Assembly: GCA_005222125.1 (NCBI GenBank)
Contig: CP029202.1
Span: 806,001 to 870,000 of the forward strand
Reading direction: 5' to 3'
Length of the DNA stretch: 64,000 nucleotides
DNA from: Spiroplasma melliferum
GTDB taxonomy: Bacteria > Bacillota_I > Bacilli_A > Mycoplasmatales > Mycoplasmataceae
Shown here: positions 1 through 64,000 of the stretch, piece by piece
How the letters are laid out: each line of letters begins with the position of its first letter
Numbering within the stretch: the stretch's first letter is position 1
Notes under the pieces: generated by a model
What the model saw: the letters and a program-made list of their open reading frames with translations, nothing else
Database searches by the model: none
What the model was told of the DNA's origin: nothing
Program-made: the position numbers and the translations under genes

Positions 1-243
1 AGTTTTAACCTTAACTGGTTTATTAGTTAATGTTAACGTTGGTTCAGCTTTTGAATTTAATAACGAGTAAACATTTGATGGTACTAATTCATTATTTGAT
101 ATATCGCCAATAATATCTCTCATAATAAATTCTTGTGCTACAGTTCGATTTGAATAATTTAAAGCAGGAGTTTTCATTAATGTTCCGCTTAAACTACTGC
201 TACTAAGTCCTAATGCCCCAAAAATAACTATTAGTTTTTTCAT
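1..243 (-). CDS. Secreted hypothetical protein (C-terminus beyond window)
   Basis: The 81 codons in view begin MKKLIVIFGALGLSSSSLSG, a basic N-terminus followed by a hydrophobic stretch, so the product is probably exported. No cysteine lipobox is seen; a standard signal peptide is more likely. A good ribosome binding site (AGAAAGGAT) lies about 8 nt upstream of the ATG at 243. The rest of the visible protein is polar and I do not recognise it. The neighbouring gene at 295-900 is also exported and on the same strand, so the two may belong to one surface-protein cluster. The reading frame runs off the left edge of the window. Confidence 0.75.
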   Translation of the reverse strand, partial: MKKLIVIFGALGLSSSSLSGTLMKTPALNYSNRTVAQEFIMRDIIGDISNNELVPSNVYSLLNSKAEPTLTLTNKPVKVKT

Positions 244-294
244 ATTGACTTATCCTTTCTTATATAAAATTATCTTGTACTAAAAATTGTTATA

Positions 295-900
295 TTAAAA
301 AAATAGTCAGTTTTTTAAATAATCTGTTGTTGTTGAAATATAATGTTTAACATCATTAACAGCTTTATTTGAAAAAGTTTTAACATCATCTCAATGTGTA
401 TAAGTATAATATCCACCATATATTGCTAAAGCAATGGCTACCGTTACTCCTATCGTTGTAGCTGCTGTCCCTAATGAACTAGTTAGAAGACCACTTTCAA
501 CTGTTTTTCCAATAATGTTACTTTCAAGAGCTGTCTCTGCAATGTTACTTTCAAGAGCTGTCTCTGCAATGTTACTTTCAAGAGCTGTCTCTGCAATGTT
601 ACTTTCAAGACCCGCTTCTGTAATACCACCCTCAACTGTTTCTACAATAGTATCTTCGCTATCATCTTCACCCATTATTGCATTAAAAATTTCTTGGAAA
701 TCATCCATTAAACTGCTTGATGATTCTTTAAGTTCTTCTAACATCTTGCTTGAATTAATCAGTGAACTATCCATATTATCAAGTTCATTTTTCATATTAT
801 CAACCGTAGTTGGATTTATATTTGTACTAAATGTATTAATTGCAGGTATTACACTGCCAATAGTTCCTAACGTTCCTAAAATAATTGTTGTGACTTTCAT
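295..900 (-). CDS. Exported hypothetical protein with 9-residue tandem repeats and a C-terminal membrane segment
   Basis: A 201-residue protein when TGA is read as Trp (in-frame at 391-393 and 307-309). It has a signal-like N-terminus (MKVTTIILGTLGTIGSVIPA), an acidic middle, then about 3.6 copies of a nine-residue repeat (ESNIAETAL), and a hydrophobic segment near residues 145-165 followed by a polar tail. This suggests a membrane-anchored surface protein. RBS AGAAAGGAT precedes the ATG. Repeat-containing exported proteins in mollicutes are often adhesin-like or variable in length, but nothing here proves that role. No family recognised. Confidence 0.7.
514..610 (+). repeat. 27-bp tandem repeat, 3.6 copies, inside the coding region
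   Basis: Three identical 27-bp units (514-540, 541-567, 568-594) plus a 16-bp partial unit (595-610). The period is a multiple of three, so copy-number change would alter protein length by nine residues without breaking the frame. Confidence 0.95.
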
Positions 901-1929
901 TTGCTTTATATCCTTTCTTAAAAATTAAATTAATATTAAAATAAGGACTTAAATATTATTTCTTTCTTATTTGAAGTTATATATATAAAAGGAATGGATA
1001 ATTAATATTTTTTCTATTTTTTAAAGGAAGTTTTTAAATTTATTATTATTTTTAAAAGTTTGAAATATTATTTAAGCCCAATAACAAGGGAAGTGATACT
1101 TTTTTGTTAGTAAATTTAATTTTATTTCATTACTAATTTATAATTTTATTTTGTAATAACTTAGTAATAAAACTAAGATGGTTTTAATACCGCAATTGCT
1201 AAAAATTTACTTACCTACTGAATTAGCAACAAAAATGATTAAGAGATAATCTAATTACACAAATGTTAAAAACTTAAATGACTTTCTTTTAATTCATGTT
1301 AAAACTATTTGTTCTAACATTTAAATTAACTTTTAATAATTTTTAAAATATCATATGTTCTTAATTAACATTTTATTAGTGCTAACTAATTATTATATTA
1401 TTTTGTTTACTTGAAAATTCTTTTTCATAGTTTTGGAAAAATAGATAATATAAAAGATATTACTAACTAGTAATAATTAATAGATTTAAGAAATAATTTT
1501 TTCATAGTTTTATCTTCTTTTTTAAATATTTAAAAATAATATTTTTTTTAAATCAGGAAGTAAAATTATATGTTATATTCAGAATAAGAAAATTTGAAAA
1601 TACGAAATAATAAACTTCTAACTATCGTTAAACTTTTAGTTAATTACCTGATTCTTTTAACTATATTATTTAATAAACAAAATTTATAATATTATTTTGA
1701 TAATTGATATACCCATCTTTTTGATAAAATTTTGGTAAAATAAATTTTTATAACAATACAACTGCTTAGTCTATTTATAACTTTTTTTAAGAAAAAAAAC
1801 AAGAACATTTTAAAAAAAAAAAAAAAAACATAATGTAATAAAAACTACAATTGCAATAATTCATATTTATTACAAATAAAAAAACAATAAAGTAAACTTT
1901 ATTGTTCTTAACTTATCATAATTAATATC
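901..1929. other. Gene-free AT-rich gap of about 1 kb
   Basis: No reading frame longer than about 25 codons with a ribosome binding site is visible on either strand. A 17-nt A tract sits at 1812-1828. A short open stretch near 1171-1240 (beginning ATGGTTTTAATACCG) has the look of degenerate coding sequence but is too short to identify. The gap separates two exported-protein genes and is best read as decayed DNA. Confidence 0.5.
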
Positions 1930-3546
1930 TTATGATGGTGGATAAACATAGTCTTCTGGTTTAAACGAAATTCGATATTTATCAATTGGCCAAGGTGTAT
2001 AATAAATATTGTTCGTTGTTTGGTTAACACCAAAACGGAATTTAAGTTCATCATATCACCCATAATGTCAAGTAAATGCACGGTCTTTACCAATGTCAAC
2101 ATTAAATTTGTTATGTGCTGTCACTCAGAACTTCCCAATATCAGGTAAAATTTTGATTTCAGGTTGTTCCTTAAATTCTCTTAAATAATCGTTTCAAATT
2201 GTTTGAAGCGATAAAGCAGGATTTTTTGCAAATTGGTTATTTAATTTTTCTCATTTTTTAATTGGTAAGAAAATAACACCTTCGGTATGAACACGAATAT
2301 CTCACGTAATTTGAAAATATTTATAAAATGCAGCAATAATTCGTCCAAAGTTTTCAATCTTTTTAATCATCCCTGCTCGTGTTATTCCGACATTAATATA
2401 AATTGGTTTATTGTCATTTAATGCAATACCTGATAAAGGCATTCCCGCTACTAAAATTTTTGCTAAATTAACTTTAAACTGTCCTAATTGTAATTTTTCA
2501 CCCGTAGAAGCAGTTAAAATATTTAATTTTTCACCATAAAATTCTAAGAAATTTTCGGGTGTTAACTTGTCTGGCGCATAACCAGTATTAACTCAAGCAT
2601 ATTTTTCATCATATGGTAAAACTGGCGTTACACCGTTTGTATCTGGATTAATAATTGAATTTAATAAAATTAAGATTTTTTCGTCACTAGCATAAGTGAT
2701 ATTTTCACCAAGTTCTCCCAATGTCTTGTCATCTTTTAAACCTTTTTCTAAGGCTTTTTGAACAATGGCATCTAACATACTATGATCATACGCATAATTT
2801 AAATCAAAATTATCATAAATACTTTTGAAATCTTCATGTTTATCAACAATAATATCACCTGACATTTTTTCATTAAAAAATTTAATAATTGAATTTGATA
2901 TTTGTTCTACTACTGCTTTTAAAATTTTTTGCATTTTATCAATATCATTAGTAATAGTATATTGAATTAAAAATGGTACAACTGTTACTAATTTTTTAAA
3001 TTTAATGCTAACATCAAATTTAAAGTCTAAACGAACTGCTTTTAAACCTTCTGGATTAATATATGCCAGTTTACCTAATTTTTCAACATCAATAAAATTT
3101 AAAATAAATTTCACACTATCTGGTTCAATATTCAATGGAAAACTATTTGGATAATAGTTTGAATATTTATTAGCAATTTCTCGATTAATATTATCAAAAA
3201 CTGCCATAAAACCAGTCTTAAGAGTTGCTAACACTGGCGCAACCTTGCTATCTTTTTCCTTTAATACTTCCTTTTGGTGGTCATTTCTTACCATTGTAAA
3301 TAAGTTTTCAAAATCAATACTTGGATAAAAATTAGTATCAATTAAAGTTTTTTCTGCTGTGTATTTTTGAATTGCATTTGATGCTGCTTTTGTTATGTCA
3401 TTTAAAATTTTTAAATCTCCATTATAATCAATGTCATTTTCATTGTTATGTTGATTATTGTTTCAAGCATTTTTACAACTAATAACAGAACTAACACTAA
3501 CAACACTAAAATTTGCAACCCCTAACATTGCTAATAGTTTTTTCAT
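1930..3546 (-). CDS. Spiroplasma lipoprotein, paralogue of the gene at 33717-35270
   Basis: 538 residues after reading TGA as Trp. The N-terminus (MKKLLAMLGVANFS, then SSVISCK) is a lipoprotein signal with the lipid-modified Cys at about residue 24, so the protein should be anchored on the outer face of the membrane. RBS AAGGAAGGG lies upstream of the ATG. Residues around the centre carry NKYSNYYPNSFPL and later NTGYAPDKLTPENFLEFY; the same two blocks appear as NKYSNYYVNTMPL and GEGYRPDKLTSEKFLQFY in the lipoprotein at 33.7-35.3 kb, so the two are paralogues. The C-terminal part is rich in aromatic residues. Function unknown. Confidence 0.85.
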
Positions 3547-3751
3547 AGTTTTTTAAACCCTTCCTTTTTTTAAAATAGATATATTTCAAATATTTTATAT
3601 ATACTTTGAATATCCTACATATTCGAAATATCTTTTATGTTATTAAAAAAAAAAAAAAAATCAAGGGGCTAATAATTATTTTAAAGTATGTCTTTTTTAG
3701 CTCGAAAGAATTTCTAATTTATGGTGTGAATTAACACATATATAAGAAATT

Positions 3752-4525
3752 TTAATCTTTAGTTTGAATTAAATATGTATAATTTAATGAAGATTTTTGT
3801 GGAATAATACGAAATAATCGTTTTAAGAAACGATTTTTTCAACCAATAATTAAATAATTTTTTCTTTTTACTTTTAACGCTTTTGGTAAGGATTTTTTAA
3901 TAAACTGTTCTAATGACATTAAACCTGGTAATGTTTTGTTGTTTTTAAAATCAGCATTTTTAAAAAAAGCAGTTTGTGTTGCCCCAGGGCAAACTGTAAT
4001 TACACGAACAGGTAATTTTGTTTTCTTTAATTCAGTATTAATAGCAACAGATAAACTTAAAACATACGCTTTTGTTGCATAATAAGTTGCCATTCCTGGT
4101 CCAGGGAAAAAAGCAGCTAGAGAAGAAATATTAATAATTCGTCCTTTTTTCTTTGCAATAAAATATTGCGTAAAAAGTTTTGTTAAAATATGGACCGCTT
4201 GAATATTTAAATTAATAATTTTTAATTCATCTGCTAGAGGAATTGTTTCAAAAAGACCTTTTTTCCCAAAACCAGCATTATTAATAAATAAAACAATATG
4301 ATACTGTTTTATTTCTTCAAAGAAAGCATAACAATTTTCAGAAATAGACAAATCATATGATAAAGCAATAATTGTTTGTTCAGGAAATTGTTGTTGTAAT
4401 TCTTTTGCTCATTCTGTATGGCTAGATACTCCAATAATATGATAACCTTGCTTTAATAATCACTGACAATAACCATATCCAATCCCTGATGATGCTCCTG
4501 TTACTACAGCAAATTCTTTTTCCAT
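3752..4525 (-). CDS. Short-chain dehydrogenase/reductase (SDR)
   Basis: 257 residues, the usual length of a classical SDR. The N-terminus holds the nucleotide-binding motif TGASSGIG (residues 9-16), a mid-protein NNAG is seen as NNAGFGKKG, the catalytic Ser sits in IINISSLAAF, and the YxxxK pair is in YYATKAY. These predict an NAD(P)-dependent oxidoreductase of the cytoplasm; substrate cannot be told from sequence. The closest general flavour is the DltE/YqjQ-type SDR group of Firmicutes. TGA codons (Trp) split the frame under the standard code, including near the C-terminus. It follows rpsO but is separated from it by a strong terminator, so it is likely its own unit. Confidence 0.9.
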
Positions 4526-4735
4526 TATATATCATTCCTTTCATTTCTTTAATTTTAATATTAAATAAAATAATATTTTTTAAAATGTAAATTAAATGCA
4601 AAATGTAAATTAAATGCACAGTAACAAATTTATTAACTCAATAATAACATAAAATAGTAATTGTTATAATTATTTTTAGAATTAACTATCAAAAATAAGT
4701 TGATTTATTTTATTCCACGTCATATTAAACTTTAC

Positions 4736-4771
4736 AAAAAAAAAAAAAAAAGGTTAAAAAATTTAAACCTT
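4736..4771 (-). terminator. rpsO intrinsic terminator with 16-nt T run
   Basis: On the minus strand the stem AAGGTT...AACCTT is followed by a run of 16 T. The 5' arm overlaps the rpsO stop codon. Confidence 0.85.
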
Positions 4772-5036
4772 ATTTTCTAATTCCCAATGTTTCAATGATT
4801 GCTTTATATTCATTAAAATTAGTCTTAATTAAATATGCAAGCAAGTGTTTTCTTTGCGCTACTTTTTGCAATAAACTTCTTCTTGAAACAATATCTTTTC
4901 GATGTATTTTCAAGTGTTCTGTCAAATTATTAATATCTTCTGTTAAAATTGCAATTTGAACTTTTGTTGAACCAGTATCTTTGGCATTTTGACCAAACTT
5001 TGTAACTAATTCTGCTTTTTTTTCTTTTGAAACCAT
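4770..5036 (-). CDS. rpsO: 30S ribosomal protein S15
   Basis: 88 residues, the standard length of S15, with the conserved [12 protein letters not shown] and HLKIHRKD blocks and a C-terminal LAYL. S15 binds the central domain of 16S rRNA early in 30S assembly. RBS GAAGGGAG precedes the ATG. It lies downstream of truB-ribF on the same strand, the common truB-ribF-rpsO order of Gram-positive relatives, and ends in its own terminator. Confidence 0.97.
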
Positions 5037-5132
5037 TACTATTTTCTCCCTTCATTTAGTGGCTTATTATGTTAAAACAAAGAATTTAAGAAAGGGTTAT
5101 CTTAAATCAACGAAATAACAACCTTATTAATA

Positions 5133-6020
5133 TTATGCTTTTTTAGCAAAAAAAGCAAGGGTATTAACGAAATCTTGCTTTAAAAGCGTGACCAATTCTG
5201 CTAAATTATTAATTTTAATATTTTCTCGAAGGTATTTTTTAAAATAAACAATGATTTCCTGCCCATATAAATCTAAATTAACATTTAGTAAATATGTTTC
5301 AACAACTTCTTTCCCTTCAAATAACCGATAAGATGTCATTGAGGGATAAAGTTTTCCTTGTGCTAATGTTTCTGTTATATAGACACCATGGGGCAAAATT
5401 ACTTTTTGTGGCAAATAAATATTTGCCGTTGGAAAATTAATTGTTCGTCCTAATTGTTTTCCTGGTTTTACTTCACCACGTAGATTATAATCTTCATATA
5501 ATAATTTATTAGCGGATGATAAATCATATTGTAATAAAAAATTTCGAATTGTTGTTGAGGAAAACAAATTATCTTGGCGAGTAATTAAATAAACATTTTC
5601 TTGACCAAAAAAAGCAATAATATCATTAAAATCTCCTTCACGATTTTTTCCAAACCGAAAATCAGAGCCAATGACAATTTTTGTAACATTAAATTGTTTT
5701 TTTAAAATTGTTAAAAATTGTTTTGCCGATAAATTTATAAATGCAGTAGTAATAGGCACTTCTAAATAATAATCAAATCCTAATTTTTCAACAATTTGTT
5801 GTTTTGAATGATTATCTACTAGTTTTGTATTTCTTTGTTGTAAAAAATCACTAACACTTTGTGACATCGTAAAAAATAATGTTGCAAGGTTATGTTGTTT
5901 TTTAATTTCCATTAAACGTGTAATTAATTTTAAATGACCTTGATGAAACCCATCAAATAAACCTAAACAAGCAACTTTTGCTTCCTTATAACTTGGCTTA
6001 TTTCATACTAAAGTTTTCAT
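5133..6020 (-). CDS. ribF: Bifunctional riboflavin kinase / FAD synthetase
   Basis: 295 residues. The N-terminal nucleotidyltransferase half shows GLFDGFHQGH (HxGH-type) and GSDFRFGKNREGD; the C-terminal riboflavin kinase half shows GRTINFPTANI and HGVYI. Together they convert riboflavin to FMN and then FAD. The start ATG at 6020 overlaps the truB stop codon by one base (TAATG), indicating translational coupling. One TGA (Trp) near the N-terminus hides the true start under the standard code. Confidence 0.95.
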
Positions 6021-6931
6021 TAATAATGATCGTCCTTCTCTCTATCATCTTGTTTTTTAGGCTCAATATGTGATCATAATCCACGTTGACAAGCATATAC
6101 GTGTTTTCCAATATGTTTATAAATTGCTAAAACATTTTTATTTTTATCAATAATAAAAATAATTGGGTCAGTATGTTTAATAATAACAATCGGTTTTCCT
6201 TGTCGAATTTCTTCATCATGATGATAAAGTAATAATTGTTGGTTATTAGTAAATAAAGCATCATACATCGATATTAACTCATTAAAATTTACTGTTTCAG
6301 GGCTAATTGCTTTAGATAACAAAAAATTTCCTGATTGCGTGCGGCATAAAGCTGTAACAGTAGCAATAGTATTTAATTTTGCCGCAATATCAGTCACTAA
6401 ACTTCTAATATATGTTCCCTTAGTACATAACACGCTAAATTTAATTGTATGATTATGAGCATCATATTTTTTTAATTTAATCGCCTTAATTGTAACAGTT
6501 CTTGGTTTAATTTTTACTTCTTTATCTTGGCGAGCATATTCGTAAAGTTTTTTACCATTAACTTTAATAGCAGAATATTTGGGTGGATATTGTTCATACA
6601 TAAATCCATTAAATTCATTAAAAATTTTTTTTAATACCTTCTTCTGAATCTTAAATGGAGCCGTTTCATTAAGAACATTTCCAGTAATATCACCAGTATC
6701 TGTTTCAATAAATAAGCGCATTTCAACATCATACGCTTTATCTGCTGTTAACAAATATTCACTCATTTTAGTAGCATTATTTATTAAAACAACTAACAAT
6801 CCTGTTGCTAATGGGTCTAATGTTCCTGCGTGACCAATTTTATTAATCTCTAATTTTTGTTTAATTTCTTGAATAACTTGATTACTTGTTTTTCCTGTTG
6901 GTTTATTGATTAAAAAAATACCATCATGCAT
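6020..6931 (-). CDS. truB: tRNA pseudouridine-55 synthase
   Basis: 303 residues. Motifs INKPTGKTS near the start and GHAGTLDPLATGLL, which holds the catalytic Asp, identify TruB, which isomerises U55 of the T-loop of tRNAs. A GTG three codons upstream is in frame, but the SD sequence GGGGTGG is 5 nt before the ATG at 6931, so that ATG is chosen. The C-terminus extends through a TGA (Trp) to a polar tail ending at the ribF start. A long non-coding stretch lies upstream. Confidence 0.95.
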
Positions 6932-7562
6932 AATAACCACCCCGACTTTCTGAAATATTATATCATTTTTTACTATATTCCTAACATTGATTAAAAAAGT
7001 ACCTCTATTTTTGCCGTATTTTTTACAAAATTAATTGATTATTAAGAAAATATAGTTTATGATATTTATGTATGAAAAATAAGTCCTTTTGTGCTAAAAT
7101 TTGTATTTTGTGGCAATATTTAAATCTAAAATAATCTTAAAGTTTGTTTTTCATACGTTTTTAAAAATTAATTGAAGTTTCTTATAGGCTGTTCATTTTT
7201 CTTCAATTAATTTTTTTATTTTGTAAATTGTAAATACAAGTGTAATAAATCTATTAATTTATAAAACCATAAAATAAAATAATGTTTTCTTGCCATTAAC
7301 AAATCAACTTCTTTCTGAGTTGATTTGTTGTACTTCATATTACAATTTACATTTGCTTAAAACAAAAAAATACTTTTAAAATCTTGCAATTTCAAAAATG
7401 TATGTTATTATTAAAAATGTCTTAAGTAGACAAATAAGTAAATCAAAATAAGAAAATTGGACATGTTAGGTAATCTTTATTTTTAATAAAATAAAGCAAC
7501 GAACAAAATAAATGCATTAAATACCTAAATGGCCTTTAAAATTAATAAAATATCTCAAAAAA
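6932..7562. other. Intergenic region carrying a miniature IS-derived element
   Basis: About 630 bp with no supported gene. It holds the truB upstream region and the 130-bp miniature element described separately; the remainder is AT-rich with nothing recognisable. Confidence 0.5.
7222..7351. mobile_element. 130-bp MITE-like element with IS30-associated ends
   Basis: Bounded by the inverted repeats TGTAAATTGTAA (7222-7233) and TTACAATTTACA (7340-7351). The left end extends like the left boundary of the viral insertion at 47777 (TGTAAATTGTAAATGCAAG there, TGTAAATTGTAAATACAAG here). The right 80 bp resemble 53303-53385 at roughly 85 percent. It contains a perfect 12-bp hairpin (AACAAATCAACT / AGTTGATTTGTT). 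It encodes nothing, so it looks like an internally deleted derivative of that element. Confidence 0.7.
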
Positions 7563-7590
7563 TTAAAAAATAGGACTGAAGTCCTATTTT
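7563..7590 (-). terminator. coaX terminator
   Basis: Hairpin AAATAGGACT / AGTCCTATTT followed by T residues on the minus strand, directly after the coaX stop. Confidence 0.85.
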
Positions 7591-8355
7591 TTATATTAAT
7601 TTATTATCTTGTAAAATGGTAACTAACCCTTTAAAAAGTAAATCTTTATCATAATGGTAATTAACTAATTTTTTAATGTAAGTAGCATTACCTCCCGTTA
7701 AAATTACTTGTGGGTTTATTACTTCAGTTGCGAGTTGATTAACAAAAGCAGTAATTGCTAATAAATGACCATTAACTAATCCAATATTGATTGCTTGCTT
7801 AGTATTTTTTCCTAAAATAGCATTGTCATAAGAAAAATCAAATTTTTGTAATAATTGTGCTCGTTCAAATAAGGCTTCTGCTGCTGTTTCTAAACCTGGC
7901 ATAATAATTGTTCCTAAGAGGGTGTCTTGTTTTAATAATGAAATTGTTGTTGCCGTCCCCATATTAACTAAAATAACATCTTGTTTAGGGAATAAAGCTA
8001 ATGTTGCATATGAACCAACAATTAAATCAGCACCAAGATTACGAGGATTAGGAATCTCTGTTTTTAGTCGATCAGTGGCCAAATTTTTTTTAACTTGATA
8101 AAAAGGAATTTTTAAATCGACAGCCAACTGATAAAATAAATCATCTCACATTGGTCGAACTGAAGATAAAGCTAATAATGTAAGATCTGTTAGAACTAAT
8201 TTTATTGTACTTAAACCAGCTATTATTTTTTGTCGAAAATTTTTTTCAGCAACTAATTCGCGACTAGCCATTGTTAAAAAAACAATAATCTTTTTTTGAG
8301 GATTAAGAATTGCAAATTTAATTGCTGTATTACCAATATCAACTAATAATTTCAT
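7591..8355 (-). CDS. coaX: Type III pantothenate kinase
   Basis: 254 residues, typical of CoaX. The N-terminal DIGNTAIKFA is the ASKHA ATP-binding P-loop, NMGTATTISLL is the second conserved motif and GGNATYIK the adenosine region. It phosphorylates pantothenate, the first step of CoA synthesis. One TGA (Trp) splits the frame at 8146. The ATG overlaps the coaBC stop codon by one base (TAATG), so the two are translationally coupled and together cover three steps of CoA synthesis. Confidence 0.93.
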
Positions 8356-9521
8356 TATTGTGTTTTCTCCTTTATTAATTCACTAATTGCTGCTAAAATT
8401 TCTTTTGCAATAATAATTTTGTTTTGACTAGGAATTTGTTGATGTCCTTTTTTTGTTAATAAAATGATTTCGTTTTGGTCAGCACCCATAGCATTAATTT
8501 GATTAATAATAATTAAATCTAAATTTTTTTCAATTAATTTTTGATGCGCATAATCTAAATCAAAATCATTTTGGGCACTAAAACCAACTAAAATTTGTTG
8601 CTGTTTTAACTTACCTAATTCAGATAAAACATCAATATTAGCAAGTAATGATACAACAAGTTGTGGATTTTTTCGTTTACTAATTTTTCCTTTCATAGGA
8701 ACCGCAACTTGATAATCATTTAAAGCAGCACATGCAATAATAATATCTTGTTCTTTATATGCTTTTAACATTGCTGCTAACATTTCTTCGTTTGTAGTTG
8801 CTTTAACATGCTCATAATAAATTGGAAAATCACAATCACCAACAATTGTTGTTAATGAACAGTTTGTTCATCTTAATACAGTATGCAATGCATCTCCCAT
8901 TTTGCCACTAGAATTATTTGTGAAATAACGAATATCATCTAAATATGTTTTTGTTCGCCCAAAATTAAGCATAACTTTTTTATCTTTTCACAAGTTTTTT
9001 CAATCTAAAAATTGCTTTATTTCCATTAAAACATCTTCTCATTCTCAAGCACGGCCAATACCAACCATATTGCAAGCAAGCATTCCCGAACGAGGCTCAT
9101 AAACTTGATTCCCATCCGCTATTAATTGTGCTAAATTACGTAAATTAGCTGGTGATAAATACATCTTACTATTCATTGCAGGAAAAATCATTTTATAACT
9201 TTGAGTAACACTATATACTAAACTTGCTAAAGTATTTGTAAAACCATGAGCAATTTGAGCAATAAAGTTTTGTGTTGCTGGATAAACAACAAATAAATCA
9301 GCTTGCTCAGCAATTGTAATATGTTCTGATAAGTCTTTTTTATCATAATATTGTTTCATAAAAATTTCAGTTTTTGCTGTTGCTGGTCGATCCTTTAAAA
9401 ATTTTAAAGCATCTTGTGTTAACAGTAATTCAACATCATATTCTTTTTTCAATGCTTCATATAAATGAAGTCCCTTATATGCAGCAATGCTTCCTGTAAT
9501 AACTAAAATAATTTTTGCCAT
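8355..9521 (-). CDS. coaBC: Phosphopantothenoylcysteine decarboxylase / synthetase
   Basis: 388 residues with several TGA (Trp) codons. The N-terminal CoaC flavoprotein domain shows VTGSIAAYK, the AMNSKMY motif and a GMLACNMVGIGR version of the substrate-clamp motif. The C-terminal CoaB domain shows FGRTKTYLDDIRYFTNNSSGKMG and AQNDFDLDYAHQKL near the nucleotide site. The enzyme couples cysteine to phosphopantothenate and decarboxylates the product. The clamp motif is usually ACGD; here it is ACNM, a slightly divergent version. It is the first gene of a coaBC-coaX pair. Confidence 0.92.
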
Positions 9522-9555
9522 CTTAACACCTCACTCATCTTTATAATTATATAAA

Positions 9556-9592
9556 TAAAAATCGATATATTTATGTTAATATATCGATTTTT
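9556..9592 (-). terminator. Terminator of the 9591-10100 gene
   Basis: Hairpin AAAAATCGATATATT / AATATATCGATTTTT with a short loop, overlapping the upstream gene's stop codon on the minus strand. It also acts as the boundary before coaBC. Confidence 0.85.
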
Positions 9593-10100
9593 AATTATTA
9601 CCCTGTTGTTTTCTTTGCAAAAAAACAGCTTGCATTCTTCGTTGCGATTCGGCAATAATTCCTTCCACTAATTCTTGTCAATGCTGTTGCTCTAAATAAC
9701 GGCAATAAAAGCTACGAATAATATTTAATCGTTCACCATAACGTTCTTGGGCAAAATATTTTACCTTTTTTAAGATTGAGATATAGGCATATTGTAAATC
9801 TAATGGTTTTTGATAAATTTTTCGATAAACCTGTGCATATTCTTTAATTAACTCCGTTGCCTTATATTCTAAGGCTTTTGTTCGTTCAGTAATCATTCGT
9901 TTCAAAATTTCATCTTTTTGTGTTGAATTATACTTTGAACTTTTCATAACATAATACAATTTTATTTCTAATGCTAAGACAGGATTATTATGTGATATAA
10001 TTTTTTCATTATTCACAATCATTGATAATTCACGAATAACATTATCATAAAATTGGCTACAATTGTTCCCTCCTAAAGTTGACACTTTTTCACCCCACAT
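9591..10100 (-). CDS. Conserved hypothetical protein, mostly helical
   Basis: 169 residues after reading one TGA as Trp. The sequence is rich in Lys, Glu, Tyr and Gln with long helix-forming stretches and no signal peptide or membrane segment, so it should be cytoplasmic. No catalytic motif is visible and I do not recognise the family. It stands alone between the terminator next to coaBC and the 10232-11575 gene. The start is uncertain: a second in-frame ATG (LSMIVNNEK) lies 26 codons downstream. Confidence 0.65.
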
Positions 10101-10231
10101 AATAAATAGTTTTTAAATCCTTATAAATAGTTTTTATCAAGTACCTTTCTCATAGTAATATTATACCGTATATTTATCATTTTTAATTAAAAACTTAACT
10201 AGGAAACGTTCTAATACATAGTTTTTATCTT

Positions 10232-11575
10232 TTAATTATCATTGCCAATAATATAATCATCATTTTTTAAGTTATCAACAGAAGTCATAATAGCTTGCAA
10301 CCGCATATAATAATTTGATGATGAAATAATTGGATATTTTTTATCAAAATAAACTTTAATATATGTTAACTTTTTACGATAAGTTGTTAATCATTTATGC
10401 GCAATTAAATTTAGTTCTTCCATAATTTCTCGTTGATTAACACTTATTGCATCTTTCCGCTTTGCCGGATCTAGTTTTTTAAATAAACTTGTTGCTTTTT
10501 GTTTAAAATTAATTGCATAGTCAATAAATCCAACTACTCCTGAAATTTTAACTGGTGTAACATAAATTCCTAAATCATGGTTACGACAATAATCATACTG
10601 AATTCGCGAAAAGTTAGTATTTTTAAACTCTGATTGAACATAATTTAAATCATTAAATTCTTTAATATTATAAATTTTAAAATCAACATAATAATCATAT
10701 GGTGTTAAAAAACAATTATTGGTATATCAACTGTATCGTGAAATTGATTCAAAAATTTCTTCTTCAATAAATTCAAATTCACGAAAATAATATGTTTCTG
10801 TTTTTCAAAAACGTTCTAAAATATAAAAAATTAACTCTTCACCATCAATATTATTTAAAAATCAATTTTTTTGAAAATTAATATTACGGTACTTCATTAA
10901 ATCTTGTTTTTCAATTCGTTTGCTTGCATCAATTTTTTGCAAATAATTATCATATCTTTTTGTAAAATATTCATAAAATCATCGCAAGGTTAAAGTATAT
11001 AAAATATAATAATATGGAAAATCAGTTTTAAGAACATACTTAATTAATTTTATTAATGTTCGTAATAAGTTATTAGAAATCTTATTAGCTTTATTAAAAC
11101 CTTGGACAACTTGAATAACATTATCATTTTTTTCAATTCCATTGCGCCAAAAAATATATGTTAATTCTCCTTCCGAATTTTTTTTGTAACAAAAAGGAAT
11201 AATTCGCACAATAAAATTAATTTCATCGTTCACTTGATATTCTAAATAACCATCATTTTGACTATCTTTAATAATTGTTCCTTTGCTAATATTTTTTCGC
11301 ATTTCATTTAAAACTACTTGGAACATTTGTTCACGTAAGCCTGTTTTATTTTTAGGATGATATTTAATAACTGCTAATTCTAGTTCTAACTTATCATATT
11401 TTGTTAATGTTTTAAAACCATATTCACCAAGTGCAATTGTTTGATAACCTAATTTTTGAAAACTATTTTTATAAATTTTAAAAATTTCCTGCATTTTTTT
11501 TCGAATATTAGTTGCTAAATTAAGTTGTTTACTAACAATACTATTTAATTCTAAAAACTTTGCTTTTTTCTGCAT
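10232..11575 (-). CDS. Hypothetical protein, possibly a divergent nucleotidyltransferase
   Basis: 447 residues, cytoplasmic, rich in aromatic residues, with many TGA (Trp) codons. Residues 45-75 read GEYGFKTLTKYDKLELELAV and residues 120-130 FIVRIIPFCY. This faintly recalls the G-x-x-G-[T]..D-x-[DE] layout and distal acidic strand of the polymerase-beta nucleotidyltransferase fold, but the canonical GS motif is not present, so the assignment is weak. The C-terminal half is helical. It lies between a hypothetical gene and fhs on the same strand, and has no close operon partner. Confidence 0.6.
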
Positions 11576-11618
11576 TAAGTTCGCCCCTATTTTCTACTTA
11601 AAAACATTATAACAAAAA

Positions 11619-13226
11619 TTACTTAATATTTATAATCTCATCATTAACCACATCAATACTAACAGCATTAGGAATTTTATTTAAACCAGGCATCGTAATA
11701 ATATCTGCTAAATAAGCAATAAAATATTCCGCTCCTGAATTAATTTTTAAGTCACGAATAATAATTTGGTCATCATAAGGATTTTTATTGCCAAAAATTG
11801 TTTGATGATTTTTAGCCATACAAACTGGTCAATGCTTATATTTTGGATTTTGTTGATAAAAATTAATTTTTGTTTGAGCCAATGGACTAAAAACAATTTT
11901 TGTTGTTTGATAAATTTTTGTACAAATTATTTTAATTTTTTCAGTAAGCGATGTTGCTGTTGGATTAAATAATAATTGATATTGTTGTGGTTTTTCAATT
12001 TCTTTAATAATAGTTTTAACTAAAGTTGGATCATCTTTAATTCCTAAATGATAAGTATTATTAATTCCAAACGGAATTTTCTGTTCTTTTAATCATTCAG
12101 TTACCATAGCAATTTCTTCAAGAGTATCAGTTGCAAATTGATTTAAACAAACAACAAAATTTAAGTGATAATTTTGAATAATTTTAATATGATGTTGCAA
12201 ATGCGTCAATCCTTTTTTTAAAGTAACAAGGTCAGCTGTTGCTAATGTTGTTTCAACAGCACCACCATGTAATTTTAATGCTCTAATCGTTGCTACTAAC
12301 ACTGTACAATCTGGTGTATATTCCTCGTTTAAATTAATAATATCATTAAATTTTTCAAATCCTAAGTCACTTCCGAATCCAACTTCGCTAACAACATAAT
12401 CACTTAATTTTAATGCTAAATTTGTTGCAATTAAAGAATTTGTCCCATGAGAAATATTTGCAAATGGACCACAATGTACTAATAATGGTGTTCCATGTTT
12501 TGTTTGTGCTAAATTTGGTAATAAAGCATTTTTTAACAAAGCTAATAATGAACCAGTAATTTTTAATTCGTGGAGATAAACTGGTTCATTATTGAAATTA
12601 TAAGCAACTATTGCTTGATCTAAACGACGACGTAAATCACTAAAATCTTTACTTAAACCTAAAATTGCCATAACTTCACTAGCAGCAGTAATTTGGAAAT
12701 GTTCTAAACGATGTAATTTATCACTAATTTTTATTTCAATATTTCGTAAAGCACGATCATTGACATCCAAACAACGTTGTCAAACAATTTGCTTAGGATC
12801 AATTTGCAGCGGATTGCCTCAATAAAGCAGGTTATCAATCATAGCACTAACCATATTATTTGCTGTTGTAATGGCATGAAAATCACCAGTATAATGTAAA
12901 TTAATTTCATTTTCTGGTTCCATAATACATTCTCCGCCGCCGGTTGCTGAACCTTTTAATCCAAACACTGGTCCTAACGATGGTTCTCGTAATGCTAAAG
13001 TTGTTTGATATCCTAAATGATTTAACATATCAGCAATGCCAATTGAACAAGTTGTTTTTCCCTCTCCTGCTTTTGTTGGATTAATTGCTGTTACTAAAAT
13101 AAACTTTGCTTTTTTAGGTAAATTAATAAAATTAAAAGCTTTTACTTTTGCCATATAATCACCATATTTAATTAAATCATCATCTTTTAAATTAATTTTT
13201 GTTCCAATTGTTATAATTTTTTCCAT
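11619..13226 (-). CDS. fhs: Formate-tetrahydrofolate ligase
   Basis: 535 residues, close to the usual 550. The ATP-binding motif PTKAGEGKTT is at residues 50-60, followed by LREPSLGPVFGLKGSATGGG and the DVNDRALRN region. It makes 10-formyl-THF from formate, ATP and THF in the cytoplasm. It is divergently arranged with folD, which interconverts methylene- and formyl-THF, so the pair forms the one-carbon module. Several TGA (Trp) codons fragment it under the standard code. Confidence 0.95.
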
Positions 13227-13394
13227 TTTCTTCTACTCCTTTTAATTAAAAATGTCCTATTTTTGGGGAGTGTCAATAATTTTTAAACACGATGCTATTT
13301 TAAAAATGCTAAGATTTTGTATTTAATTATTTAACTCTTTCAGATACAATAATTTATATACAGGTATTTTAGCATAGAAAAGAGCGAAAATTTA

Positions 13395-14255
13395 ATGGAT
13401 AAAACAAAAATAATTGATGGAAAAATGGTTAGTGAATTAATTAAAGCAAAAATAACTGAACAAATTTTAAAAATTAAAGCAAAAAAGCAACGAGTACCAG
13501 CCTTAACAATTATTCAAATTGGTAATAATAAAGCAAGTACTACTTATATTAAAAATAAAAAAATTGCTTGTGAAAAAGTTGGTGTTACTTGCAATGTTTT
13601 AAATTATCCAGATAGTATTACTGAATCAGCTTTAATAAAAATTATTAATGACTTAAATAATAATTCTAAGATCGATGCAATTCTTGTTCAACTTCCGTTG
13701 CCAAGTCATATTGATAGTGAAAAAGTTATTAACACAATAATAACCAAAAAAGATGTTGATGGCTTTACTCCAGAAATATTAGGCAATTTAATGCTTGGGC
13801 ATTATAACTTATTACCAGGTACTCCAAAAGGAATCATAGCACTTTTAAAGCACTATCAAATTCAATTAGCTGGACAGCATGTTGTAATTATTGGTCGTAG
13901 TAACATTGTTGGTAAACCACTTGCTAATCTTTTAATAAATGCCTCAGCAACTGTTACAGTTTGCCATTCACAAACAAAAAATTTATCTGCTTTTACAAAC
14001 CAAGCTGATATTTTAATTTCTGCTGTGGGAAAAGCTAAATTTGTTACAGCAGAAATGATTAAAGAAAATGCTATTGTGATTGATGTTGGAATTAATCGTG
14101 ATGAAGATAATAACTTATGTGGTGACATTGATTTTCATAATGTTTTCTCAAAAGTAAAAATGATTACCCCTGTTCCTGGCGGAGTTGGCCCAATGACAAT
14201 TGCCGCATTATTAGAAAATATCTTATATCTTTATCAATTGAATCAAGAAATATAA
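13395..14255 (+). CDS. folD: Methylenetetrahydrofolate dehydrogenase / cyclohydrolase
   Basis: 286 residues with the FolD hallmarks: the catalytic Tyr-Lys in [26 protein letters not shown] and the dinucleotide site [17 protein letters not shown], then [11 protein letters not shown] near the C-terminus. It links methylene-THF to formyl-THF, feeding purines and formyl-methionine. No TGA codons occur inside. It is transcribed divergently from fhs across a 168-bp spacer. Confidence 0.97.
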
Positions 14256-14257
14256 AA

Positions 14258-14333
14258 AATGTTTCTTTTAACTTTTATATCACTAAAAACCGTTAAAAAG
14301 ATTTTAATGGATATTTTAATTAAAAGAAACATT
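14258..14333. terminator. Long inverted repeat between folD and rbfA
   Basis: AATGTTTCTTTTAA (14258-14271) and TTAAAAGAAACATT (14320-14333) form a perfect 14-bp stem enclosing about 48 nt, located just after the folD stop and before the convergent rbfA end. Probably a folD terminator or RNA-stabilising stem. Confidence 0.5.
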
Positions 14334-14401
14334 CATAATATTTTTTTACTAACTAATAAACATTATTTAATGTTTATCTATTTACACCTTAATAAGTTTT
14401 C

Positions 14402-14740
14402 TTATTTTAAATTTTGCAAGATTGCTTCAATATTATTAGCATTATCTAATGAACGGTCAAAAATAAATTCTAAGTCCGGGCAACGATAAATTTCTAGTTT
14501 ATGTGCTAATTTGCTACGAATTTCATTTTTATAATTTTGAACAATATTATGAAGTTCTGCTTCTGGTTTATTTAATAATGATGAATAATAAACTTTTGCA
14601 TGACTTAAATCATTTGATAATTTAACAGCATGAATTGATAAGGTATTTAAAATTTCATCACGAATCTCTCGTTGCATAATAATTGTTAAATCACGAGCAA
14701 TCAAAGATTGCATTCTTTCAACTTTAATTTTATTTGCCAT
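14402..14740 (-). CDS. rbfA: Ribosome-binding factor A
   Basis: 112 residues; the KVERMQSLIARDLTIIMQRE start, the LSNDLSHAKVYYS strand and the ...FIFDRSLDNA end are typical of RbfA, a KH-fold 30S maturation factor. An in-frame ATG 25 codons upstream exists, but the AGGTGAG SD fits the ATG at 14740. It converges on folD and is divergent from the membrane protein at 14907. Confidence 0.93.
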   Translation of the reverse strand: MANKIKVERMQSLIARDLTIIMQREIRDEILNTLSIHAVKLSNDLSHAKVYYSSLLNKPEAELHNIVQNYKNEIRSKLAHKLEIYRCPDLEFIFDRSLDNANNIEAILQNLK

Positions 14741-14906
14741 TATCTCACCTTTTTCTAACTTACTAATATTATAACAAAGCATTGGATAAAAACGAATAAT
14801 TTTATTAATAAACAAAATTATTTTTAAAAAAGAAATGAAAAAAAGGTTAGATGTAATTAAAAAAACAATTTTTATGATAGTATGTAAAATATACCAAGGA
14901 GGTACT

Positions 14907-15692
14907 ATGAAACGCTGAAATTATCGGATTTGATACAAAGATTATCTCTGATATTATAAAGTAATAATTGCCAGTTTAGCTTTTGGCTTTTTAACTTATG
15001 GATTTTACATGGATATTTTTAAAGAATTTTGATATGTAAAAGGAACAAAGTTTACTAGTTTGCAAAATTATGATATCTTATTGAGTTTTTATTCTGTTCA
15101 AGTTAATATCATAACTATTACTTGGTTAATATTAGCAATTTTTAATCATCATCGTGAACAAAAAAGTTGGTTTTTTTCAACTAATGCTAAATTAAGTATT
15201 TTAAACTGAAATTTATTAATGTTTTTTATTTTTTGAATTGGAATTATTATTGGTTATAAAAATGGACAAGTAACAATTGCTGAATATAGTAAAGCACAAA
15301 TTAGTTGTACTGTTGTTACTCATTTTATTATGCCAATTCTCTTTTTTGGTTATACCTTCTTGTCATTTGGTGATCATCGCCTTAGTTGAAAAAAAGAATT
15401 TTTGCAAAAAGATTGATGAATTAGTTTAAGTTATCCATTTTTTTATCTAATGTATGTTATTGTGCGAGCTGCTGCTTGAAACCGCGATGGAAATATTACT
15501 TGAGCATATCCTTATCCATTTTTAGACATTGATCATCCAATTATTTCAGGCTTGTCAAGAGCACAAGCAGCATGTTTTATTGCTTTTATCTTTATTGTTG
15601 TTTTTACTATTTTTCACATTAGTTTACATAGCCTTAATAATGGCATGTACCGTGTTTTTAATAAAAATCAAGCTAAAAACAAAAAGAAATAA
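14907..15692 (+). CDS. Multi-pass membrane protein (Pr6Pr/DUF1600-like)
   Basis: 261 residues, absent under the standard code because of 11 in-frame TGA (Trp) codons. RBS AAGGAGG is 5 nt before the ATG. At least six hydrophobic segments are seen (for example VIIASLAFGFLTYGFYM, ITITWLILAIF, LMFFIFWIGIIIG, IMPILFFGYTFLSFG, SLSYPFFYLMYVIV, FIAFIFIVVFTIFHISL). The conserved-looking block AWNRDGNITWAYPYPFLD before the last segment resembles Pr6Pr-type membrane proteins of mollicutes. Function unknown. It shares a bidirectional terminator with the convergent hydrolase gene. Confidence 0.85.
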
Positions 15693-15725
15693 AATAGTGA
15701 TAAATAAAGTTATTTATCACTATTT
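15691..15725. terminator. Bidirectional terminator between convergent genes
   Basis: Near-perfect 17-bp stem AAAATAGTGATAAATAA / TTATTTATCACTATTTT with a two-base loop; its ends overlap the stops of both convergent genes. Confidence 0.9.
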
Positions 15726-16790
15726 TCGTTTTGCGGTTGTAATAAAATTTATTATTGCTGTTACATATTCAGTTGGATTATGGTATATTCCACGAACATG
15801 ATCACAATCAAAAACAATACGGCGACTAATTTTTTGTTTTTCATACTTACGTTTATTTTGATAAGCCACCCGCCCCATTATATATGGTGTTGCATGATCT
15901 TTTTTATTTAAAATATATAATACTGGTAATTTTGCTAATATTTCCAAGTTTTCACCAGGATTAATTTGTTCTGGATCATAACCACGTGTTTCAATTGCGT
16001 AACGACGAATTGCATAATAATGTTCATAATAATTAACTTTTGTTTTTAACATATAATAACGATATAAAACATTTAAATTACTAATTGTTGAATCTAAGAC
16101 AGCACTATTAATTAATTTATTTTTATTAAATGCAAATTTTAAATATTCCATAATGATAAAGGTTCCCATTGACCAACCATGGAAATTAAGTTCCTTTAAT
16201 TTTGGGTCAATTTTAGTTTGTAAAAAATCAACTGCTGCTGCTAAATCATATTTTTCATAATAACCCATTGTTGTCATTTTAGTAGTTGATTCGCCATGAT
16301 TTCGTTGGTCAAAAACAAGAATATTATAACCTAACCGAAGATAAATTAAACCAAAAAAGATTGCCCGGAATTTATGTGAATTTAACCCATGAACAACAAC
16401 AACTCATTTTTTATTGTTGTCGTTTTTTACCCATGACCGAATTGAAACGCCCTTTAACATTACATCTTCATAACCAGGAATGTCGTGCTCTTGAATATCC
16501 CATTTTTGGGCTAATTCATCGGAAGTTAAGGCCATTGTATCAAGATGCAAATGTTTGGTTAAATCTAGAATATACTTTTTACAATATGCTTCTAAATCAT
16601 TATCAGTTTTTTTTCACCAAGTATGATGAGTTAATAAAAACCGTTTGTCATGAAAAGCATAAAAGATTTTAATATAAAGAGCATTATTATGCATATATTC
16701 CCGCAAATGTTCATCAGGAACAATCCGATAACTATGGTCAGTAACTAAATCTTGCTCAAAACTTTCCTCATCTCTATGTTTTTTGACCAT
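15720..16790 (-). CDS. Alpha/beta hydrolase
   Basis: 356 residues. The core shows VVVVHGLNSHK (oxyanion strand), FDQRNHGES, the nucleophile elbow GWSMG and a late CDHVRG that supplies the catalytic His. This is the serine-hydrolase fold; the substrate is unknown (esterase or lipase-like). An in-frame ATG 10 codons upstream lies before the AGGAGG, so the ATG at 16790 is chosen despite a 12-nt spacing. Only one base separates the cdd stop from this start, so it is the last gene of the ybeY-dgkA-cdd operon. Confidence 0.88.
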
Positions 16791-16791
16791 A

Positions 16792-17187
16792 TTATTGTAA
16801 ATCCTCCTTCGTAAAACCATATGGTAGTAAATCTTTAATTGTTAAAACATATGATTCACCTTTTTGATTATAAATTTCAATTGGAATGCGATGATCAACT
16901 AATTCTCATAAAAATTGCCGACATATTCCACAAGGAGAACCTGCCTGTTTACTATCCGTGTATAAGTAAAATTTCACAATATCTGTTTTACGATAACCTA
17001 ATGCATAAACCTGGGCCAAAGCTGTCCGTTCTGCACAAATTGTAGCAGCATATGCTGCATTTTCAACATTAACACCGATAACTTCTACTCCATCTTTAAA
17101 TAAACAAATTGCACTAACGCGAAAATTCGAATATGGTGCATAAGCTCTTTTGCTTAATAATTTTAGCTTTTCAAAATAAGTTGGCAT
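16792..17187 (-). CDS. cdd: Cytidine deaminase
   Basis: 131 residues, typical size. The zinc site is visible as CAERTAL and PCGICRQ, with NVENAAY before it. It deaminates cytidine and deoxycytidine for pyrimidine salvage. The SD AAGGGGAG decides the ATG at 17187, inside a longer open frame. It lies 20 bp after dgkA and its last codons contain the SD of the downstream hydrolase, so the genes are co-translated. Confidence 0.96.
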
Positions 17188-17206
17188 TTCAGTAACTCCC
17201 CTTTTT

Positions 17207-17635
17207 TTAACTAATGTGTAAATATAATTTAATAACATCGACCAACGGTGGTAACATTATTAATAATCCAATTGCAATTGCCAAAATAGAATTAATTAAT
17301 GTTGCTGCGGCACAGATATCTTTAATTTTTTTTGCTTTAATATTATATTCAAATGATAATAAATCAACAAAATTTTCAACCATTGTATTAATTAACTCAA
17401 AACCAATTACAATTCCAATGGTTAATAATAAAATTGCTCATTGAACATAACCAAACTGGTTAGGAACCATTTTTTGTAACCAAATTCCTAACCCAATAAC
17501 AACCAATGACACAATAAAATGAATAATTAAACTTGATTCTTCTTTAATTGCTGTATAAATTCCACGAAAAGCATTTGAAAATTTATTCCGTAATTTAAAA
17601 AATATTTTTTTCTTGACTGGTGATTCTTTTGCCAT
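17207..17635 (-). CDS. dgkA: Diacylglycerol/undecaprenol kinase family protein
   Basis: 142 residues with three hydrophobic helices and the signature FELINTMVENFVDLLS, matching the ExxNTAIE-x-x-VD motif of the DgkA family; ICAAATL near the C-terminus matches the AKDxAAGAVL region. It phosphorylates a lipid at the membrane. In a wall-less organism undecaprenol is not an obvious substrate, so diacylglycerol is more plausible, but this is inference. TGA (Trp) interrupts the standard-code frame. Part of the conserved ybeY-dgkA-cdd cluster. Confidence 0.92.
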
Positions 17636-17661
17636 TATGTATCCCTTTCTTCTTTCTGTTT

Positions 17662-18138
17662 TTATTTTATTGGAATTCGGTTAATTTGTAAATCATTTAA
17701 TACTTTTCGTTGTAAATTAAACATTTTCTCTTCATCAGCTGGAGTTTGATGATCATAACCTAAAATATGTAACATCCCATGGGTAAATAAAAAAGCAAAT
17801 TCACGCCGAGGAGAATGATTATATTCAGCAGCTTGAGCAAGTGCTTTTTCATAACAAATAAAAATATCACCTAGACTGCGTAATCCAGTTAGCTCAAATA
17901 AATCAATCTTATTTTCTTCTTCTAAAGCAAAGGTAATAACATCAGCTACATAATCTTTGTGACGATATTTTTGATTAAGTTCTAGTTGTTCTTGTGCATC
18001 AACAATAATTAATGATAATTCTAATGGTTCAGTTATTGCTAACAAAGTTTTAATTTTTTGAAAAATTGCATTAAAATCATCTTGATATGGTTTAATATCA
18101 AAATCTGTTTCATTGTAAATCACAAAATCGTCTTTCAT
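17662..18138 (-). CDS. ybeY: Endoribonuclease / rRNA maturation factor YbeY
   Basis: 158 residues; the zinc motif is seen as HGMLHILGYDH (H-x3-H-x5-H). YbeY takes part in 16S rRNA 3' processing and ribosome quality control. First gene of the ybeY-dgkA-cdd-hydrolase operon, 26 bp upstream of dgkA. Confidence 0.96.
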   Translation of the reverse strand: MKDDFVIYNETDFDIKPYQDDFNAIFQKIKTLLAITEPLELSLIIVDAQEQLELNQKYRHKDYVADVITFALEEENKIDLFELTGLRSLGDIFICYEKALAQAAEYNHSPRREFAFLFTHGMLHILGYDHQTPADEEKMFNLQRKVLNDLQINRIPIK

Positions 18139-18176
18139 TACCTCACCAGACCCTTCTCTTTTTTTATTATAACAAA

Positions 18177-18551
18177 TTAAATCATTATCTTCAGTAAATA
18201 ATCTAATGTTGTTTGAGAGCCAAATTCCATTTTAGCTGATAAATATCAAACACTAATAATAAATTCTGGCTGATTTAAAATAAGATAATAATCATTCTCT
18301 CTTTTAACTTGCGTTATAATTATTTGCCATTGTTTCTCCACAAAATATTTTATTTTTACTTGTTGTCCTGGTTTAATAACTCCAGGTGTCTGATGAGGAA
18401 CAAAAATATAGGTTAACTCATCATCATTAGTTTTAAGAATCGTCAAATAACCATCATAATACAAACTAATTGGAAAATAACCAAGTAACATAACAAACCC
18501 AATTAACATTAAGCATCATATTCCCATTAAAATTAAGTTTTTTTTATTCAT
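18177..18551 (-). CDS. Small membrane-anchored protein next to the C39 exporter
   Basis: 124 residues. One N-terminal hydrophobic segment (CLMLIGFVMLLGYFPISLYY) is followed by a beta-rich soluble part with GVIKPGQQVKIKYF, a phrase typical of the beta-barrel or hairpin of HlyD-type membrane-fusion proteins. Its ATG lies inside the last codons of the C39/ABC exporter (8-bp overlap), strongly implying a shared function. It is much shorter than a full HlyD protein, so it may be a minimal accessory factor for peptide export. Family not firmly recognised. Confidence 0.75.
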
Positions 18552-20597
18552 TAATCATATTTAACTTTGTTAAATCAATCACGGTTGGGAAATATTGTTC
18601 AACAATTTGATCATGTCCAGCATATACAATTAGTTGTGATGATTTTAATTGAAATAATAATTTTAATAAAATAATTTTACTATCATAATCAACATTACTT
18701 AACACTTCATCAAGGAAATAAACCTCACAGCGTTGTAACAATAAATTTAAAAACAAAATAATTTGTCGCTGTCCTTTTGATAAATTTTCACCATTGTTAC
18801 AAACCATTTGCGCAAATGATAAATGATTTTGCGCTAATAATTGCTTTATTTCCGGTAATCTTAAAAGTTGATAATCACATTGTTGATTAAAATTAATAAT
18901 ATTATCATAAACACTGCCCGCAAATAAAAAGTCATCTTGATGAAACAATAAAATTTTACTACGAATACTTTGTTCAGTAAGAATCGATAAATCAAACTGT
19001 TCGTTAATCATTATTCTGCCTGTTGCACCTAATCGTAATTTAGCAATAATTTCTAGTAATGTTGTTTTTCCAGAGCCACTTCGCCCCTTTAAAAAACAAT
19101 GGTTTTGAAACGTTAATGTTAAGTTTTTTAAAATAAAATTATCATTAATAAGATAATTCAAATTTGTTATTGTTAAACTTGTAATTGGAACAAGTAAAGA
19201 TTGTGATTGTGAAATATTTTTTTGCTTAGGAAATAATAATGTTGCTGTTTGCTGAAAAGCTTTTTCTAATTTTCCTTTTGAAACAATAAATGCAGATAAT
19301 TGGCTAGTAAAATCATTGATAAAACTAGTTAAAGCGCTATAAAACATTAAGTTACCAATTGTTAATGTTTGTTGACTAATAAAATGTAGTGCTAAATAAA
19401 AAAATAAAAATAACGCTAATTGGGAAATTAAATTTAAAATTAGTTTTTGAATAATATTATTTTTTTCAAAGTAATATGTTTCATTTAAAAATGCTTGAAA
19501 TTTTTTCGTTCATTGATAATTAAAATAACTTTCTAAATTCCGACTTTTTTGAAATTTAAAACTATGATATAACTCTAATGTTATATTTTCAAATTCTAAT
19601 CCTTCTTGATACCAGCGATTATATCAATTTTTATTAATTTGTGAAAATAAAAATGATAAGAAAAAAATAAACACATTCTCTAATAGAACAATTGCTAAAA
19701 TTAATCCGTTTAAATTAAGTAAAAAAACAATGCTAATAATTAGCATTAAAAAACTAAATAATAGTTGTGGTAAAGTTGAACCTAAAAAAGTAGCCAAAAT
19801 TAAAACATCAGCTTGGCGTTTTAACCATTCACCAGTATTAAATCGTTCAAATTCAAAGGTAGAAAGATTTTTTAAATTAATCACAAATGTTGTTAGCATT
19901 GTCTTACTAACTCGTCGTTGTAATTGAACCATCATTTTTTGAAAAAAATAATTAAAAAAAAGACGAAAGCCATAAACAATTATAAATATAAGAAAAAAAA
20001 TAACAACTTCTTGGTGAAAACCAGTTGTTAAACGATCAAAATAAACCTTAATAAAACTTTTCCCAAAAATAGCCAAAAAGTTAACCACTATACTTAATAA
20101 CATTGTTCACAATAAAAAACCCTTATGTTCTTTTAAAAAAATAATGTTAAATAAAATGATTTTGTTTTATAAACAAAATGTTTCACTTTTTTTGTAAAAA
20201 TAATTACTGCTTGAAATTTTTCCATAAATGTATTAATTAAAATTCAACTGCTTTTATTCGCACTAGGGTCTGCAACAAAAAAGTATTTTCCACGCCGTTG
20301 ATAAATAACAACATAATGATAATAACCCATTGCGTTTAAGACATAAGCAATTAAGGGTTGTTGAAATGTTAATGTTGCTAATTCTTGTTTACTAATTTCA
20401 AAAGCATTTAAACCTATATTGTATTTACTAGCAATTTGACTTAAACTATAAACACTTAATGCCCCTTGATATGCAGGCAGATGATTTTTTAATTCATTAA
20501 TTGTCAATTTTTGGTGATGATAATATTCAATTAGCATTGCTAAACAAGCATAACCACAATCATCATTTTGCTCTTGTTTAATAAAAGGATATCACAT
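18544..20597 (-). pseudogene. Peptidase-containing (C39) ABC exporter with a one-base frameshift
   Basis: The N-terminal C39 cysteine peptidase begins MWYPFIKQEQNDDCGYACLA, with the catalytic Cys in DDCGYACL, His in YYHYVVIY and Asp in VADPS. The downstream part holds membrane segments and an ABC domain with Walker A (GRSGSGKTT), signature LSKGQRQ, Walker B (EVYFLDE) and H-loop AGHD. Such exporters cleave double-glycine leaders and export the peptide. The peptidase frame meets TAA at 20133-20135, and the transporter continues in the -1 frame. A single extra base in the A7 run at 20135-20141 (plus strand) would restore one protein of about 684 residues. No SD precedes the internal ATG at 20103. 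It could be a pseudogene, a sequencing error or programmed slippage. Confidence 0.8.
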
Positions 20598-20657
20598 AAA
20601 AACACCTCTTTTTCTAGTTATTGTTAACCAAAAAAAGAGAATATTTCCTAGATAAAG

Positions 20658-23369
20658 TTATAATCAACTATGATAAATTTTCTGATAGCCAGCTTTTAAT
20701 CCAACACTCATTAATCCAAAAATAAGCACACCCCCCGCTAAAAATGCATATCAAATTGGAGGGGGCGGACTTAATTGTAACCAAGGACCAATGTTTGGAA
20801 TATAAGGTAAAGCAAAAACAATTATTAAAATTAATAAAATTGGGAATACTAGCCGTAATGGTGGTTGATCTTTTCAAAATGCTAATTTATTTGTTCGCAT
20901 AAAGAAAATCATTAACATATGCAATAACGCACCTTCTGTAAACATTGTTGTTTGAAATTGTGAAATTAATCTTGCATTATTACCTTGATTTGGGTCAACA
21001 CTTCATATTAATGCTAATGATGTTAGGATAATACCCATAACAATAAAATTTAAAACGCTCATTAAAGTTACAGAAGGTCCATTTCATAATGTAAATGATA
21101 AAATTCCTTTTGTATCTCAACTCCGTGGTTTTTGAATATATTCCGGATTAACCGTATCAAAAACAACTGCTACTTGCGAAAAATCAAATAATAAATTTTG
21201 AAATAAAATTTGAATTGAAGCCATTGGGGCAAATGATAACCACGCTGAAGCAATTAATAAACTTAACATTAAACCAAAATTAGCAACAATTGGAACTTTA
21301 AGATATTTAATAATATTGGCGAAAATACTCCGTCCTTCAATAATTCCTTGTTCTAATACTAATAGTGATTTTTCTAATAAAATAATATCCGAAGCTTCTT
21401 TTGCAATATCAGTAGCATTATTCACTGAAATAGCAACATCACTTTTCCGTAATGCTAATGCATCATTAATCCCATCCCCCATATAACCAACCTTATGCTT
21501 ATTACTTTGTAAAACAGTAATAATTTGAGCTTTTTGTAGTGGGGTTAATTTTGCAAAAATATCATGCTTTTCAACCGCAATTGATAATTCCTCTGCTGTC
21601 ATATTTTCAATCTCTTCGCCAACTAAAACTCCCTGAACTTTTAAATTAATTTTATTACAAACTGCCATAGTTGTTTGAGGAGCATCACCAGTTAAAATTT
21701 TCATAGTTACACCATATTTATTTAGTAATTTTAATGTTCCTTCAACATCTTTTTTAATAACATCAGTAAATGATAAAAAACCAAGAAAAATTAAATCTTC
21801 CTCATCTGTCAAAGTTATTTGTTTTTTGGTTATTGGTTTATAAGCCACCGCAATTAAGCGAACACCTTGCTGATTTAATAATAATAAATTTTCAATAAGT
21901 TTTAATTTTGCTGTTTTATCAAGTGGAAAAACTTGTTCCTCAATCTCATAGGACTGACAAAGATTAAGCATTTCTTCTGCTGCTCCTTTGGTGACAATTA
22001 TTTGTTGCTCATGTTCTTTTGGAGTTACTAATACTGAAACTCTGCGGCGAATAAAATCAAATGGTATTTCATCTAATAATTGATAACTTGTTCTTAAACT
22101 TTTTGTATAATTAACTTTTGGATAACTAATAATTGCATTATCAATTTGATTTTTCATCCCTAACTGAAAATAACTATTTAAATAACCATATTTTAAAACT
22201 TTTGGATCGTTAACTTGATTAATGTTATGATAACTTTGCAACTCAATTTTATCCTCAGTTAATGTTCCTGTTTTATCTGTACATAAAACATCAATTGCTC
22301 CTAAATTTTGAACTGCATCAAGTTGTTTAATTACAACTTTTTCTTTTGCTAAATTTTTACTTCCCCTAGTCAAATTAGCAGCGACAATTACTGGTAACGA
22401 TTCAGGGGTTAAACCAACTGCTACGGACAACGCTAAAATTAAAGCTTCTAATCACTGTCCTGTGCGAATTCCATTCAACACTAGCACAATTGGTACCATA
22501 ATTAAAATAATTAGAATAATTAATCGGGTAATTTTTTTAATTCCTAAATTAAAACTATTTTCCGTTGGTACTGCTGCTAATTGTTCATTCAGCATCCCTA
22601 AATAAGTATTAACGCTTGTTTTTAAAACAACTGCAACAGCACTTCCAGCAACAATACTACTTCCCATAAAACAAAGATTTGATAAATCAAAAATTTGGTG
22701 TGGTGCAGCATTCGCTACAATTGTTTTAAAAACAGGTGTTGCCTCTCCAGTTAAAACAGCTTGGTTAACTGACAAATTTTTAGTATAAATAATTCGTACA
22801 TCACAAGGTACAATATCACCCGTTGAAAGATAAATTAGATCACCAGGGATTAATGTTTTTGATTCTACTTTAACTGCTTTTGCTACTAAGTTTGGTAACA
22901 TTGCTTCATTAACTGTTGCAGCCTGACATTCACCCGCTCGAATTACCATTGAAGTTTTTTTTACTAATTGTTGTAATTCTTTTGTTGTCCGAAATGCTTT
23001 ATAATCTTGCACTAATGAAATTGTTGCACTTAAGGTCATCATAATCGCAATAATAATTGCGCTGGCTAAAGCTAACGTATCATGAAAATCTTTAACAAAA
23101 AAAGTTCCTAATTGAAAGCCAAAAATAACAATTAATAATAAATTAAAGGGATTAACAATTGTTAAAAAAATATTTTTAATTCAATTAAATTGTTGTGGTT
23201 TAATTGCAGTTTGACCTGCTTGGGCTAAGTATTGCTTAACTTCATCATTATGATACCCAATTTTTTGATTAGGTAAATTTGGAACAATTTCAGGAATGGT
23301 TGCTTGGGCAATTGATTGATAATCATTAAAAATTTTAGCTTCATCAAATTGTTGGTTCTTTTTTTTCAT
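20658..23369 (-). CDS. mgtA: P-type ATPase, MgtA-type magnesium transporter
   Basis: 903 residues. The motif VGLTPESLPVIVAANLTRGS is characteristic of the magnesium-translocating branch. The phosphorylation site is CTDKTGTLTED, with ILTGDAPQT and GDGINDALAL in the P domain, TGEAT in the A domain, and about ten hydrophobic segments. It imports Mg2+ across the membrane. TGA (Trp) codons divide the frame in four places under the standard code. RBS GGAGG precedes the ATG. It lies 60 bp upstream of the C39 exporter gene on the same strand. Confidence 0.93.
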
Positions 23370-23432
23370 ACTACCAAACCTCCATATTATGTTTTAATAA
23401 TACCATAATTTAAAAAAACAAATTTGTTAATA

Positions 23433-23460
23433 AAAACACAAAACAATTGTTTTGTGTTTT
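23433..23460 (-). terminator. Perfect 28-bp palindrome terminating the ABC exporter
   Basis: AAAACACAAAACAA followed directly by its exact complement, 6 bp after the exporter stop codon; it is T-rich on the minus strand. Confidence 0.85.
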
Positions 23461-23466
23461 CTTATT

Positions 23467-25422
23467 TTATGTCATTAAACCGGCCTCGTATAATCGTTTA
23501 AAACGTCCTTCAACTTTTTTTAATTCATCAAAAGTTCCGCTTTGAACAACACCATTTCCTTTTTCTAAAACTAAAATTTGATCAACATTTTTAATTGTAC
23601 TTAAACGGTGCGCAATAATAATTGTTGTTCTGCCTTTCATTAGTTTATCTAATTCCGCTTGAATTTCTTTTTCAACAATATTATCTAATGCACTTGTTGC
23701 TTCATCAAGAATTAAAATTTCAGGATTTCGTAAAAACATTCGCGCAATTACTAATCGTTGCTTTTGCCCTCCTGATAAAATAAAACCACGCTCTCCTAGT
23801 AAGGTATTAAACCCTTCTGGTAAATCAATAATAAAATTATATAACTCTGCTTTTTTTGCCGCTGCTTCACATTCAGCATCTGTTGCCATAAAAGTTCCAT
23901 AGCGAATATTATCATAAAAAGTTCCATAAATAATTTGTGGTTCTTGTTCAACATAACCAACGTGGTCTAAATATGATTTTAAATTAATTGTTTTTAAATT
24001 TTTATCATTATTAACATAAATATTCCCTTTTGTTGGGTCATAATATCGTAATAACAATTTTGAAATCGTTGATTTTCCAACACCTGTTTCTCCAACAAAA
24101 GCATAACTTTTTCCTTGTTGAAAATGAAAATTAAAGTTTTCTAAAATATATGGTTCATCTTCATCCGCTGAATCATATTTAAATCAAACTTTGTCAAAGA
24201 TAATATCCCCACTAATCTCTTTTAATGGTGGTGTGGTTGGATTAATATTAATGTTAGGAACTTGGTTAAAAATTTCGGCAACACGAGTTGCTGATGTTGA
24301 TGCCGCTGCTAAATTAGCTAGTAATCGGACAACTTGAATAATTGGAAAAATTAAGGAATTAATACTCATTGTAATTGATAACATCACAGTCGGGTCTAAT
24401 CGATTGTTGTTAACAAAAATAATTCCAACAATTAATGCAATTGTGTTCATACTAGTTAAGGTTGTTATAACAAAAGCAATTATAATCGATTGAACTTTAA
24501 TAGCACGCATACTTACTTTATAATATTCTTTATGAACTTTATTAAAGCGTTCTTTTTCATATTCATTTGTTCCTGTTGCTTTAATTAATCTAATTGCATT
24601 AATCCGATCATTAACATCACCATTAACATCAGATACCACTTGTCGTTGTTTATACATTAACCGACGAATAAAAGTAAAACCAAATGAAGTTAATAATAAA
24701 ATTCCAAATGATACTCCTAAAATAATTCCGGCTAATTCCGCAACAGTTGCACTTCCATCAAGATAAACAAAATTACCATCTTTATCAATAACTGGTTCAA
24801 TTCCGTGTGGTCCATCTTGGTATTGTAAAACACGGTTATCTAAAGTAAACATAATACCTATACTTCCAATGAAGGTAAAGAAAGCATTTAAAAAATTTTG
24901 GGGGACTTGAAATGCTTGGTCACCTAAAATTTGGGTATCAGAAATTAGTTTAGTTAAAATATCACCCATTTTTTTATCATGATAATAATTCATATCTAAA
25001 TCAACTAATTTATTTAAGACTTTAATTCGAATATCAATTTCAATTTTTCGTGAAATTGAACCACCAACTAAACTTTGTAAATATAAAAATATTCCCGAAA
25101 CAATAAAAGTTCCGGCAAACCCAATTGCTCAATATAGTAATGTTCCTCATGGCATCGCAGGGTCATTAATACTTGAACGTTTTGACATTCCTGTTGTCAA
25201 TTCCATCATAACAATATTTGTTAATTTGGGTAAGGCAACTGTAATCCCACAAGTAATAATAATAAATAAGATTAAACATAATCAACGGAATCAAAATTGT
25301 TTATAATAAATTGATAATAATTTAAAAAAACCCATCGGTGTGGCTTTTGGTTTTTTAACTGCAAGCTGTTCTTTTTTTGTTTGATTGCCAGTTAAATTTA
25401 ATCCATCATTTTTTTCTTTCAT
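23467..25422 (-). CDS. ABC exporter, multidrug/lipid type (fused TM-NBD half transporter)
   Basis: 651 residues. Six hydrophobic segments precede an ATPase domain with Walker A (GETGVGKST), signature LSGGQKQRL, Walker B (ILILDEATSALD) and H-loop IIAHRLST, the layout of MsbA/BmrA/LmrA exporters that work as dimers. Two adjacent ATG codons (25425 and 25422) follow AAAGGAG; the second has the better spacing. Two copies of a palindrome that also precedes marR lie between the marR stop and this start, so the pump is probably repressed by the MarR protein encoded just upstream. Confidence 0.93.
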
Positions 25423-25442
25423 CATGAACTCCTTTTTGTGCA

Positions 25443-25464
25443 TTTTGTTAAGTATTTAACAAAA
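25443..25464. promoter_or_regulatory. MarR-type operator O1
   Basis: Palindrome TTTTGTTAA-GTAT-TTAACAAAA, 18 bp upstream of the exporter start. Shares the core TGTTAA-N4-TTAACA with the sites at 25512 and 26078. Confidence 0.7.
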
Positions 25465-25511
25465 TAATTATACGAATTCTAAAAAATATTACAAGTTATT
25501 TTATTAATATT

Positions 25512-25527
25512 TGTTAAATATTTAACA
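25512..25527. promoter_or_regulatory. MarR-type operator O2
   Basis: Perfect 16-bp palindrome TGTTAAATATTTAACA in the last codons and spacer at the end of marR, upstream of the exporter gene. Confidence 0.7.
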
Positions 25528-25529
25528 TT

Positions 25530-25997
25530 TTATTTAACTGATGTAGTCATTTCTTTTTTTAACAACTCAACTATACTTCCTAAATCAGCTAGTAAAGTTT
25601 CATATCGAGGTTTTGATAAAATTTGCATAATGCGTTGGTCTAATTGATTTACTAAATTAAAAACAATTGGTTTTAATTGTCATCATTTTTCAGTTAAGGT
25701 TAAATAAATAATTTTTTTATTATTTTCCGGACGATTTTTCACAACATAACCCTTTTGAACTAATTTTTTTGAAACAATCGTAATATTTGCCCGTGATTGA
25801 TTAACAACTTGTGCTAATTCATTCATTGTATAATCAGGAAACCGTTCAATTAAAATTAATAACCAAATATTAGAAATTTGAAAATCATAATAACCTTGTT
25901 TTTGTAGTTCATTTTCAATTTGTTGTGAAAATGCTTTATTAATAAAACCCAAATAACGAAAAAGCAATCCACCACATGTTTCATTTTCTGATTGCAT
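25530..25997 (-). CDS. MarR-family transcriptional regulator
   Basis: 155 residues with the winged-helix layout of MarR: MNELAQVVNQSRANITIVSKKLVQKGYVVKNRPENNKK gives the recognition helix and wing (shown here in description only as residues 68-105). The protein should be a cytoplasmic dimeric repressor. A palindrome with the same core as those in front of the downstream exporter lies about 80 bp before its own start, so autoregulation plus control of the pump is likely. An SD GGAGGAGG is present but about 14 nt from the ATG. Confidence 0.9.
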
Positions 25998-26077
25998 TTT
26001 TTCCAGAGTAATCCTCCTCCTTCTAATTACTTTTTATATATGTATTATCTTTTTTATCTTAACATAGAATAAATTAA

Positions 26078-26093
26078 TGTTAAGTATTTAACA
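26078..26093. promoter_or_regulatory. MarR-type operator O3 upstream of marR
   Basis: TGTTAAGTATTTAACA, identical to the core of O1, 81 bp upstream of the marR start codon, where its promoter should lie. Confidence 0.7.
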
Positions 26094-26105
26094 AAGATAA
26101 ATAAA

Positions 26106-26131
26106 AAAATGTATTTATTTTTAAATACACT
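26106..26131 (-). terminator. Terminator after the CBS-domain protein
   Basis: Stem TGTATTTA / TAAATACA with a T run on the minus strand, about 10 bp past the stop codon. Confidence 0.75.
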
Positions 26132-26140
26132 CTTTTCCTT

Positions 26141-27475
26141 TTAACGTTCTAAATCATGAATTGGATTATTATTAGTTAAAAATTCAATTTCAAAAATAAT
26201 ATTTTTGGCAGTTAATTTGCTTTTTTTCTCATCGTTTACCCGAAAAGCATAGTTTTGATAAACAAATTCTTTAATTTTATTTTCTGGTTTTGTTAAATCA
26301 TATCCTGTTTCCTTGACAAATCATTGGTATAACGTTTTGCCAGTGCTTTCTGGTGGTGCTGCTAAATGCAGATATTTTTGAAATACTTTTTTAATCGAAG
26401 TACTACCATGAATTCAAAGCATATGGTGACCAATTTCTTTTACTTGACCAGTTTCATCATCTTCATCATAAATTTCACCAACTAATTCTTCTAAAATATC
26501 TTCCATTGTAACAATTCCAAGAAAATTATTACTGTCTTCATTGGTACTAACAACTGCTATATGGACTTGCTCTTGTTGAAATAATTCTAAGGCATCATCT
26601 AATTTTAAATAGCGGGAGAAAAAAATTGGTTCAGAAACTAAACTTTTGATATCAACTTCTTGATGATCAATAACGGCAATAAAAACATCTTTAATGTTTA
26701 AAATTCCAATTACTTTTTCAGTTTCCGGAGCTAAGACTGGAATGCGAGTAAAACGTTCTTGTTTATAAAACCGCTGTAATTCTCGCCATGATATATTACT
26801 ATAAATTGTTTTAACTTTTTCTTTTGCTGTCATAATTGAACCAATTGTTTTTTCATCAAAAGTGATTGCTGATTCAATTAGTTCTTTTTCATTTTTTTCT
26901 AAAACACCTTCGGATTCAATTGTTGAAATTAATTCTAATAATTCATTTTCTGTGGTTAAAACACCATTTTTTTGTTTATGAAGGGTTAGTAATCAAGTAA
27001 AAGGATAAAACAAAATTTTTCAAATTCATAAGATATAGGCTGAAAAAATTGAAAACTTTTCCGGAAAAGCTTTAGCAATTGTTTTTGGTAATAATTCACC
27101 AAAAATTAAAACAGTTAAACCAATAACTCCTGTCGCTACTCATGTTGCTGTTTCGGCATTAACAATTAAAGATGCAAAAAATAAAGTTCCAATTGTTGCT
27201 AAGGCCGTATTAATTAAAGTATTCGCAATTAAAATCGTTGCTAAAGTACGGTCATAATCTTTTACCAATTTATAAACTTGTTTCGCACGACGAATTGTTT
27301 TATTTGTTGCTCTTTTTTTCCGTTTGCTAACATTCTTTTTTGCCATTTGTTTTAAACGAATAACATTAATTGAGGTAATAGCTGTTTCTGAAGCTGAAAA
27401 AAAACTTGAAAAAATTAATAAAATAATCATTATTGGAAGTAACACAGCCAACGCGGTGGTCATATCCATCATCAT
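26141..27475 (-). CDS. Hemolysin C/CorC-type membrane protein (DUF21 + CBS pair)
   Basis: 444 residues. The N-terminal DUF21 (CNNM) part contains FSSFFSASETAITSIN, further hydrophobic segments and FGELLPKTIA. Two CBS domains follow (TRIPVLAPETEKVIGILNI; VHIAVVSTNEDSNNFLGIV) with MEDILEELVGEI, then a short C-terminal transporter-associated domain. The family is linked to magnesium or other cation efflux and is often annotated as hemolysin, without proof of haemolysis. Three TGA (Trp) codons split the frame. It stands alone between terminators. Confidence 0.93.
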
Positions 27476-27644
27476 TTACTCTCCTTTAAAAATTGTATTA
27501 TTTTCTATCATTATATACTTTTCTCCCTTAATTATCTACTAAATAATAACATAAAAATATTTAGATTTAACTTTAAAAATATAAAAAATAATGTATAGTT
27601 ATAAATAGACAATTATATAAAATAATTCTTGGGGAGGAATAGAA

Positions 27645-28295
27645 ATGAAAAAACTGCTAAGTACAATGGCAGCAATGATACTCACAGCAACAACAGCAAC
27701 AACCACGATAGCTTGTTCAGACAAAAATATGGCTTATTATAACCAATTTATGAATGGTATAAACAATAAAGAAAGCTTTATTTTTATGGTTTCAGCAAAA
27801 AATTGCATTCATTGTCAAAACACAACGGATACAACAATTCCAGATTTATATAATAAAAATGGCTATGGTAATGATAAATATGATAAGTATTTAGCAGGTG
27901 GTTTTGGTACACAATATGCTTTAAATACATATCCTATTAGTTCTGATGAACAAGAAAAAATTAAAAACACGCGTTTAATTGTTACTGACAACATTAAAGA
28001 TTATAATGGTATTTGAAAAGAAAAATGAGCAAAAAATATTGCTGATTGAATTGTAACACAAGAACGAAATGCTCATAAAATTAATGGGGAAATTGATAAA
28101 ACAATTACTGCTGATTCATTAGGTTTAACTGGAACACCAACTTATGTTTATATTAAAAATGGAAATTATGTTGGGTTTGAAACTGGTGAAGTTGGAAACT
28201 TAGAAACAGGGGCCAATTCTGACTTATGAATGAATCGTTTTATTAAACATATGGTTTTAGAAGATTGAGATACTGATCATAATAAATCAGAATAA
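27645..28295 (+). CDS. Thioredoxin-fold lipoprotein with CIHC motif
   Basis: 216 residues. A lipoprotein signal (MKKLLSTMAAMIL, ending TTIAC) places the protein on the outer membrane face. Residues 47-60 read FMVSAKNCIHCQ, a thioredoxin-type CxxC, and later GLTGTPTYVYIKNG carries the cis-Pro and a strand typical of thioredoxin folds. It may act in thiol-disulfide exchange on surface proteins. RBS GGGGAGG is 8 nt before the ATG. Six TGA (Trp) codons hide the C-terminal third under the standard code. Monocistronic, with its own terminator. Confidence 0.85.
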
Positions 28296-28331
28296 AAAAA
28301 ATACTCAGACAATTTGGTGGGTATTTTTTTA
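28296..28331 (+). terminator. Terminator of the thioredoxin-like lipoprotein
   Basis: Stem AAAATAC... / ...GTATTTTTTT enclosing 17 nt immediately after the stop; convergent with the rpiR-type gene. Confidence 0.7.
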
Positions 28332-29114
28332 ATTAATCATTGTTAAAATTGCATTAAAAATAATAAATAAATGATTGTAAATAATTTGGTGGGTATACAT
28401 TTTGCGCCGATCATTAATAATAATTGGTGCTTTTGTTGTTAAATTAGTTTCTATAATCGGTGAATTCTCTTTTAAAATAAATTTAATATTATTTAATGGC
28501 AAGGTTTTATCAGTATGTTTTAAAACATTAAATAAATAAGTTTGATCTGTATCAATAATAATTCAAATTACAATATTTTCATCTGTTAATCGTTCTAAAA
28601 ATTTCTTAGCAATAAATTCGTGTGTTGTTACACTTACATCAAAACCAATTCCCAACAATTGATGATAAAAATTAGTTAATAAATCCAAATGTGTATGTTC
28701 ACCAATTAAATAAATTTTTTTTGTTGTTTTTAGCATTGTTTTTAATTCTAAAATTGATGATAAATTTTCATTTAATAATTTTGTCATCATTGCACTATGG
28801 TTTGATACTAAGTCAGTAACGGTATTTTTTGATGGATTAAGACGATAAAACTGATTAAGTTTTTTTAAATTATCTAATTCATAACGAAAAAAAATATAAA
28901 ATTCTTTTCAGCCTGTAAAACCTAAACTTTTACAAAACTTTGTCACCGATGAAACACTTGTATGTGATGTTTCTGCAACATCATTAATGATAAAATTCTC
29001 ATTTGATACTTTAGCAAAATTTAAAATAGTTTGTGCAATAATACCATTAACAGTATCATCATTACGATTAATAATTTCTTCTAACTTCTCAAGAATATTA
29101 GTTTTTAATTGCAT
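28329..29114 (-). CDS. RpiR-family regulator (HTH + SIS domain)
   Basis: 261 residues. The N-terminal helix-turn-helix includes NDVAETSHTSVSSVTKFCKS and GFTGWKEF, the RpiR pattern, and the C-terminal half (KKIYLIGEHTHLDLLTNF, then IWIIIDTD) fits a sugar-isomerase (SIS) domain that binds phosphosugars. It probably regulates a sugar uptake or use gene. A GTG three codons upstream is in frame, but AGGTGGG lies just before the ATG at 29114. A small gene with a perfect SD and a DeoR regulator lie upstream on the same strand. Confidence 0.88.
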
Positions 29115-29226
29115 ATTACCCACCTATTCATTCCATGGTTTAATCCCTCAGATTTCAATTAGATTTTAATAAAATTTGGATAACAATGGAATGAAAAAAA
29201 TTTGAGAGTTCAATGAAAATATTTTC

Positions 29227-29349
29227 CTAATCTACCTCATCGGTACGGTCTTTTACTACTTCCTCAATTTTTGCTAGCACAGTAAATAATTCTTCAAATT
29301 CAAACTTTTCAATTTGGTTACATATATGTTGGACATTATTTAAATCCAT
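29227..29349 (-). CDS. Small acidic protein, 40 residues
   Basis: A short frame beginning MDLNNVQHICNQIEKFEF and ending DRTDEVD, preceded by the near-ideal SD GAAAGGAGG, 7 nt before the ATG. It is acidic and helical with no membrane segment. It lies between two sugar-type regulators (DeoR and RpiR) on the same strand. The codon usage and SD make it likely to be a real gene. Function unknown. Confidence 0.65.
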   Translation of the reverse strand: MDLNNVQHICNQIEKFEFEELFTVLAKIEEVVKDRTDEVD

Positions 29350-29406
29350 TTTAACCTCCTTTCAAGCAAAAATTACCATCTTAAGTTGACTTTTCCTTGC
29401 AAATAA

Positions 29407-29432
29407 AAAACTTTGTTTAATAACAAAGTTTT
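29407..29432 (-). terminator. deoR-type gene terminator
   Basis: Stem AAAACTTTGTT / AACAAAGTTTT with a 4-nt loop, directly at the stop codon of the DeoR regulator. Confidence 0.85.
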
Positions 29433-30186
29433 ATATTACTTTAACATTAAAATCATATTGTTTAATAACTTCCGGTCTGTCAGTTACTAAATATGAAACA
29501 TCTTTAACGTCATAAAATTTAAAAAATCCAATTTTATCAAATTTCGTACTATCAGCTAACAAAATTTTAACTTGAACCCGGGCTAAGGCTGCTAATTCAA
29601 CCCGTGCTTCTTCCTCATTACTTTTGAACACACTTCCAGTTTTATCAATTGTATTTGCTGAAAAAATAACTTTTGAAAATTGAATTAATGATAAACTTTC
29701 TTCACAAAACGAACCATAAAAAGCTTGTGATTTTTCTCGTAATTTGCCTCCAAATAAGACATTATATTGAACATTAGGATTATCTTTTGCCAATTGTAAA
29801 ATTCGAAATGAATTAGTGACAATTTTTATGGGTTTATCAATTAAAGTAACAAAAATTTCACAAGTTGATCCTGCTCCGACAAAAATAACATCATTTTTTT
29901 CTAACAAATTTGTTAACTTTTTTCCGATAATCATTTTTTTATCAAAATTAATACCACTTGCTCGAACATTAATGTTACATGTTTTATTATGAACTCCCAA
30001 AAAATTAATACCGCCATAAGACATCGTAATAATCCCTTCATTTTCAAGTTCTTTTAAATCACGGCGCGCAGTTGTTGCTGAAATATTATATTTTTGAACA
30101 TATTCAAGAACATGATTCATTTCGTGAAAAAGTTTTTGACACAAATATGCTAATAATAAATCTTTTCGTTGGACTCGATGGATGAT
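29431..30186 (-). CDS. DeoR-family sugar-operon regulator
   Basis: About 251 residues. The N-terminal HTH contains NISATTARRDLKELENEGII and the tail of it MSYGGINFL; the C-terminal DeoR sensor domain shows VIFVGAGSTCE, VTNSF, LFGGKLRE and LLADSTKFDK. Such proteins sense phosphorylated sugars. No ATG, GTG or TTG lies close to the SD: GAAAGGAG is followed after 6 nt by ATC ATC, and the first TTG would remove the start of the HTH. I therefore place the start at the ATC at 30184-30186, as a probable non-canonical start. Confidence 0.85.
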   Translation of the reverse strand: MIHRVQRKDLLLAYLCQKLFHEMNHVLEYVQKYNISATTARRDLKELENEGIITMSYGGINFLGVHNKTCNINVRASGINFDKKMIIGKKLTNLLEKNDVIFVGAGSTCEIFVTLIDKPIKIVTNSFRILQLAKDNPNVQYNVLFGGKLREKSQAFYGSFCEESLSLIQFSKVIFSANTIDKTGSVFKSNEEEARVELAALARVQVKILLADSTKFDKIGFFKFYDVKDVSYLVTDRPEVIKQYDFNVKVI

Positions 30187-30240
30187 TCTCTACTCCTTTC
30201 ATTGTTTAATTCTGTTCTTAATTATTATACCCAAAAAAAG

Positions 30241-32022
30241 TTATTTACCAAAATGTTCCAAAAATTTTCTTAAATTTTCAATAAGTTTTTTACTATGCAA
30301 TACTTGATATAATTCAGCATCACTTGCTTTTTTAATCGCACCAATACTTTCAAAATGGTGATTTAATAATTTAATTCGTTGTTTACCAAATCCTGGGATT
30401 GTTTCTAAAATACTTGTTGTCAAAGCTTTTGTTTGCCGACGACGAAAACTAGTAATTGCAAAATGATGAACATCATCTTGCATTCTTGTTAAAAATAAAA
30501 ATAAACGACTACTTTTATCCAAATATATTTTTTCTTTTTTCAAATTAAGCAAATGATCAGTTTTATGTTGATTATTTTTAACTAACCCAATCACGGGAAT
30601 TGCTAAATCTAATTTTGCTAGTTCTTTTAAACAAGCATTTACTTGTTGAATCCCACCATCCATAATAATTAAATTAGGAAGGGCTTGTTCTTCTTGAATA
30701 ACTTTTTGATAACGACGCGTAACAACAGCTGCAATACGATGCGTATCATCTTGATCCGGAATTTCTAAATTATATTTACGATAATCATTTCGTGATGGTC
30801 GACCATTTTTATAAACAATAACACCACCAGTCACAAATTCATTATTAATATTAGCAATATCAATCATCTCAATTAAATATGGCAATTCGGATAAATCTAA
30901 AAGCATTTGTAATTCTTTTAAAACTTCAGCATTATTTAATTCTCGTTGAGCAGTTGTCTGATATTGTACATAAGATTCATAACTATTTTCAGTCGCCAAT
31001 TTCATAATTGTTTTTTCAATTGGTGTTTTAGGATGAAAAACACGATTATCAAATAACAAATTTAATTCTGGCAATGCAATTATCTCATTAACAATTATTT
31101 TTGTTGGCAAAATATTTTTTTGATAAATATTTTGTAAGTATAAGCGATATAATTCTTGGCAATCTTCGGCAAAATCAAGATGGTAATATTCATAATCTTT
31201 ATAACTTAATTTTCCAGCACGATAAAATAAAGTTGTTAAAACTAAATGTTCAGCAGTTTGATACAAACTAATCACGTCTAAATCATCATTTTGATTTAAC
31301 ATTTCAACTGTTTGTGATGACAAAGTTCAATCTAAATTTCGAATTAAAAGTTTTAATTTATGTGCTTCTTCAAATTGAAAATTATCTGCTGCTTGCAACA
31401 TTCGTTTTTCTAACAGTTTTTTTGTTTCAGTAAAATTACCTTTAAAAAAACTATGAACTTTTTTAATCATTTTTATGTAATAGTCCGGAGATACTGTTTT
31501 AAAACAAGCACCTGAACATTGATTAATATGATAATAAAGGCAAGGTTTTCCAAGATTTCCTTTACAACGACGTAACGGATATAATCGTTCTAAAACTTTA
31601 ATAATTTCCCGCGCATGACTTCCCTCAGGGAATGGTCCATAATAACGGGCATACTTTTGGTGAACATTACGAACATATAAGTATTGAGGATCTTTTTCTT
31701 TTGTAATTACAATATAAGGATAATGTTTATCATCATTTAACAAAATATTATACTTTGGTTTATACTGTTTAATTAAGTTATGTTCTAAAATTAATGCTTC
31801 TTTTTCAGTTTTTGTAATAATTGTTTCTAAACGAACAATTTCCTGAACTAAACGAGTTGTTTTATAATTATAAACTTTGTTAAAATAAGAACTAACCCGA
31901 CTTCGTAAGTTTTTTGCTTTTCCAACATATAATACTTGATGATAATTATTGTAAAATAAATAACACCCTGGTTTAGCTGGTAAAATTTCAACTTGTTCTT
32001 TTAACGATAATTTTTCTGACAT
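30241..32022 (-). CDS. uvrC: Excinuclease ABC subunit C
   Basis: 593 residues. The GIY-YIG nuclease domain is at the N-terminus (GCYLFYNNYHQVLYVGKAKNLRSR), the UvrB-binding UVR region near 200 (EEAHKLKLLIRNLD), the RNase H-like C-terminal nuclease includes DGGIQQV, and two HhH motifs end the protein (ETIPGFGKQRIKLL). It makes both incisions in nucleotide-excision repair with UvrAB. One TGA (Trp) at 31325 splits the frame. Confidence 0.96.
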
Positions 32023-32123
32023 TTTTTATTCTTCCCCTTATGTTTGTTAATATTTTATGCTTAATTAAAACAATTAGCAACTTATCATAAAAAATACAAA
32101 GTAAGAATCTATTTAAGAAAATA

Positions 32124-32152
32124 AAAAACTACTTTTCTGAAAAGTAGTTTTG
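32124..32152 (-). terminator. Terminator of the infC-rpmI-rplT operon
   Basis: Stem AAAACTACTTTT / AAAAGTAGTTTT with a three-base loop and T residues on the minus strand, ending next to the rplT stop. Confidence 0.9.
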
Positions 32153-32512
32153 TTAATTTTTTAACGCTTGTTTTGATTTTTCTACTAATACTTTAAATTC
32201 ACTTGGATTATGAATTGCTAATTCTGATAACATTTTACGATTTACTTCAATGTTAGTTTTATTTAAACCATTCATAAATTGTGAATATGACATATCATGT
32301 TCACGTACTGCAGCATTAATTCTTTGAATTCATAATGAACGAAAATCTCTTTTACGTTGTTTACGATCACGAAAGGCATATGCTCATGATTTCATTACTT
32401 GTTCTTTTGCTTTTTTGTAATGCGTTGATTTTGTTCCAAAATATCCTTTTGCTTCTTTAATAATTTTTTTACGACGTTTTCTTGTTGTTGATCCGCCTTT
32501 AACTCTTGCCAT
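32153..32512 (-). CDS. rplT: 50S ribosomal protein L20
   Basis: 119 residues beginning [19 protein letters not shown], with [20 protein letters not shown] and [19 protein letters not shown], as expected for L20, which is needed for early 50S assembly. Two TGA (Trp) codons hide it under the standard code. Last gene of infC-rpmI-rplT. In Gram-positive bacteria L20 represses this operon by binding the mRNA leader. Confidence 0.97.
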
Positions 32513-32540
32513 TTGTTAATACTCCCTTCTTTTCTTTTCT

Positions 32541-32735
32541 TTATCCTTGTAATAATTGTTTTAATCGACTTTGATCAGTTTGATCCATTAAACCAGCTTT
32601 ACGTAAATGACGCTTTTGTTTTGTTGTTTTATTTTGGGCTAAATGTGAAGTATATGCATGCGCAATCTTTCATTTTCCTGTTCCTGTTACTTTGACTCTT
32701 TTTGCTAAAGATTTTTTTGTTTTCATTTTTGGCAT
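32541..32735 (-). CDS. rpmI: 50S ribosomal protein L35
   Basis: 64 residues, [20 protein letters not shown] at the N-terminus and [15 protein letters not shown], the L35 pattern; very basic. A TGA (Trp) occurs in GKWKIAHA. RBS AAGGAGGA precedes the ATG. Middle gene of infC-rpmI-rplT. Confidence 0.96.
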
Positions 32736-32779
32736 AAATTTTCCTCCTTGTCCTTTCTTTTAAAAGTTAATTTAATTAA

Positions 32780-33310
32780 TTATTTTTTTGGTACAACATA
32801 CATATCTAAAAACAAGCCATTTAATTGTGGTTCTTTTTCAATCTTTGCCAAATCTTCAATATAACTAAAAAACTTATCTAATGTTTCTTTTCCATATTCA
32901 GGTCTAGCAACTTCTCGACCACGAAACTTTAAAGAAATTTTAACACGATTCCCATCAGTTAGAAATTCACGCACTTTTTTTGCTTTAAATTCCAAATCAT
33001 GTTCACCAATTCCTGTTCGTAAACGCATCTCTTTATTTTCAGTTATATGTTGATTTTTCTTATTTTCTTTTTCTTTTTTCTTTTGTTCGTATTTATATTT
33101 TCCATAATCAACCAATTTTGCTACCGGTGGATTTGAAGCAGCTGATACCAACAATAAATCTAAACCTTTTTCTTCAGCAAAACGAATTGCTTCATTTCTC
33201 CCTAAAGGACCAACTTTGTTACCATCATCTAAAATAATTAAAACTTCACGTGCTCTAATATCATAATTTACTTGCTCGATATTTTTATTGTTTTTAGTGG
33301 GTTGATTCAT
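32780..33310 (-). CDS. infC: Translation initiation factor IF-3
   Basis: 176 residues with both IF-3 domains: the N-domain DIRAREVLIILDDGNKVG and the C-domain KEMRLRTGIGEHDLEFK and KVKISLKFRGRE region, connected by a basic linker (YEQKKKEKENKKNQ). IF-3 guards start-codon choice and prevents premature subunit joining. It starts with ATG, not the ATT seen in E. coli, after the SD TGGAGG. First gene of infC-rpmI-rplT; a leader of about 170 nt with an attenuator precedes it. Confidence 0.96.
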   Translation of the reverse strand: MNQPTKNNKNIEQVNYDIRAREVLIILDDGNKVGPLGRNEAIRFAEEKGLDLLLVSAASNPPVAKLVDYGKYKYEQKKKEKENKKNQHITENKEMRLRTGIGEHDLEFKAKKVREFLTDGNRVKISLKFRGREVARPEYGKETLDKFFSYIEDLAKIEKEPQLNGLFLDMYVVPKK

Positions 33311-33334
33311 CCAATACCTCCATTTTAATTAATT

Positions 33335-33488
33335 AAAAAAACGCTTAAAAGTAGCGCTTTCATTAACAAGAATTATCTTCTTAAATGATTAAAATAATCA
33401 TTAAAATTTTAATTTTATCTTGTAAAACCTATTAACCACACTAAAGGGCATAGGTGAGCATTAGCTACTTTAACATTTTTCAATATTA
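33335..33488 (-). promoter_or_regulatory. infC-rpmI-rplT leader with intrinsic attenuator
   Basis: Between the promoter and infC the transcript carries about 170 nt. Near its 3' end (33335-33360) a stem built of AAA(G)CGC and GCGTTT followed by a T run forms an intrinsic terminator 25 nt before infC. Upstream, CCTAT...ATAGG can pair. The layout matches the L20-responsive leaders known in Firmicutes, though I cannot confirm the L20-binding site by eye. Confidence 0.6.
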
Positions 33489-33517
33489 ATTATACGATGT
33501 TTTTCAAATTTAGTCAA
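33489..33517 (-). promoter_or_regulatory. infC promoter
   Basis: TTGACT and TATAAT separated by exactly 17 nt on the minus strand, about 175 bp upstream of the infC start codon. Confidence 0.8.
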
Positions 33518-33542
33518 TAATATTAATAAGAAATTTAATGAA

Positions 33543-33587
33543 GATGGTAAGAAATAGTTGGAACTTTTAACGATAAATTTTATTTGG
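33543..33587. repeat. Solo copy of the end of the 37.5-kb inverted-repeat element
   Basis: Reads GATGGTAAGAAATAGTTGG and then AACTTTTAACGATAAATTTT; the same layout occurs at 37479-37524 (GATGGGATGAAATAATTGG then AGTTTTTAACAGTAAATTTT). Roughly 80 percent identical over 45 bp by eye. Confidence 0.5.
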
Positions 33588-33683
33588 AATAACAACAATT
33601 ATTCTTCAAACAAAGAAACTTATTTACAAATTAGTTTTTACCCATTAAATATTTGAAAAAAAATAATTATTTTAAAGAAAATA

Positions 33684-33708
33684 AAAAAACAAGAAGTTCT
33701 TGTTTTTT
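33684..33708 (-). terminator. Terminator of the second lipoprotein gene
   Basis: Perfect stem AAAAAACAAGAA / TTCTTGTTTTTT with one central base, 9 bp past the lipoprotein stop. Confidence 0.85.
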
Positions 33709-33716
33709 ATAAATAA

Positions 33717-35270
33717 TTAAACAACTTTAAATTCTATTGTTTGTAAAAATTTGTTTTCCTTAGTATTTGTTTCGTCATAATTTGGTTGAAAGAAAAAACT
33801 ATAAAAAAAAGTATTATAACCAAAGTTAAGATGGCTTCATGAATAATAACCTTTCCTTTTTCAAAGATATTGAAACATAAATGATTTTTGTTTTTTTATT
33901 AAATTGATTGTCTCGACTGTGTCACCAAGATTTATATAGCTATTTCAGGTTGTTGTTGAATCTAATGTAGTTTGAAATATATCAAAAACCTCCTGAATTA
34001 TGTCAACAAAAATATCTCTAATAAATTTATTTTCCGAAAAAGAAGTAAGTTTTTTTATTAAATTATTAAAATCATCTTGGTTTACTTTAAAAACAAGTTT
34101 ATCGTTATATGTTTCAATCTGATAATAATGTCAAAAATCCATTGTTACTTTCGCAAATTCTTCCAATTGTTGGTCAACTTTATCTTTTGGTACTAAGACT
34201 TTAATTGGTGTCTTTAAATTTCTTCGCTGCGGAGTTTTATCTTTAAACGGTAAATTTTCAATTGTTAAATTATCAGGAGTAAAAGAATCAACATTATATT
34301 TTACATAATAATCTGATAAAGTATCTGTGGAAAAATAATTCTTTTTATAAAATTGTAAGAACTTTTCTGATGTTAATTTATCTGGACGATAGCCTTCACC
34401 AGCCCATGCTAAAACCGAATCGCTTTTCTCAACTATTCTGCTTAATGTAAAAGATGAATCAAAAGAATTTCAGTTAGCAGACCCCCTAAATAAAATCCCT
34501 CTTGTTGTTAATTCTTCTGTAATCATTGGTCAAATTACTGATGTATAAACCTTATTATAACTACGGTTTTCTATAATAATTTGATAGTTTTCTTTTTTAA
34601 AAAGATCATTAATAAAAGTAATAAAATAATTTTCAAGATTATTTTGAATACCACTTAAAGCTTCAACATCATTGCAAATAATAACTAACCTATTAATGTA
34701 GTTAAACTGTTGCAATTCTTTAAACCTAACTTCATAAGTAATATTAACCTGGACTGTAATTCCTAACACTGCTTGGGGAGTATCTGCTAATAGTTTTGCT
34801 ATGTTCTCAAAATTAATATTATATAAATCAAATGAAATGTCATTTTCTCCTAAGAATAATGGCATTGTATTAACATAATAATTTGAATATTTATTCGCTA
34901 ATTGCTGATTAAAATTATCAAATTCTGCTTGAAAACCAACAAGCAACTGTTCTAAAAAACGATATGCTCTAATCGCTACGCCAGTTAAAGTTAATCCATC
35001 GGTTATTTTTAGTTTTGTAATTAACGCGGCCAATGATTCCATTTGGTCAGGATACATCTTAATATCAATTGTTGATTTATCTTGTCATCAATTGATAAAA
35101 TACTGCTTTGCTTCGTTCTTAATATTATTTAAAATCAGAAGATCTTTATTAACATCTTGGTCATCGTTATCATCATACTCATGTTTTGCTCGCGCTGTAC
35201 AACTAGCCACCTCAAAACTACTACCAATACCTAAAACAAGAACACTAAAAAGTGTTAATAACCGTTTCAT
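33717..35270 (-). CDS. Spiroplasma lipoprotein, paralogue of the gene at 1930-3546
   Basis: 517 residues after reading TGA as Trp. The signal MKRLLTLFSVLVLGIGSS ends FEVASC, a lipobox, so the protein is lipid-anchored outside the cell. NKYSNYYVNTMPL and GEGYRPDKLTSEKFLQFY match blocks of the lipoprotein at 1.9-3.5 kb in the same order and spacing, showing common origin. The C-terminal third is aromatic-rich (WKRKGYYSWSHLNFGY). It is flanked by terminators on both sides and so is a single-gene unit. Function unknown. Confidence 0.85.
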
Positions 35271-35316
35271 CTAATTGTCACCTTCCTTTTGTAAGACACT
35301 TTTAATTATACTTATT

Positions 35317-35348
35317 AAAAAAAAAAAAAAAAAAGTACCCCTGTACCT
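35317..35348 (-). terminator. Hairpin with an 18-nt T run upstream of the lipoprotein gene
   Basis: On the minus strand AAAGGTAC-AGGG-GTACTTT (one wobble pair) is followed by 18 T. It would end any transcript entering from the 35.4-36.7 kb side and insulate the lipoprotein gene. Confidence 0.7.
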
Positions 35349-35840
35349 TTAACAAATTATTTGCTTGACTAGATGATTGTGCACAAAAATTTTGGACATA
35401 TTTCAAGATTAATCTAAAATAAATTTAGAAGGATTAAAATAATAACAAGTATTATTACAAAAAATGAACTATATAAATATATTGTAGTTTTAAAAAATGA
35501 TATAGACAAGTAGAAGCAACCAAGGAGACAAATTATATTTATCATAATTTATTTAACTATTTTAATTTATGTCATAAATACTATCTTAAGATTCATTCAT
35601 TGAATCAATTAATTAAATTATTTTATAAAGGAAAGCAGACATTTATTTATAAAACTAATTTTTTGACAAAATCTAATTTTTAAATAATTTAAATTTAAAA
35701 TAACTAAAAACAACACTTAAAATCGTTTATCATATTTAACTTATTTATTTTTTTAATTTTATTGTTTTTGTTTTAAATGTGCCACCGATTTTTGTCTTTA
35801 ATAAAGTAAATTTCATATATAGTTGTAGAATGTTAAAAAT
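35349..35840. other. Gene-poor AT-rich spacer
   Basis: About 490 bp with no intact gene. The only coding-like stretch is the remnant at 35477-35683, listed separately. No promoter for the flanking genes stands out. Confidence 0.5.
35477..35683 (+). pseudogene. Possible gene remnant
   Basis: A 68-codon frame open only in code 4 (WYRQVEATKETNYIYHNLF, LKIHSLNQLIKLFYKGKQ) has no start codon or SD and is preceded in another frame by a short coding-like run (NELYKYIVVLKND). The LNQLIKLFYKGKQTF part is faintly reminiscent of a helix-turn-helix. I read it as a decayed gene, possibly from a mobile element, with low confidence. Confidence 0.3.
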
Positions 35841-35879
35841 AAAAAGTAGTATTCTAGTTTTAAAAATACTACTTTTTTT
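35841..35879 (-). terminator. Terminator of the 35934-37343 gene pair
   Basis: Stem AAAAAGTAGTATT / AATACTACTTTTT separated by 11 nt, T-rich on both strands, about 55 bp beyond the membrane-protein stop. Confidence 0.8.
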
Positions 35880-35933
35880 AAATTAAAAAGTTAGTGCGAT
35901 GGAACCTATTGTAAGAAAGAGATTGTTATGAAG

Positions 35934-36662
35934 TTAAGGATTAAATCATTTTTGCACTTCACTGCGTAGTGAAGTCAATAATAGCACTGGAAAAATAACA
36001 CCCAAAAGAAATGATAAAGCTAAGAAATAAGAAATAATACTAATATATAATTGCATTTTGTTATTTTTTGAGTTAGAAACAATTAATCCTAACAAAAAGG
36101 AAATTAAACTTGCAATAAAAAGTATTACAATTGTTAAAAATGTTTCAAATGACATTTCTATTACCGTTAAGTCTACTTTCCCTGTGATAAAGAAATTAAG
36201 TCCTGTTGGGAACAAAATAACATAAAGCAATCACACCACCATTACCAAATTAAAAATTCAAATCCCGTGTTTTCCCACTTTGTTATATTTATTATTATAA
36301 TTTTGAAAATCAAAAGCATAACTTTCTTGACAACTAGGATCAAGATATAATAACATGCTAGGAAAAAACATTATAATTGAAGGAAGCACACTAATTAAAA
36401 TCAAAATTGGCCGAATAAATTTAACTTTTTTAGTTTTAATACAAAAAATAACAATGTTACAAATAAAACCAAAGAAAGTAAAACTAACTAAAATCATACA
36501 ATATGCTCACACTAATAAATAATTAAAATAATAGCTTGTTACTTCACCACCATTTGTTGCTACGATTTGATAAAATAAAAAGAATGGCAAAACTGTCAAA
36601 ACACTAACTTGATAAATTCCTATTATTCACATACCTCATAAAAATAATTTACGATTTTTCAC
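35934..36662 (-). CDS. Multi-pass membrane protein paired with a secreted protein
   Basis: 242 residues with about six hydrophobic segments (VSVLTVLPFFLFYQIV, LVSFTFFGFICNIVIFC, PILILISVLPSIIMFFPSML, LVMVVWLLYVILFPTGL, FLTIVILFIASLISFLLGLI, YFLALSFLLGVIFPVLLL). The start is probably GTG at 36662 after GGAAGG; an ATG 11 codons further is the alternative. The upstream gene (36681-37343) ends 18 bp before it, so the two form an operon. A secreted protein followed by a membrane partner could be a secreted effector with an immunity or transport protein, but nothing diagnostic is visible. Confidence 0.7.
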
Positions 36663-36680
36663 TATGACATTTCCTTCCTA

Positions 36681-37343
36681 TTAACGATGTGAAAACCAAA
36701 CTGGAGTCACCAAATAAAAATGAACTATCATTCCATCATTAGTGTTTCAATCATTTCCAATTAAACTTAATATTCCACTAGCAATCGTGAGAATTGTTCC
36801 ATATGATGTTTGTGATAACCCATCAGCAAAAATACCAGTAGCATTACCACCATTTGTTAATAAGTTATAGATTTGGTCACATCTTCATTTCGCAATGTGC
36901 AATTTTCAATATCCAAATCAGTATCATTTTGCTTCTTGCATAAAACCATTATGTCAACCATATGCAATGTTATTAACAAAAAATGGTTTATCAATATTAA
37001 ACTTAAGGATACCTAACTGGTCCATTAACTTTAAATAAACAAGATACTCATTACTTGTTAAAAATTGATAATCTGTTGTACTTCATAATGTTTGATCTAA
37101 TCGCTGATGGTCAATTTTAATTTTATTTTCTATTTTTCTAATTGCAGCTAATAAATTATTTTGTTGTTTAACACTAATTAAATTATCATCCTGTATTATT
37201 TGTTGATCAGAAGTTATTATACTTGTTGGTAAACTCATCCGTTGTTCTGGTTTTATTTTTCGTTTTTGTAAACTATCATTTGTTATATTAATTGTTAGAG
37301 TTGCTAATAAAATGATACTAAAAATCATTAATAACTTTTTCAT
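36681..37343 (-). CDS. Secreted hypothetical protein
   Basis: 220 residues. The N-terminus MKKLLMIFSIILLATLTINI is a signal peptide or anchor without a lipobox Cys. The middle is polar (KIENKIKIDHQRLDQT); the C-terminal 110 residues are rich in Trp, Gly, Tyr and His (YGWHNGFMQEAKWYWFGYWK), and contain a glycine/alanine-rich stretch TGIFADGLSQTSYGTILTIA. Seven in-frame TGA (Trp) codons lie in that half. RBS GAAGGAAAG precedes the ATG. It forms an operon with the membrane protein downstream. No family recognised. Confidence 0.7.
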
Positions 37344-37478
37344 TATTAAACTTTCCTTCTAATTAAGTTTCATATTATGTGTTAAATACTTGAAGAATTA
37401 ATAAACAATTATCATAATTTCTCTTAATTTTATTGTAGCATAAAAAATAATTCTTATTGAATTGATTAATAGAAATCA

Positions 37479-37600
37479 GATGGGATGAAATAATTGGAGT
37501 TTTTAACAGTAAATTTTAAATGAGTAAAAAAGACTGCTTTTTCAGTCTTTTTGTTGATTATTATAAAATTAGTTTTGACACCAATTATTTCATCCCAGCT
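37479..37600. mobile_element. About 120-bp inverted-repeat element (MITE-like)
   Basis: Perfect 16-bp inverted repeats GGGATGAAATAATTGG (37482-37497) and its complement (37581-37596) flank a hairpin AAAAAGACTG / CAGTCTTTTT (37527-37552). No coding capacity. A related end lies at 33543. It occupies the gap between the secreted-protein gene and pyrE; the inner hairpin may also act as a terminator. Confidence 0.6.
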
Positions 37601-37638
37601 TTTAAATTAACTTAATAACACAAATAATTGTTTTTTCC

Positions 37639-38250
37639 CTACTCTAATTGGTGATGAAACTCTTTTAAAATTTGTTGTTCTGCTTTTGATAATAAACCTT
37701 CAGTTGTTACTAAACTATTAAAATTAGTTAAAGAATAGAAAGGAATTTCTAACGTATTAAATGCATCGCATGCCTTTTTTAATTGATAACTAAAAATTGC
37801 TAATACCGCAATAACTTCCATTCCGGCCGCTTGTAAAGTTTTAACAACTTCAATAACCGACCCTCCTGTAGAAATTAAGTCTTCAATGACAACAACCTTT
37901 TGTCCCTTTTCATAGACTCCTTCAATTTGATTTTGTTTCCCATGGTCTTTTTTACTACTGCGAACATAACCAAATGGTAATTGTAATAAATGTCCCAATA
38001 GCGCAGCATGGGGGATTCCTGCTGTGGCTGTTCCAAAAATATTATCAATTCTATCTTGTCCTAAATTAGTCCTAATAAGTTCAGCAAAACTTTCAGCAAT
38101 TGCTCACCGTAAATGAGGATAACCCATCGTTAATCGATTATCAATATAAATTGGTGCTTTAATCCCTGATGCTCAAGTATATAATTCTGTAATATTAATA
38201 CTAATTGCTTTAATTTTAATTAATTCCGTAATAATGTTTTTCATGTTCAT
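37639..38250 (-). CDS. pyrE: Orotate phosphoribosyltransferase
   Basis: 203 residues. The PRPP-binding motif VVVIEDLISTGGS is clear, with GTATAGIPHAALLG and the flexible-loop lysines around RSSKKDHGK. It joins orotate to PRPP, giving OMP. RBS AAGGG is 4 nt before the ATG at 38250. Last gene of pyrC-K-D-F-E, 9 bp after pyrF. Confidence 0.95.
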
Positions 38251-38259
38251 TAGTCCCTT

Positions 38260-38943
38260 CTACGTTGTTAATGTTGCTATAATCTGTTGATAAACTATCG
38301 CCGGCTCAGCAGCCATTGTAATTGCCCGTCCAATTACTAAATAATCCGCTCCTAATTCTTTCGCAAGAATTGGTGTCGCCACCCGTTTTTGATCAGTTTG
38401 TTGAGCTATTAATTGAATTCCAGGTGTAATTGTTTTCAACGATGGAAACTGTGTTTTAATCATCTTTGCTTCTCATGGCGAACAAATCACACCGTAAAAA
38501 TTATTAACTACTGCTAATTTTGCTAAATTTTGTACTAATTGCTCTGTTGTTAATGTTGAAGATAAAAATAAGGTTTGAAGGTCAGCATTATCTAGACTAG
38601 TTAACACTGTTACACCTAATAATTTAATTGAAGTATTTTGAACAACTTTATGTGCTAATTCTAATGTTTTTTCACCACTTGTTAAATGAATTGTCACAAA
38701 GTCAACTTGATATTGCTTTAATGCTTTTAAAGCCTTCTCAACTGTAATTGGAATATCATTTAATTTTAAATCAAGAAAAATAATATGTCCTTGCTGTTTT
38801 AATTTATTAATAATTTCAAAACCAACTGCATAAATCAATTCCATTCCAATTTTTAAAAATAATCGTTGGGACGGAAACTTGTTTAAAAAAGTTCATAATT
38901 GTTCTTCCGTATTAAAATCACACGCAATAAATATTTTTGGCAT
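38260..38943 (-). CDS. pyrF: Orotidine-5'-phosphate decarboxylase
   Basis: 227 residues. The catalytic array is seen as FLDLKLNDIP (DxKxxD), preceded by IACDFNT and LKIGMELIYAVG and followed by TPGIQL and VIGRAIT phosphate-binding strands. It makes UMP. Two TGA (Trp) codons fragment it under the standard code. Two bases separate the pyrD stop from this start. Confidence 0.95.
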
Positions 38944-38945
38944 AA

Positions 38946-39863
38946 TTATTTCTCCTTCTGGTGAGCGATTCCCACAATATCACTTAAATGCTGTAAATTT
39001 TGTTCTGCACAATATGTTACTAAATCTCTTTTAATTTCTAAAACAAGGTTTGGATTTGTAAATAAACTAGTACCAATCGCAACAATACTCGCTCCCGCCA
39101 TTAAAAATTCTAGAACATCATTGGCAGAACTAACACCCCCCATCCCAATAACTGGAATCGTAACCACACTAGCAACTTCATAAACCATCCGAATCGCAAT
39201 TGGTTTAATGCAAGGTCCACTTAATCCTCCTATAATATTACCTAGCACTGGTCTTTTAGTTTTAAGATTAATCTGCATTGCAGGAATCGTATTAATTAAA
39301 CTAATTGCATCTGCTCCTTCTTCTTGACAAATAATCGCAAATTGCTTAATGTCACTAACTGATGGGGACAATTTCACAATTAATTTCTTTTTTGTTAAAA
39401 CACGACGAACTTTTTTAACTACTTGTCGTGTTACTGTTGGATCGGTTCCAAACAAAATACCCCCTTCTTTAACATTTGGACAAGAAATATTTAGTTCAAC
39501 AAAAGCAATTGCAGCAATTTCATTAATAGCAGTTGCTAATATTTCGTATTCTTCAATTGTTTTTCCATTTAAATTAACAATAATTGGAATCTGAAATGCG
39601 GTAAAGGTTGGAACAATCTTTGCTTTAAAATAATCTAACCCTGGGTTTTCTAAACCAATAGAATTAATTAATCCTCCTGTAACTTCTGCTAATCGCGGTG
39701 AACTATTGCCTAATCGTGGTTCTAATGTAATTCCTTTTGTTGTTAACATTCCTAATTCATTAACAGCAAAGAAGTCCTGGTAACATTCACCATAGCCAAA
39801 AGTTCCACTTGCTGTTGTTAAAGGGCAATTTAAGGTATATCCTAAAAATTTTGTTTTTAACAT
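38946..39863 (-). CDS. pyrD: Dihydroorotate dehydrogenase, catalytic subunit (class 1B)
   Basis: About 305 residues with TTASGTFGYG, SIGLENPGLDYF, LNISCPNVKEG (catalytic Cys in this loop), KLSPSV and GMGGVSSANDV and IGTS at the FMN site. The pairing with pyrK marks the class 1B enzyme that uses NAD+. Two ATGs are in frame: 39875 abuts the SD AGGAAGG with no spacer, while 39863 is 12 nt away; I take 39863, but 39875 is possible. Confidence 0.93.
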   Translation of the reverse strand: MLKTKFLGYTLNCPLTTASGTFGYGECYQDFFAVNELGMLTTKGITLEPRLGNSSPRLAEVTGGLINSIGLENPGLDYFKAKIVPTFTAFQIPIIVNLNGKTIEEYEILATAINEIAAIAFVELNISCPNVKEGGILFGTDPTVTRQVVKKVRRVLTKKKLIVKLSPSVSDIKQFAIICQEEGADAISLINTIPAMQINLKTKRPVLGNIIGGLSGPCIKPIAIRMVYEVASVVTIPVIGMGGVSSANDVLEFLMAGASIVAIGTSLFTNPNLVLEIKRDLVTYCAEQNLQHLSDIVGIAHQKEK

Positions 39864-39886
39864 AGTAATTTTCATCCTTCCTACTT

Positions 39887-40651
39887 TTAATATTCAACAA
39901 CAATGATTGGTCCATCTGTACAAATTTTTTTATTAACTCCATCAATTGTTTTTGTGCATCCCATACATGCACCAACACCACAAGCCATATGACTTTCATA
40001 TGAAATTTGGGTAGCAATTTGTTGCGCTTTTGCTAATTCATTAATTTTTGTTAAAACAATATCTGGTCCACAAGCAATAATTAGTTTGGGTTTTGATTTT
40101 GTTAAATAATTTTCTAAGGCTGTTACAATATTTTGTTGTTGACCAATTGAACCATCATCAGTGTTTAAAAAGAAATTATTATTATCTTGAAATAAAGTTA
40201 CTACATTTAAAGCATCTTTTGTTCGCCCCCCAAAAATAACATGGTATTTTTTTTCTTTTTTAATTAAATCATCAATTAATGCTTTCATTGGTGCAATTCC
40301 AATTCCACCTGCAACAATTAAAATGTCATCTATTGTTGGAGTAATTTGAAAACCTTGACCATGTGGGCCTTGGATTTGAACAACTTGGCCAACTTTTCAT
40401 TGATTAGCCATATACCATGTTCCTAATCCTTTACACTGATAATAAATGCTAATTGTTTCAGCAACTGGATTAATGTCAAAAAAACTAAATGGTCGTTTTA
40501 AGAAAAATTGTTGTTGTGGTTCAACAAGAACAAACTGACCTGAGCGAGCAATTTTACTAAGATGTGGTGCTTTAAATGTTGCTAATCATAAATCAGGACC
40601 CAATTGTTGATTTGACAATAAAATAGTTGATTCAATAATTTGTTTTGTCAT
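39887..40651 (-). CDS. pyrK: Dihydroorotate dehydrogenase electron-transfer subunit
   Basis: 254 residues. An FAD domain with RPFSFFD and YYQCKGLGTWYM is followed by an NAD domain (LIVAGGIGIAPMKAL) and a C-terminal [2Fe-2S] cysteine cluster MACGVGACMGCTKTIDG. It passes electrons from PyrD's FMN to NAD+. The SD GGAGG lies inside the last codons of pyrC, whose stop is 2 bp upstream of this ATG. Confidence 0.95.
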
Positions 40652-40653
40652 AG

Positions 40654-41916
40654 TTATTCCTCCTTTAAATGATATATTTGACCTTGATAAACATTAATAA
40701 TGGGTCATCCCGTTAATTTTTCTCCTAAAAATGGAGTATTTATTGATTTTGATTGTAATAACTCTGGGGTCACAACTTTGCTTAACGATAAATCAATCAC
40801 TGTAAAATTAGCATAATTATTAACCTCTAATTGAACATTATGATGTTTAATTAATTGCTGTGGATTAACTGTTAAAGCATTAATAATAGTTGATAATGAC
40901 ACTTGTTGTGGAAGCACTAACTTTGTATATAATAATGGAAATGTTAATTGTAAACCTATAATTCCCATAGCACTATTTGCAAACTCACCTTTCTCCCTTG
41001 TTTGGTGTGGAGCATGATCAGTTGCAATAACATCAATTATGCCCTCATTTAAAGCTTTTATTAAACTTAATTGATCATTTATCCTATTTAAGGGTGGATT
41101 CATTAAATAATTCCCATCATTTGTTGTAATATCATCAACTGATAATGTTAAATGATGCGGAGTGACTTCACAAGTTAAAAATGGATTAATTTTTTTACCT
41201 TTGCGAATTAAAGCAATACTTTTAGCTGTTGAAACATGACATACATGATAAGGTAATTGCTGTTTATTAACAAGTTTTAGATCATTGTGTAATGGTTCGG
41301 CTTCATAATTATCATCAACACCAATTAATCCAAACTTTTGGGCAATTTGGTGCTGCAAAACAACTGTTTGTTCATTTATATTTTGACGATTATCAACGTG
41401 CAATGAAATAAGTTTTTGGTTTGCTTGACCATATTCTAAAGCCTTAATTAATAAAGATTGATTTGCTAAATAAACCCCATCATCGCTAAAACCAATAACA
41501 TCATCCTTGATTTTTGCAAAATCAACCAATTCTTGACCAGCTAATTGTTTTGTAATTGCCCCAAAAAATTGAACATTAATTGGTAATTTCGCTGCTTTAA
41601 CTAATAATGGTGCTAAAACAGCAATATTATCAATTGCTGGCTTTGTATTCGCCATCACACATACTGTCTGATAACCACCATATAAACCACTATTTGCTCC
41701 TGTTATTAAATCTTCTTTTGTTGTTTGACCAGGTTCACGAAAATGAGCATGTAAATCAATAAAACTAGGAACAATGAGACAATTTGCTGACAACTTAATT
41801 TCTGTTCCCAAAATAGTTGGACCAATGCGCATAATTTTATTTCCTTTAATCGTAATATTTGTTTGTTTGAAACCAGTTGGTAAATAAACGTTGGCGTTAG
41901 TAAAAGTATAAATCAT
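40654..41916 (-). CDS. pyrC: Dihydroorotase
   Basis: 420 residues of the amidohydrolase fold: zinc ligands in DLHAHFREPGQ, HVDNRQN, HVSTAKS and IATDHAPH. It cyclises carbamoyl-aspartate. A TGA (Trp) near the end extends the frame by 17 codons to a stop 2 bp before pyrK. It should follow pyrB directly but is now separated from it by viral DNA; the AT-rich region immediately upstream of its ATG is a perfect 79-bp tandem duplication. Confidence 0.94.
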
Positions 41917-41942
41917 CTTAATTATCTGCTAAAATATTATTT

Positions 41943-42100
41943 ATTAACTAACACAACTGCACATCATTAAAATAAATATTGCAAAATTTAAAATAATATA
42001 TTACAATCAAATTAACTTTCAATTAACTAACACAACTGCACATCATTAAAATAAATATTGCAAAATTTAAAATAATATATTACAATCAAATTAACTTTCA
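41943..42100. repeat. Perfect 79-bp tandem duplication upstream of pyrC
   Basis: 41943-42021 and 42022-42100 are identical by eye. They sit at the virus/pyrC junction and would supply duplicated promoter-like AT-rich sequence to the pyrC-E genes. Confidence 0.9.
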
Positions 42101-42106
42101 AATATA

Positions 42107-42187
42107 AACACTTAATTATATTGAAAGTTTCAAACTATTTATAGTTTCCTTGGACGGAACTTTTAAATGTAATTTAGTGTTTTTTTA
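42107..42187 (+). other. Structured viral element with CCTTGGAC hairpin, before rep
   Basis: Outer arms AACACTTAATTAT and GTAATTTAGTGTT enclose GTTTCAAAC and the inner hairpin GTTTCC-TTGGAC-GGAAC (42144-42160), then a T run. It ends about 20 bp before the rep start. A second copy is at 43571-43648. Confidence 0.65.
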
Positions 42188-42207
42188 TTTGGAAGGAGTT
42201 TATAAAA

Positions 42208-43137
42208 ATGAATAATGTTTTTATTCAAGATAATTTAACAAATAAACGTCATAATGTATTTATGAATGCTTTAAATTATGTTAAAAAAGAATATTATTTA
42301 AAAAAAGTGTTTTATGGTAATTATGTTAAAAATATTGTTTTACCGCTAGAATTAGTTAATAATAATCCTCGTAATAAAATGGGAGTTAAAAATACTGGAA
42401 AAAATGATAAAAAATTGTGGAATAGTCGTATTCGCTCGCAAGGAAATTGTATTCGGAAAGCATATGAAAATTTTTGAAATTGTAAAAATTTAAGTTTTTT
42501 GACTTTAACTTATGCCGTTAATGAGAAAGATGTTAAAAAATGTAAAAATGATTTAAAGTTATTTTTTAATAATATAAATCGTTGATGAAACAATCCTATT
42601 CGTTCTAAAAATCATAAAGGAATTTTAAAATATATGTATACTTATGAGTATCAAAAACGCGGAGCAGTTCACTTTCATATCATATTAAACCAAAAAATAC
42701 CTAACAGTGTTGTACAACAATACTGAAAACACGGTATTAATAAAAATATTAAAGTTCGTGCAGGTTCTAATGAAGATGTTGTTAAATATCTTGCTAAATA
42801 TATTGTTAAAACTGCTAATAATGATAAGTCCCAAAATCATTATGATTTAAACATTAAAGCGTATCAATTTAGTAAAAATTGTAAAAATCCAAAGGTTAAA
42901 GTCGGTGTTATTGAATTATCTGAACAAGATTTAATTTATTCAGTTAAAGATAACTTAAATTATTTTTCTTTTTGTGATAAAAATGGTTATAAAATTGGTT
43001 TTAGTTGTGATAGTTATTATGGTTTAGATAAATTTAGAGAATTTAAAAAATATGTTTCTGCTGATAGAAAAATATTTAGAAATTTAGTTAAAAATACTAA
43101 TTTTACTGTTAATAAAAATACCAATTTAAGGTGTTAA
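42208..43137 (+). CDS. Plectrovirus replication initiator (HUH Rep)
   Basis: 309 residues when TGA is Trp. The metal-binding HUH motif is GAVHFHIIL at residues 157-165, and the catalytic-Tyr motif is VVKYLAKYIVK around residue 195, the arrangement of rolling-circle Rep proteins. It should nick the viral origin to start single-strand replication. RBS GGAAGGAG precedes the ATG. First gene of the viral plus-strand module. Confidence 0.9.
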
Positions 43138-43217
43138 AAATAGTTTATTCGTTCAATTTCGAAATTGAATGTACAAACTTGTTAATTCAAATACGTATTT
43201 GAAGGGAGATTAATTTT

Positions 43218-43418
43218 ATGGCAGATAGAGATGTTAAATGTAAAGAATGTGGCAAAATTTGAACTTTTACTACTAAAAATACAACTTATAATAGTTTTAG
43301 GGGTTTAGCAAAAGATACTATGATATCTTATGGTCATTATTATTTTTGCCCTGATAATAATTGTTTAGGTATGTATAAACATCGAAGACAGGATAATTGT
43401 TGTATTCATAAAAAATAA
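43218..43418 (+). CDS. Small viral zinc-ribbon protein
   Basis: 66 residues after SD GAAGGGAG. Cysteine pairs CKECGK and CPDNNC form a zinc ribbon, followed by a basic Cys-rich tail (KHRRQDNCCIHKK). Probably a DNA- or RNA-binding viral protein. Not visible under the standard code because of an internal TGA (Trp). Confidence 0.75.
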
Positions 43419-43478
43419 AAAAATGAGTTAAAAACTCATTAAAAAATGTGGCAATTGCCTTGGACAACAATTACCACA
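43417..43478 (+). terminator. Two adjacent hairpins after the zinc-ribbon gene
   Basis: AATGAGTT / AACTCATT with an A-rich loop, then TGTGGCAATTG (43447-43457) and CAATTACCACA (43468-43478) with loop CCTTGGACAA. The second loop repeats the CCTTGGAC motif. An A tract of 17 follows at 43492-43508. Confidence 0.65.
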
Positions 43479-43530
43479 AATTAATTAAAACAAAAAAAAA
43501 AAAAAAAACAAGTTTAGATTTATATTTTAT

Positions 43531-43558
43531 TTGACAATTTCAATTTTTGTTGTATTAT
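43531..43558 (+). promoter_or_regulatory. Viral promoter
   Basis: TTGACA and TATTAT separated by 16 nt, upstream of the second structured element and the 43788-47323 gene series. Confidence 0.65.
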
Positions 43559-43570
43559 TGAATTAACTTA

Positions 43571-43648
43571 AACATTTAATTATGTTTGAGTTTCAAATCT
43601 TAAAAGGTTTCCTTGGACGGAACTTAAATATAATTAAATGTTTTTTTA
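43571..43648 (+). other. Second structured CCTTGGAC element
   Basis: Arms AACATTTAATTAT (43571-43583) and ATAATTAAATGTT (43629-43641) enclose GTTTCC-TTGGAC-GGAAC (43607-43623), then seven T. It resembles 42107-42187 in order and in all three parts; downstream, AAGTTTCAAACC recurs near 43726. Confidence 0.65.
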
Positions 43649-43787
43649 TGCTTATTTATAAACTTTATTTAAACAAAAAACACTAATTTTTTATTATAAT
43701 TTTTAATTAATCATTTTTTATATTTAAGTTTCAAACCTGAAATCTTTTAAGAATCTATATAGATTTTTAAAAGAAAGGAGAAATCTT

Positions 43788-44135
43788 ATGAATGGATTTC
43801 TAGTACAGTTGATAGATATTGCAACGGGTAAAATTATTAAAGATGACAAAGGTAATGAAAGTAAATGAGATAGTTATACATTTACACCAGTTATTAAATT
43901 AGAAAATGGTACTGTTAAAGGTACAAAAGATTTGTCAAAATCAAAATGATTTAAAATAACTGATGAAAATTATTTAGAATTAAAACCTTATTTAATTGAT
44001 GGTAATTTATTTTATGTTTCGCTTAAATGGGATGGAAAAATTAATATTGTTGAACCATATACAGAAAATTATAACGAGCAAGAATTCATTAACAAATATT
44101 CTAATAATTCATCAATAACAGAAAGCAATAGTTAA
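43788..44135 (+). CDS. Viral protein, candidate ssDNA-binding protein
   Basis: 115 residues after SD AAAGGAG. It starts MNGFLVQLIDIATGKIIKDD, is beta-rich with many Lys and aromatic residues, and ends in a polar Ser/Asn/Glu tail, a layout common to single-strand-binding proteins. Position between Rep and the coat gene fits an inovirus gene V-like role. No motif proves it. Confidence 0.6.
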
Positions 44136-44136
44136 T

Positions 44137-44268
44137 ATGAAACAACAATTATGTATTGTTTGTATTAATGATACTGTTTGAGAAAATGGATCTCGTTATT
44201 GTTGAAATTGTGTTAATGAAAATGTTATTTTAATTAATCAATATTATTCTAGGTTAGAAAATGACTAA
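44137..44268 (+). CDS. Small viral zinc-finger protein (43 aa)
   Basis: Starts 1 bp after the preceding stop. CIVC and CWNC pairs 18 residues apart form a likely zinc site. Two TGA (Trp) codons. Coupled translation with the upstream gene is likely. Confidence 0.65.
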
Positions 44269-44295
44269 GAAAAAAACAGATTGTTAAGGTTATAA

Positions 44296-44412
44296 ATGGC
44301 AAAGAATAAAGATAAATTGATTATTAAATTAGAAAAATTAATGTTAAGGTCATATCCAGTTTCAGCAGATGAAATTACTAATGAACATTGAGCAATAGTA
44401 AAGAAAAATTAG
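44296..44412 (+). CDS. Small viral protein (38 aa)
   Basis: MAKNKDKLIIKLEKLMLRSY followed by a short acidic stretch. Weak SD (TTAAGG). Ends 1 bp before the next start, in a tightly packed gene string. Function unknown. Confidence 0.5.
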
Positions 44413-44413
44413 A

Positions 44414-44641
44414 ATGAAAAAGCAAACTAAGTTATATAAACAACGATTAAAATATTTGGTTAATGTTATACATCAATGTTTACCTACTAAAATACCATTA
44501 TTTATGTTAAGAAAAGTAATTAAGTTATATCTTAATCATAATGTTATTGATATTGGTGTTATGGAAGAACAACATTTTAAGTTATTAGTAGAACAAGTAA
44601 AAAATTATATGTTAAAAATAGAAAGTGAGAATCAAAAATAA
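44414..44641 (+). CDS. Small basic viral protein (75 aa)
   Basis: MKKQTKLYKQRLKYLVNVIH at the N-terminus; helical and basic, no membrane segment. Its stop overlaps the next start (TAATG). Could bind nucleic acid; not recognised. Confidence 0.65.
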   Translation: MKKQTKLYKQRLKYLVNVIHQCLPTKIPLFMLRKVIKLYLNHNVIDIGVMEEQHFKLLVEQVKNYMLKIESENQK

Positions 44642-44829
44642 TGGATATAGTTGCTATGATTTTATTAGTTTCAATAATTATTTTATTGTATATTTATGTT
44701 ATTTCTTCTATGTTTTTTGATAAAAGAAAAATTAAAAAAGATAAATTACAAAATGAAAAATTAGAACTTGAAAATGAGAAATTAAAGTTAGAAATTAAAG
44801 ATTTAAAAAATAAGGAGAGTGATAATTAA
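44641..44829 (+). CDS. Viral membrane protein with coiled coil (62 aa)
   Basis: One N-terminal hydrophobic helix (MILLVSIIILLYIYVISSMF) followed by a Lys/Glu-rich coiled coil (KLELENEKLKLEIKDLKN). Start and stop overlap the neighbours by one base (TAATG), indicating coupled translation. A minor coat or assembly role is plausible. Confidence 0.7.
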   Translation: MDIVAMILLVSIIILLYIYVISSMFFDKRKIKKDKLQNEKLELENEKLKLEIKDLKNKESDN

Positions 44830-45011
44830 TGACTGTTTTTGCAACAATTATTTTAATACTATCAATGTTTATGTTATTAATATTTTTAACAGTAAGTACA
44901 GTATTTAAGATTAAAAATAAATATTTAATTTGTCCGCATTGTTCTAAAAAAGTAGAATTTAAAGAATGGGGAAAACGAAAAATTAAAAAAGCAGATAAAT
45001 CTGTTGAATAA
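44829..45011 (+). CDS. Viral membrane protein with CPHC finger (60 aa)
   Basis: One hydrophobic helix (TIILILSMFMLLIFLTVS), then ICPHCSKKVEF and a basic tail (GKRKIKKADK). A single Cys pair could bind metal as a dimer. Function unknown; part of the coupled string. Confidence 0.7.
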   Translation: MTVFATIILILSMFMLLIFLTVSTVFKIKNKYLICPHCSKKVEFKEWGKRKIKKADKSVE

Positions 45012-45028
45012 GTTAATATCAATAAAAT

Positions 45029-45102
45029 ACCTTGGCAAGTATAAAAATTGATTTTAGTTTTTAGTGTTAATTACTAAAATCAAGGTTAGAGATTGCCAAG
45101 GT
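45029..45102 (+). other. Nested stem-loop before the coat gene
   Basis: Outer arms ACCTTGGCAA (45029-45038) and TTGCCAAGGT (45093-45102); inner arms TTGATTTTAGT and ACTAAAATCAA. Located 40 bp before the coat gene. Candidate transcript-processing or packaging structure. Confidence 0.7.
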
Positions 45103-45398
45103 TTTATTATTAATAGAAAGTATTTTAAGTGAGGTGTTGTTAATGAATGCAAATTTTTTAGCAGAAGGTACTAGTCCTGACGCAAGTGTTATTAAGCAAA
45201 TAGCAGATTTTGCTGGTGTTCTTGCTGATTGGGCGATTGCTTTTACTAACTGATTTATCGGTTTTTTAGGGTCACATATGTTATTAATTATTCCGTTAGT
45301 TTTAATGTTTGTGGTTTTAGGAATTGAAACAATCAGAAAGTTAATTCACGGATATTAATATTTAATAATAAACTCTAACCTTGATTTTAGTAGTTAAC
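45066..45398. repeat. 26-bp inverted repeats flanking the coat gene
   Basis: 45066-45091 and the complement at 45373-45398 match at 25 of 26 positions (GTTAATTACTAAAATCAAGG here; GTTAACTACTAAAATCAAGG in the complement). The coat gene lies exactly between them. Confidence 0.85.
45143..45358 (+). CDS. Viral major coat protein (71 aa)
   Basis: MNANFLAEGTSPDASVIKQI begins a short acidic/polar N-terminus, an amphipathic stretch with two Trp follows, then a hydrophobic helix (LLIIPLVLMFVVLGI) and a basic tail (RKLIHGY). This is the layout of filamentous-phage major coat proteins. SD GAGGTG. Position between small proteins and the Zot-like ATPase agrees. Confidence 0.85.
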
Positions 45399-45420
45399 AT
45401 TTAGGAAAGGAATAAGAAAA

Positions 45421-45579
45421 ATGCAAAGTGTATGAGATTTATATTATGAATTTATGACTATTATTTTTGGAGTTAATCACCCTATTATTTTAGATATTGT
45501 TATATTTGTTGTATTTTTAATACTTGTTTTTGGTTTATTATTTTTAATTTTAAGCTGTATTTTTAGGTGGATAAAATAA
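45421..45579 (+). CDS. Small viral membrane protein (52 aa)
   Basis: One long hydrophobic helix (IVIFVVFLILVFGLLFLILS) after a short acidic N-terminus, basic end (FRWIK). SD AAAGGAAT. Stop overlaps the next start. Probably a minor coat protein. Confidence 0.7.
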
Positions 45580-45788
45580 TGGACTGAAATATTTTTTTGC
45601 AACGAGTATATCGAGGTCTTTTACAAATTTTTTATTTTATTCCAAAAACTGAAATTGATAATTTTGTCGGTAGTTCTATTGATAATATTACTTATTCAGT
45701 AATTATGATAGGTATTTGATTAGTTGTTTTTTTCCTAATTTGGTTATCAATATTTATTTTATATAAAACAATTAGATTGGTGGTGTAG
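45579..45788 (+). CDS. Small viral membrane protein (69 aa)
   Basis: MDWNIFLQRVYRGLLQIFYF, a polar middle and one hydrophobic helix (VIMIGIWLVVFFLIWLSIFI). Overlaps the upstream stop (TAATG). Minor coat or assembly protein likely. Confidence 0.7.
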
Positions 45789-45790
45789 AC

Positions 45791-46801
45791 ATGTTTAAAA
45801 TTTATTTTAATTTATTTAGAAGACAAAAGAATATTAAATTTTCTTATTGATTTGTAAATTGATTTATAGCAAATATTTTATTTTATCTTTTTATTGTTTG
45901 TTTTAATTTACAGTTTATATATTTTAGTTCTACATCAGTTACTGATATTATCCTTTTTATTTTTTTAGTAATTTTTGATATTATCTTTTTTTGGTCTTTT
46001 TTTAGTAATCTTTTTCAAACACGAAAATTGATTAAAATTATTAAAAGTAGTCCAATATCAATTATTAATGGTGCTTTGGGTACTGGTAAAACTTTATTGA
46101 TGACTTATTTATCGCAAATTGCTAAGTTTGACAATGTTTATTCTAATTATTTTATTAATGATGAAAAAATAGGAGTTTTAGGTTTAAATCATTTAGATTT
46201 TAAAAATAAAAATTATAAAATACCGCCAAATGATAGTTTAATTTTGTTTGATGAAATATTTTTGTATATGAATGGTGCTAAACCGGAAGAAAATAATAAA
46301 AAGTTTAGCGGTTTAATTCCATATTTTTTGTTATGTCGTCAGTTTGATAATAATATTGTTTTTGCTGGACAACGAATTAATCAAAATTGAGTGGAATATA
46401 GAGAGATTGCTAATATGATTATTGTTCCTATGCAGTGTATTAAACCTAGTATATTTTTTCCTTATTTTAAAATGAAAATAGGTTTTTTTGATGACTTAGA
46501 TGATTATTTAGTATGAAAAACAGAAACAGTTAAACGAACAGCAAACGGTAAAAGAGTTCGTAAAAAGTCTAATAAAGATATTGGTATTAATTTTGTTAAG
46601 ATAACAATTCCTTTGTCTATTGCTATGCAATATGATAGTAAATATTTAAAATTTGTGCGTGATTTAAAAAATGATAAAGTACCAAGTTATATTAAACAAA
46701 ATTGACCTAGTATTGTTAAAAAAGATATTACAATTAATGAATTACGAGAAATGGGTATGGAACATTTATTAAAGAATTTGGGGGAATTAGAAAATGATTA
46801 A
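45791..46801 (+). CDS. Zot-like virion assembly ATPase
   Basis: 336 residues. Two N-terminal hydrophobic helices (FVNWFIANILFYLFIVCFNL; DIILFIFLVIFDIIFFWSFF), then a P-loop GALGTGKT with LIKIIKSSPISIING before it, and a Walker B-like LILFDEIFLY. This is the pI/Zot family that drives filamentous-virus extrusion through the membrane. Five or more TGA (Trp) codons. Its last codons overlap the next gene by 8 bp. Confidence 0.88.
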
Positions 46802-47087
46802 TTTACTTGCTAATGATGTATGAAATGGTGCCATTAATGTTGTAGTCGATATTTTTATGAAAATTATGGATTGAATGTGAGCATTAAAATTGCCTGGTAC
46901 AAATATTCCTTTATTTGTAATTTGAGTAATTGGTGGTGTTATAAATGTTATTTTGTTATTAGTTAATAGTTCTCGTGGTTTAAGTTCAGTTTCTCGTTCA
47001 TCTTTACAAGCAAGTAAGCAAATATCTAAGGGGGTTAAAAATATAAGTAATGATTCTAAAAGTGATAATAAGGAGAGTAATAAATAA
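46794..47087 (+). CDS. Viral membrane protein (97 aa)
   Basis: MINLLANDVWNGAINVVVDI at the N-terminus, a hydrophobic helix (PLFVIWVIGGVINVILLLV), then a Ser/Lys-rich basic tail. Overlaps the ATPase gene by 8 bp and the next gene by 1 bp. Probably a minor capsid or assembly protein. Confidence 0.7.
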
Positions 47088-47323
47088 TGATTAAGTTAAT
47101 ATTTTTCTTTGTTATTGGTTTAACTGTTGGTTTTGGTTTTATTGCTAATATTGTTATGGCAACAGATTTAGGTTTTTCAACTGTTAAACATTATTTAGAA
47201 TCTGCTAACGATTTTTATAAATTGGTAGCACATTTATTTATTATTGCGACACATCCTATTTTTCAGTTATATATTGCGTTTGGAATTATCATTATGGGAA
47301 TTAGACTTATTTTTATTGCATAG
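47087..47323 (+). CDS. Viral membrane protein (78 aa)
   Basis: Two hydrophobic segments (LIFFFVIGLTVGFGFIANIV and LYIAFGIIIMGIRLIFI) around a short amphipathic region. Coupled to the preceding gene by TAATG. Minor coat candidate. Confidence 0.7.
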   Translation: MIKLIFFFVIGLTVGFGFIANIVMATDLGFSTVKHYLESANDFYKLVAHLFIIATHPIFQLYIAFGIIIMGIRLIFIA

Positions 47324-47335
47324 GAGGTTAAAACA

Positions 47336-47788
47336 ATGCGAAAACGATTATTAGATGTATTTATTGTTTTTTATTTAATATTTGGTTGAATATTTCTTTT
47401 TTGTGGTACTGTAACAACTAATAATTTTAGCAATACCTATAAATTGTATTTAAAAAATAATGATACTTTTAAAGAATTAACTTATGACAAAGCAAATGAA
47501 TATGATTTTCAGTCTACTTTAATGCTACGACAAGACTATTTTATGCAAGGTTTAGATCCTAGTAATTATGCATTTAGTTTTGGTATTAAATTGGGTGGTT
47601 GAGATGGTTTAAGTGCTGATAAAAATGATAATAATTATTGATTTAAACTTTTTACAACAAATTATAGGAGTTATGAAATTACTTGAAATTCACAAGATAT
47701 TTCAAAGGGATGACAAGGAAAATTAATTTTAGATAATGATAGTACTGGTAGATTTTTAAAAATTATTGTTTATAAATGTAAATTGTAA
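47336..47788 (+). pseudogene. Large viral capsid protein gene, 5' fragment
   Basis: 150 codons beginning MRKRLLDVFIVFYLIFGWIF after SD GGAGG. The frame ends in a stop made by the boundary of the inner mobile block at 47777. The 3' part of the gene resumes at 53387. By position this is the minor capsid/adsorption protein. Confidence 0.75.
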
Positions 47789-47807
47789 ATGCAAGTAGAA
47801 AAAAATC

Positions 47808-48803
47808 TTATATTTTTATATTAACATATTTTTTAATAAAATTGACAAAATAATTTTTTGCTGAATTTCAACTTAAACACTGTCGTGGGCGTTCATTAAT
47901 TATATTAACTATTTCATCATAATATTCTTGTGAATAAACATCTAAATCTATTCCTTTAGGAAATCAATGCCTTAAATCCCGGTTAATTCGTTCCACAATA
48001 GGTTTCTGAGTAGGTTTACCTTTATCACAAAAATAAACTTTAGTACCAATATAAGCTTCAATTTGTTTTCATTCTGAAAACTCTTTACCTTGATCAGTTA
48101 TAATACCTTTAACTATTTTCTTTAAGATATTAGTTTTAAAAATACTTTTAATAACTCTAATTACTTCGTTTGGTGTTCTATCTTTTAATTTTTTTACAAT
48201 TTCAAATTTAGTTAATTGTTCAGTTAAAACCAAACAAACAGATTTAAAATCTTTACCAACTATTGTATCCATTTCAAATCAACCAAATTCATTTTTATTA
48301 TGTTTAGCTTCTGCAATAGTTCGAAAATTACTTAATTTACCTCGATTATCAATATTTTGTTTACTTTTATTTTTTCGACCGCGAAAATACAAATTACGTT
48401 TATTTAAACCAAATAAACCAAGAAAAACATACTTATATAAAGTTTTAAAACACACCGGAAATTTGATACCAAATTCACGTTTATATGCATAGCAAATAAT
48501 CTCGGGCGACCAATGAAACTTATTAAATTTTTCATCTAATCACATTAATTGTTGATATGAAAATTTAATATGCTTAACTGATTTTTTACGATTTTTAAGA
48601 TACTTTTTATGAGCTTTAATAGGATTATATTCTTTTAACTTTTGAAAACGTTTAACTTCATTTCAAATTGTAGATACACTTCTTTCCATATATTTAGCAA
48701 TTTTAAATAAATTTGGTTTGCCATTTTTCTTTTGAAATAGTTTTGATACTAATAACTGACTTAATATAACACGTTCATCAATACTGAAATGCTTATAATT
48801 CAT
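47808..48803 (-). CDS. IS30-family transposase
   Basis: 331 residues. N-terminal HTH (FKIAKYMERSVSTIWNEVKR), then the DDE core: FEMDTIVG (D), GIITDQGKEF (D) and QKPIVERINRDLR (E). RPRQCLSWNSAKNYF near the end is a typical IS30 tail. Transposases of this family occur as a normal gene of several SpV1-type viruses. The left inverted end lies 20 bp past its stop. It appears full length. Confidence 0.93.
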
Positions 48804-48875
48804 TATTAAATACCTTTCTAAAATTTTTTGTTATAATTATTACATATTTTTAATAAAGGAAGGAATAAGTTAAAA

Positions 48876-49322
48876 ATGAAAAAGTTACTAAGTATTTTAG
48901 GGGTATGTGGACTAGTTGGAATGTCAGCAAATTTAACAGCTTGTGATAAACCTAATAACAATGAAAACGGGGGAAATAAACCAAAACCTAATAAACCACA
49001 AGAACCACCAGTTGGAAGCAAATGAAAGTTAATTGATATACATAGTTCTGATTGAATATCTAATAATGAATTTCGTAATAATAAAAATAAATGATATATA
49101 ATGTTTGCCAAAAAACGAAATACTAATAATTTTAATTTTATTAAATTTAAAAATGATGATATTAATAAACCATGAAGTCTTGGTGATGAAGGTAGTTTTA
49201 ATATTTCTTTAAAAGGTGAATGATATTGATTTAATTGATTATACCGTTGAGATGGAAACAGTGAACCCCAAATACCAACAGTTGACAATAAAACAGGAAA
49301 AATTACAGATTGAAAAGAATAA
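48876..49322 (+). CDS. Lipoprotein carrying a copy of a viral capsid-protein domain
   Basis: 148 residues. Residues 1-24 form a lipoprotein signal (MKKLLSILGVCGLVGMSANL, TAC lipobox) very like Spiroplasma lipoproteins. An Asn/Pro/Lys-rich linker (NENGGNKPKPNKPQEPP) follows. From WKLIDIHSSDWIS to IPTVDN the protein is the same as residues of the decayed viral capsid gene at 49342-51562; the DNA (49023-49291) matches 50765-51033 without indels. SD AAAGGAAGG. The product should display a viral capsid domain on the host surface. A role in superinfection exclusion is speculation. Confidence 0.85.
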
Positions 49323-51033
49323 AAGGACTAACAAGTCCTTTTTATATTAATCTCACAAATTTCATAAAAATAATTAATAAAAATATATTTGTTATTGTAT
49401 TATATAATGCTGGACTAAATTTTCATACCTCAAATGTCTGATTAAAAAAACTATATATTGTTTGAAAAATCTTACCAACACCACTTGCTAACTCATTCAC
49501 TTGTTTTACACCAGGAATATTATTAACAACTCATATTGCTGCATTTCTAATATGGCAAGCAATATTATATCAACTACAACTTTCATACTGTGCTTGTCAT
49601 CATTGACCGTCAGGGAATAATCCACCATTATTAATTTCTTGTCAGTTATAGATTCCAAAATTAAAATCATAATAACGATACATATCATTTTCTTTTTGAG
49701 CTTGTAATTCAAAAACATTATAACCAATTTTTTGTTCTTCAATTTTTTTATATTTTAAACCATATTTGTCTTTTAAAGCACCTTCAAAAACATAACCCTC
49801 ATTTTGATTAATATTATAATCATTTGCAACGGAAAAATCATAATTAAATACATTACCATAATTAGTACTATAAAAACGATTTTTATAAGCAGAATACAAC
49901 TTGATATCTAATTGATTATATTTATCTGAAAAATAAAAGTAACGTGGATAAATTTTAAAACCATTATTCGCTAATAAACCATATTTTTTATTATAACCTT
50001 GAACATAAGTATTATTTTCTAAGTCAAAAATGGTTCGTAAATAATCCTTATAAAAATTTTGCGAAACTGTAAACATACTATTTAATAACTTTTCAAATTG
50101 ATTTTTATTGGCATTATTTTTATCAATTAAAACATCTCTAAAATTAACTAATTTTAAACCAAAAAAGTTAATTAAAATCGTATCATATTGTAAATTATTA
50201 ACATATCCACTTTCAATAAAATTACTACGATTTTGAAATACTGGAACTAAAGCATGAGCAAAAAAAGCTTTTAAAAATTTATTAATATCAATTTGTCCTT
50301 TCATATGTTCAAAAACAACTTTACCAGTATTAGGAGAATTACCCTGATAATAATTATATGTTTCAGCACTAAAATTAAATGTATTTTCTTTATCTTTCAT
50401 AAAAGAAAATAAAAAACCTAAATCATCAGTATACCGATAATTATTATAATCATATCCATTTCAATATTGTTTAAAATGTGTTAACTCTAAACTCCCAGCA
50501 ATAATATTTTTTCGTTCATCAATCGTTAAAATCATTCGATAAATTGACTTTTTAGTTAAAATTGTACCAGTACTAGTTTTATCTAAATTATTAATAATTT
50601 CAAAATCAAAAATAATTCTTTGACTACCTAAATTTGGATCATCATAATCAGGGTTACCACCTTGTTGAACTCGAATATTTTCTTGCACAATAACATTAAT
50701 ATATTTTAATAAAAAAGAACGAGTATTTTGATATTGATTATCAGTTCAAAAAATAGGATTGCCATTATTGTCAACTGTTGGTATTTGGGGTTCACTGTTT
50801 CCATCTCAACGGTATAATCAATTAAATCAATATCATTCACCTTTTAAAGAAATATTAAAACTACCTTCATCACCAAGACTTCATGGTTTATTAATATCAT
50901 CATTTTTAAATTTAATAAAATTAAAATTATTAGTATTTCGTTTTTTGGCAAACATTATATATCATTTATTTTTATTATTACGAAATTCATTATTAGATAT
51001 TCAATCAGAACTATGTATATCAATTAACTTTCA
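49023..51033. repeat. 269-bp inverted duplication shared by lipoprotein and capsid gene
   Basis: 49023-49291 (plus) equals the complement of 50765-51033; the two translate identically over about 85 residues in more than one frame, so nearly every base must match. Confidence 0.9.
49318..49343. terminator. Bidirectional terminator between lipoprotein and capsid gene
   Basis: Stem AAAAGGACT-AACA-AGTCCTTTT, directly at the ends of both convergent genes. Confidence 0.85.
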
Positions 51034-51562
51034 ATCTTGAAATTTTAAATTAACTATCTGTAAATTATCAACACCCTTTTCTAATTTATTAATAACTTCA
51101 ATAGTATTAAAATATTTTGCAAAAGAATAAGAAAAATTAGTTAATTCTTTTAAAAATTGTTTTTTATCAACATCATAAAATTTATCAATGTTATATTGTT
51201 TAGCATAAGTATCTCAATTTTTATATAAATCCATAAACTCATCACTAGGCTTGTCGAATGAAATTCCAGTTGAATAACTATCTTTTAAAAAATCTAAGTA
51301 TCATTTATCATTATAAATTAATTATTGTGATGTTTTTAATGTTGGGTTAATAAAATAATTTGTTTCTGACCAGTTTTCAAAAAAAAGTACTACGTAAAAA
51401 CATTGTATTAATAAAATCTGTTTCATTCATTCCTGTTGCTTGCTGTTTAACAGTATAATTTTGCTGATTTAATGGTTTAAAAGCAGTTAAAGTAATCAAA
51501 GGAATAATTAAACCTAAAATTCCTAAAATACCAACTGCAAATAAAGATAAAGATTTTTTCAT
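49342..51562 (-). pseudogene. Large viral capsid protein gene, decayed second copy
   Basis: Starts MKKSLSLFAVGILGILGLII (signal-like) after AGGAG and ends with a hydrophobic C-terminus (NIFLLIIFMKFVRLI). The frame is broken by an extra base in an eight-T run at 51379-51386 and then by an in-frame TAA near 51325. The remaining 650 codons are intact, including NAAIWVVNNIPGVKQVNE, which matches NAAIWLVNNLPGMKDVYN of the outer virus gene. It is homologous to, but not the same as, that gene, so a second virus is represented. Confidence 0.8.
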
Positions 51563-51585
51563 ATAAAATACTCCTAACTATCAAT

Positions 51586-51697
51586 TACTTTTGCTGTTAA
51601 CTGGCCATATTAAATACCATATCACCTCCACAACAAAATACAACATTGTTTATTACACTTTAATTTTTAAAAATATGGCCAGTTAACAACAAAAGTA
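51586..51697. repeat. 26-bp inverted repeat upstream of the decayed capsid gene
   Basis: 51586-51611 and 51672-51697 match at 25 of 26 positions (TACTTTTGCTGTTAACTGGC and complement). The 60-bp loop contains, on the minus strand, GGAGGTGAT followed by ATG and a seven-codon frame. Confidence 0.85.
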
Positions 51698-51713
51698 ACT
51701 TAAAAAATATTAT

Positions 51714-52184
51714 TTATCACATAAAATTAAAATTTCTATATTCCCGATAACGTCTTGGCAATTTAAATTTTCTAACAGCATTATAAACAATTATAACATT
51801 GGGTAAATTTAATTTTTCAATAATTTCACTAATTTTAAATCCTTTTAAATACATTTCTTTAATCTCATCATAAGGATATTTACTTCGATATTTAGGAATA
51901 GTAATAATTTTATCCAGCTGATCACAAATTCCATTTTCACAATCAAAACGATAACCTTTACGAAATTTAAAAGAAGAATTTCATAAATAAACCATACGAA
52001 TTGGAACATTATATTTCTTACTAATTTCAGAACATGACAACAAATTAAGAAAAAAATCTTTCAAACAACTAATAACTAACTCATCAGAATACTTTTGATT
52101 TCAATTCTTTTTTCTAAGTCCTGTTGCATCATAATATAAAGACCCATATGTTCCAAATAATGAATTATTAATTTTATTTAACAT
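51714..52184 (-). CDS. Viral DNA-binding (HTH) protein
   Basis: 156 residues, basic. Two helix-turn-helix-like segments: ISKKYNVPIRMVYLWNSS and ISEIIEKLNLPNVIIVYNAV, the latter followed by RKFKLPRRYRE. SD TAAGGAG. Two palindromes sit upstream of its start (52210-52268), which suggests an autoregulated repressor or a transposase accessory protein. Belongs to the inverted inner virus segment. Not recognised as a known family. Confidence 0.7.
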
Positions 52185-52209
52185 AATTAAAAACTCCTTA
52201 CTGTAATAA

Positions 52210-52268
52210 ACATTGGTATACTAATGTAACTTAATTCTTGTTAAATAAACATTGGTAATAACAATGTT
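52210..52268. promoter_or_regulatory. Two operator-like palindromes upstream of the HTH gene
   Basis: ACATT-N8-AATGT (52210-52227) and AACATTG-N7-CAATGTT (52248-52268), 26-85 bp before the HTH protein's start codon. Confidence 0.55.
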
Positions 52269-52368
52269 AAATATATAAAATCAAAAATTAAGGCACACTG
52301 AAAATAACTACTTAGTTTTAACTAATAGCTATTAAAATATAAAATTATATGTTTATAATTAAGTTGAT

Positions 52369-52628
52369 ATTTTTACACTATATACTGCCTACAAGTTTTT
52401 GAAAAAAGAAATACTTTTTACAACATTATTTCTATTAAATCCTACTAAAAAATATTTCATAATAGACTCAATATTATGAACAATAAACAATATAAATGTA
52501 ACTACTATTGGCGATATAGTCATATTTATTTCCACAACAGGATTTTTCATCTTGTTAACATTATCAATAATAACCAAAATAATTAAATTTATTTAAAAAT
52601 AAATTTGTAGACAGTGTATAGTGCAAAA
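52369..52628. mobile_element. 260-bp element with imperfect 30-bp inverted repeats
   Basis: TACACTATATACTGCCTACA (52373-) and the complement of TGTAGACAGTGTATAGTGCA (52604-52623) agree at about 17 of 20 positions; outside them GGCACACT (52292) and AGTGTGCC (52668) form a further pair. The interior has only a short minus frame (52389-52577) with a hydrophobic stretch and no SD. Reads as a small non-autonomous element or IS remnant. Confidence 0.55.
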
Positions 52629-52708
52629 ATAAACAACAAAATTATTTATTCAATTCACATAAAAGCTAGTGTGCCATAGCTAAAATATATGATCAGTTGT
52701 AATAAATA

Positions 52709-52957
52709 TTAAAATCCTTTAACCATAACACGGAAAAAGTTTAAAATCTTAATAATTACAAAAATTCCAAATGGAATCAAAATAATTCACGCATCACCTA
52801 AAAAGGTCATTAATTGTGGTAACACAGCATAAACAGCGTCTTTAACTTTTGTCATAGCTTGTCCTAAACCACTTCAAATAGAATCCATTCCACCTGAAAT
52901 AGTAGGAGTATCTGCAGCTAGAAAATTAACAGCTGTTGTTAAATACATACCTAACAT
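52709..52957 (-). CDS. Second viral major coat protein (82 aa)
   Basis: MLGMYLTTAVNFLAADTPTI, then an amphipathic segment ending in a hydrophobic helix (WIILIPFGIFVIIKIL) and basic tail (FRVMVKGF). The layout is that of a filamentous-virus major coat protein, but it is clearly different from the 71-residue coat protein at 45143. TGA (Trp) codons hide it. Coupled to the upstream 49-residue gene by TAATG. Confidence 0.75.
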
Positions 52958-53106
52958 TATTTATTTTCCTCCTTATTTTTAATCTCTTTCTTATCTTTTT
53001 TCTTTCCTCGAATTTGGCGAATTTTTTGATAAATTGATAAACCAATTCAAGCAAAAATACCTAATATAATAACAACACTAAATATTGTCGTTAATCAAAC
53101 TGGCAT
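52957..53106 (-). CDS. Small viral membrane protein (49 aa)
   Basis: A hydrophobic helix ([20 protein letters not shown]) followed by a strongly basic, Lys-rich tail. Preceded by AGGAGG. The tail includes the SD of the following coat gene, whose ATG overlaps this stop. Confidence 0.7.
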
Positions 53107-53130
53107 AACTTAATTCCTCCTAAAAATTTA

Positions 53131-53220
53131 ACTTGCGCGGCACGCTCCGCGTGTTCGCTACGCTCAAAATAAACAATATTGAATAAATTACCGCTAATAA
53201 ATTACGCGGATAATTTATTC
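53131..53220. other. GC-rich hairpin cluster in the inner virus segment
   Basis: CACGC-TCC-GCGTG at 53141-53153 within a GC-rich island, and GAATAAATTACCGC / GCGG(A)TAATTTATTC (53181-53194, 53206-53220). GC-rich hairpins are exceptional in this AT-rich DNA; possible replication origin of the inner virus. Confidence 0.6.
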
Positions 53221-53301
53221 ATTTTCTTTTACATTATTAGTTACTATCTTATTAACAGTAATAATAACATTATCTTTTCCATACTTAGTTACTAAGGACC
53301 G
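53215..53301 (-). pseudogene. 3' fragment of a viral gene
   Basis: 28 codons, RSLVTKYGKDNVIITVNKIV and then TNNVKENE with stop; no start. Its 5' part is cut off at the IS-end repeat beginning near 53303. Confidence 0.5.
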
Positions 53302-53302
53302 C

Positions 53303-53385
53303 AAAATAAAATAATGTTTTCTTTCCATTAAAAAAATCAACTCCTTTCAAAGTTGATTTTTTTCTGCTTCATATTACAATTTACA
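53303..53385. repeat. IS-end repeat, second copy of the miniature element's right end
   Basis: About 83 bp similar to 7269-7351, including the AAATCAACT / AGTTGATTT hairpin and the terminal TTACAATTTACA. Confidence 0.75.
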
Positions 53386-53386
53386 A

Positions 53387-54349
53387 AATAAAATAAAATA
53401 TGATTTTATTTTTAATATAGATATATTTGAATATTTATTTTTTCCTATTGTTTCCAATCAAAGTTATAGACATTTTGATTTGAATTATTTAATTTTTAAT
53501 TCTAATTATAAAAATTTAATTAATATGGATATTATTAAAAATTCTAATTCTCAATATTTTATTAATGATGTTAAGCAAGATAATTTTTCTTTGGAAAGTT
53601 TTTTTCAAATTTTAGATTATTTTTATTCTAATATTTTAAGAGTTATATTTGATATTTCTAATTTTAAAGAATTTATTTATTTTAATTCTTCTAACGAGAA
53701 TACTGGTTTTGCTTTTTTTGTAAAAAATGGTTTTTTATTATATCCAAAATCAATGCTTTTTAATATTTTAAGATTCCCTGATTTATCAGCAACTTATTTA
53801 AACCCAATAGTTAATTTATATAATGCTTATAATATAAATGTTAATCAAAATTATTATTCTTTTTTTTCAAATTGACAATATCAAACTGATATTTTGCCTT
53901 CTAATAATGATAAGTATACTCAATCAATAAAATTATTAGATATGACAGATAAATCAAAATATCAAGGTTTTAATTTGATTACTTTTAATGCTATTAATAT
54001 TGGTAAAGATAGTTCTATTTCAGTTAATGGTTTTAATTTTAGCCTTTATAATGCTACTGATTGAAATAATGAAATTAATAATGGTAATATTTGACGAATA
54101 CCATATAAAAGTTGTAGTTGATATAATTTAGCGTGTCATATACAAAATGCGGCGATTTGATTGGTAAATAATTTGCCTGGTATGAAAGATGTATATAATT
54201 TTATTAATGGGATAGTACATGTATTTAGCAATGTGTCTGAGTTGTTTAATAATATTGGTAATTTATTTGCCTTTGATATTACATTTAAGATTATGTTAAG
54301 TTCTATTTTAGTGTTAGCGATGGTTAATGGACTTTTACGCTATTTTTAG
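53387..54349 (+). pseudogene. Large viral capsid protein gene, 3' fragment
   Basis: About 320 codons open from the inner block's boundary (NKIKYDFIFNIDIFEYLFFP onward) to a stop at 54347. It includes SCSWYNLACHIQNAAIWLVN and a hydrophobic C-terminus. Matches the 3' half of the decayed copy at 49342-51562. No start codon. Compared with that copy, a central part of roughly 100 residues seems to be missing between the two fragments. Confidence 0.75.
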
Positions 54350-55322
54350 TAGTAAAAATAATGTTGTTAAGAAAAAAAGTAAGGTGGTGCGATGGTTTAT
54401 CACGCACCACCTTACTTAAAGGGGTAAAAGTCGCGGAGCGACTTAGGGGCAACGCCCCTTTACTTGATAAGGCCATTCGTATAAAAACCCCATTTGCCAT
54501 TTGTTCAAATATTTTTGCTTGTTGACATTCAACAACATCATCATCAATTTCAATACCACGATTAAAAGGTGCTGGATGCATAATAATTGCTGTTGGTTTC
54601 ATTGTTGCAACTAATTCAGATGTTAACTTATAATTTCGTAAATAATCTAAATGATATTTTTCATCAGCATGAAATCGTTCAAACTGATAGCGTAATAACA
54701 TTACAACATCCATTTTCGGCAAAGTTGCTTTAAAATCAACAGGTGTTACACCAGGTAATTGTAATTCATTAATTCATGTTGTATAAACATTCATTCCTAA
54801 TTTTTGCATAATTTGAATATTAGTTTTTGCAACTCGTGAATATTTAATATCTCCAACAATTATAATATTTAATCCTTTAAATTCACCAAAATGTTCTTTA
54901 ATTGTTAACAAATCTAATAAACTTTGGGTTGGATGATTTCCTGACCCATCACCACCATTTAAGATTGGGATTTTAATTTTATTAGCAAGTTGATGATAAT
55001 AATTATTTTCTGGATGACGAATAACTAAAGCATCAACCCCTAACGCTTCAAATGTTTTAACTGTATCATATAAAGTTTCTCCTTTTTTTGTTGCACTAAA
55101 TAATTCATTAAAATTTAATGTTTTACAACCTAATTTATGTGCTGCAACATCAAACGAATAATGTGTTCTTGTTGATGGTTCGAAAAAAAGATTTGCCACA
55201 ATTTTTGTTTGTTGATAGTTTACTTTTTTTTCATTATTTTTAAATTGTAATGCTGTCGTCAATATTCCATGAACATCATATTCAGTTCAATTTTCTAAAT
55301 TAAATAAACTTTTATTTTTCAT
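54324..55322 (-). CDS. pyrB: Aspartate carbamoyltransferase with virus-encoded C-terminal tail
   Basis: 332 residues. The carbamoyl-phosphate motif is FFEPSTRTHYSF, with GGDGSGNHPTQSLLD, DVVMLLRYQFERF and MHPAPFNRGIEI. It commits aspartate to pyrimidine synthesis. After GVFIRMAL the homology stops and 50 residues are read from viral hairpin DNA (SSKGALPLSRSATFTPLS...). Native PyrB probably ended about eight residues after RMAL (INNILADN), a sequence found just before pyrC. Whether the tailed enzyme is active is unknown. Confidence 0.9.
54377..54459. other. Three GC-rich hairpins at the viral end
   Basis: 15-bp stem AAGTAAGGTGGTGCG / CGCACCACCTTACTT (54377-54391, 54403-54417); AAGTCGC-GGA-GCGACTT (54428-54444); AGGGGC-AAC-GCCCCT (54445-54459). 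Candidate single-stranded-virus replication origin or packaging signal; it is also translated as the pyrB tail. Confidence 0.8.
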
Positions 55323-55360
55323 TAAAAATAACCTCACTTTCCTGATTTCTAATAAACATA

Positions 55361-55412
55361 AAAAAAACTTACTTAATTAATAAGATAATTTCCAATTAAT
55401 TAAGTAAGTTTT
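55361..55412 (-). terminator. pyrB attenuator
   Basis: Perfect 18-bp stem AAAACTTACTTAATTAAT (plus-strand 55364-55381) and complement (55395-55412), followed on the minus strand by a T run, 39 bp upstream of the pyrB start. Confidence 0.9.
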
Positions 55413-55526
55413 AAAATTATGGGGAGAGAATAAAATTAAGCACAAATAAGAAATAAAAACAATGGCTTTTTGTAACAAAAGTCTAATGTTATTTTTCACA
55501 TAATTGTTCTGATTTGTCATTTGCAT
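55377..55526 (-). CDS. Putative pyrB leader peptide (49 aa)
   Basis: Frame starting MQMTNQNNYVKNNIRLLLQK after AAGGTGAT and ending ...INWKLSY inside the attenuator stem. The upstream part is U-rich (FISYLCLILFS region). A ribosome translating to the end would cover the 5' arm of the terminator. This is the geometry of E. coli pyrL-pyrBI attenuation, where coupling of transcription and translation at a U-rich pause senses UTP. Not proven here. Confidence 0.55.
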   Translation of the reverse strand: MQMTNQNNYVKNNIRLLLQKAIVFISYLCLILFSPHNFKTYLINWKLSY

Positions 55527-55547
55527 TTATTATCACCTTAATAATAC

Positions 55548-55575
55548 ATATTACCATAATTATTATATTTGTAAA
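55548..55575 (-). promoter_or_regulatory. pyrB leader promoter
   Basis: TTTACA (55570-55575) and TAATAT (55548-55553) separated by 16 nt on the minus strand; the predicted start site is just before the leader-peptide SD. Confidence 0.65.
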
Positions 55576-55608
55576 GATAAAAACAAAAAAAATATTAGAA
55601 TTTTAAGA

Positions 55609-56721
55609 TTAAAATTCTGATTGTGTCATTGAATTAATGCCCCCACCACCAATAATTATTTCGCGTGCATAAATAGGAATTACTTTCCGCTTTGGAAAAC
55701 ATTTTCGTAATACCATAATTGCTTTTTGATCATACACTGGGTCACCAAAAATTGGACAAATTAACGCTTTATTGACAAAATGAAAATTAAGATAACTAGC
55801 GGGAAGGCGGAAACCTGGCATTCGGTGTTTAAAACGTAAACTACATTCACGATCAATTGCTTCTCGTTGTGTTAAAAATAATGGAATTGGTTGATAAATT
55901 TTAGTAATTTTTAGTTTTCGTCCTTTGGCATCAGTTGTTGATTCTAACAATGACAAAGCTTCTACACTTCGTTCATACTGTGGATCATCTTTATTGTCTG
56001 TTCATGCTAATAATACATGTCCTGGCTCAACAATTTGAAGTAAATTGTTAATATGACCACACGCTTCATCATTATATAGTCCGCGCGGAATTCAAATAAT
56101 TTTTTTAACATTTAAATATTGCTTTAAATATTGTTCAATTTCAAGTTTTGTTAAAGTCGGATTTCGATTAGGGTTTAATAAACATTCTTCTGTTGTATAT
56201 AATGTTCCTTCTCCATCAACATTAATACTCCCACTTTCCAACACCAATGGACAAACATAATAATCAACACCACTAGTATTGGCCATTGTAATAGCCACTT
56301 TATTGTCCACATTATAGTCTCATTTAAAATTTTTTGCTTTTAACATTAAACTATTTTGCATTCCTCAGCCATTGAATTCAAAACTAACCGCACGGTGTTC
56401 TCCATTTTCATTTACTAAATAAAGTGCTCCTATATCACGCGCCCAACTATCATAATAATGTGTTTTTATTAAGTTAATATTACTATTTGCTAGCATTTTT
56501 TTAACTCGTAAGTAATTCTGTTCATTAACAATCATTTGGACTGGTTCATAATTACTAATAATTTTAGCAACTAATGCAAAAATTTTTTGCGCGGGAAAAG
56601 CGTCTTTCTGTCAATTGTCCTTCATATGCGGTCATATCATTCAAGTTTGGATGTGATTGCTTGTTTCTCCTGGTAAATAAAACCCATCTTCTTGCGGAGT
56701 TGTTGTTAATAATTTACTCAT
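55609..56721 (-). CDS. Agmatine deiminase homologue lacking catalytic residues
   Basis: 370 residues with the full AguA-type scaffold: [62 protein letters not shown] and RLPASYLNF. In the enzyme family the last motif is usually GGNIHCITQQ with the catalytic Cys; here it reads [14 protein letters not shown] is GSIN and GHID is GHINN. With Cys to Ser and two His/Asp changes it is unlikely to hydrolyse agmatine. The reading frame is otherwise intact, so it may have another role or have recently lost activity. Several TGA (Trp) codons. Confidence 0.85.
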
Positions 56722-56872
56722 TTATAGTTCCTCCGTTCTAAATAGCACCGACTATTTTATTAATAAAGAAAAATATAATTAAAAATATTATTTGTTATTT
56801 AAAACAAATAATATATAAATGATTATTATTAAAAATCATTTTTAAGCAAAAATTTTCAATATAGATATTTTT

Positions 56873-57256
56873 TTAATACGTTTGATTTAAAATATTAATT
56901 TCAAAAGAAACTGGCGAAGATGGCACAATTTGACTAATACTTGCAATACAACGGATAATCATTTTTCCCTGAGGTTTTAATTTACAAAGAACCTTAATTT
57001 TGTTTGTTAGAGCAAAATTTAATTTTAAACAAGTATTAAAAACTTCTGTTGCCACAGTTGGATTAACAATTTTAAGCTTAAATGAATCTCATTCTTTTTC
57101 TAAATGCCTTTGATGATAATTAACTCGTAATTTATCAACTTGGATTTCATTTTGATATAAAATAATATCTGTCATTTCTGATTGTTTAATATAATTTGAA
57201 CCTAAATCAGAAAAACATAATTGTAAATAATCAATTTCAAAAAGATTAACTGCCAT
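56873..57256 (-). CDS. Hypothetical protein (about 127 aa)
   Basis: Begins MAVNLFEIDYLQLCFSDLGS; the C-terminal half is beta-rich (KIKVLCKLKPQGKMIIRCIA). No signal peptide or membrane segment. GGTGA lies 5 nt before this ATG, whereas the ATG 7 codons upstream (57277) has no close SD; the longer form is possible. It stands alone between aguA-like and thrS. Not recognised. Confidence 0.6.
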
Positions 57257-57277
57257 TTCTTCACCAATTTTCCTCAT

Positions 57278-57612
57278 ATTATTCTAACCTTACCATAAAT
57301 ACAATAAACTAGCAAATATCTTGTGTTAAAAATAAAGTTAAAGCTGTGATGTCAAAGAGAGGGTAATTGTTTTTCTTAAAATTAATTAATACGACAAAAT
57401 ACTTGTTTTTGATTAATTGTAAATTTATAACAATTTTAGTTGTTGATGCAGACAGCAACTAAAGTAACAATCCTTTTCAGTTAAACGATTTAACATTATA
57501 ATTCTAGTTTTGCTTTATAATATTTATTATAAAAACTAAATATAAATATTAGCAAATATTTATCCATTAAAAAGTTTTTTCCACTTTTAGTTTATCATAA
57601 TTTTGGGGTGCG
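57278..57612. other. Intergenic region, no gene seen
   Basis: AT-rich; contains a short inverted repeat TTTAGTTG / CAACTAAA around 57437-57464. No promoter or gene stands out. Confidence 0.4.
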
Positions 57613-57645
57613 AAAAAAAAAAAAAAAAAGGAAATAAAATTTTCC
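57613..57645 (-). terminator. thrS terminator with 17-nt T run
   Basis: GGAAAATTTTATTTCC hairpin followed by 17 T on the minus strand, 18 bp past the thrS stop. Confidence 0.85.
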
Positions 57646-57662
57646 TGAAAAAAATATTTTTT

Positions 57663-59579
57663 TTAAATTTTATTAATAATTTGCTCATTAATTAAAATAA
57701 TAAATTTATCAAAAGTAGTAGTAATTTGATCTTCTTGCCCGTAAATTCGATAAGTAATCATTTTTTTATCCCGTTCTTGATCACCAATAACGATTTGATA
57801 TGGAATTTTAGCAACTTGTGCTTCTCGGATTTTATAACTTAAACGTTCATCACGATCATCAATTGTTGTACGTAATTTTAACTTTTTAAATTGCCGGTGT
57901 AATTCATTAACATATTCCAAATGATGCTCATTATTAACTGGAATTATGACAATTTGTTTTGGAGCTAATCAAAATGGTAAAACTCCTTTTGTTTGTTCTA
58001 ATAAAATTGCTATAAAACGCTCATAAGTCCCAATTAAACCACGATGTAACATTACTGGCATTGCTTTTGCCCCTGTTGCATCAATATAACTTAAATTAAA
58101 TTTTTTTGGTAATAAAAAATCAAATTGTAAGGTTGAAACAGTAATTTCATGGTTTAATGCTGTCTTAATTTGAATATCCAACTTTGGTCCATAAAATGCT
58201 GCTTCTCCAATCATTGGCACATATGGAATTTTTAAATCATCTAATGCTTCTTGCAACATTTGTTCAGCATGATTTCACATTTGATTATCATCATAATATT
58301 TTTCCTTATTTGCTGGATCACGTAATGACAATGAGTAATAATCAACAGTAATTTTTAAATCTGTTAAAACTTCATTAATTAATTTAAAACAACGTTTAAA
58401 CTCTTCTTTCAACTGGTCATGACGTAAAAAGATATGCGAATCAGTTAATTGCATCATTCGTACTCGTTCTAGACCTGTTAAACTTCCTGATGTCTCATAT
58501 CGATGTAAAATAGCATGCTCAGCAATTCGTAATGGTAACTCACGATAACTACGTTGTTTATAATTATAAACAGCAATATGATGAGGGCAAGCCATTGGGC
58601 GTAAAACACTAATTTCATTATCTTGTGCCATCGGGGCAAACATATTTTCTTGGTAATGATCCCAGTGACCAGAAATTTTATACATTTCACTAGTTCCAAT
58701 AACTGGTGTATCAACCTCAATAAAATCATATTCTCATTCTTTTTCTCGGATATATTCTTGGAGCACTTTTTTTAATGCCATCCCATTTGGTAACCAAATC
58801 GGTAAACCGGGTCCAACTAATTTATCAAAAGTAAAAATTTCTAAATCCTTCCCAATTTTACGATGATCACGCTCTCTTCGTTCTTCATATGCGAATAATA
58901 CTTGTTCAAATAATTCACGTGAAAAATGTGAACTTCCAGTTAATCGTTGCAACATTTTATTTTTAGCATCATCTTGTCAATATGCTCCTGCTAAGCTTCA
59001 AAGTTTCAGGACTTTAATATGTTTCAAACTTGTAACTGGATAAGTATTTGGCAAATACAATTCATTCCCAAGTAAATATCCACCTTGTTCTGCCCCTGTT
59101 TCTGCACAAAAAGTTAATAAATAGGGATTGTTATTATATCATTTTTTTGCATCGGCTAGTGCCCCTAAAACAGGCTTAATAGCAAGATTATTATTAATTA
59201 ACTTTGTTACTTCCTGTTCTAAAGCACTAAGATCAGTTTCTTTTAAATGTGGTTCCACATCAAAGTCAACTAAAAAGGTATCATCTTGTACGGCAATTTT
59301 AGCAATTTTAGCGGTTGGATGTAAATTAGTAATTGCCTTTGCTGTTATTAATGCTGTTGTATAATGCAAAATTGCTAAAGCTAGCGGTGATTTATCAGTA
59401 ATAATTTCTAATGTTCCATCAGTTGTTACTAAATAGTCTAAACCACGAACTTGACCAGCAAAAACTCCACCAAAGGCAGCTTTTCCTAAACTTGATGCAA
59501 TACTACTTGCTATAGCATGAATTGTTTGTGGTGTCTTAAATTCACGAACTTGACCATCCGGTAATGTAATTTTAATCAT
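57663..59579 (-). CDS. thrS: Threonyl-tRNA synthetase
   Basis: 638 residues. The N-terminal TGS domain ([20 protein letters not shown]) is followed by the catalytic class II core: motif 2 [20 protein letters not shown], zinc ligands in [12 protein letters not shown], and motif 3 [17 protein letters not shown], then an anticodon-binding domain ([20 protein letters not shown]). It charges tRNA-Thr. Multiple TGA (Trp) codons divide the frame. Preceded by a T-box leader that should control it by tRNA-Thr charging. Confidence 0.97.
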
Positions 59580-59591
59580 TTGTCATCTTCC

Positions 59592-59830
59592 TTTCCAAAA
59601 AGTAAAACTCGCTCCCAATATTACTTAAAGCAATAATACTAGGAGCGAGTTCTTCGCGGTACCATCCTAATTAAATTAGGATTTAACCTAATTTATCTTT
59701 CACACTTAATAACGAAAAGTGCTTAAACGTAAACTAATTGCTGTTACTAGTAATCTAATCATTCTTTTATTAAGCTTCCATCACCCTTAACTTGCTGAGA
59801 AAAGAGGAAGATTAGACCATGGGTAACTAG
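59592..59830 (-). promoter_or_regulatory. T-box riboswitch leader of thrS
   Basis: On the minus strand the T-box sequence TTAGGATGGTACCGCG is followed by the terminator AACTCGCTCC / GGGAGCGAGTT with a T-rich end. Upstream, GGTCTAATC and GATTAGATTAC can pair as stem I, and ACT (Thr) lies in GATTACTAGT where the specifier is expected. Uncharged tRNA-Thr should favour antitermination. Confidence 0.88.
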
Positions 59831-59835
59831 TTTAA

Positions 59836-61272
59836 TTATTTAATTGTAATTTCTTTAATTTCTTCATTGCGAGCAAATAGAATTGTTGAACCAATTTTTG
59901 CCCCTCATTTTTTTGCCACTTCACAAATTGCTTTTTCATCTGTTTTAAATGCTTCATAATTATCAACTTTATTCATAAAAATTGAATGTCATGATCCAAA
60001 GGCAGTATATAATTCTGGTAATGGACTAACTCCTAAAATTACCACATTTGGGCGGAATTTTGAAATTGTTTTTAATAATTCCCCTGTATTTGAGACAACA
60101 ACGGCATACTCATATTTTCCATCTTTACATTTATTTGCTAATTTTTTAGCAATATCAGCGCGTGGGCCTGTTGTTGAATTCATAGCGTCTTCTAATTGCT
60201 TTTCATAGTACAATTTTGAATAAAATTCATGCTCTGCTCGTTTGTTAATCATTGCCATTGTATGAACAGCAATAAACGGATAATCACCATTTGCTGATTC
60301 ACCTGATAACATCGTTGCATCAGAACCTAATTCTGTTGCAAAATAAACATCAGTTACTTCTGCTCGCGTTGGCGATGGATTTTCTGTCATTGTTTCTAAC
60401 ATTTGTGTTGCAACAATAACAATTTTCCCTGCTTCACGACATTTACTAATAATAATTTTTTCTCAATATGGAACATCATAATAAGGAATTTCTAAACCTA
60501 AATCTCCCCGTGCAACCATAATTCCATCAGCAGCGGCAATAATTTCATCAATATTATTAATTCCAATTTGTGATTCAATTTTGGCAATAATTTGAACATG
60601 TTCAGCTTTACACTCTTTTAATAATTTGCGAATTTCTTTGATATTACCAGCTGTGTTAACAAATGATGCTGCAATATAGTCAATCCCTTGTTCAACTCCA
60701 AATTTAATATCATTAATATCTTTTTCAGCTAAAAATGGTAATGTAAAGTCAACCCCTGGTAAATTAATTCGTTTGTTTGTTTTAACAATATGATGGTTGA
60801 AAGCTTTTGTTTCAATAATGCCTGGTTTAATACCAGTAACATTTAACTGTAATTTTCCATCATCAACTAGCACCACATCACCAACTTTTAAATCTTGTGA
60901 CATATCATATGAAACAGTGATTTCTGTTCCAGTTCCTTCACGGTTTTGATATTCCGTTGGTAATGAATAAATCGTAACTGTTGCTCCAGCAACAATTTCT
61001 TGTTTCCCACCTTTCATTATTCCAACACGAATTTCTGGTCCTTTCGTATCTAATAACACTGAAATTGGTTTTCCAATTTTAGCACTAACTTCTCGTGCTC
61101 ATACAATTCGTGCTCCTTGTTCAGCATGATCTCCATGTGAAAAGTTTAAGCGAATTGTTGTCATTCCTGTTTTAAACAATTCTTCAATGGCTCCCGCTGA
61201 ATGTGTACTTGGCCCAATTGTTGTAATAATTTTCGTTCTTTTCATTTTCTCGTTAATATTAAATTTATCCAT
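59836..61272 (-). CDS. pyk: Pyruvate kinase
   Basis: 478 residues. Motifs: TTIGPSTHS, RLNFSHGDH, LLDTKGPEIR, IIAKIESQIGI, MVARGDLGLEIP and ETMTENPSPTRAEVTDV. It makes pyruvate and ATP at the end of glycolysis. Translated directly downstream of pfkA; the pfk-pyk order is as in S. citri. Three TGA (Trp) codons. Confidence 0.97.
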
Positions 61273-61325
61273 TCTTTTGACAATCTCCTTCTAAAAATAT
61301 CTTACCACCTTATTTTATCGCAAAA

Positions 61326-62309
61326 TTATGATTTTTGATAAATATTCTGATTTAATTGATCAAATTTAGCTCAAATTTCTTTCCGTGATGAACGCGGAAT
61401 ACTTAATGCTTCCATAATTGGACGAGCAATAATTTGATCACCTTGATTGCCAATTGCTAAACCACCTACGCCTGCAATAATTTGTTCAACAGCAAATTGT
61501 GCCATTTGAAAAGCACGATAACGGTCCATGGCCGTTGGATTACCACCCCGTTGAGTGTGTCCTAAAACTGTTGCACGAGTAATGTAACCACTTTTACTTT
61601 CAACTAATTTTGCTAATTTATGCACATCGGGATAAATCATTTCACTAACAACAACAATGACACTTCGCTTTTGTGCTTGATGTAACATCGCAACCCGATT
61701 AGCAATTTCTGTTTCAGATAAAGCAGCTTCATTAATTGAAATAATATCTGCTCCACCAGCAATCCCAGCGTATAAAGCAATATCACCGCAAGCATGACCC
61801 ATTACTTCAACAATTGAACAACGATTATGTGATTGCATTGTATCACGCAAGCGGTCAATTGCTTCAACAACAATATTAATTGCAGTATCAAACCCAATCG
61901 TATAATCTGATGAAGTGATATCATTATCAATTGTTCCCGGTAAAGCAATACAATTAATTCCCAACTCTGTTAACCGTTGAGCACCTTGATAACTACCATC
62001 ACCACCAATAACTACTAATGCCGCAATTTCTTGCTTTTTTAAAATATCAACAGCTTTTTTTTGTACTTCTGGGTCTTTAAATTCCGGTAAGCGTGCACTT
62101 CCAATCACAGTTCCCCCTAAACGCATAATACTATCCGCAAAATTATTATCAACAACTTCCATTCAATTATTAATTAATCCTAAATAACCATCACGAATAA
62201 TATATGTTTCTAGTCCTTTTGCATGTGCTGTTTTAATAACTCCCGCAATTGCAGCATTCATTCCTTGTGAATCACCACCAGATGTTAAAATTCCAATTTT
62301 TTTAAGCAT
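61326..62309 (-). CDS. pfkA: 6-phosphofructokinase
   Basis: 327 residues: [24 protein letters not shown] (ATP), LPGTIDNDI with the catalytic Asp, and [15 protein letters not shown]. The second motif is usually PKTIDNDL; here PGTIDND. It phosphorylates fructose 6-phosphate. 54 bp upstream of pyk; spiralin lies upstream with a terminator in between. Confidence 0.97.
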
Positions 62310-62403
62310 GCTTTTTCTCCTTCTCTTTTGCTTGTTTCATCTTGTTTATATTAATTTTAGTTGATATTCTAAGATTGTAAAGATTTTTTTAACTAAAAAA
62401 CAG

Positions 62404-62429
62404 AAAAAACACTTATTAAAGTGTTTTTT
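62404..62429 (-). terminator. Spiralin gene terminator
   Basis: Stem AAAAAACACTT / AAGTGTTTTTT with a short loop, about 30 bp past the spi stop. Confidence 0.9.
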
Positions 62430-62459
62430 ATTTTGTTCTAAATAAGAAAAAGTTAATTC

Positions 62460-63188
62460 TTATTCTGTTGGTGCTGTAGCTGTTACTTTTGCTTTAAATT
62501 TAAATTGACCAGAAATGTTTGCTGAATCATTTTTTGCTTTAACTGTTACTTCAACTTCTTTTGCAGCTTCATAGTCTCCCTCAGCACCATTATTTGTAAT
62601 TTCAAAATCACTTGCTCCTGCATTTGGTGCTATCTTTTGTATAGCATCTAAAACAGCTTTTGCAAGAGTTGTATCAGTATTAACTGCATTTAACTCATCT
62701 TTTTTAACTGCTTTTGGGGTTGATGCTTTAATTCCTACAGTTTGCTCAGTTACTGTTACATCTTTAATATCTACTTTTGTTACTTCTCCATGTTTTGGTA
62801 AAGTTACTTTAATGTATCCTGATTTACCAATAACAACAGTTTTATCTTTTGCTGGAGTAATTTGAACATAAACATCAACTTTACCTGCTTCTAAATCAAT
62901 TGTTTCTAATGCTGTACCTTTGCTGTTTTTATAAACGTCAAATTGAAAATCAGCTGCTGTTGCTGTTTTTACAACTCCTTGCACTGCTTTTAAAACATTA
63001 GCTTCTAACGCTGTTTTAATTTCAGGCTTTGTAACTGCTTTTGGGGTTGATGCTGCTACAGTTGCAGGTGCTGCAATTGTTTTAACTCTTGATAAATTAT
63101 TACTTTCAGTTTTATTACATGCAACCACTGATGTTGTTCCGACAGCTGATACACCAAAAACTGCTAAAATCGATAAAAGTTTCTTCAT
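62460..63188 (-). CDS. spi: Spiralin, major surface lipoprotein
   Basis: 242 residues. The lipoprotein signal MKKLLSILAVFGVSAVGTTS ends VVAC, and the repeat-like ATPKAV/STPKAV segments, TATAADFQFDVYKN and NAGASDFEITNNGA are characteristic of spiralin. It is the most abundant membrane lipoprotein of the S. citri group and binds insect-host glycoproteins. The protein has no Trp or TGA. RBS AGAAAGGAA is about 7 nt before the ATG. Some residues near the N-terminus (IAAPATVAAST) differ from the S. citri type sequence I recall, so a sister species or strain variant is possible. Confidence 0.96.
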   Translation of the reverse strand: MKKLLSILAVFGVSAVGTTSVVACNKTESNNLSRVKTIAAPATVAASTPKAVTKPEIKTALEANVLKAVQGVVKTATAADFQFDVYKNSKGTALETIDLEAGKVDVYVQITPAKDKTVVIGKSGYIKVTLPKHGEVTKVDIKDVTVTEQTVGIKASTPKAVKKDELNAVNTDTTLAKAVLDAIQKIAPNAGASDFEITNNGAEGDYEAAKEVEVTVKAKNDSANISGQFKFKAKVTATAPTE

Positions 63189-63434
63189 TTCTTATATTTC
63201 CTTTCTCTATTAAGTAGTGTTTTTATTAAAAGCAAATGTAATTAAAATTACATTGAATATATAAGAGAAAAATAACATTAATAATAATTATTAATTGCTT
63301 CTAACCCTACTTTATACAATTTATATCTTTCTTTTTTTCTTTCCCTTATAGGAGCAATTGTACAATAATTTTTTTAAAAAAACAATAAATATTTCTTAAA
63401 AAAAAAAAAAAAAAAGATTTTCCAAATAAAATGC

Positions 63435-64000
63435 TTAATCTTTTTTTGTTTTTTCGTCTTCTTTTGGTTCAGAAACTGGTGCGTCACTGTTTTCTTGTTC
63501 ACTAACTTTTAATTCTGGCTCGGCTTGACCAGCAACAAATGGCATAATTTCTTGATTTAATAAATCAACATTATTAACCATAAATTGTCCCGCTTGACTT
63601 GCTAAAGAAAAACGACATTTCTTTTTACTACGGCTTCCTTCAGTATGATAAATTACTAATTGATTTGTTTTATCATTGCGTTCAACACGAGTAATTTTTC
63701 GAATTAAAATGCGTTCTCCTAAAAAAGCAATTTCTTTTTCATCAATTCCAACGGCAATTAGTTGTAAAAATAAGAAAATATAAATTCCTACCCCAACTGT
63801 TAAACCAAAAGCCAATACAATCATAATAATTAACGGTGCAGTTGATGATAAATTAATAACAAATTGGAATAAAAATCCAAGAATAACAATTGGTAAATTA
63901 ATTCCTAACACTGTAAATAAAATAATTAAAATTTTTTTATTAATAAAACGTGCTTTAAATTCTCGTTTTGTAAAACTAATTAAATAACCAATAATTGATA
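63435..64000 (-). CDS. Membrane protein 'X' upstream of spiralin (partial)
   Basis: The visible 188 codons lack the start, which lies beyond the window. Two hydrophobic segments are visible (ILIILFTVLGINLPIVILGF; LIIMIVLAFGLTVGVGIYIF), then a soluble PH-like stretch (RKITRVERNDKTNQLVIYHT) and a Glu/Lys-rich acidic tail. In S. citri a gene called X lies between tsf and spi; position matches. Function unknown. A run of 18 T (minus strand) follows at 63398-63415. Confidence 0.8.
   Translation of the reverse strand, partial: SIIGYLISFTKREFKARFINKKILIILFTVLGINLPIVILGFLFQFVINLSSTAPLIIMIVLAFGLTVGVGIYIFLFLQLIAVGIDEKEIAFLGERILIRKITRVERNDKTNQLVIYHTEGSRSKKKCRFSLASQAGQFMVNNVDLLNQEIMPFVAGQAEPELKVSEQENSDAPVSEPKEDEKTKKD

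Follow-up and report, generated by a model that had tools for sequence, protein, structure and literature searches.

A leader reading frame ending inside a terminator precedes pyrB in Spiroplasma melliferum and suggests translation-coupled attenuation of pyrimidine genes

In Spiroplasma melliferum the gene pyrB, encoding aspartate carbamoyltransferase, is preceded by a short leader open reading frame (ORF) that runs into an intrinsic terminator, and this leader is likely to be a pyrBI-type attenuator in which transcription is coupled to translation; its dependence on UTP and the suppression of the terminator in vivo are inferred, and nothing has been measured. What the sequence itself establishes is the anatomy, conservation and frame of the leader, where its stop codon lies, that PyrR is absent, and that the layout is restricted to pyrimidine genes. 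The window, that is the whole stretch of 64,000 nucleotides that was analyzed (G000:C3:806001-870000), belongs to a Spiroplasma genome of 1.41 Mb in which TGA is read as Trp, and coordinates given below without a contig name refer to it.

All parts of the pyrB leader are encoded on the minus strand. A consensus scan located a sigma-70-like promoter at 55575-55548, with TTTACA as the -35 element, a spacer of 16 nt and TAATAT as an extended -10 element with TG (TGGTAATAT), implying that the 5' UTR is short (roughly 15-20 nt); this promoter aligns and is kept across five genomes (G000, G001, G003, G009, and G010). The Shine-Dalgarno sequence (SD) of the leader ORF, AGGTGAT at 55538-55532, is a 7-nt match, and its AAGGTGA is invariant in five genomes. 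The leader ORF itself (55526-55377; MQMTNQNNYVKNNIRLLLQKAIVFISYLCLILFSPHNFKTYLINWKLSY) comprises 49 codons, from the ATG at 55526 to the TAA at 55379-55377. Directly before the terminator stem and within the ORF lies a U-rich tract (55409-55468; 52% U and 17% C), which is the proposed pause region. The 60 nt preceding the stem contain 52% U vs. 28% in the first part of the ORF, a U content matched by 336 of 20,000 codon-order permutations. The terminator, and putative attenuator, extends from 55412 to 55360 and consists of an 18-bp stem followed by U8, with the leader stop codon sitting in its 3' arm (55381-55364). Because the stem is A+T-rich, it was missed by a scan for GC-rich terminators. 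When a minus-strand stretch of 246 nt spanning the leader was folded, a free energy of -48.3 kcal/mol was obtained (z -3.6; none of 200 shuffles as good), and no structure competing for the terminator arms, i.e., no alternative antiterminator, was encountered in this fold. The pyrB gene follows at 55322-54468 (NF002032, 325 bits at a cut-off of 263), with its 3' end cut. The initial annotation had claimed the order promoter, SD, 49-codon ORF and 18-bp terminator before pyrB, with the frame ending inside the terminator, and all of this held; it had placed the U-rich stretch in the middle of the frame, and the stretch that we found is the second half of the ORF.

Directly upstream of the pyrB promoter lies aguA (agmatine deiminase; 55609-56721), which could possibly tie the breakdown of agmatine to the supply of carbamoyl phosphate; carAB was not seen in the pyr operon.

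Within the 64-kb window, the pyrB terminator is the only gene-proximal one with such an ORF. However, in one genome 8-20% of dinucleotide shuffles retain an open frame of such length, and the open leader frame alone is weak evidence when it is taken from a single genome. The layout at pyrB is more than chance because it is conserved in relatives. A pyrB-like match of some kind was obtained in 13 of 14 genomes of the genus, with a full pyrB in five (G000, G001, G003, G009, and G010) and a remnant in G002, and promoter, SD, ORF, and hairpin are common to all five with the full gene. A genome of another genus (G206; genus g12) has a pyrB leader of 39 codons with a 19-bp hairpin, unrelated in sequence and showing the same order of parts, so that the layout occurs at pyrB in five genomes besides that of the window, four of the same genus and one of another. 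Frame and stem, whose conservation the initial annotation had proposed to check, are thus conserved in all five genomes of the genus with a full pyrB and also in G206.

Among the five leaders of the genus, the stem follows the ATG at a distance of 112, 118, or 121 nt (differences of -6/+3 nt) and the phase is constant; over all six, the stem starts about 105-120 nt past the ATG and within the ORF. In the leaders of the genus the hairpin arm is open in one frame only, and over the six leaders no stops occur in frame 0 vs. 16 and 27 in the other frames (+1 and +2). The leaders measure 39-53 codons, and in each of the six the stop codon falls within the hairpin. A covariance model of the hairpin region found one site per genome in five genomes plus the G002 remnant, and a covariation check showed little variation of the stem, with one double change. 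The second half of the five leaders of the genus (g1) contains 52% U vs. 15-28% earlier, and that of the G206 leader 43% vs. 30% before; the U skew is significant in the former and not in the latter. The leaders of the genus share a short conserved Leu-Phe-Ser-Pro motif, and a comparison of the G009 and G010 leaders gave a dN of 0.05 and a dS of 0.34, the C terminus of the G009 leader being frame-shifted by an indel. In a genome of another family (G260; L048), an ORF of 25-34 codons ending in a hairpin is located 151 to 31 nt before pyrB, possibly an independent case.

A pyrR gene (NF003549) was found in none of the 14 genomes of the genus, nor in G206. Among 320 genomes of the order, pyrR is present in seven (G181, G187, G196, G207, G208, G231, and G233), always directly before pyrB, and in these 320 genomes it was never found together with a pyrB leader. 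The RNA site bound by PyrR (RF00515) served as a positive control and was detected in six of the seven pyrR-bearing genomes, in three above the Rfam cut-off and in three below it by a permissive search (L069 and L077 are one genome). In the leader region of the window, RF00515 gave no match even at E≤5. In the pyrB tree, the leader-bearing genes lie on one side of a branch with support 100/99 and the PyrR-type genes on another; G206 falls among the leader-bearing genes although it is of the same genus (g12) as the PyrR-type G207 and G208. The leader-type PyrB shares up to 58% identity with PyrB of other Bacilli vs. 41-48% with the PyrR-type PyrB of spiroplasmas. By inference, the operon and its control seem to move together, perhaps by gene transfer. 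No obvious leader precedes pyrB in the closest outside relatives (related at class level, with 53-58% identity), two of which reach the Rfam cut-off for PyrR sites. Both systems are present in the genome G207 (L155, L075): its pyr operon carries pyrR together with a PyrR RNA site, and its uracil permease gene carries the leader-peptide layout. The initial annotation had held that a PyrR loop at this site, or a frame not conserved in relatives, would refute its reading; both were examined and neither held, since the loop was not found at the locus even at E≤5 and the frame is conserved in relatives. Nor was a pyrR gene found in the 14 genomes of the genus.

What the initial annotation had missed is a plectrovirus element (SVTS2/R8A2B-like; 41944-54467) of about 12.5 kb, inserted inside pyrB near its 3' end. 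The gene agrees with its relatives up to 54468, from where a chimeric frame runs through the element to a stop at 54324, and comparison with the intact pyrB-pyrC junction in G009 revealed the 3' stub of pyrB (AATAATATTTTAGCAGATAATTAA; about 41943-41918, minus strand) just before pyrC. The rest of the operon (37639-41916, minus strand; Pfam) comprises pyrC (41916-40654), pyrK (40651-39887), pyrD, pyrF, and pyrE (38250-37639), all intact in frame and severed from the leader promoter by the element. In G009, G010, G003, G001, and G206 the order pyrBCKDFE of the leader-type operon is unbroken. Because pyrB is damaged in the genome of the window, the attenuator may be idle there. G002 represents a later stage of pyrB decay: its pyrB is a fragment with stops (a pseudogene), and in its leader remnant (G002:C1:945242-945302; L083, L068) 103 nt have been lost between ATGCAAATG and the hairpin, so the body of the leader was lost where pyrB is dead.

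The layout claimed for pyrB could be extended to the gene for a uracil permease (uraA). In 464 kb of the same genome, we looked for short ORFs with an SD whose end falls within a terminator located a short way upstream of a gene. This loose rule was satisfied by nine of 192 gene-proximal hairpins, with pyrB as the strongest case, and the scan revealed a leader ORF and terminator at L133:8786-8938 (about G000:C3:288786-288938). The gene downstream encodes a permease of 482 amino acids that exceeds the NCS2 cut-off; among NCBIfam models it matches that for uracil permease best, with 320 bits, which is below the cut-off of 477 set for this model. A UraA-type permease is present in 42 of 60 genomes of the family, and most of these 42 have the layout before uraA, in many cases with leaders of unrelated sequence. 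Inspection by eye and with a script identified an SD, an ORF of 20-48 codons and a U tract upstream of uraA; the leader stop lies in the 5' arm of the hairpin, at most 5 nt away from it, or in the 3' arm. Such a leader is present in eight g1 genomes (in G012 with a weakened SD), in G206, G207, G209, and G166, in all seven g7 genomes (about 0.8-0.9 Mb in size), and in thirteen g8 genomes; it is damaged in G004 and G006, and the ATG is lost in G192. No uraA leader was found in G007 and G008, where the permease genes are interrupted by stops. Beyond the family, it occurs in G305 and, by eye and with an unclear SD, in G080.

In thirty uraA leaders frame 0 is without stops, and at least one of the other frames has 23-47 stops per group; this count is, however, partly built in, as the script that selected most of the leaders demands an open frame. 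Some g1 uraA hairpins are weak (about -8 to -9 kcal/mol), and the U skew is significant in several uraA leaders and not in those of g1 or most of g7. No known RNA family of Rfam was found at the pyrB or uraA leaders.

Regarding specificity for pyrimidine genes, the g8 genomes that lack a uraA leader (G181, G185, G187, G194, and G196) are exactly the five with a bona fide pyrB, and three of them carry pyrR. Such a coincidence would arise once in 11,628 if draws were independent; however, the five genomes are probably one clade and it may possibly reflect a single event. No leader was seen in any of the 22 upp regions inspected by eye. When 800 kb of G206 were surveyed, an ORF was seen to end at the hairpin in 10 of 91 gene-proximal terminators. 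Nine of these ten were compared: uraA and pyrB are among them, several others resemble the ends of longer genes, and at least 45% U before the stem was reached only by pyrB, uraA, and one sugar-phosphorylase gene. At G206:C1:707044, a U-rich ORF of 19 codons ends at a terminator before a sugar-phosphorylase-like gene of 1007 amino acids, which may be chance.

The mechanism that we propose is the following. If the polymerase is ahead of the first ribosome, the hairpin would form and transcription would end before pyrB or uraA. If UTP is scarce, the polymerase would slow in the U-rich second half of the leader and the ribosome would catch up. During transcription of the U tract it would then sit on the hairpin's 5' arm, so that the gene would be read. 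The terminator stem lies inside the ORF and the stop within the hairpin, and therefore translation should prevent termination. Suppression of the terminator by translation in vivo is an inference, and so are the role of UTP, and possibly of CTP, in setting the pause and the view of the U-rich second half as a natural site for UTP-dependent pausing. The target genes, which serve to make pyrimidines and to import uracil, point to a pyrimidine signal. The peptide as such seems to be of little importance, since dN/dS is about 0.9-1.0 in uraA leaders and yet start, frame, and stop are kept; a near-neutral peptide fits a leader in which the act of translation matters, though it lends only weak support to coding. 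Purifying selection on the peptide was seen for the pair G009/G010 only and not in uraA leaders. In amino-acid attenuators the terminator is found more than 20 bp past the leader stop, whereas in pyrBI the leader gene contains the terminator (PMC4824070), and Mycoplasma pneumoniae has ribosome-polymerase supercomplexes (expressomes), whereas B. subtilis is reported to be uncoupled (PMC8116511). The suggestion of the initial annotation that UTP is sensed through coupled transcription and translation instead of through PyrR is thus supported, with UTP sensing itself still inferred.

Of the other explanations, the one that survives best, though we consider it unlikely, is a translation-dependent attenuator responding to a signal other than UTP, such as ribosome supply, charged tRNA, or general translation speed. 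In its favor, the geometry says only that translation should block termination and names no signal, and the U-rich codons are those for Phe, Leu, Ile, and Ser, with the Leu-Phe-Ser-Pro motif conserved in the genus. However, no codon run is common to pyrB and uraA leaders or across clades, no runs of Asp or Arg suit the substrates of aspartate carbamoyltransferase, and the targets are pyrimidine synthesis and uracil import. Much less probable is a plain terminator with a fortuitous open frame and no regulation. The genome is A+T-rich, TGA encodes Trp, 8-20% of shuffles stay open, and short ORFs ending in hairpins occur elsewhere (the 9/192 and 10/91 above, several apparently real gene ends). 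Against this, there are no in-frame stops in the six pyrB and thirty uraA leaders (for uraA the rule of choice required an open frame), SD and start are kept, the frame survives indels, and the 103-nt leader body was lost after pyrB in G002. Equally hard to sustain is an unknown trans-acting regulator, protein or small RNA, that acts on the leader RNA with translation playing a minor part. PyrR plays such a role in other Firmicutes and in those relatives that carry pyrR, but no RNA motif or Rfam family is common to pyrB or uraA leaders, the ORF-hairpin overlap persists while the leaders are wholly different between clades, and the fold offers no alternative antiterminator. That the ORF is the gene of a small functional protein and has a terminator of its own, as the dN of 0.05 vs. 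dS of 0.34 for G009/G010 might suggest, is very improbable in view of the variable length (39-53 codons), the frame-shifted C terminus in G009, the dN/dS of about 1 in uraA leaders, and the lack of any sequence common to clades.

A bolder version of the preferred reading, UTP-sensing coupled attenuation, would make it the main pyrimidine switch of the whole wall-less family, in control of uracil import nearly throughout and of the de novo operon in those members that have it, and replacing PyrR in most lineages; this could as easily be wrong as right. If it is true, selection would be using tight coupling of ribosome and polymerase in a branch of Firmicutes descent, though Bacillus subtilis is reportedly uncoupled. 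Few regulators are known from mycoplasmas and spiroplasmas, and the control of their pyrimidine supply is not described in the literature searched. If attenuation by a leader peptide depends on coupling, it would offer a way to read coupling in these bacteria functionally and genetically, and the near-minimal Mesoplasma florum, described as without pathogenic potential (PMC7745072), suits direct testing if its uracil permease gene has a leader of the g7 type. The class of mechanism is already known from E. coli. What appears to be new is that it occurs in Mollicutes, that its use at the uracil permease gene extends across a family, that the stop codon falls within the hairpin, and that it and PyrR replace each other among relatives; no mention of the system was found in the open-access literature searched, and earlier reports in subscription journals are not excluded.

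The closest known system is pyrL-pyrBI of E. coli (L089), in which a promoter, a leader ORF with its own SD and a terminator inside the leader gene are likewise followed by pyrB; pyrL has 44 codons, compared with 39-53 in the Spiroplasma-type pyrB leaders. The U-rich stretch ahead of the terminator is a less certain parallel, being strong in the pyrB leaders of the genus and in many uraA leaders and without significance in others, and by the measure used here the E. coli leader is also without significant U skew. However, the pyrL stop lies beyond the terminator, 3 nt before pyrB, whereas the Spiroplasma leader stops inside the hairpin, where a ribosome at the stop would still cover the 5' arm. 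The attenuator stem is G+C-rich in E. coli and A+T-rich in Spiroplasma, with no sequence similarity, and in contrast to E. coli pyrBI the layout is found before uraA as well, and pyrI is missing from the operon, pyrBCKDFE. PyrR attenuation (RF00515), which the seven pyrR-bearing close relatives use, shares terminator-based control of pyr operons and differs in that neither a pyrR gene (14 genomes of the genus) nor PyrR-binding RNA (leader region of the window, E≤5) was found for the Spiroplasma system. Amino-acid attenuators of the trp and his type share the short leader peptide and terminator; unlike them, the pyrB and uraA leader peptides have no regulatory codon run, and the terminator lies within the ORF, so that translation should prevent and not permit termination. 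Enteric pyrC, pyrD, and upp use transcription start switching or reiterative initiation, which likewise sense nucleotides without a repressor protein.

Follow-up and report, generated by a model that had tools for sequence, protein, structure and literature searches.

A Spiroplasma agmatine deiminase homologue that lost catalytic residues and was kept under selection

What does an agmatine deiminase (AguA) homologue do once the residues on which its chemistry depends have been replaced and its gene is still intact? This question is raised by a locus in the 64,000-nt stretch of DNA analyzed here (the window), which comes from a close relative within the citri group of Spiroplasma (genome G000). 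Other genomes named below include S. kunkelii CR2-3x (G001), S. citri R8-A2T (G003), and S. phoeniceum P40 (G006). The gene is located as follows.

55609..56721, minus strand: AguA-like gene, probable pseudoenzyme, 370 aa plus stop in translation code 4 (reading frame and profile matches)

The frame is unbroken over its 370 codons, seven of which are TGA read as tryptophan. Its product scores 431.4 bits against TIGR03380, above the curated equivalog cut-off of 381.8, and matches PF04371 with an E-value of 1.3e-102. Homology to AguA spans the entire protein, and the solved relatives include the agmatine deiminases of A. thaliana and E. faecalis. An earlier note on this DNA had placed an intact frame at exactly these coordinates, without naming the strand, and called its product an agmatine deiminase homologue, as the profiles bear out; it had also read the altered motifs (GSIN, GHIN, and the one near the C-terminus) correctly from the protein.

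To set the protein among its relatives, we ran TIGR03380 against 320 genomes of the order, of which 23 gave a match, and against a sample of 392 genomes from the phylum, of which 44 did. The order search returned 30 match rows, 23 of them full length; the seven fragments (two from G003 and one each from G012, G040, G316, G317, and G318) were left out. All 35 rows from outside the order (24 loci and 11 additional sequences) were added, giving 58 rows: 47 intact-type proteins, four of the window lineage, five of a second lineage without the catalytic Cys, and two broken copies (the second copy of G219 and the G002 copy). Each of the 35 outside-order rows has the Cys. The G002 copy (L027:8819-9565) has Cys and Asp in place and contains two TAA stops.

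Residues were mapped by alignment to the E. faecalis enzyme (2JER), together with the equivalences printed in PMC4487231 for C357, H218, N306, D220, D96, and W93 (E. faecalis numbering). From E. faecalis to the window protein, D96 corresponds to D96, W93 to W93, E157 to E162 (from the alignment to 2JER alone), H218 to H223, D220 to N225, N306 to N312, and C357 to S364. The codons concerned were read directly from the DNA, all on the minus strand.

55630..55632, minus strand: codon 364, TCA (Ser), replaces the nucleophile Cys (C357 in E. faecalis); alignment, codon read
55633..55635, minus strand: codon 363, AAT (Asn), replaces a His (H356 in E. faecalis) found in 47/47 intact-type rows
55639..55641, minus strand: codon 361, GGC (Gly), replaces an Asn; Gly also in 3/47 intact-type rows that keep the Cys
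55786..55788, minus strand: codon 312, AAT (Asn), kept (N306 in E. faecalis, the Asn of the proposed Cys-His-Asn triad); alignment, codon read
56047..56049, minus strand: codon 225, AAC (Asn), replaces a guanidinium-anchoring Asp (D220 in E. faecalis); alignment, codon read
56053..56055, minus strand: codon 223, CAT (His), the catalytic His (H218 in E. faecalis), kept; alignment, codon read
56221..56223, minus strand: codon 167, AAT (Asn), replaces the His of GSIH, a variable position in intact-type rows
56233..56238, minus strand: codons 162 and 163, Glu162 kept and Gly163 changed to Ser; alignment, codon read
56434..56436, minus strand: codon 96, GAT (Asp96), the second guanidinium-anchoring Asp, kept; alignment, codon read

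The positions of Cys364, His223, Asp225, and His363 are invariant in all 47 intact-type rows, 35 of which come from outside the order. The window protein shares with AguA enzymes (TIGR03380/PF04371; 2JER of E. faecalis and 3H7K of A. thaliana) its full-length homology, its predicted fold, and Trp93, Asp96, Glu162, His223, and Asn312; it differs from them in having Ser for the nucleophile Cys, Asn for one of the two guanidinium-anchoring Asp residues, and Asn for the invariant His adjacent to the Cys. Among 48 columns that are at least 95% conserved in the intact-type rows, six are altered in any of the four window-lineage orthologues, and D225 and C364 alone are altered in all four. The change of Asn361 to Gly is undiagnostic, since Gly also occurs in intact-type rows. 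In PPAD, according to PMC4487231, the changes C351S and C351A at the position of C357 fully abolish activity, as do D238A and D238N at the position of D220. The window protein is therein an enzyme homologue without required catalytic residues.

The claim that the catalytic Cys, His, and Asp had all changed thus stands for the Cys (now Ser364) and the Asp (now Asn225) and falls for the His: the catalytic His is H223 of the GHIN motif and is present. The His of GSIH does not rank among the conserved catalytic residues; 28 of the 47 intact-type rows have it, 15 have Ala, and one row each has Ile, Val, Asn, or Ser. We looked for the catalytic residues elsewhere in the protein, and the alignment is collinear with the solved enzymes up to the C-terminus, which rules out relocation. 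A sequencing or assembly artefact is ruled out as well, because independent genomes carry the same changes and spell the Ser codon with differing third bases (TCA and TCT).

The AlphaFold model of the window protein has a pLDDT of 90.8 and forms the five-bladed alpha/beta propeller of the family; its best structural match is A. thaliana AgDI (3h7k; Z 54.0, rmsd 1.5 over 354 residues), a match that is partly built in because the input alignment consisted of 15 rows of AgDI relatives. By the title of its entry, 6b2w is the C. jejuni agmatine deiminase, its Cys likewise changed to Ser, crystallized with substrate bound, so that binding without turnover is feasible. In PPAD, the counterpart of D220 is engaged in a double salt bridge (PMC4487231). 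Asn225 should therefore weaken guanidinium binding, and its presence speaks for a ligand interaction that is weaker or of another kind.

We then considered how old the losses are. The earlier note had allowed for a very recent loss and had suggested looking for the same replacements in other Spiroplasma. In a tree of 45 of the 58 rows (the 13 omitted were one broken copy and 12 thinned from the outside-order rows), the four window-type proteins group together as a single, fully supported clade, nested within a clade of intact-site copies from G011, G053, and G058. Cys to Ser and Asp to Asn are common to all four intact orthologues, one of which is only 75% identical with dS near saturation; both losses are therefore old, and a very recent origin is ruled out for them. 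The G005 copy lacks the Cys and Asp and keeps both other His residues; the S. phoeniceum and S. kunkelii copies additionally carry His363 to Asn and Gly163 to Ser; and His167 to Asn (GSIH to GSIN) is found only in the window species and in the broken S. citri fragments. These successive additional losses indicate that the decay was stepwise, and GSIH to GSIN alone is a recent change. The gene is broken in two of the six genomes of the window lineage, S. citri and G012, and this breakage came later than the loss of Cys and Asp. Living species thus stand at successive steps, from G011 (intact) through G005, S. phoeniceum and S. kunkelii, and the window species to S. citri and G012 (broken).

Selection after the loss was estimated from pairwise counts and from a branch codon model. 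The copies of G000 and S. phoeniceum differ by 52 synonymous and 27 nonsynonymous changes (dS 0.273, dN 0.031, dN/dS 0.114), which departs from neutral proportions with a binomial p of 3.5e-18; between the same two genomes, dN/dS is 0.103 for thrS and 0.047 for pyk. For the G006/G001 pair, the AguA-like gene has a dN/dS of 0.508 and thrS one of 0.632. In the codon model, omega is 0.049 on branches of active enzymes, 0.249 on the stem of the loss, 0.062 on deep branches after it, 0.053 on mid-depth branches, 0.277 on the pooled tips, and 1.51 on the G003 branch. Fixing omega at 1 costs 61.8 lnL units for the mid-depth branches, all of which postdate the loss (2 delta lnL 123.6), 97.0 for the deep branches, 2.8 for the tips (barely under 1, p 0.018), and 0.1 for G003. 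The broken G003 copy, in which 17 nonsynonymous changes stand against 3 synonymous ones, served as a negative control and is indistinguishable from 1. As the model is our own script and the deep branches are near dS saturation, our argument rests on the mid-depth branches and the pairwise count.

The window lineage has been under strong purifying selection since the residues were lost. This holds for the lineage as a whole, the tip leading to G000 since its split from S. citri being too short to show it by itself. Selection after the loss, the first option of the earlier note, is accordingly borne out, while the non-catalytic role attached to it is our inference as well. The breakage in S. citri and G012 indicates that the role is dispensable.

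We examined the surroundings of the gene for a functional partner. The order pfkA-pyk-thrS-134-aa gene-AguA-like gene is kept in G000, G001, G003, G005, G006, and G012, with three PTS-type frames between thrS and the 134-aa gene in G005. The constant neighbors are limited to these, and there is no conserved functional neighbor. A scan of genome contigs gave one locus only, that of S. phoeniceum. Two elements lie directly upstream of the gene.

56728..56734, minus strand: GGAGGAA ribosome-binding site, 6 nt upstream of the ATG and the same in 6/6 aligned genomes
56787..56812, minus strand: A+T-rich inverted repeat followed by a T run, between the 134-aa gene and the AguA-like gene, kept in 6/6 aligned genomes

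From its sequence, the inverted repeat is a putative terminator; a terminator scan found none. The promoter scan gave 41 sites against 27.1 expected and was not used as evidence. No RNA element was found near the AguA-like gene at E-values up to 1. Elsewhere in the window there are a T-box leader before thrS (59638-59833; 62.8 bits, below the gathering score of 93) and a weak bglG-type RNA match.

The 134-aa protein (56873-57277) has no Pfam match and occurs in 10 of 60 genomes, all Spiroplasma, its gene lying near thrS in eight and elsewhere in two. An operon role shared with this neighbor is unsupported, as four of the 10 genomes have no AguA-like gene. A link to the pyr genes is likewise unsupported, since other species either lack these genes or have them in a displaced downstream position. 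In the window the pyr operon is split, with pyrC (profile-confirmed) at 37.6-41.9 kb, beside what we take from similarity to be pyrK, D, F, and E, and with pyrB at 54324-55337; the genes between the two parts (41917-54349) are presumably plectrovirus-like. The last ~46 residues of the window PyrB differ from the G005 protein, and in G005 pyrB abuts pyrC.

Searches for aguB and aguD covered 21 genomes each. G005, G011, and G004 have an aguB-aguD-aguA operon, and G002 has one with a broken aguB. The G002 aguB (L032:8447-12798) is in pieces beside a repeated frame, presumably transposase-like. In G000, G001, G003, G006, and G012, these searches found no aguD, apart from one weak match in G003 (E-value 5.7e-4), and no aguB match above 42% identity; G000 itself yielded only a 42% match and pyrB. 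Unlike the AguA operon systems, then, the window genome has no partner genes for putrescine carbamoyltransferase and the antiporter next to the AguA-like gene, and no second AguA was found in it. As its genome lacks aguD, a clear aguB, and any further AguA, the window protein serves no live partner enzyme.

Several explanations have to be weighed against these observations. The gene might be a leftover on its way out, one that once had a role and is now a near-neutral remnant in the window species with its frame not yet broken. Its breakage in G003 and G012, the neutral evolution of the G003 copy, the added GSIH-to-GSIN change in G000, the disappearance of the agu pathway, and tips too short to show current selection would all fit; the low omega of the post-loss mid-depth branches does not, nor do a frame, start region, and ribosome-binding site that are intact and conserved, and we judge this explanation unlikely. 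Alternatively, Ser364 or another group, together with His223, Asp96, and Glu162, could perform different chemistry on another substrate. Such a changed enzyme would account for the retention of the catalytic His, one Asp, the Glu, and the Asn and for the raised omega on the stem, as expected for a change of function. We know of no member of the superfamily with a Ser nucleophile, however, and the crown species have lost His363 too. Given also that Cys-to-Ser and Asp-to-Asn changes each abolish PPAD activity (PMC4487231), we consider a changed enzyme improbable.

That the protein originated as an inactive subunit which forms mixed oligomers with an active AguA and so modulates it, a role that some pseudoenzymes have, seems to us very improbable. 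G005, which has the Cys-less copy and an intact aguB-aguD-aguA operon, would offer the setting for it, but G000, G001, and G006 have kept the frame without any other AguA, and in G000 the protein therefore cannot tune one. The reading that we favor, and hold with moderate confidence, is that the window protein is a pseudoenzyme, AguA by descent, that no longer hydrolyzes agmatine and acts without turnover as a ligand-binding or sensing protein or as a structural one. An ancestral Spiroplasma AguA copy of the 'a' type, which is not the one encoded in the aguB-aguD-aguA operon, lost the Cys and one Asp, while the remainder of the protein, with Asp96, Glu162, the catalytic His, and Asn312 still in place, stayed under purifying selection. 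The five-bladed fold and a modified pocket would thereby have been kept. Preferring ligand binding to a purely structural role is a weak claim, and we are rather doubtful of it. As reactive and substrate-holding residues were lost and the gene was nevertheless long kept by selection, it probably has a job other than agmatine breakdown.

A second such lineage (family f5) exists in the same order. It comprises five full-length AguA homologues (G053b, G058b, G314, G315, and G319) without the Cys, which is Ser in four and Asn in one, all with intact frames, at the following loci.

L036:8057-9175: AguA-like gene without the Cys, family f5
L037:7412-8515: AguA-like gene without the Cys, family f5
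L107:3827-4930: AguA-like gene without the Cys, family f5
L108:3587-4690: AguA-like gene without the Cys, family f5
L109:5297-6424: AguA-like gene without the Cys, family f5

All five have Arg for the catalytic His, and 23 of the 48 conserved columns are altered. Upstream in all five loci lie rbfA and infB, with other reading frames between in some (identity by profile: both genes for L036, rbfA also for L107 and L109). Pairwise comparisons give dN/dS values of 0.19-0.45 at high dS. G053 and G058 also carry an intact-site AguA copy. The two lineages are alike in being AguA homologues with the Cys lost and the frame intact; the f5 lineage differs in its independent origin, its loss of the catalytic His, and its location downstream of infB-rbfA. 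A common origin is ruled out at a cost of 80.9 lnL units (AU p 9.7e-94), in a test whose joint group was defined post hoc from the tree and that involves a long stem branch. We propose, tentatively and as a possibility on the unlikely side, that in Spiroplasma-related Mollicutes two or more separate events converted the AguA fold into a persistent protein without hydrolytic activity, mostly through one and the same Cys-to-Ser replacement; the window line, its pocket almost wholly preserved, may be a guanidine/agmatine-type sensor, and the infB-rbfA line may have joined ribosome assembly. eIF6, a ribosome factor of related fold that has no catalytic activity, would be a parallel if the latter is the case.

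Inactive relatives in this superfamily are already known. According to PMC7698193, Listeria monocytogenes AguA2 is an AguA homologue without demonstrated agmatine deiminase activity, in contrast to AguA1; it differs from the window protein in that its genome has an active AguA1. Human PADI6, of the guanidino-group modifying superfamily, is described in PMC11402830 and PMC4487231 as inactive in vitro on standard substrates and biologically needed; it differs from the window protein in being from a vertebrate and another subfamily and in the features lost. We found no paper in the open-licence literature that joins agmatine deiminase with Spiroplasma or with pseudoenzyme. Open-licence papers naming agmatine and Spiroplasma include, by title, none on this protein, and 'deiminase' and 'agmatine' are absent from the main texts of PMC3563533, PMC8140453, and PMC5874924. 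In another family of the class (f15; loci L076-L087 and L089-L091), AguA domains lie in open frames of ~870-930 aa, which suggests a fusion protein.

Standard annotation would name the window protein 'agmatine deiminase'. Proteins that lack the catalytic residues clear NCBI's equivalog cut-off, and reconstructions of metabolic pathways would therefore attribute agmatine catabolism to such species in error. The window lineage offers a clean natural case in which the chemistry of an enzyme was lost early and the gene was then kept by selection.
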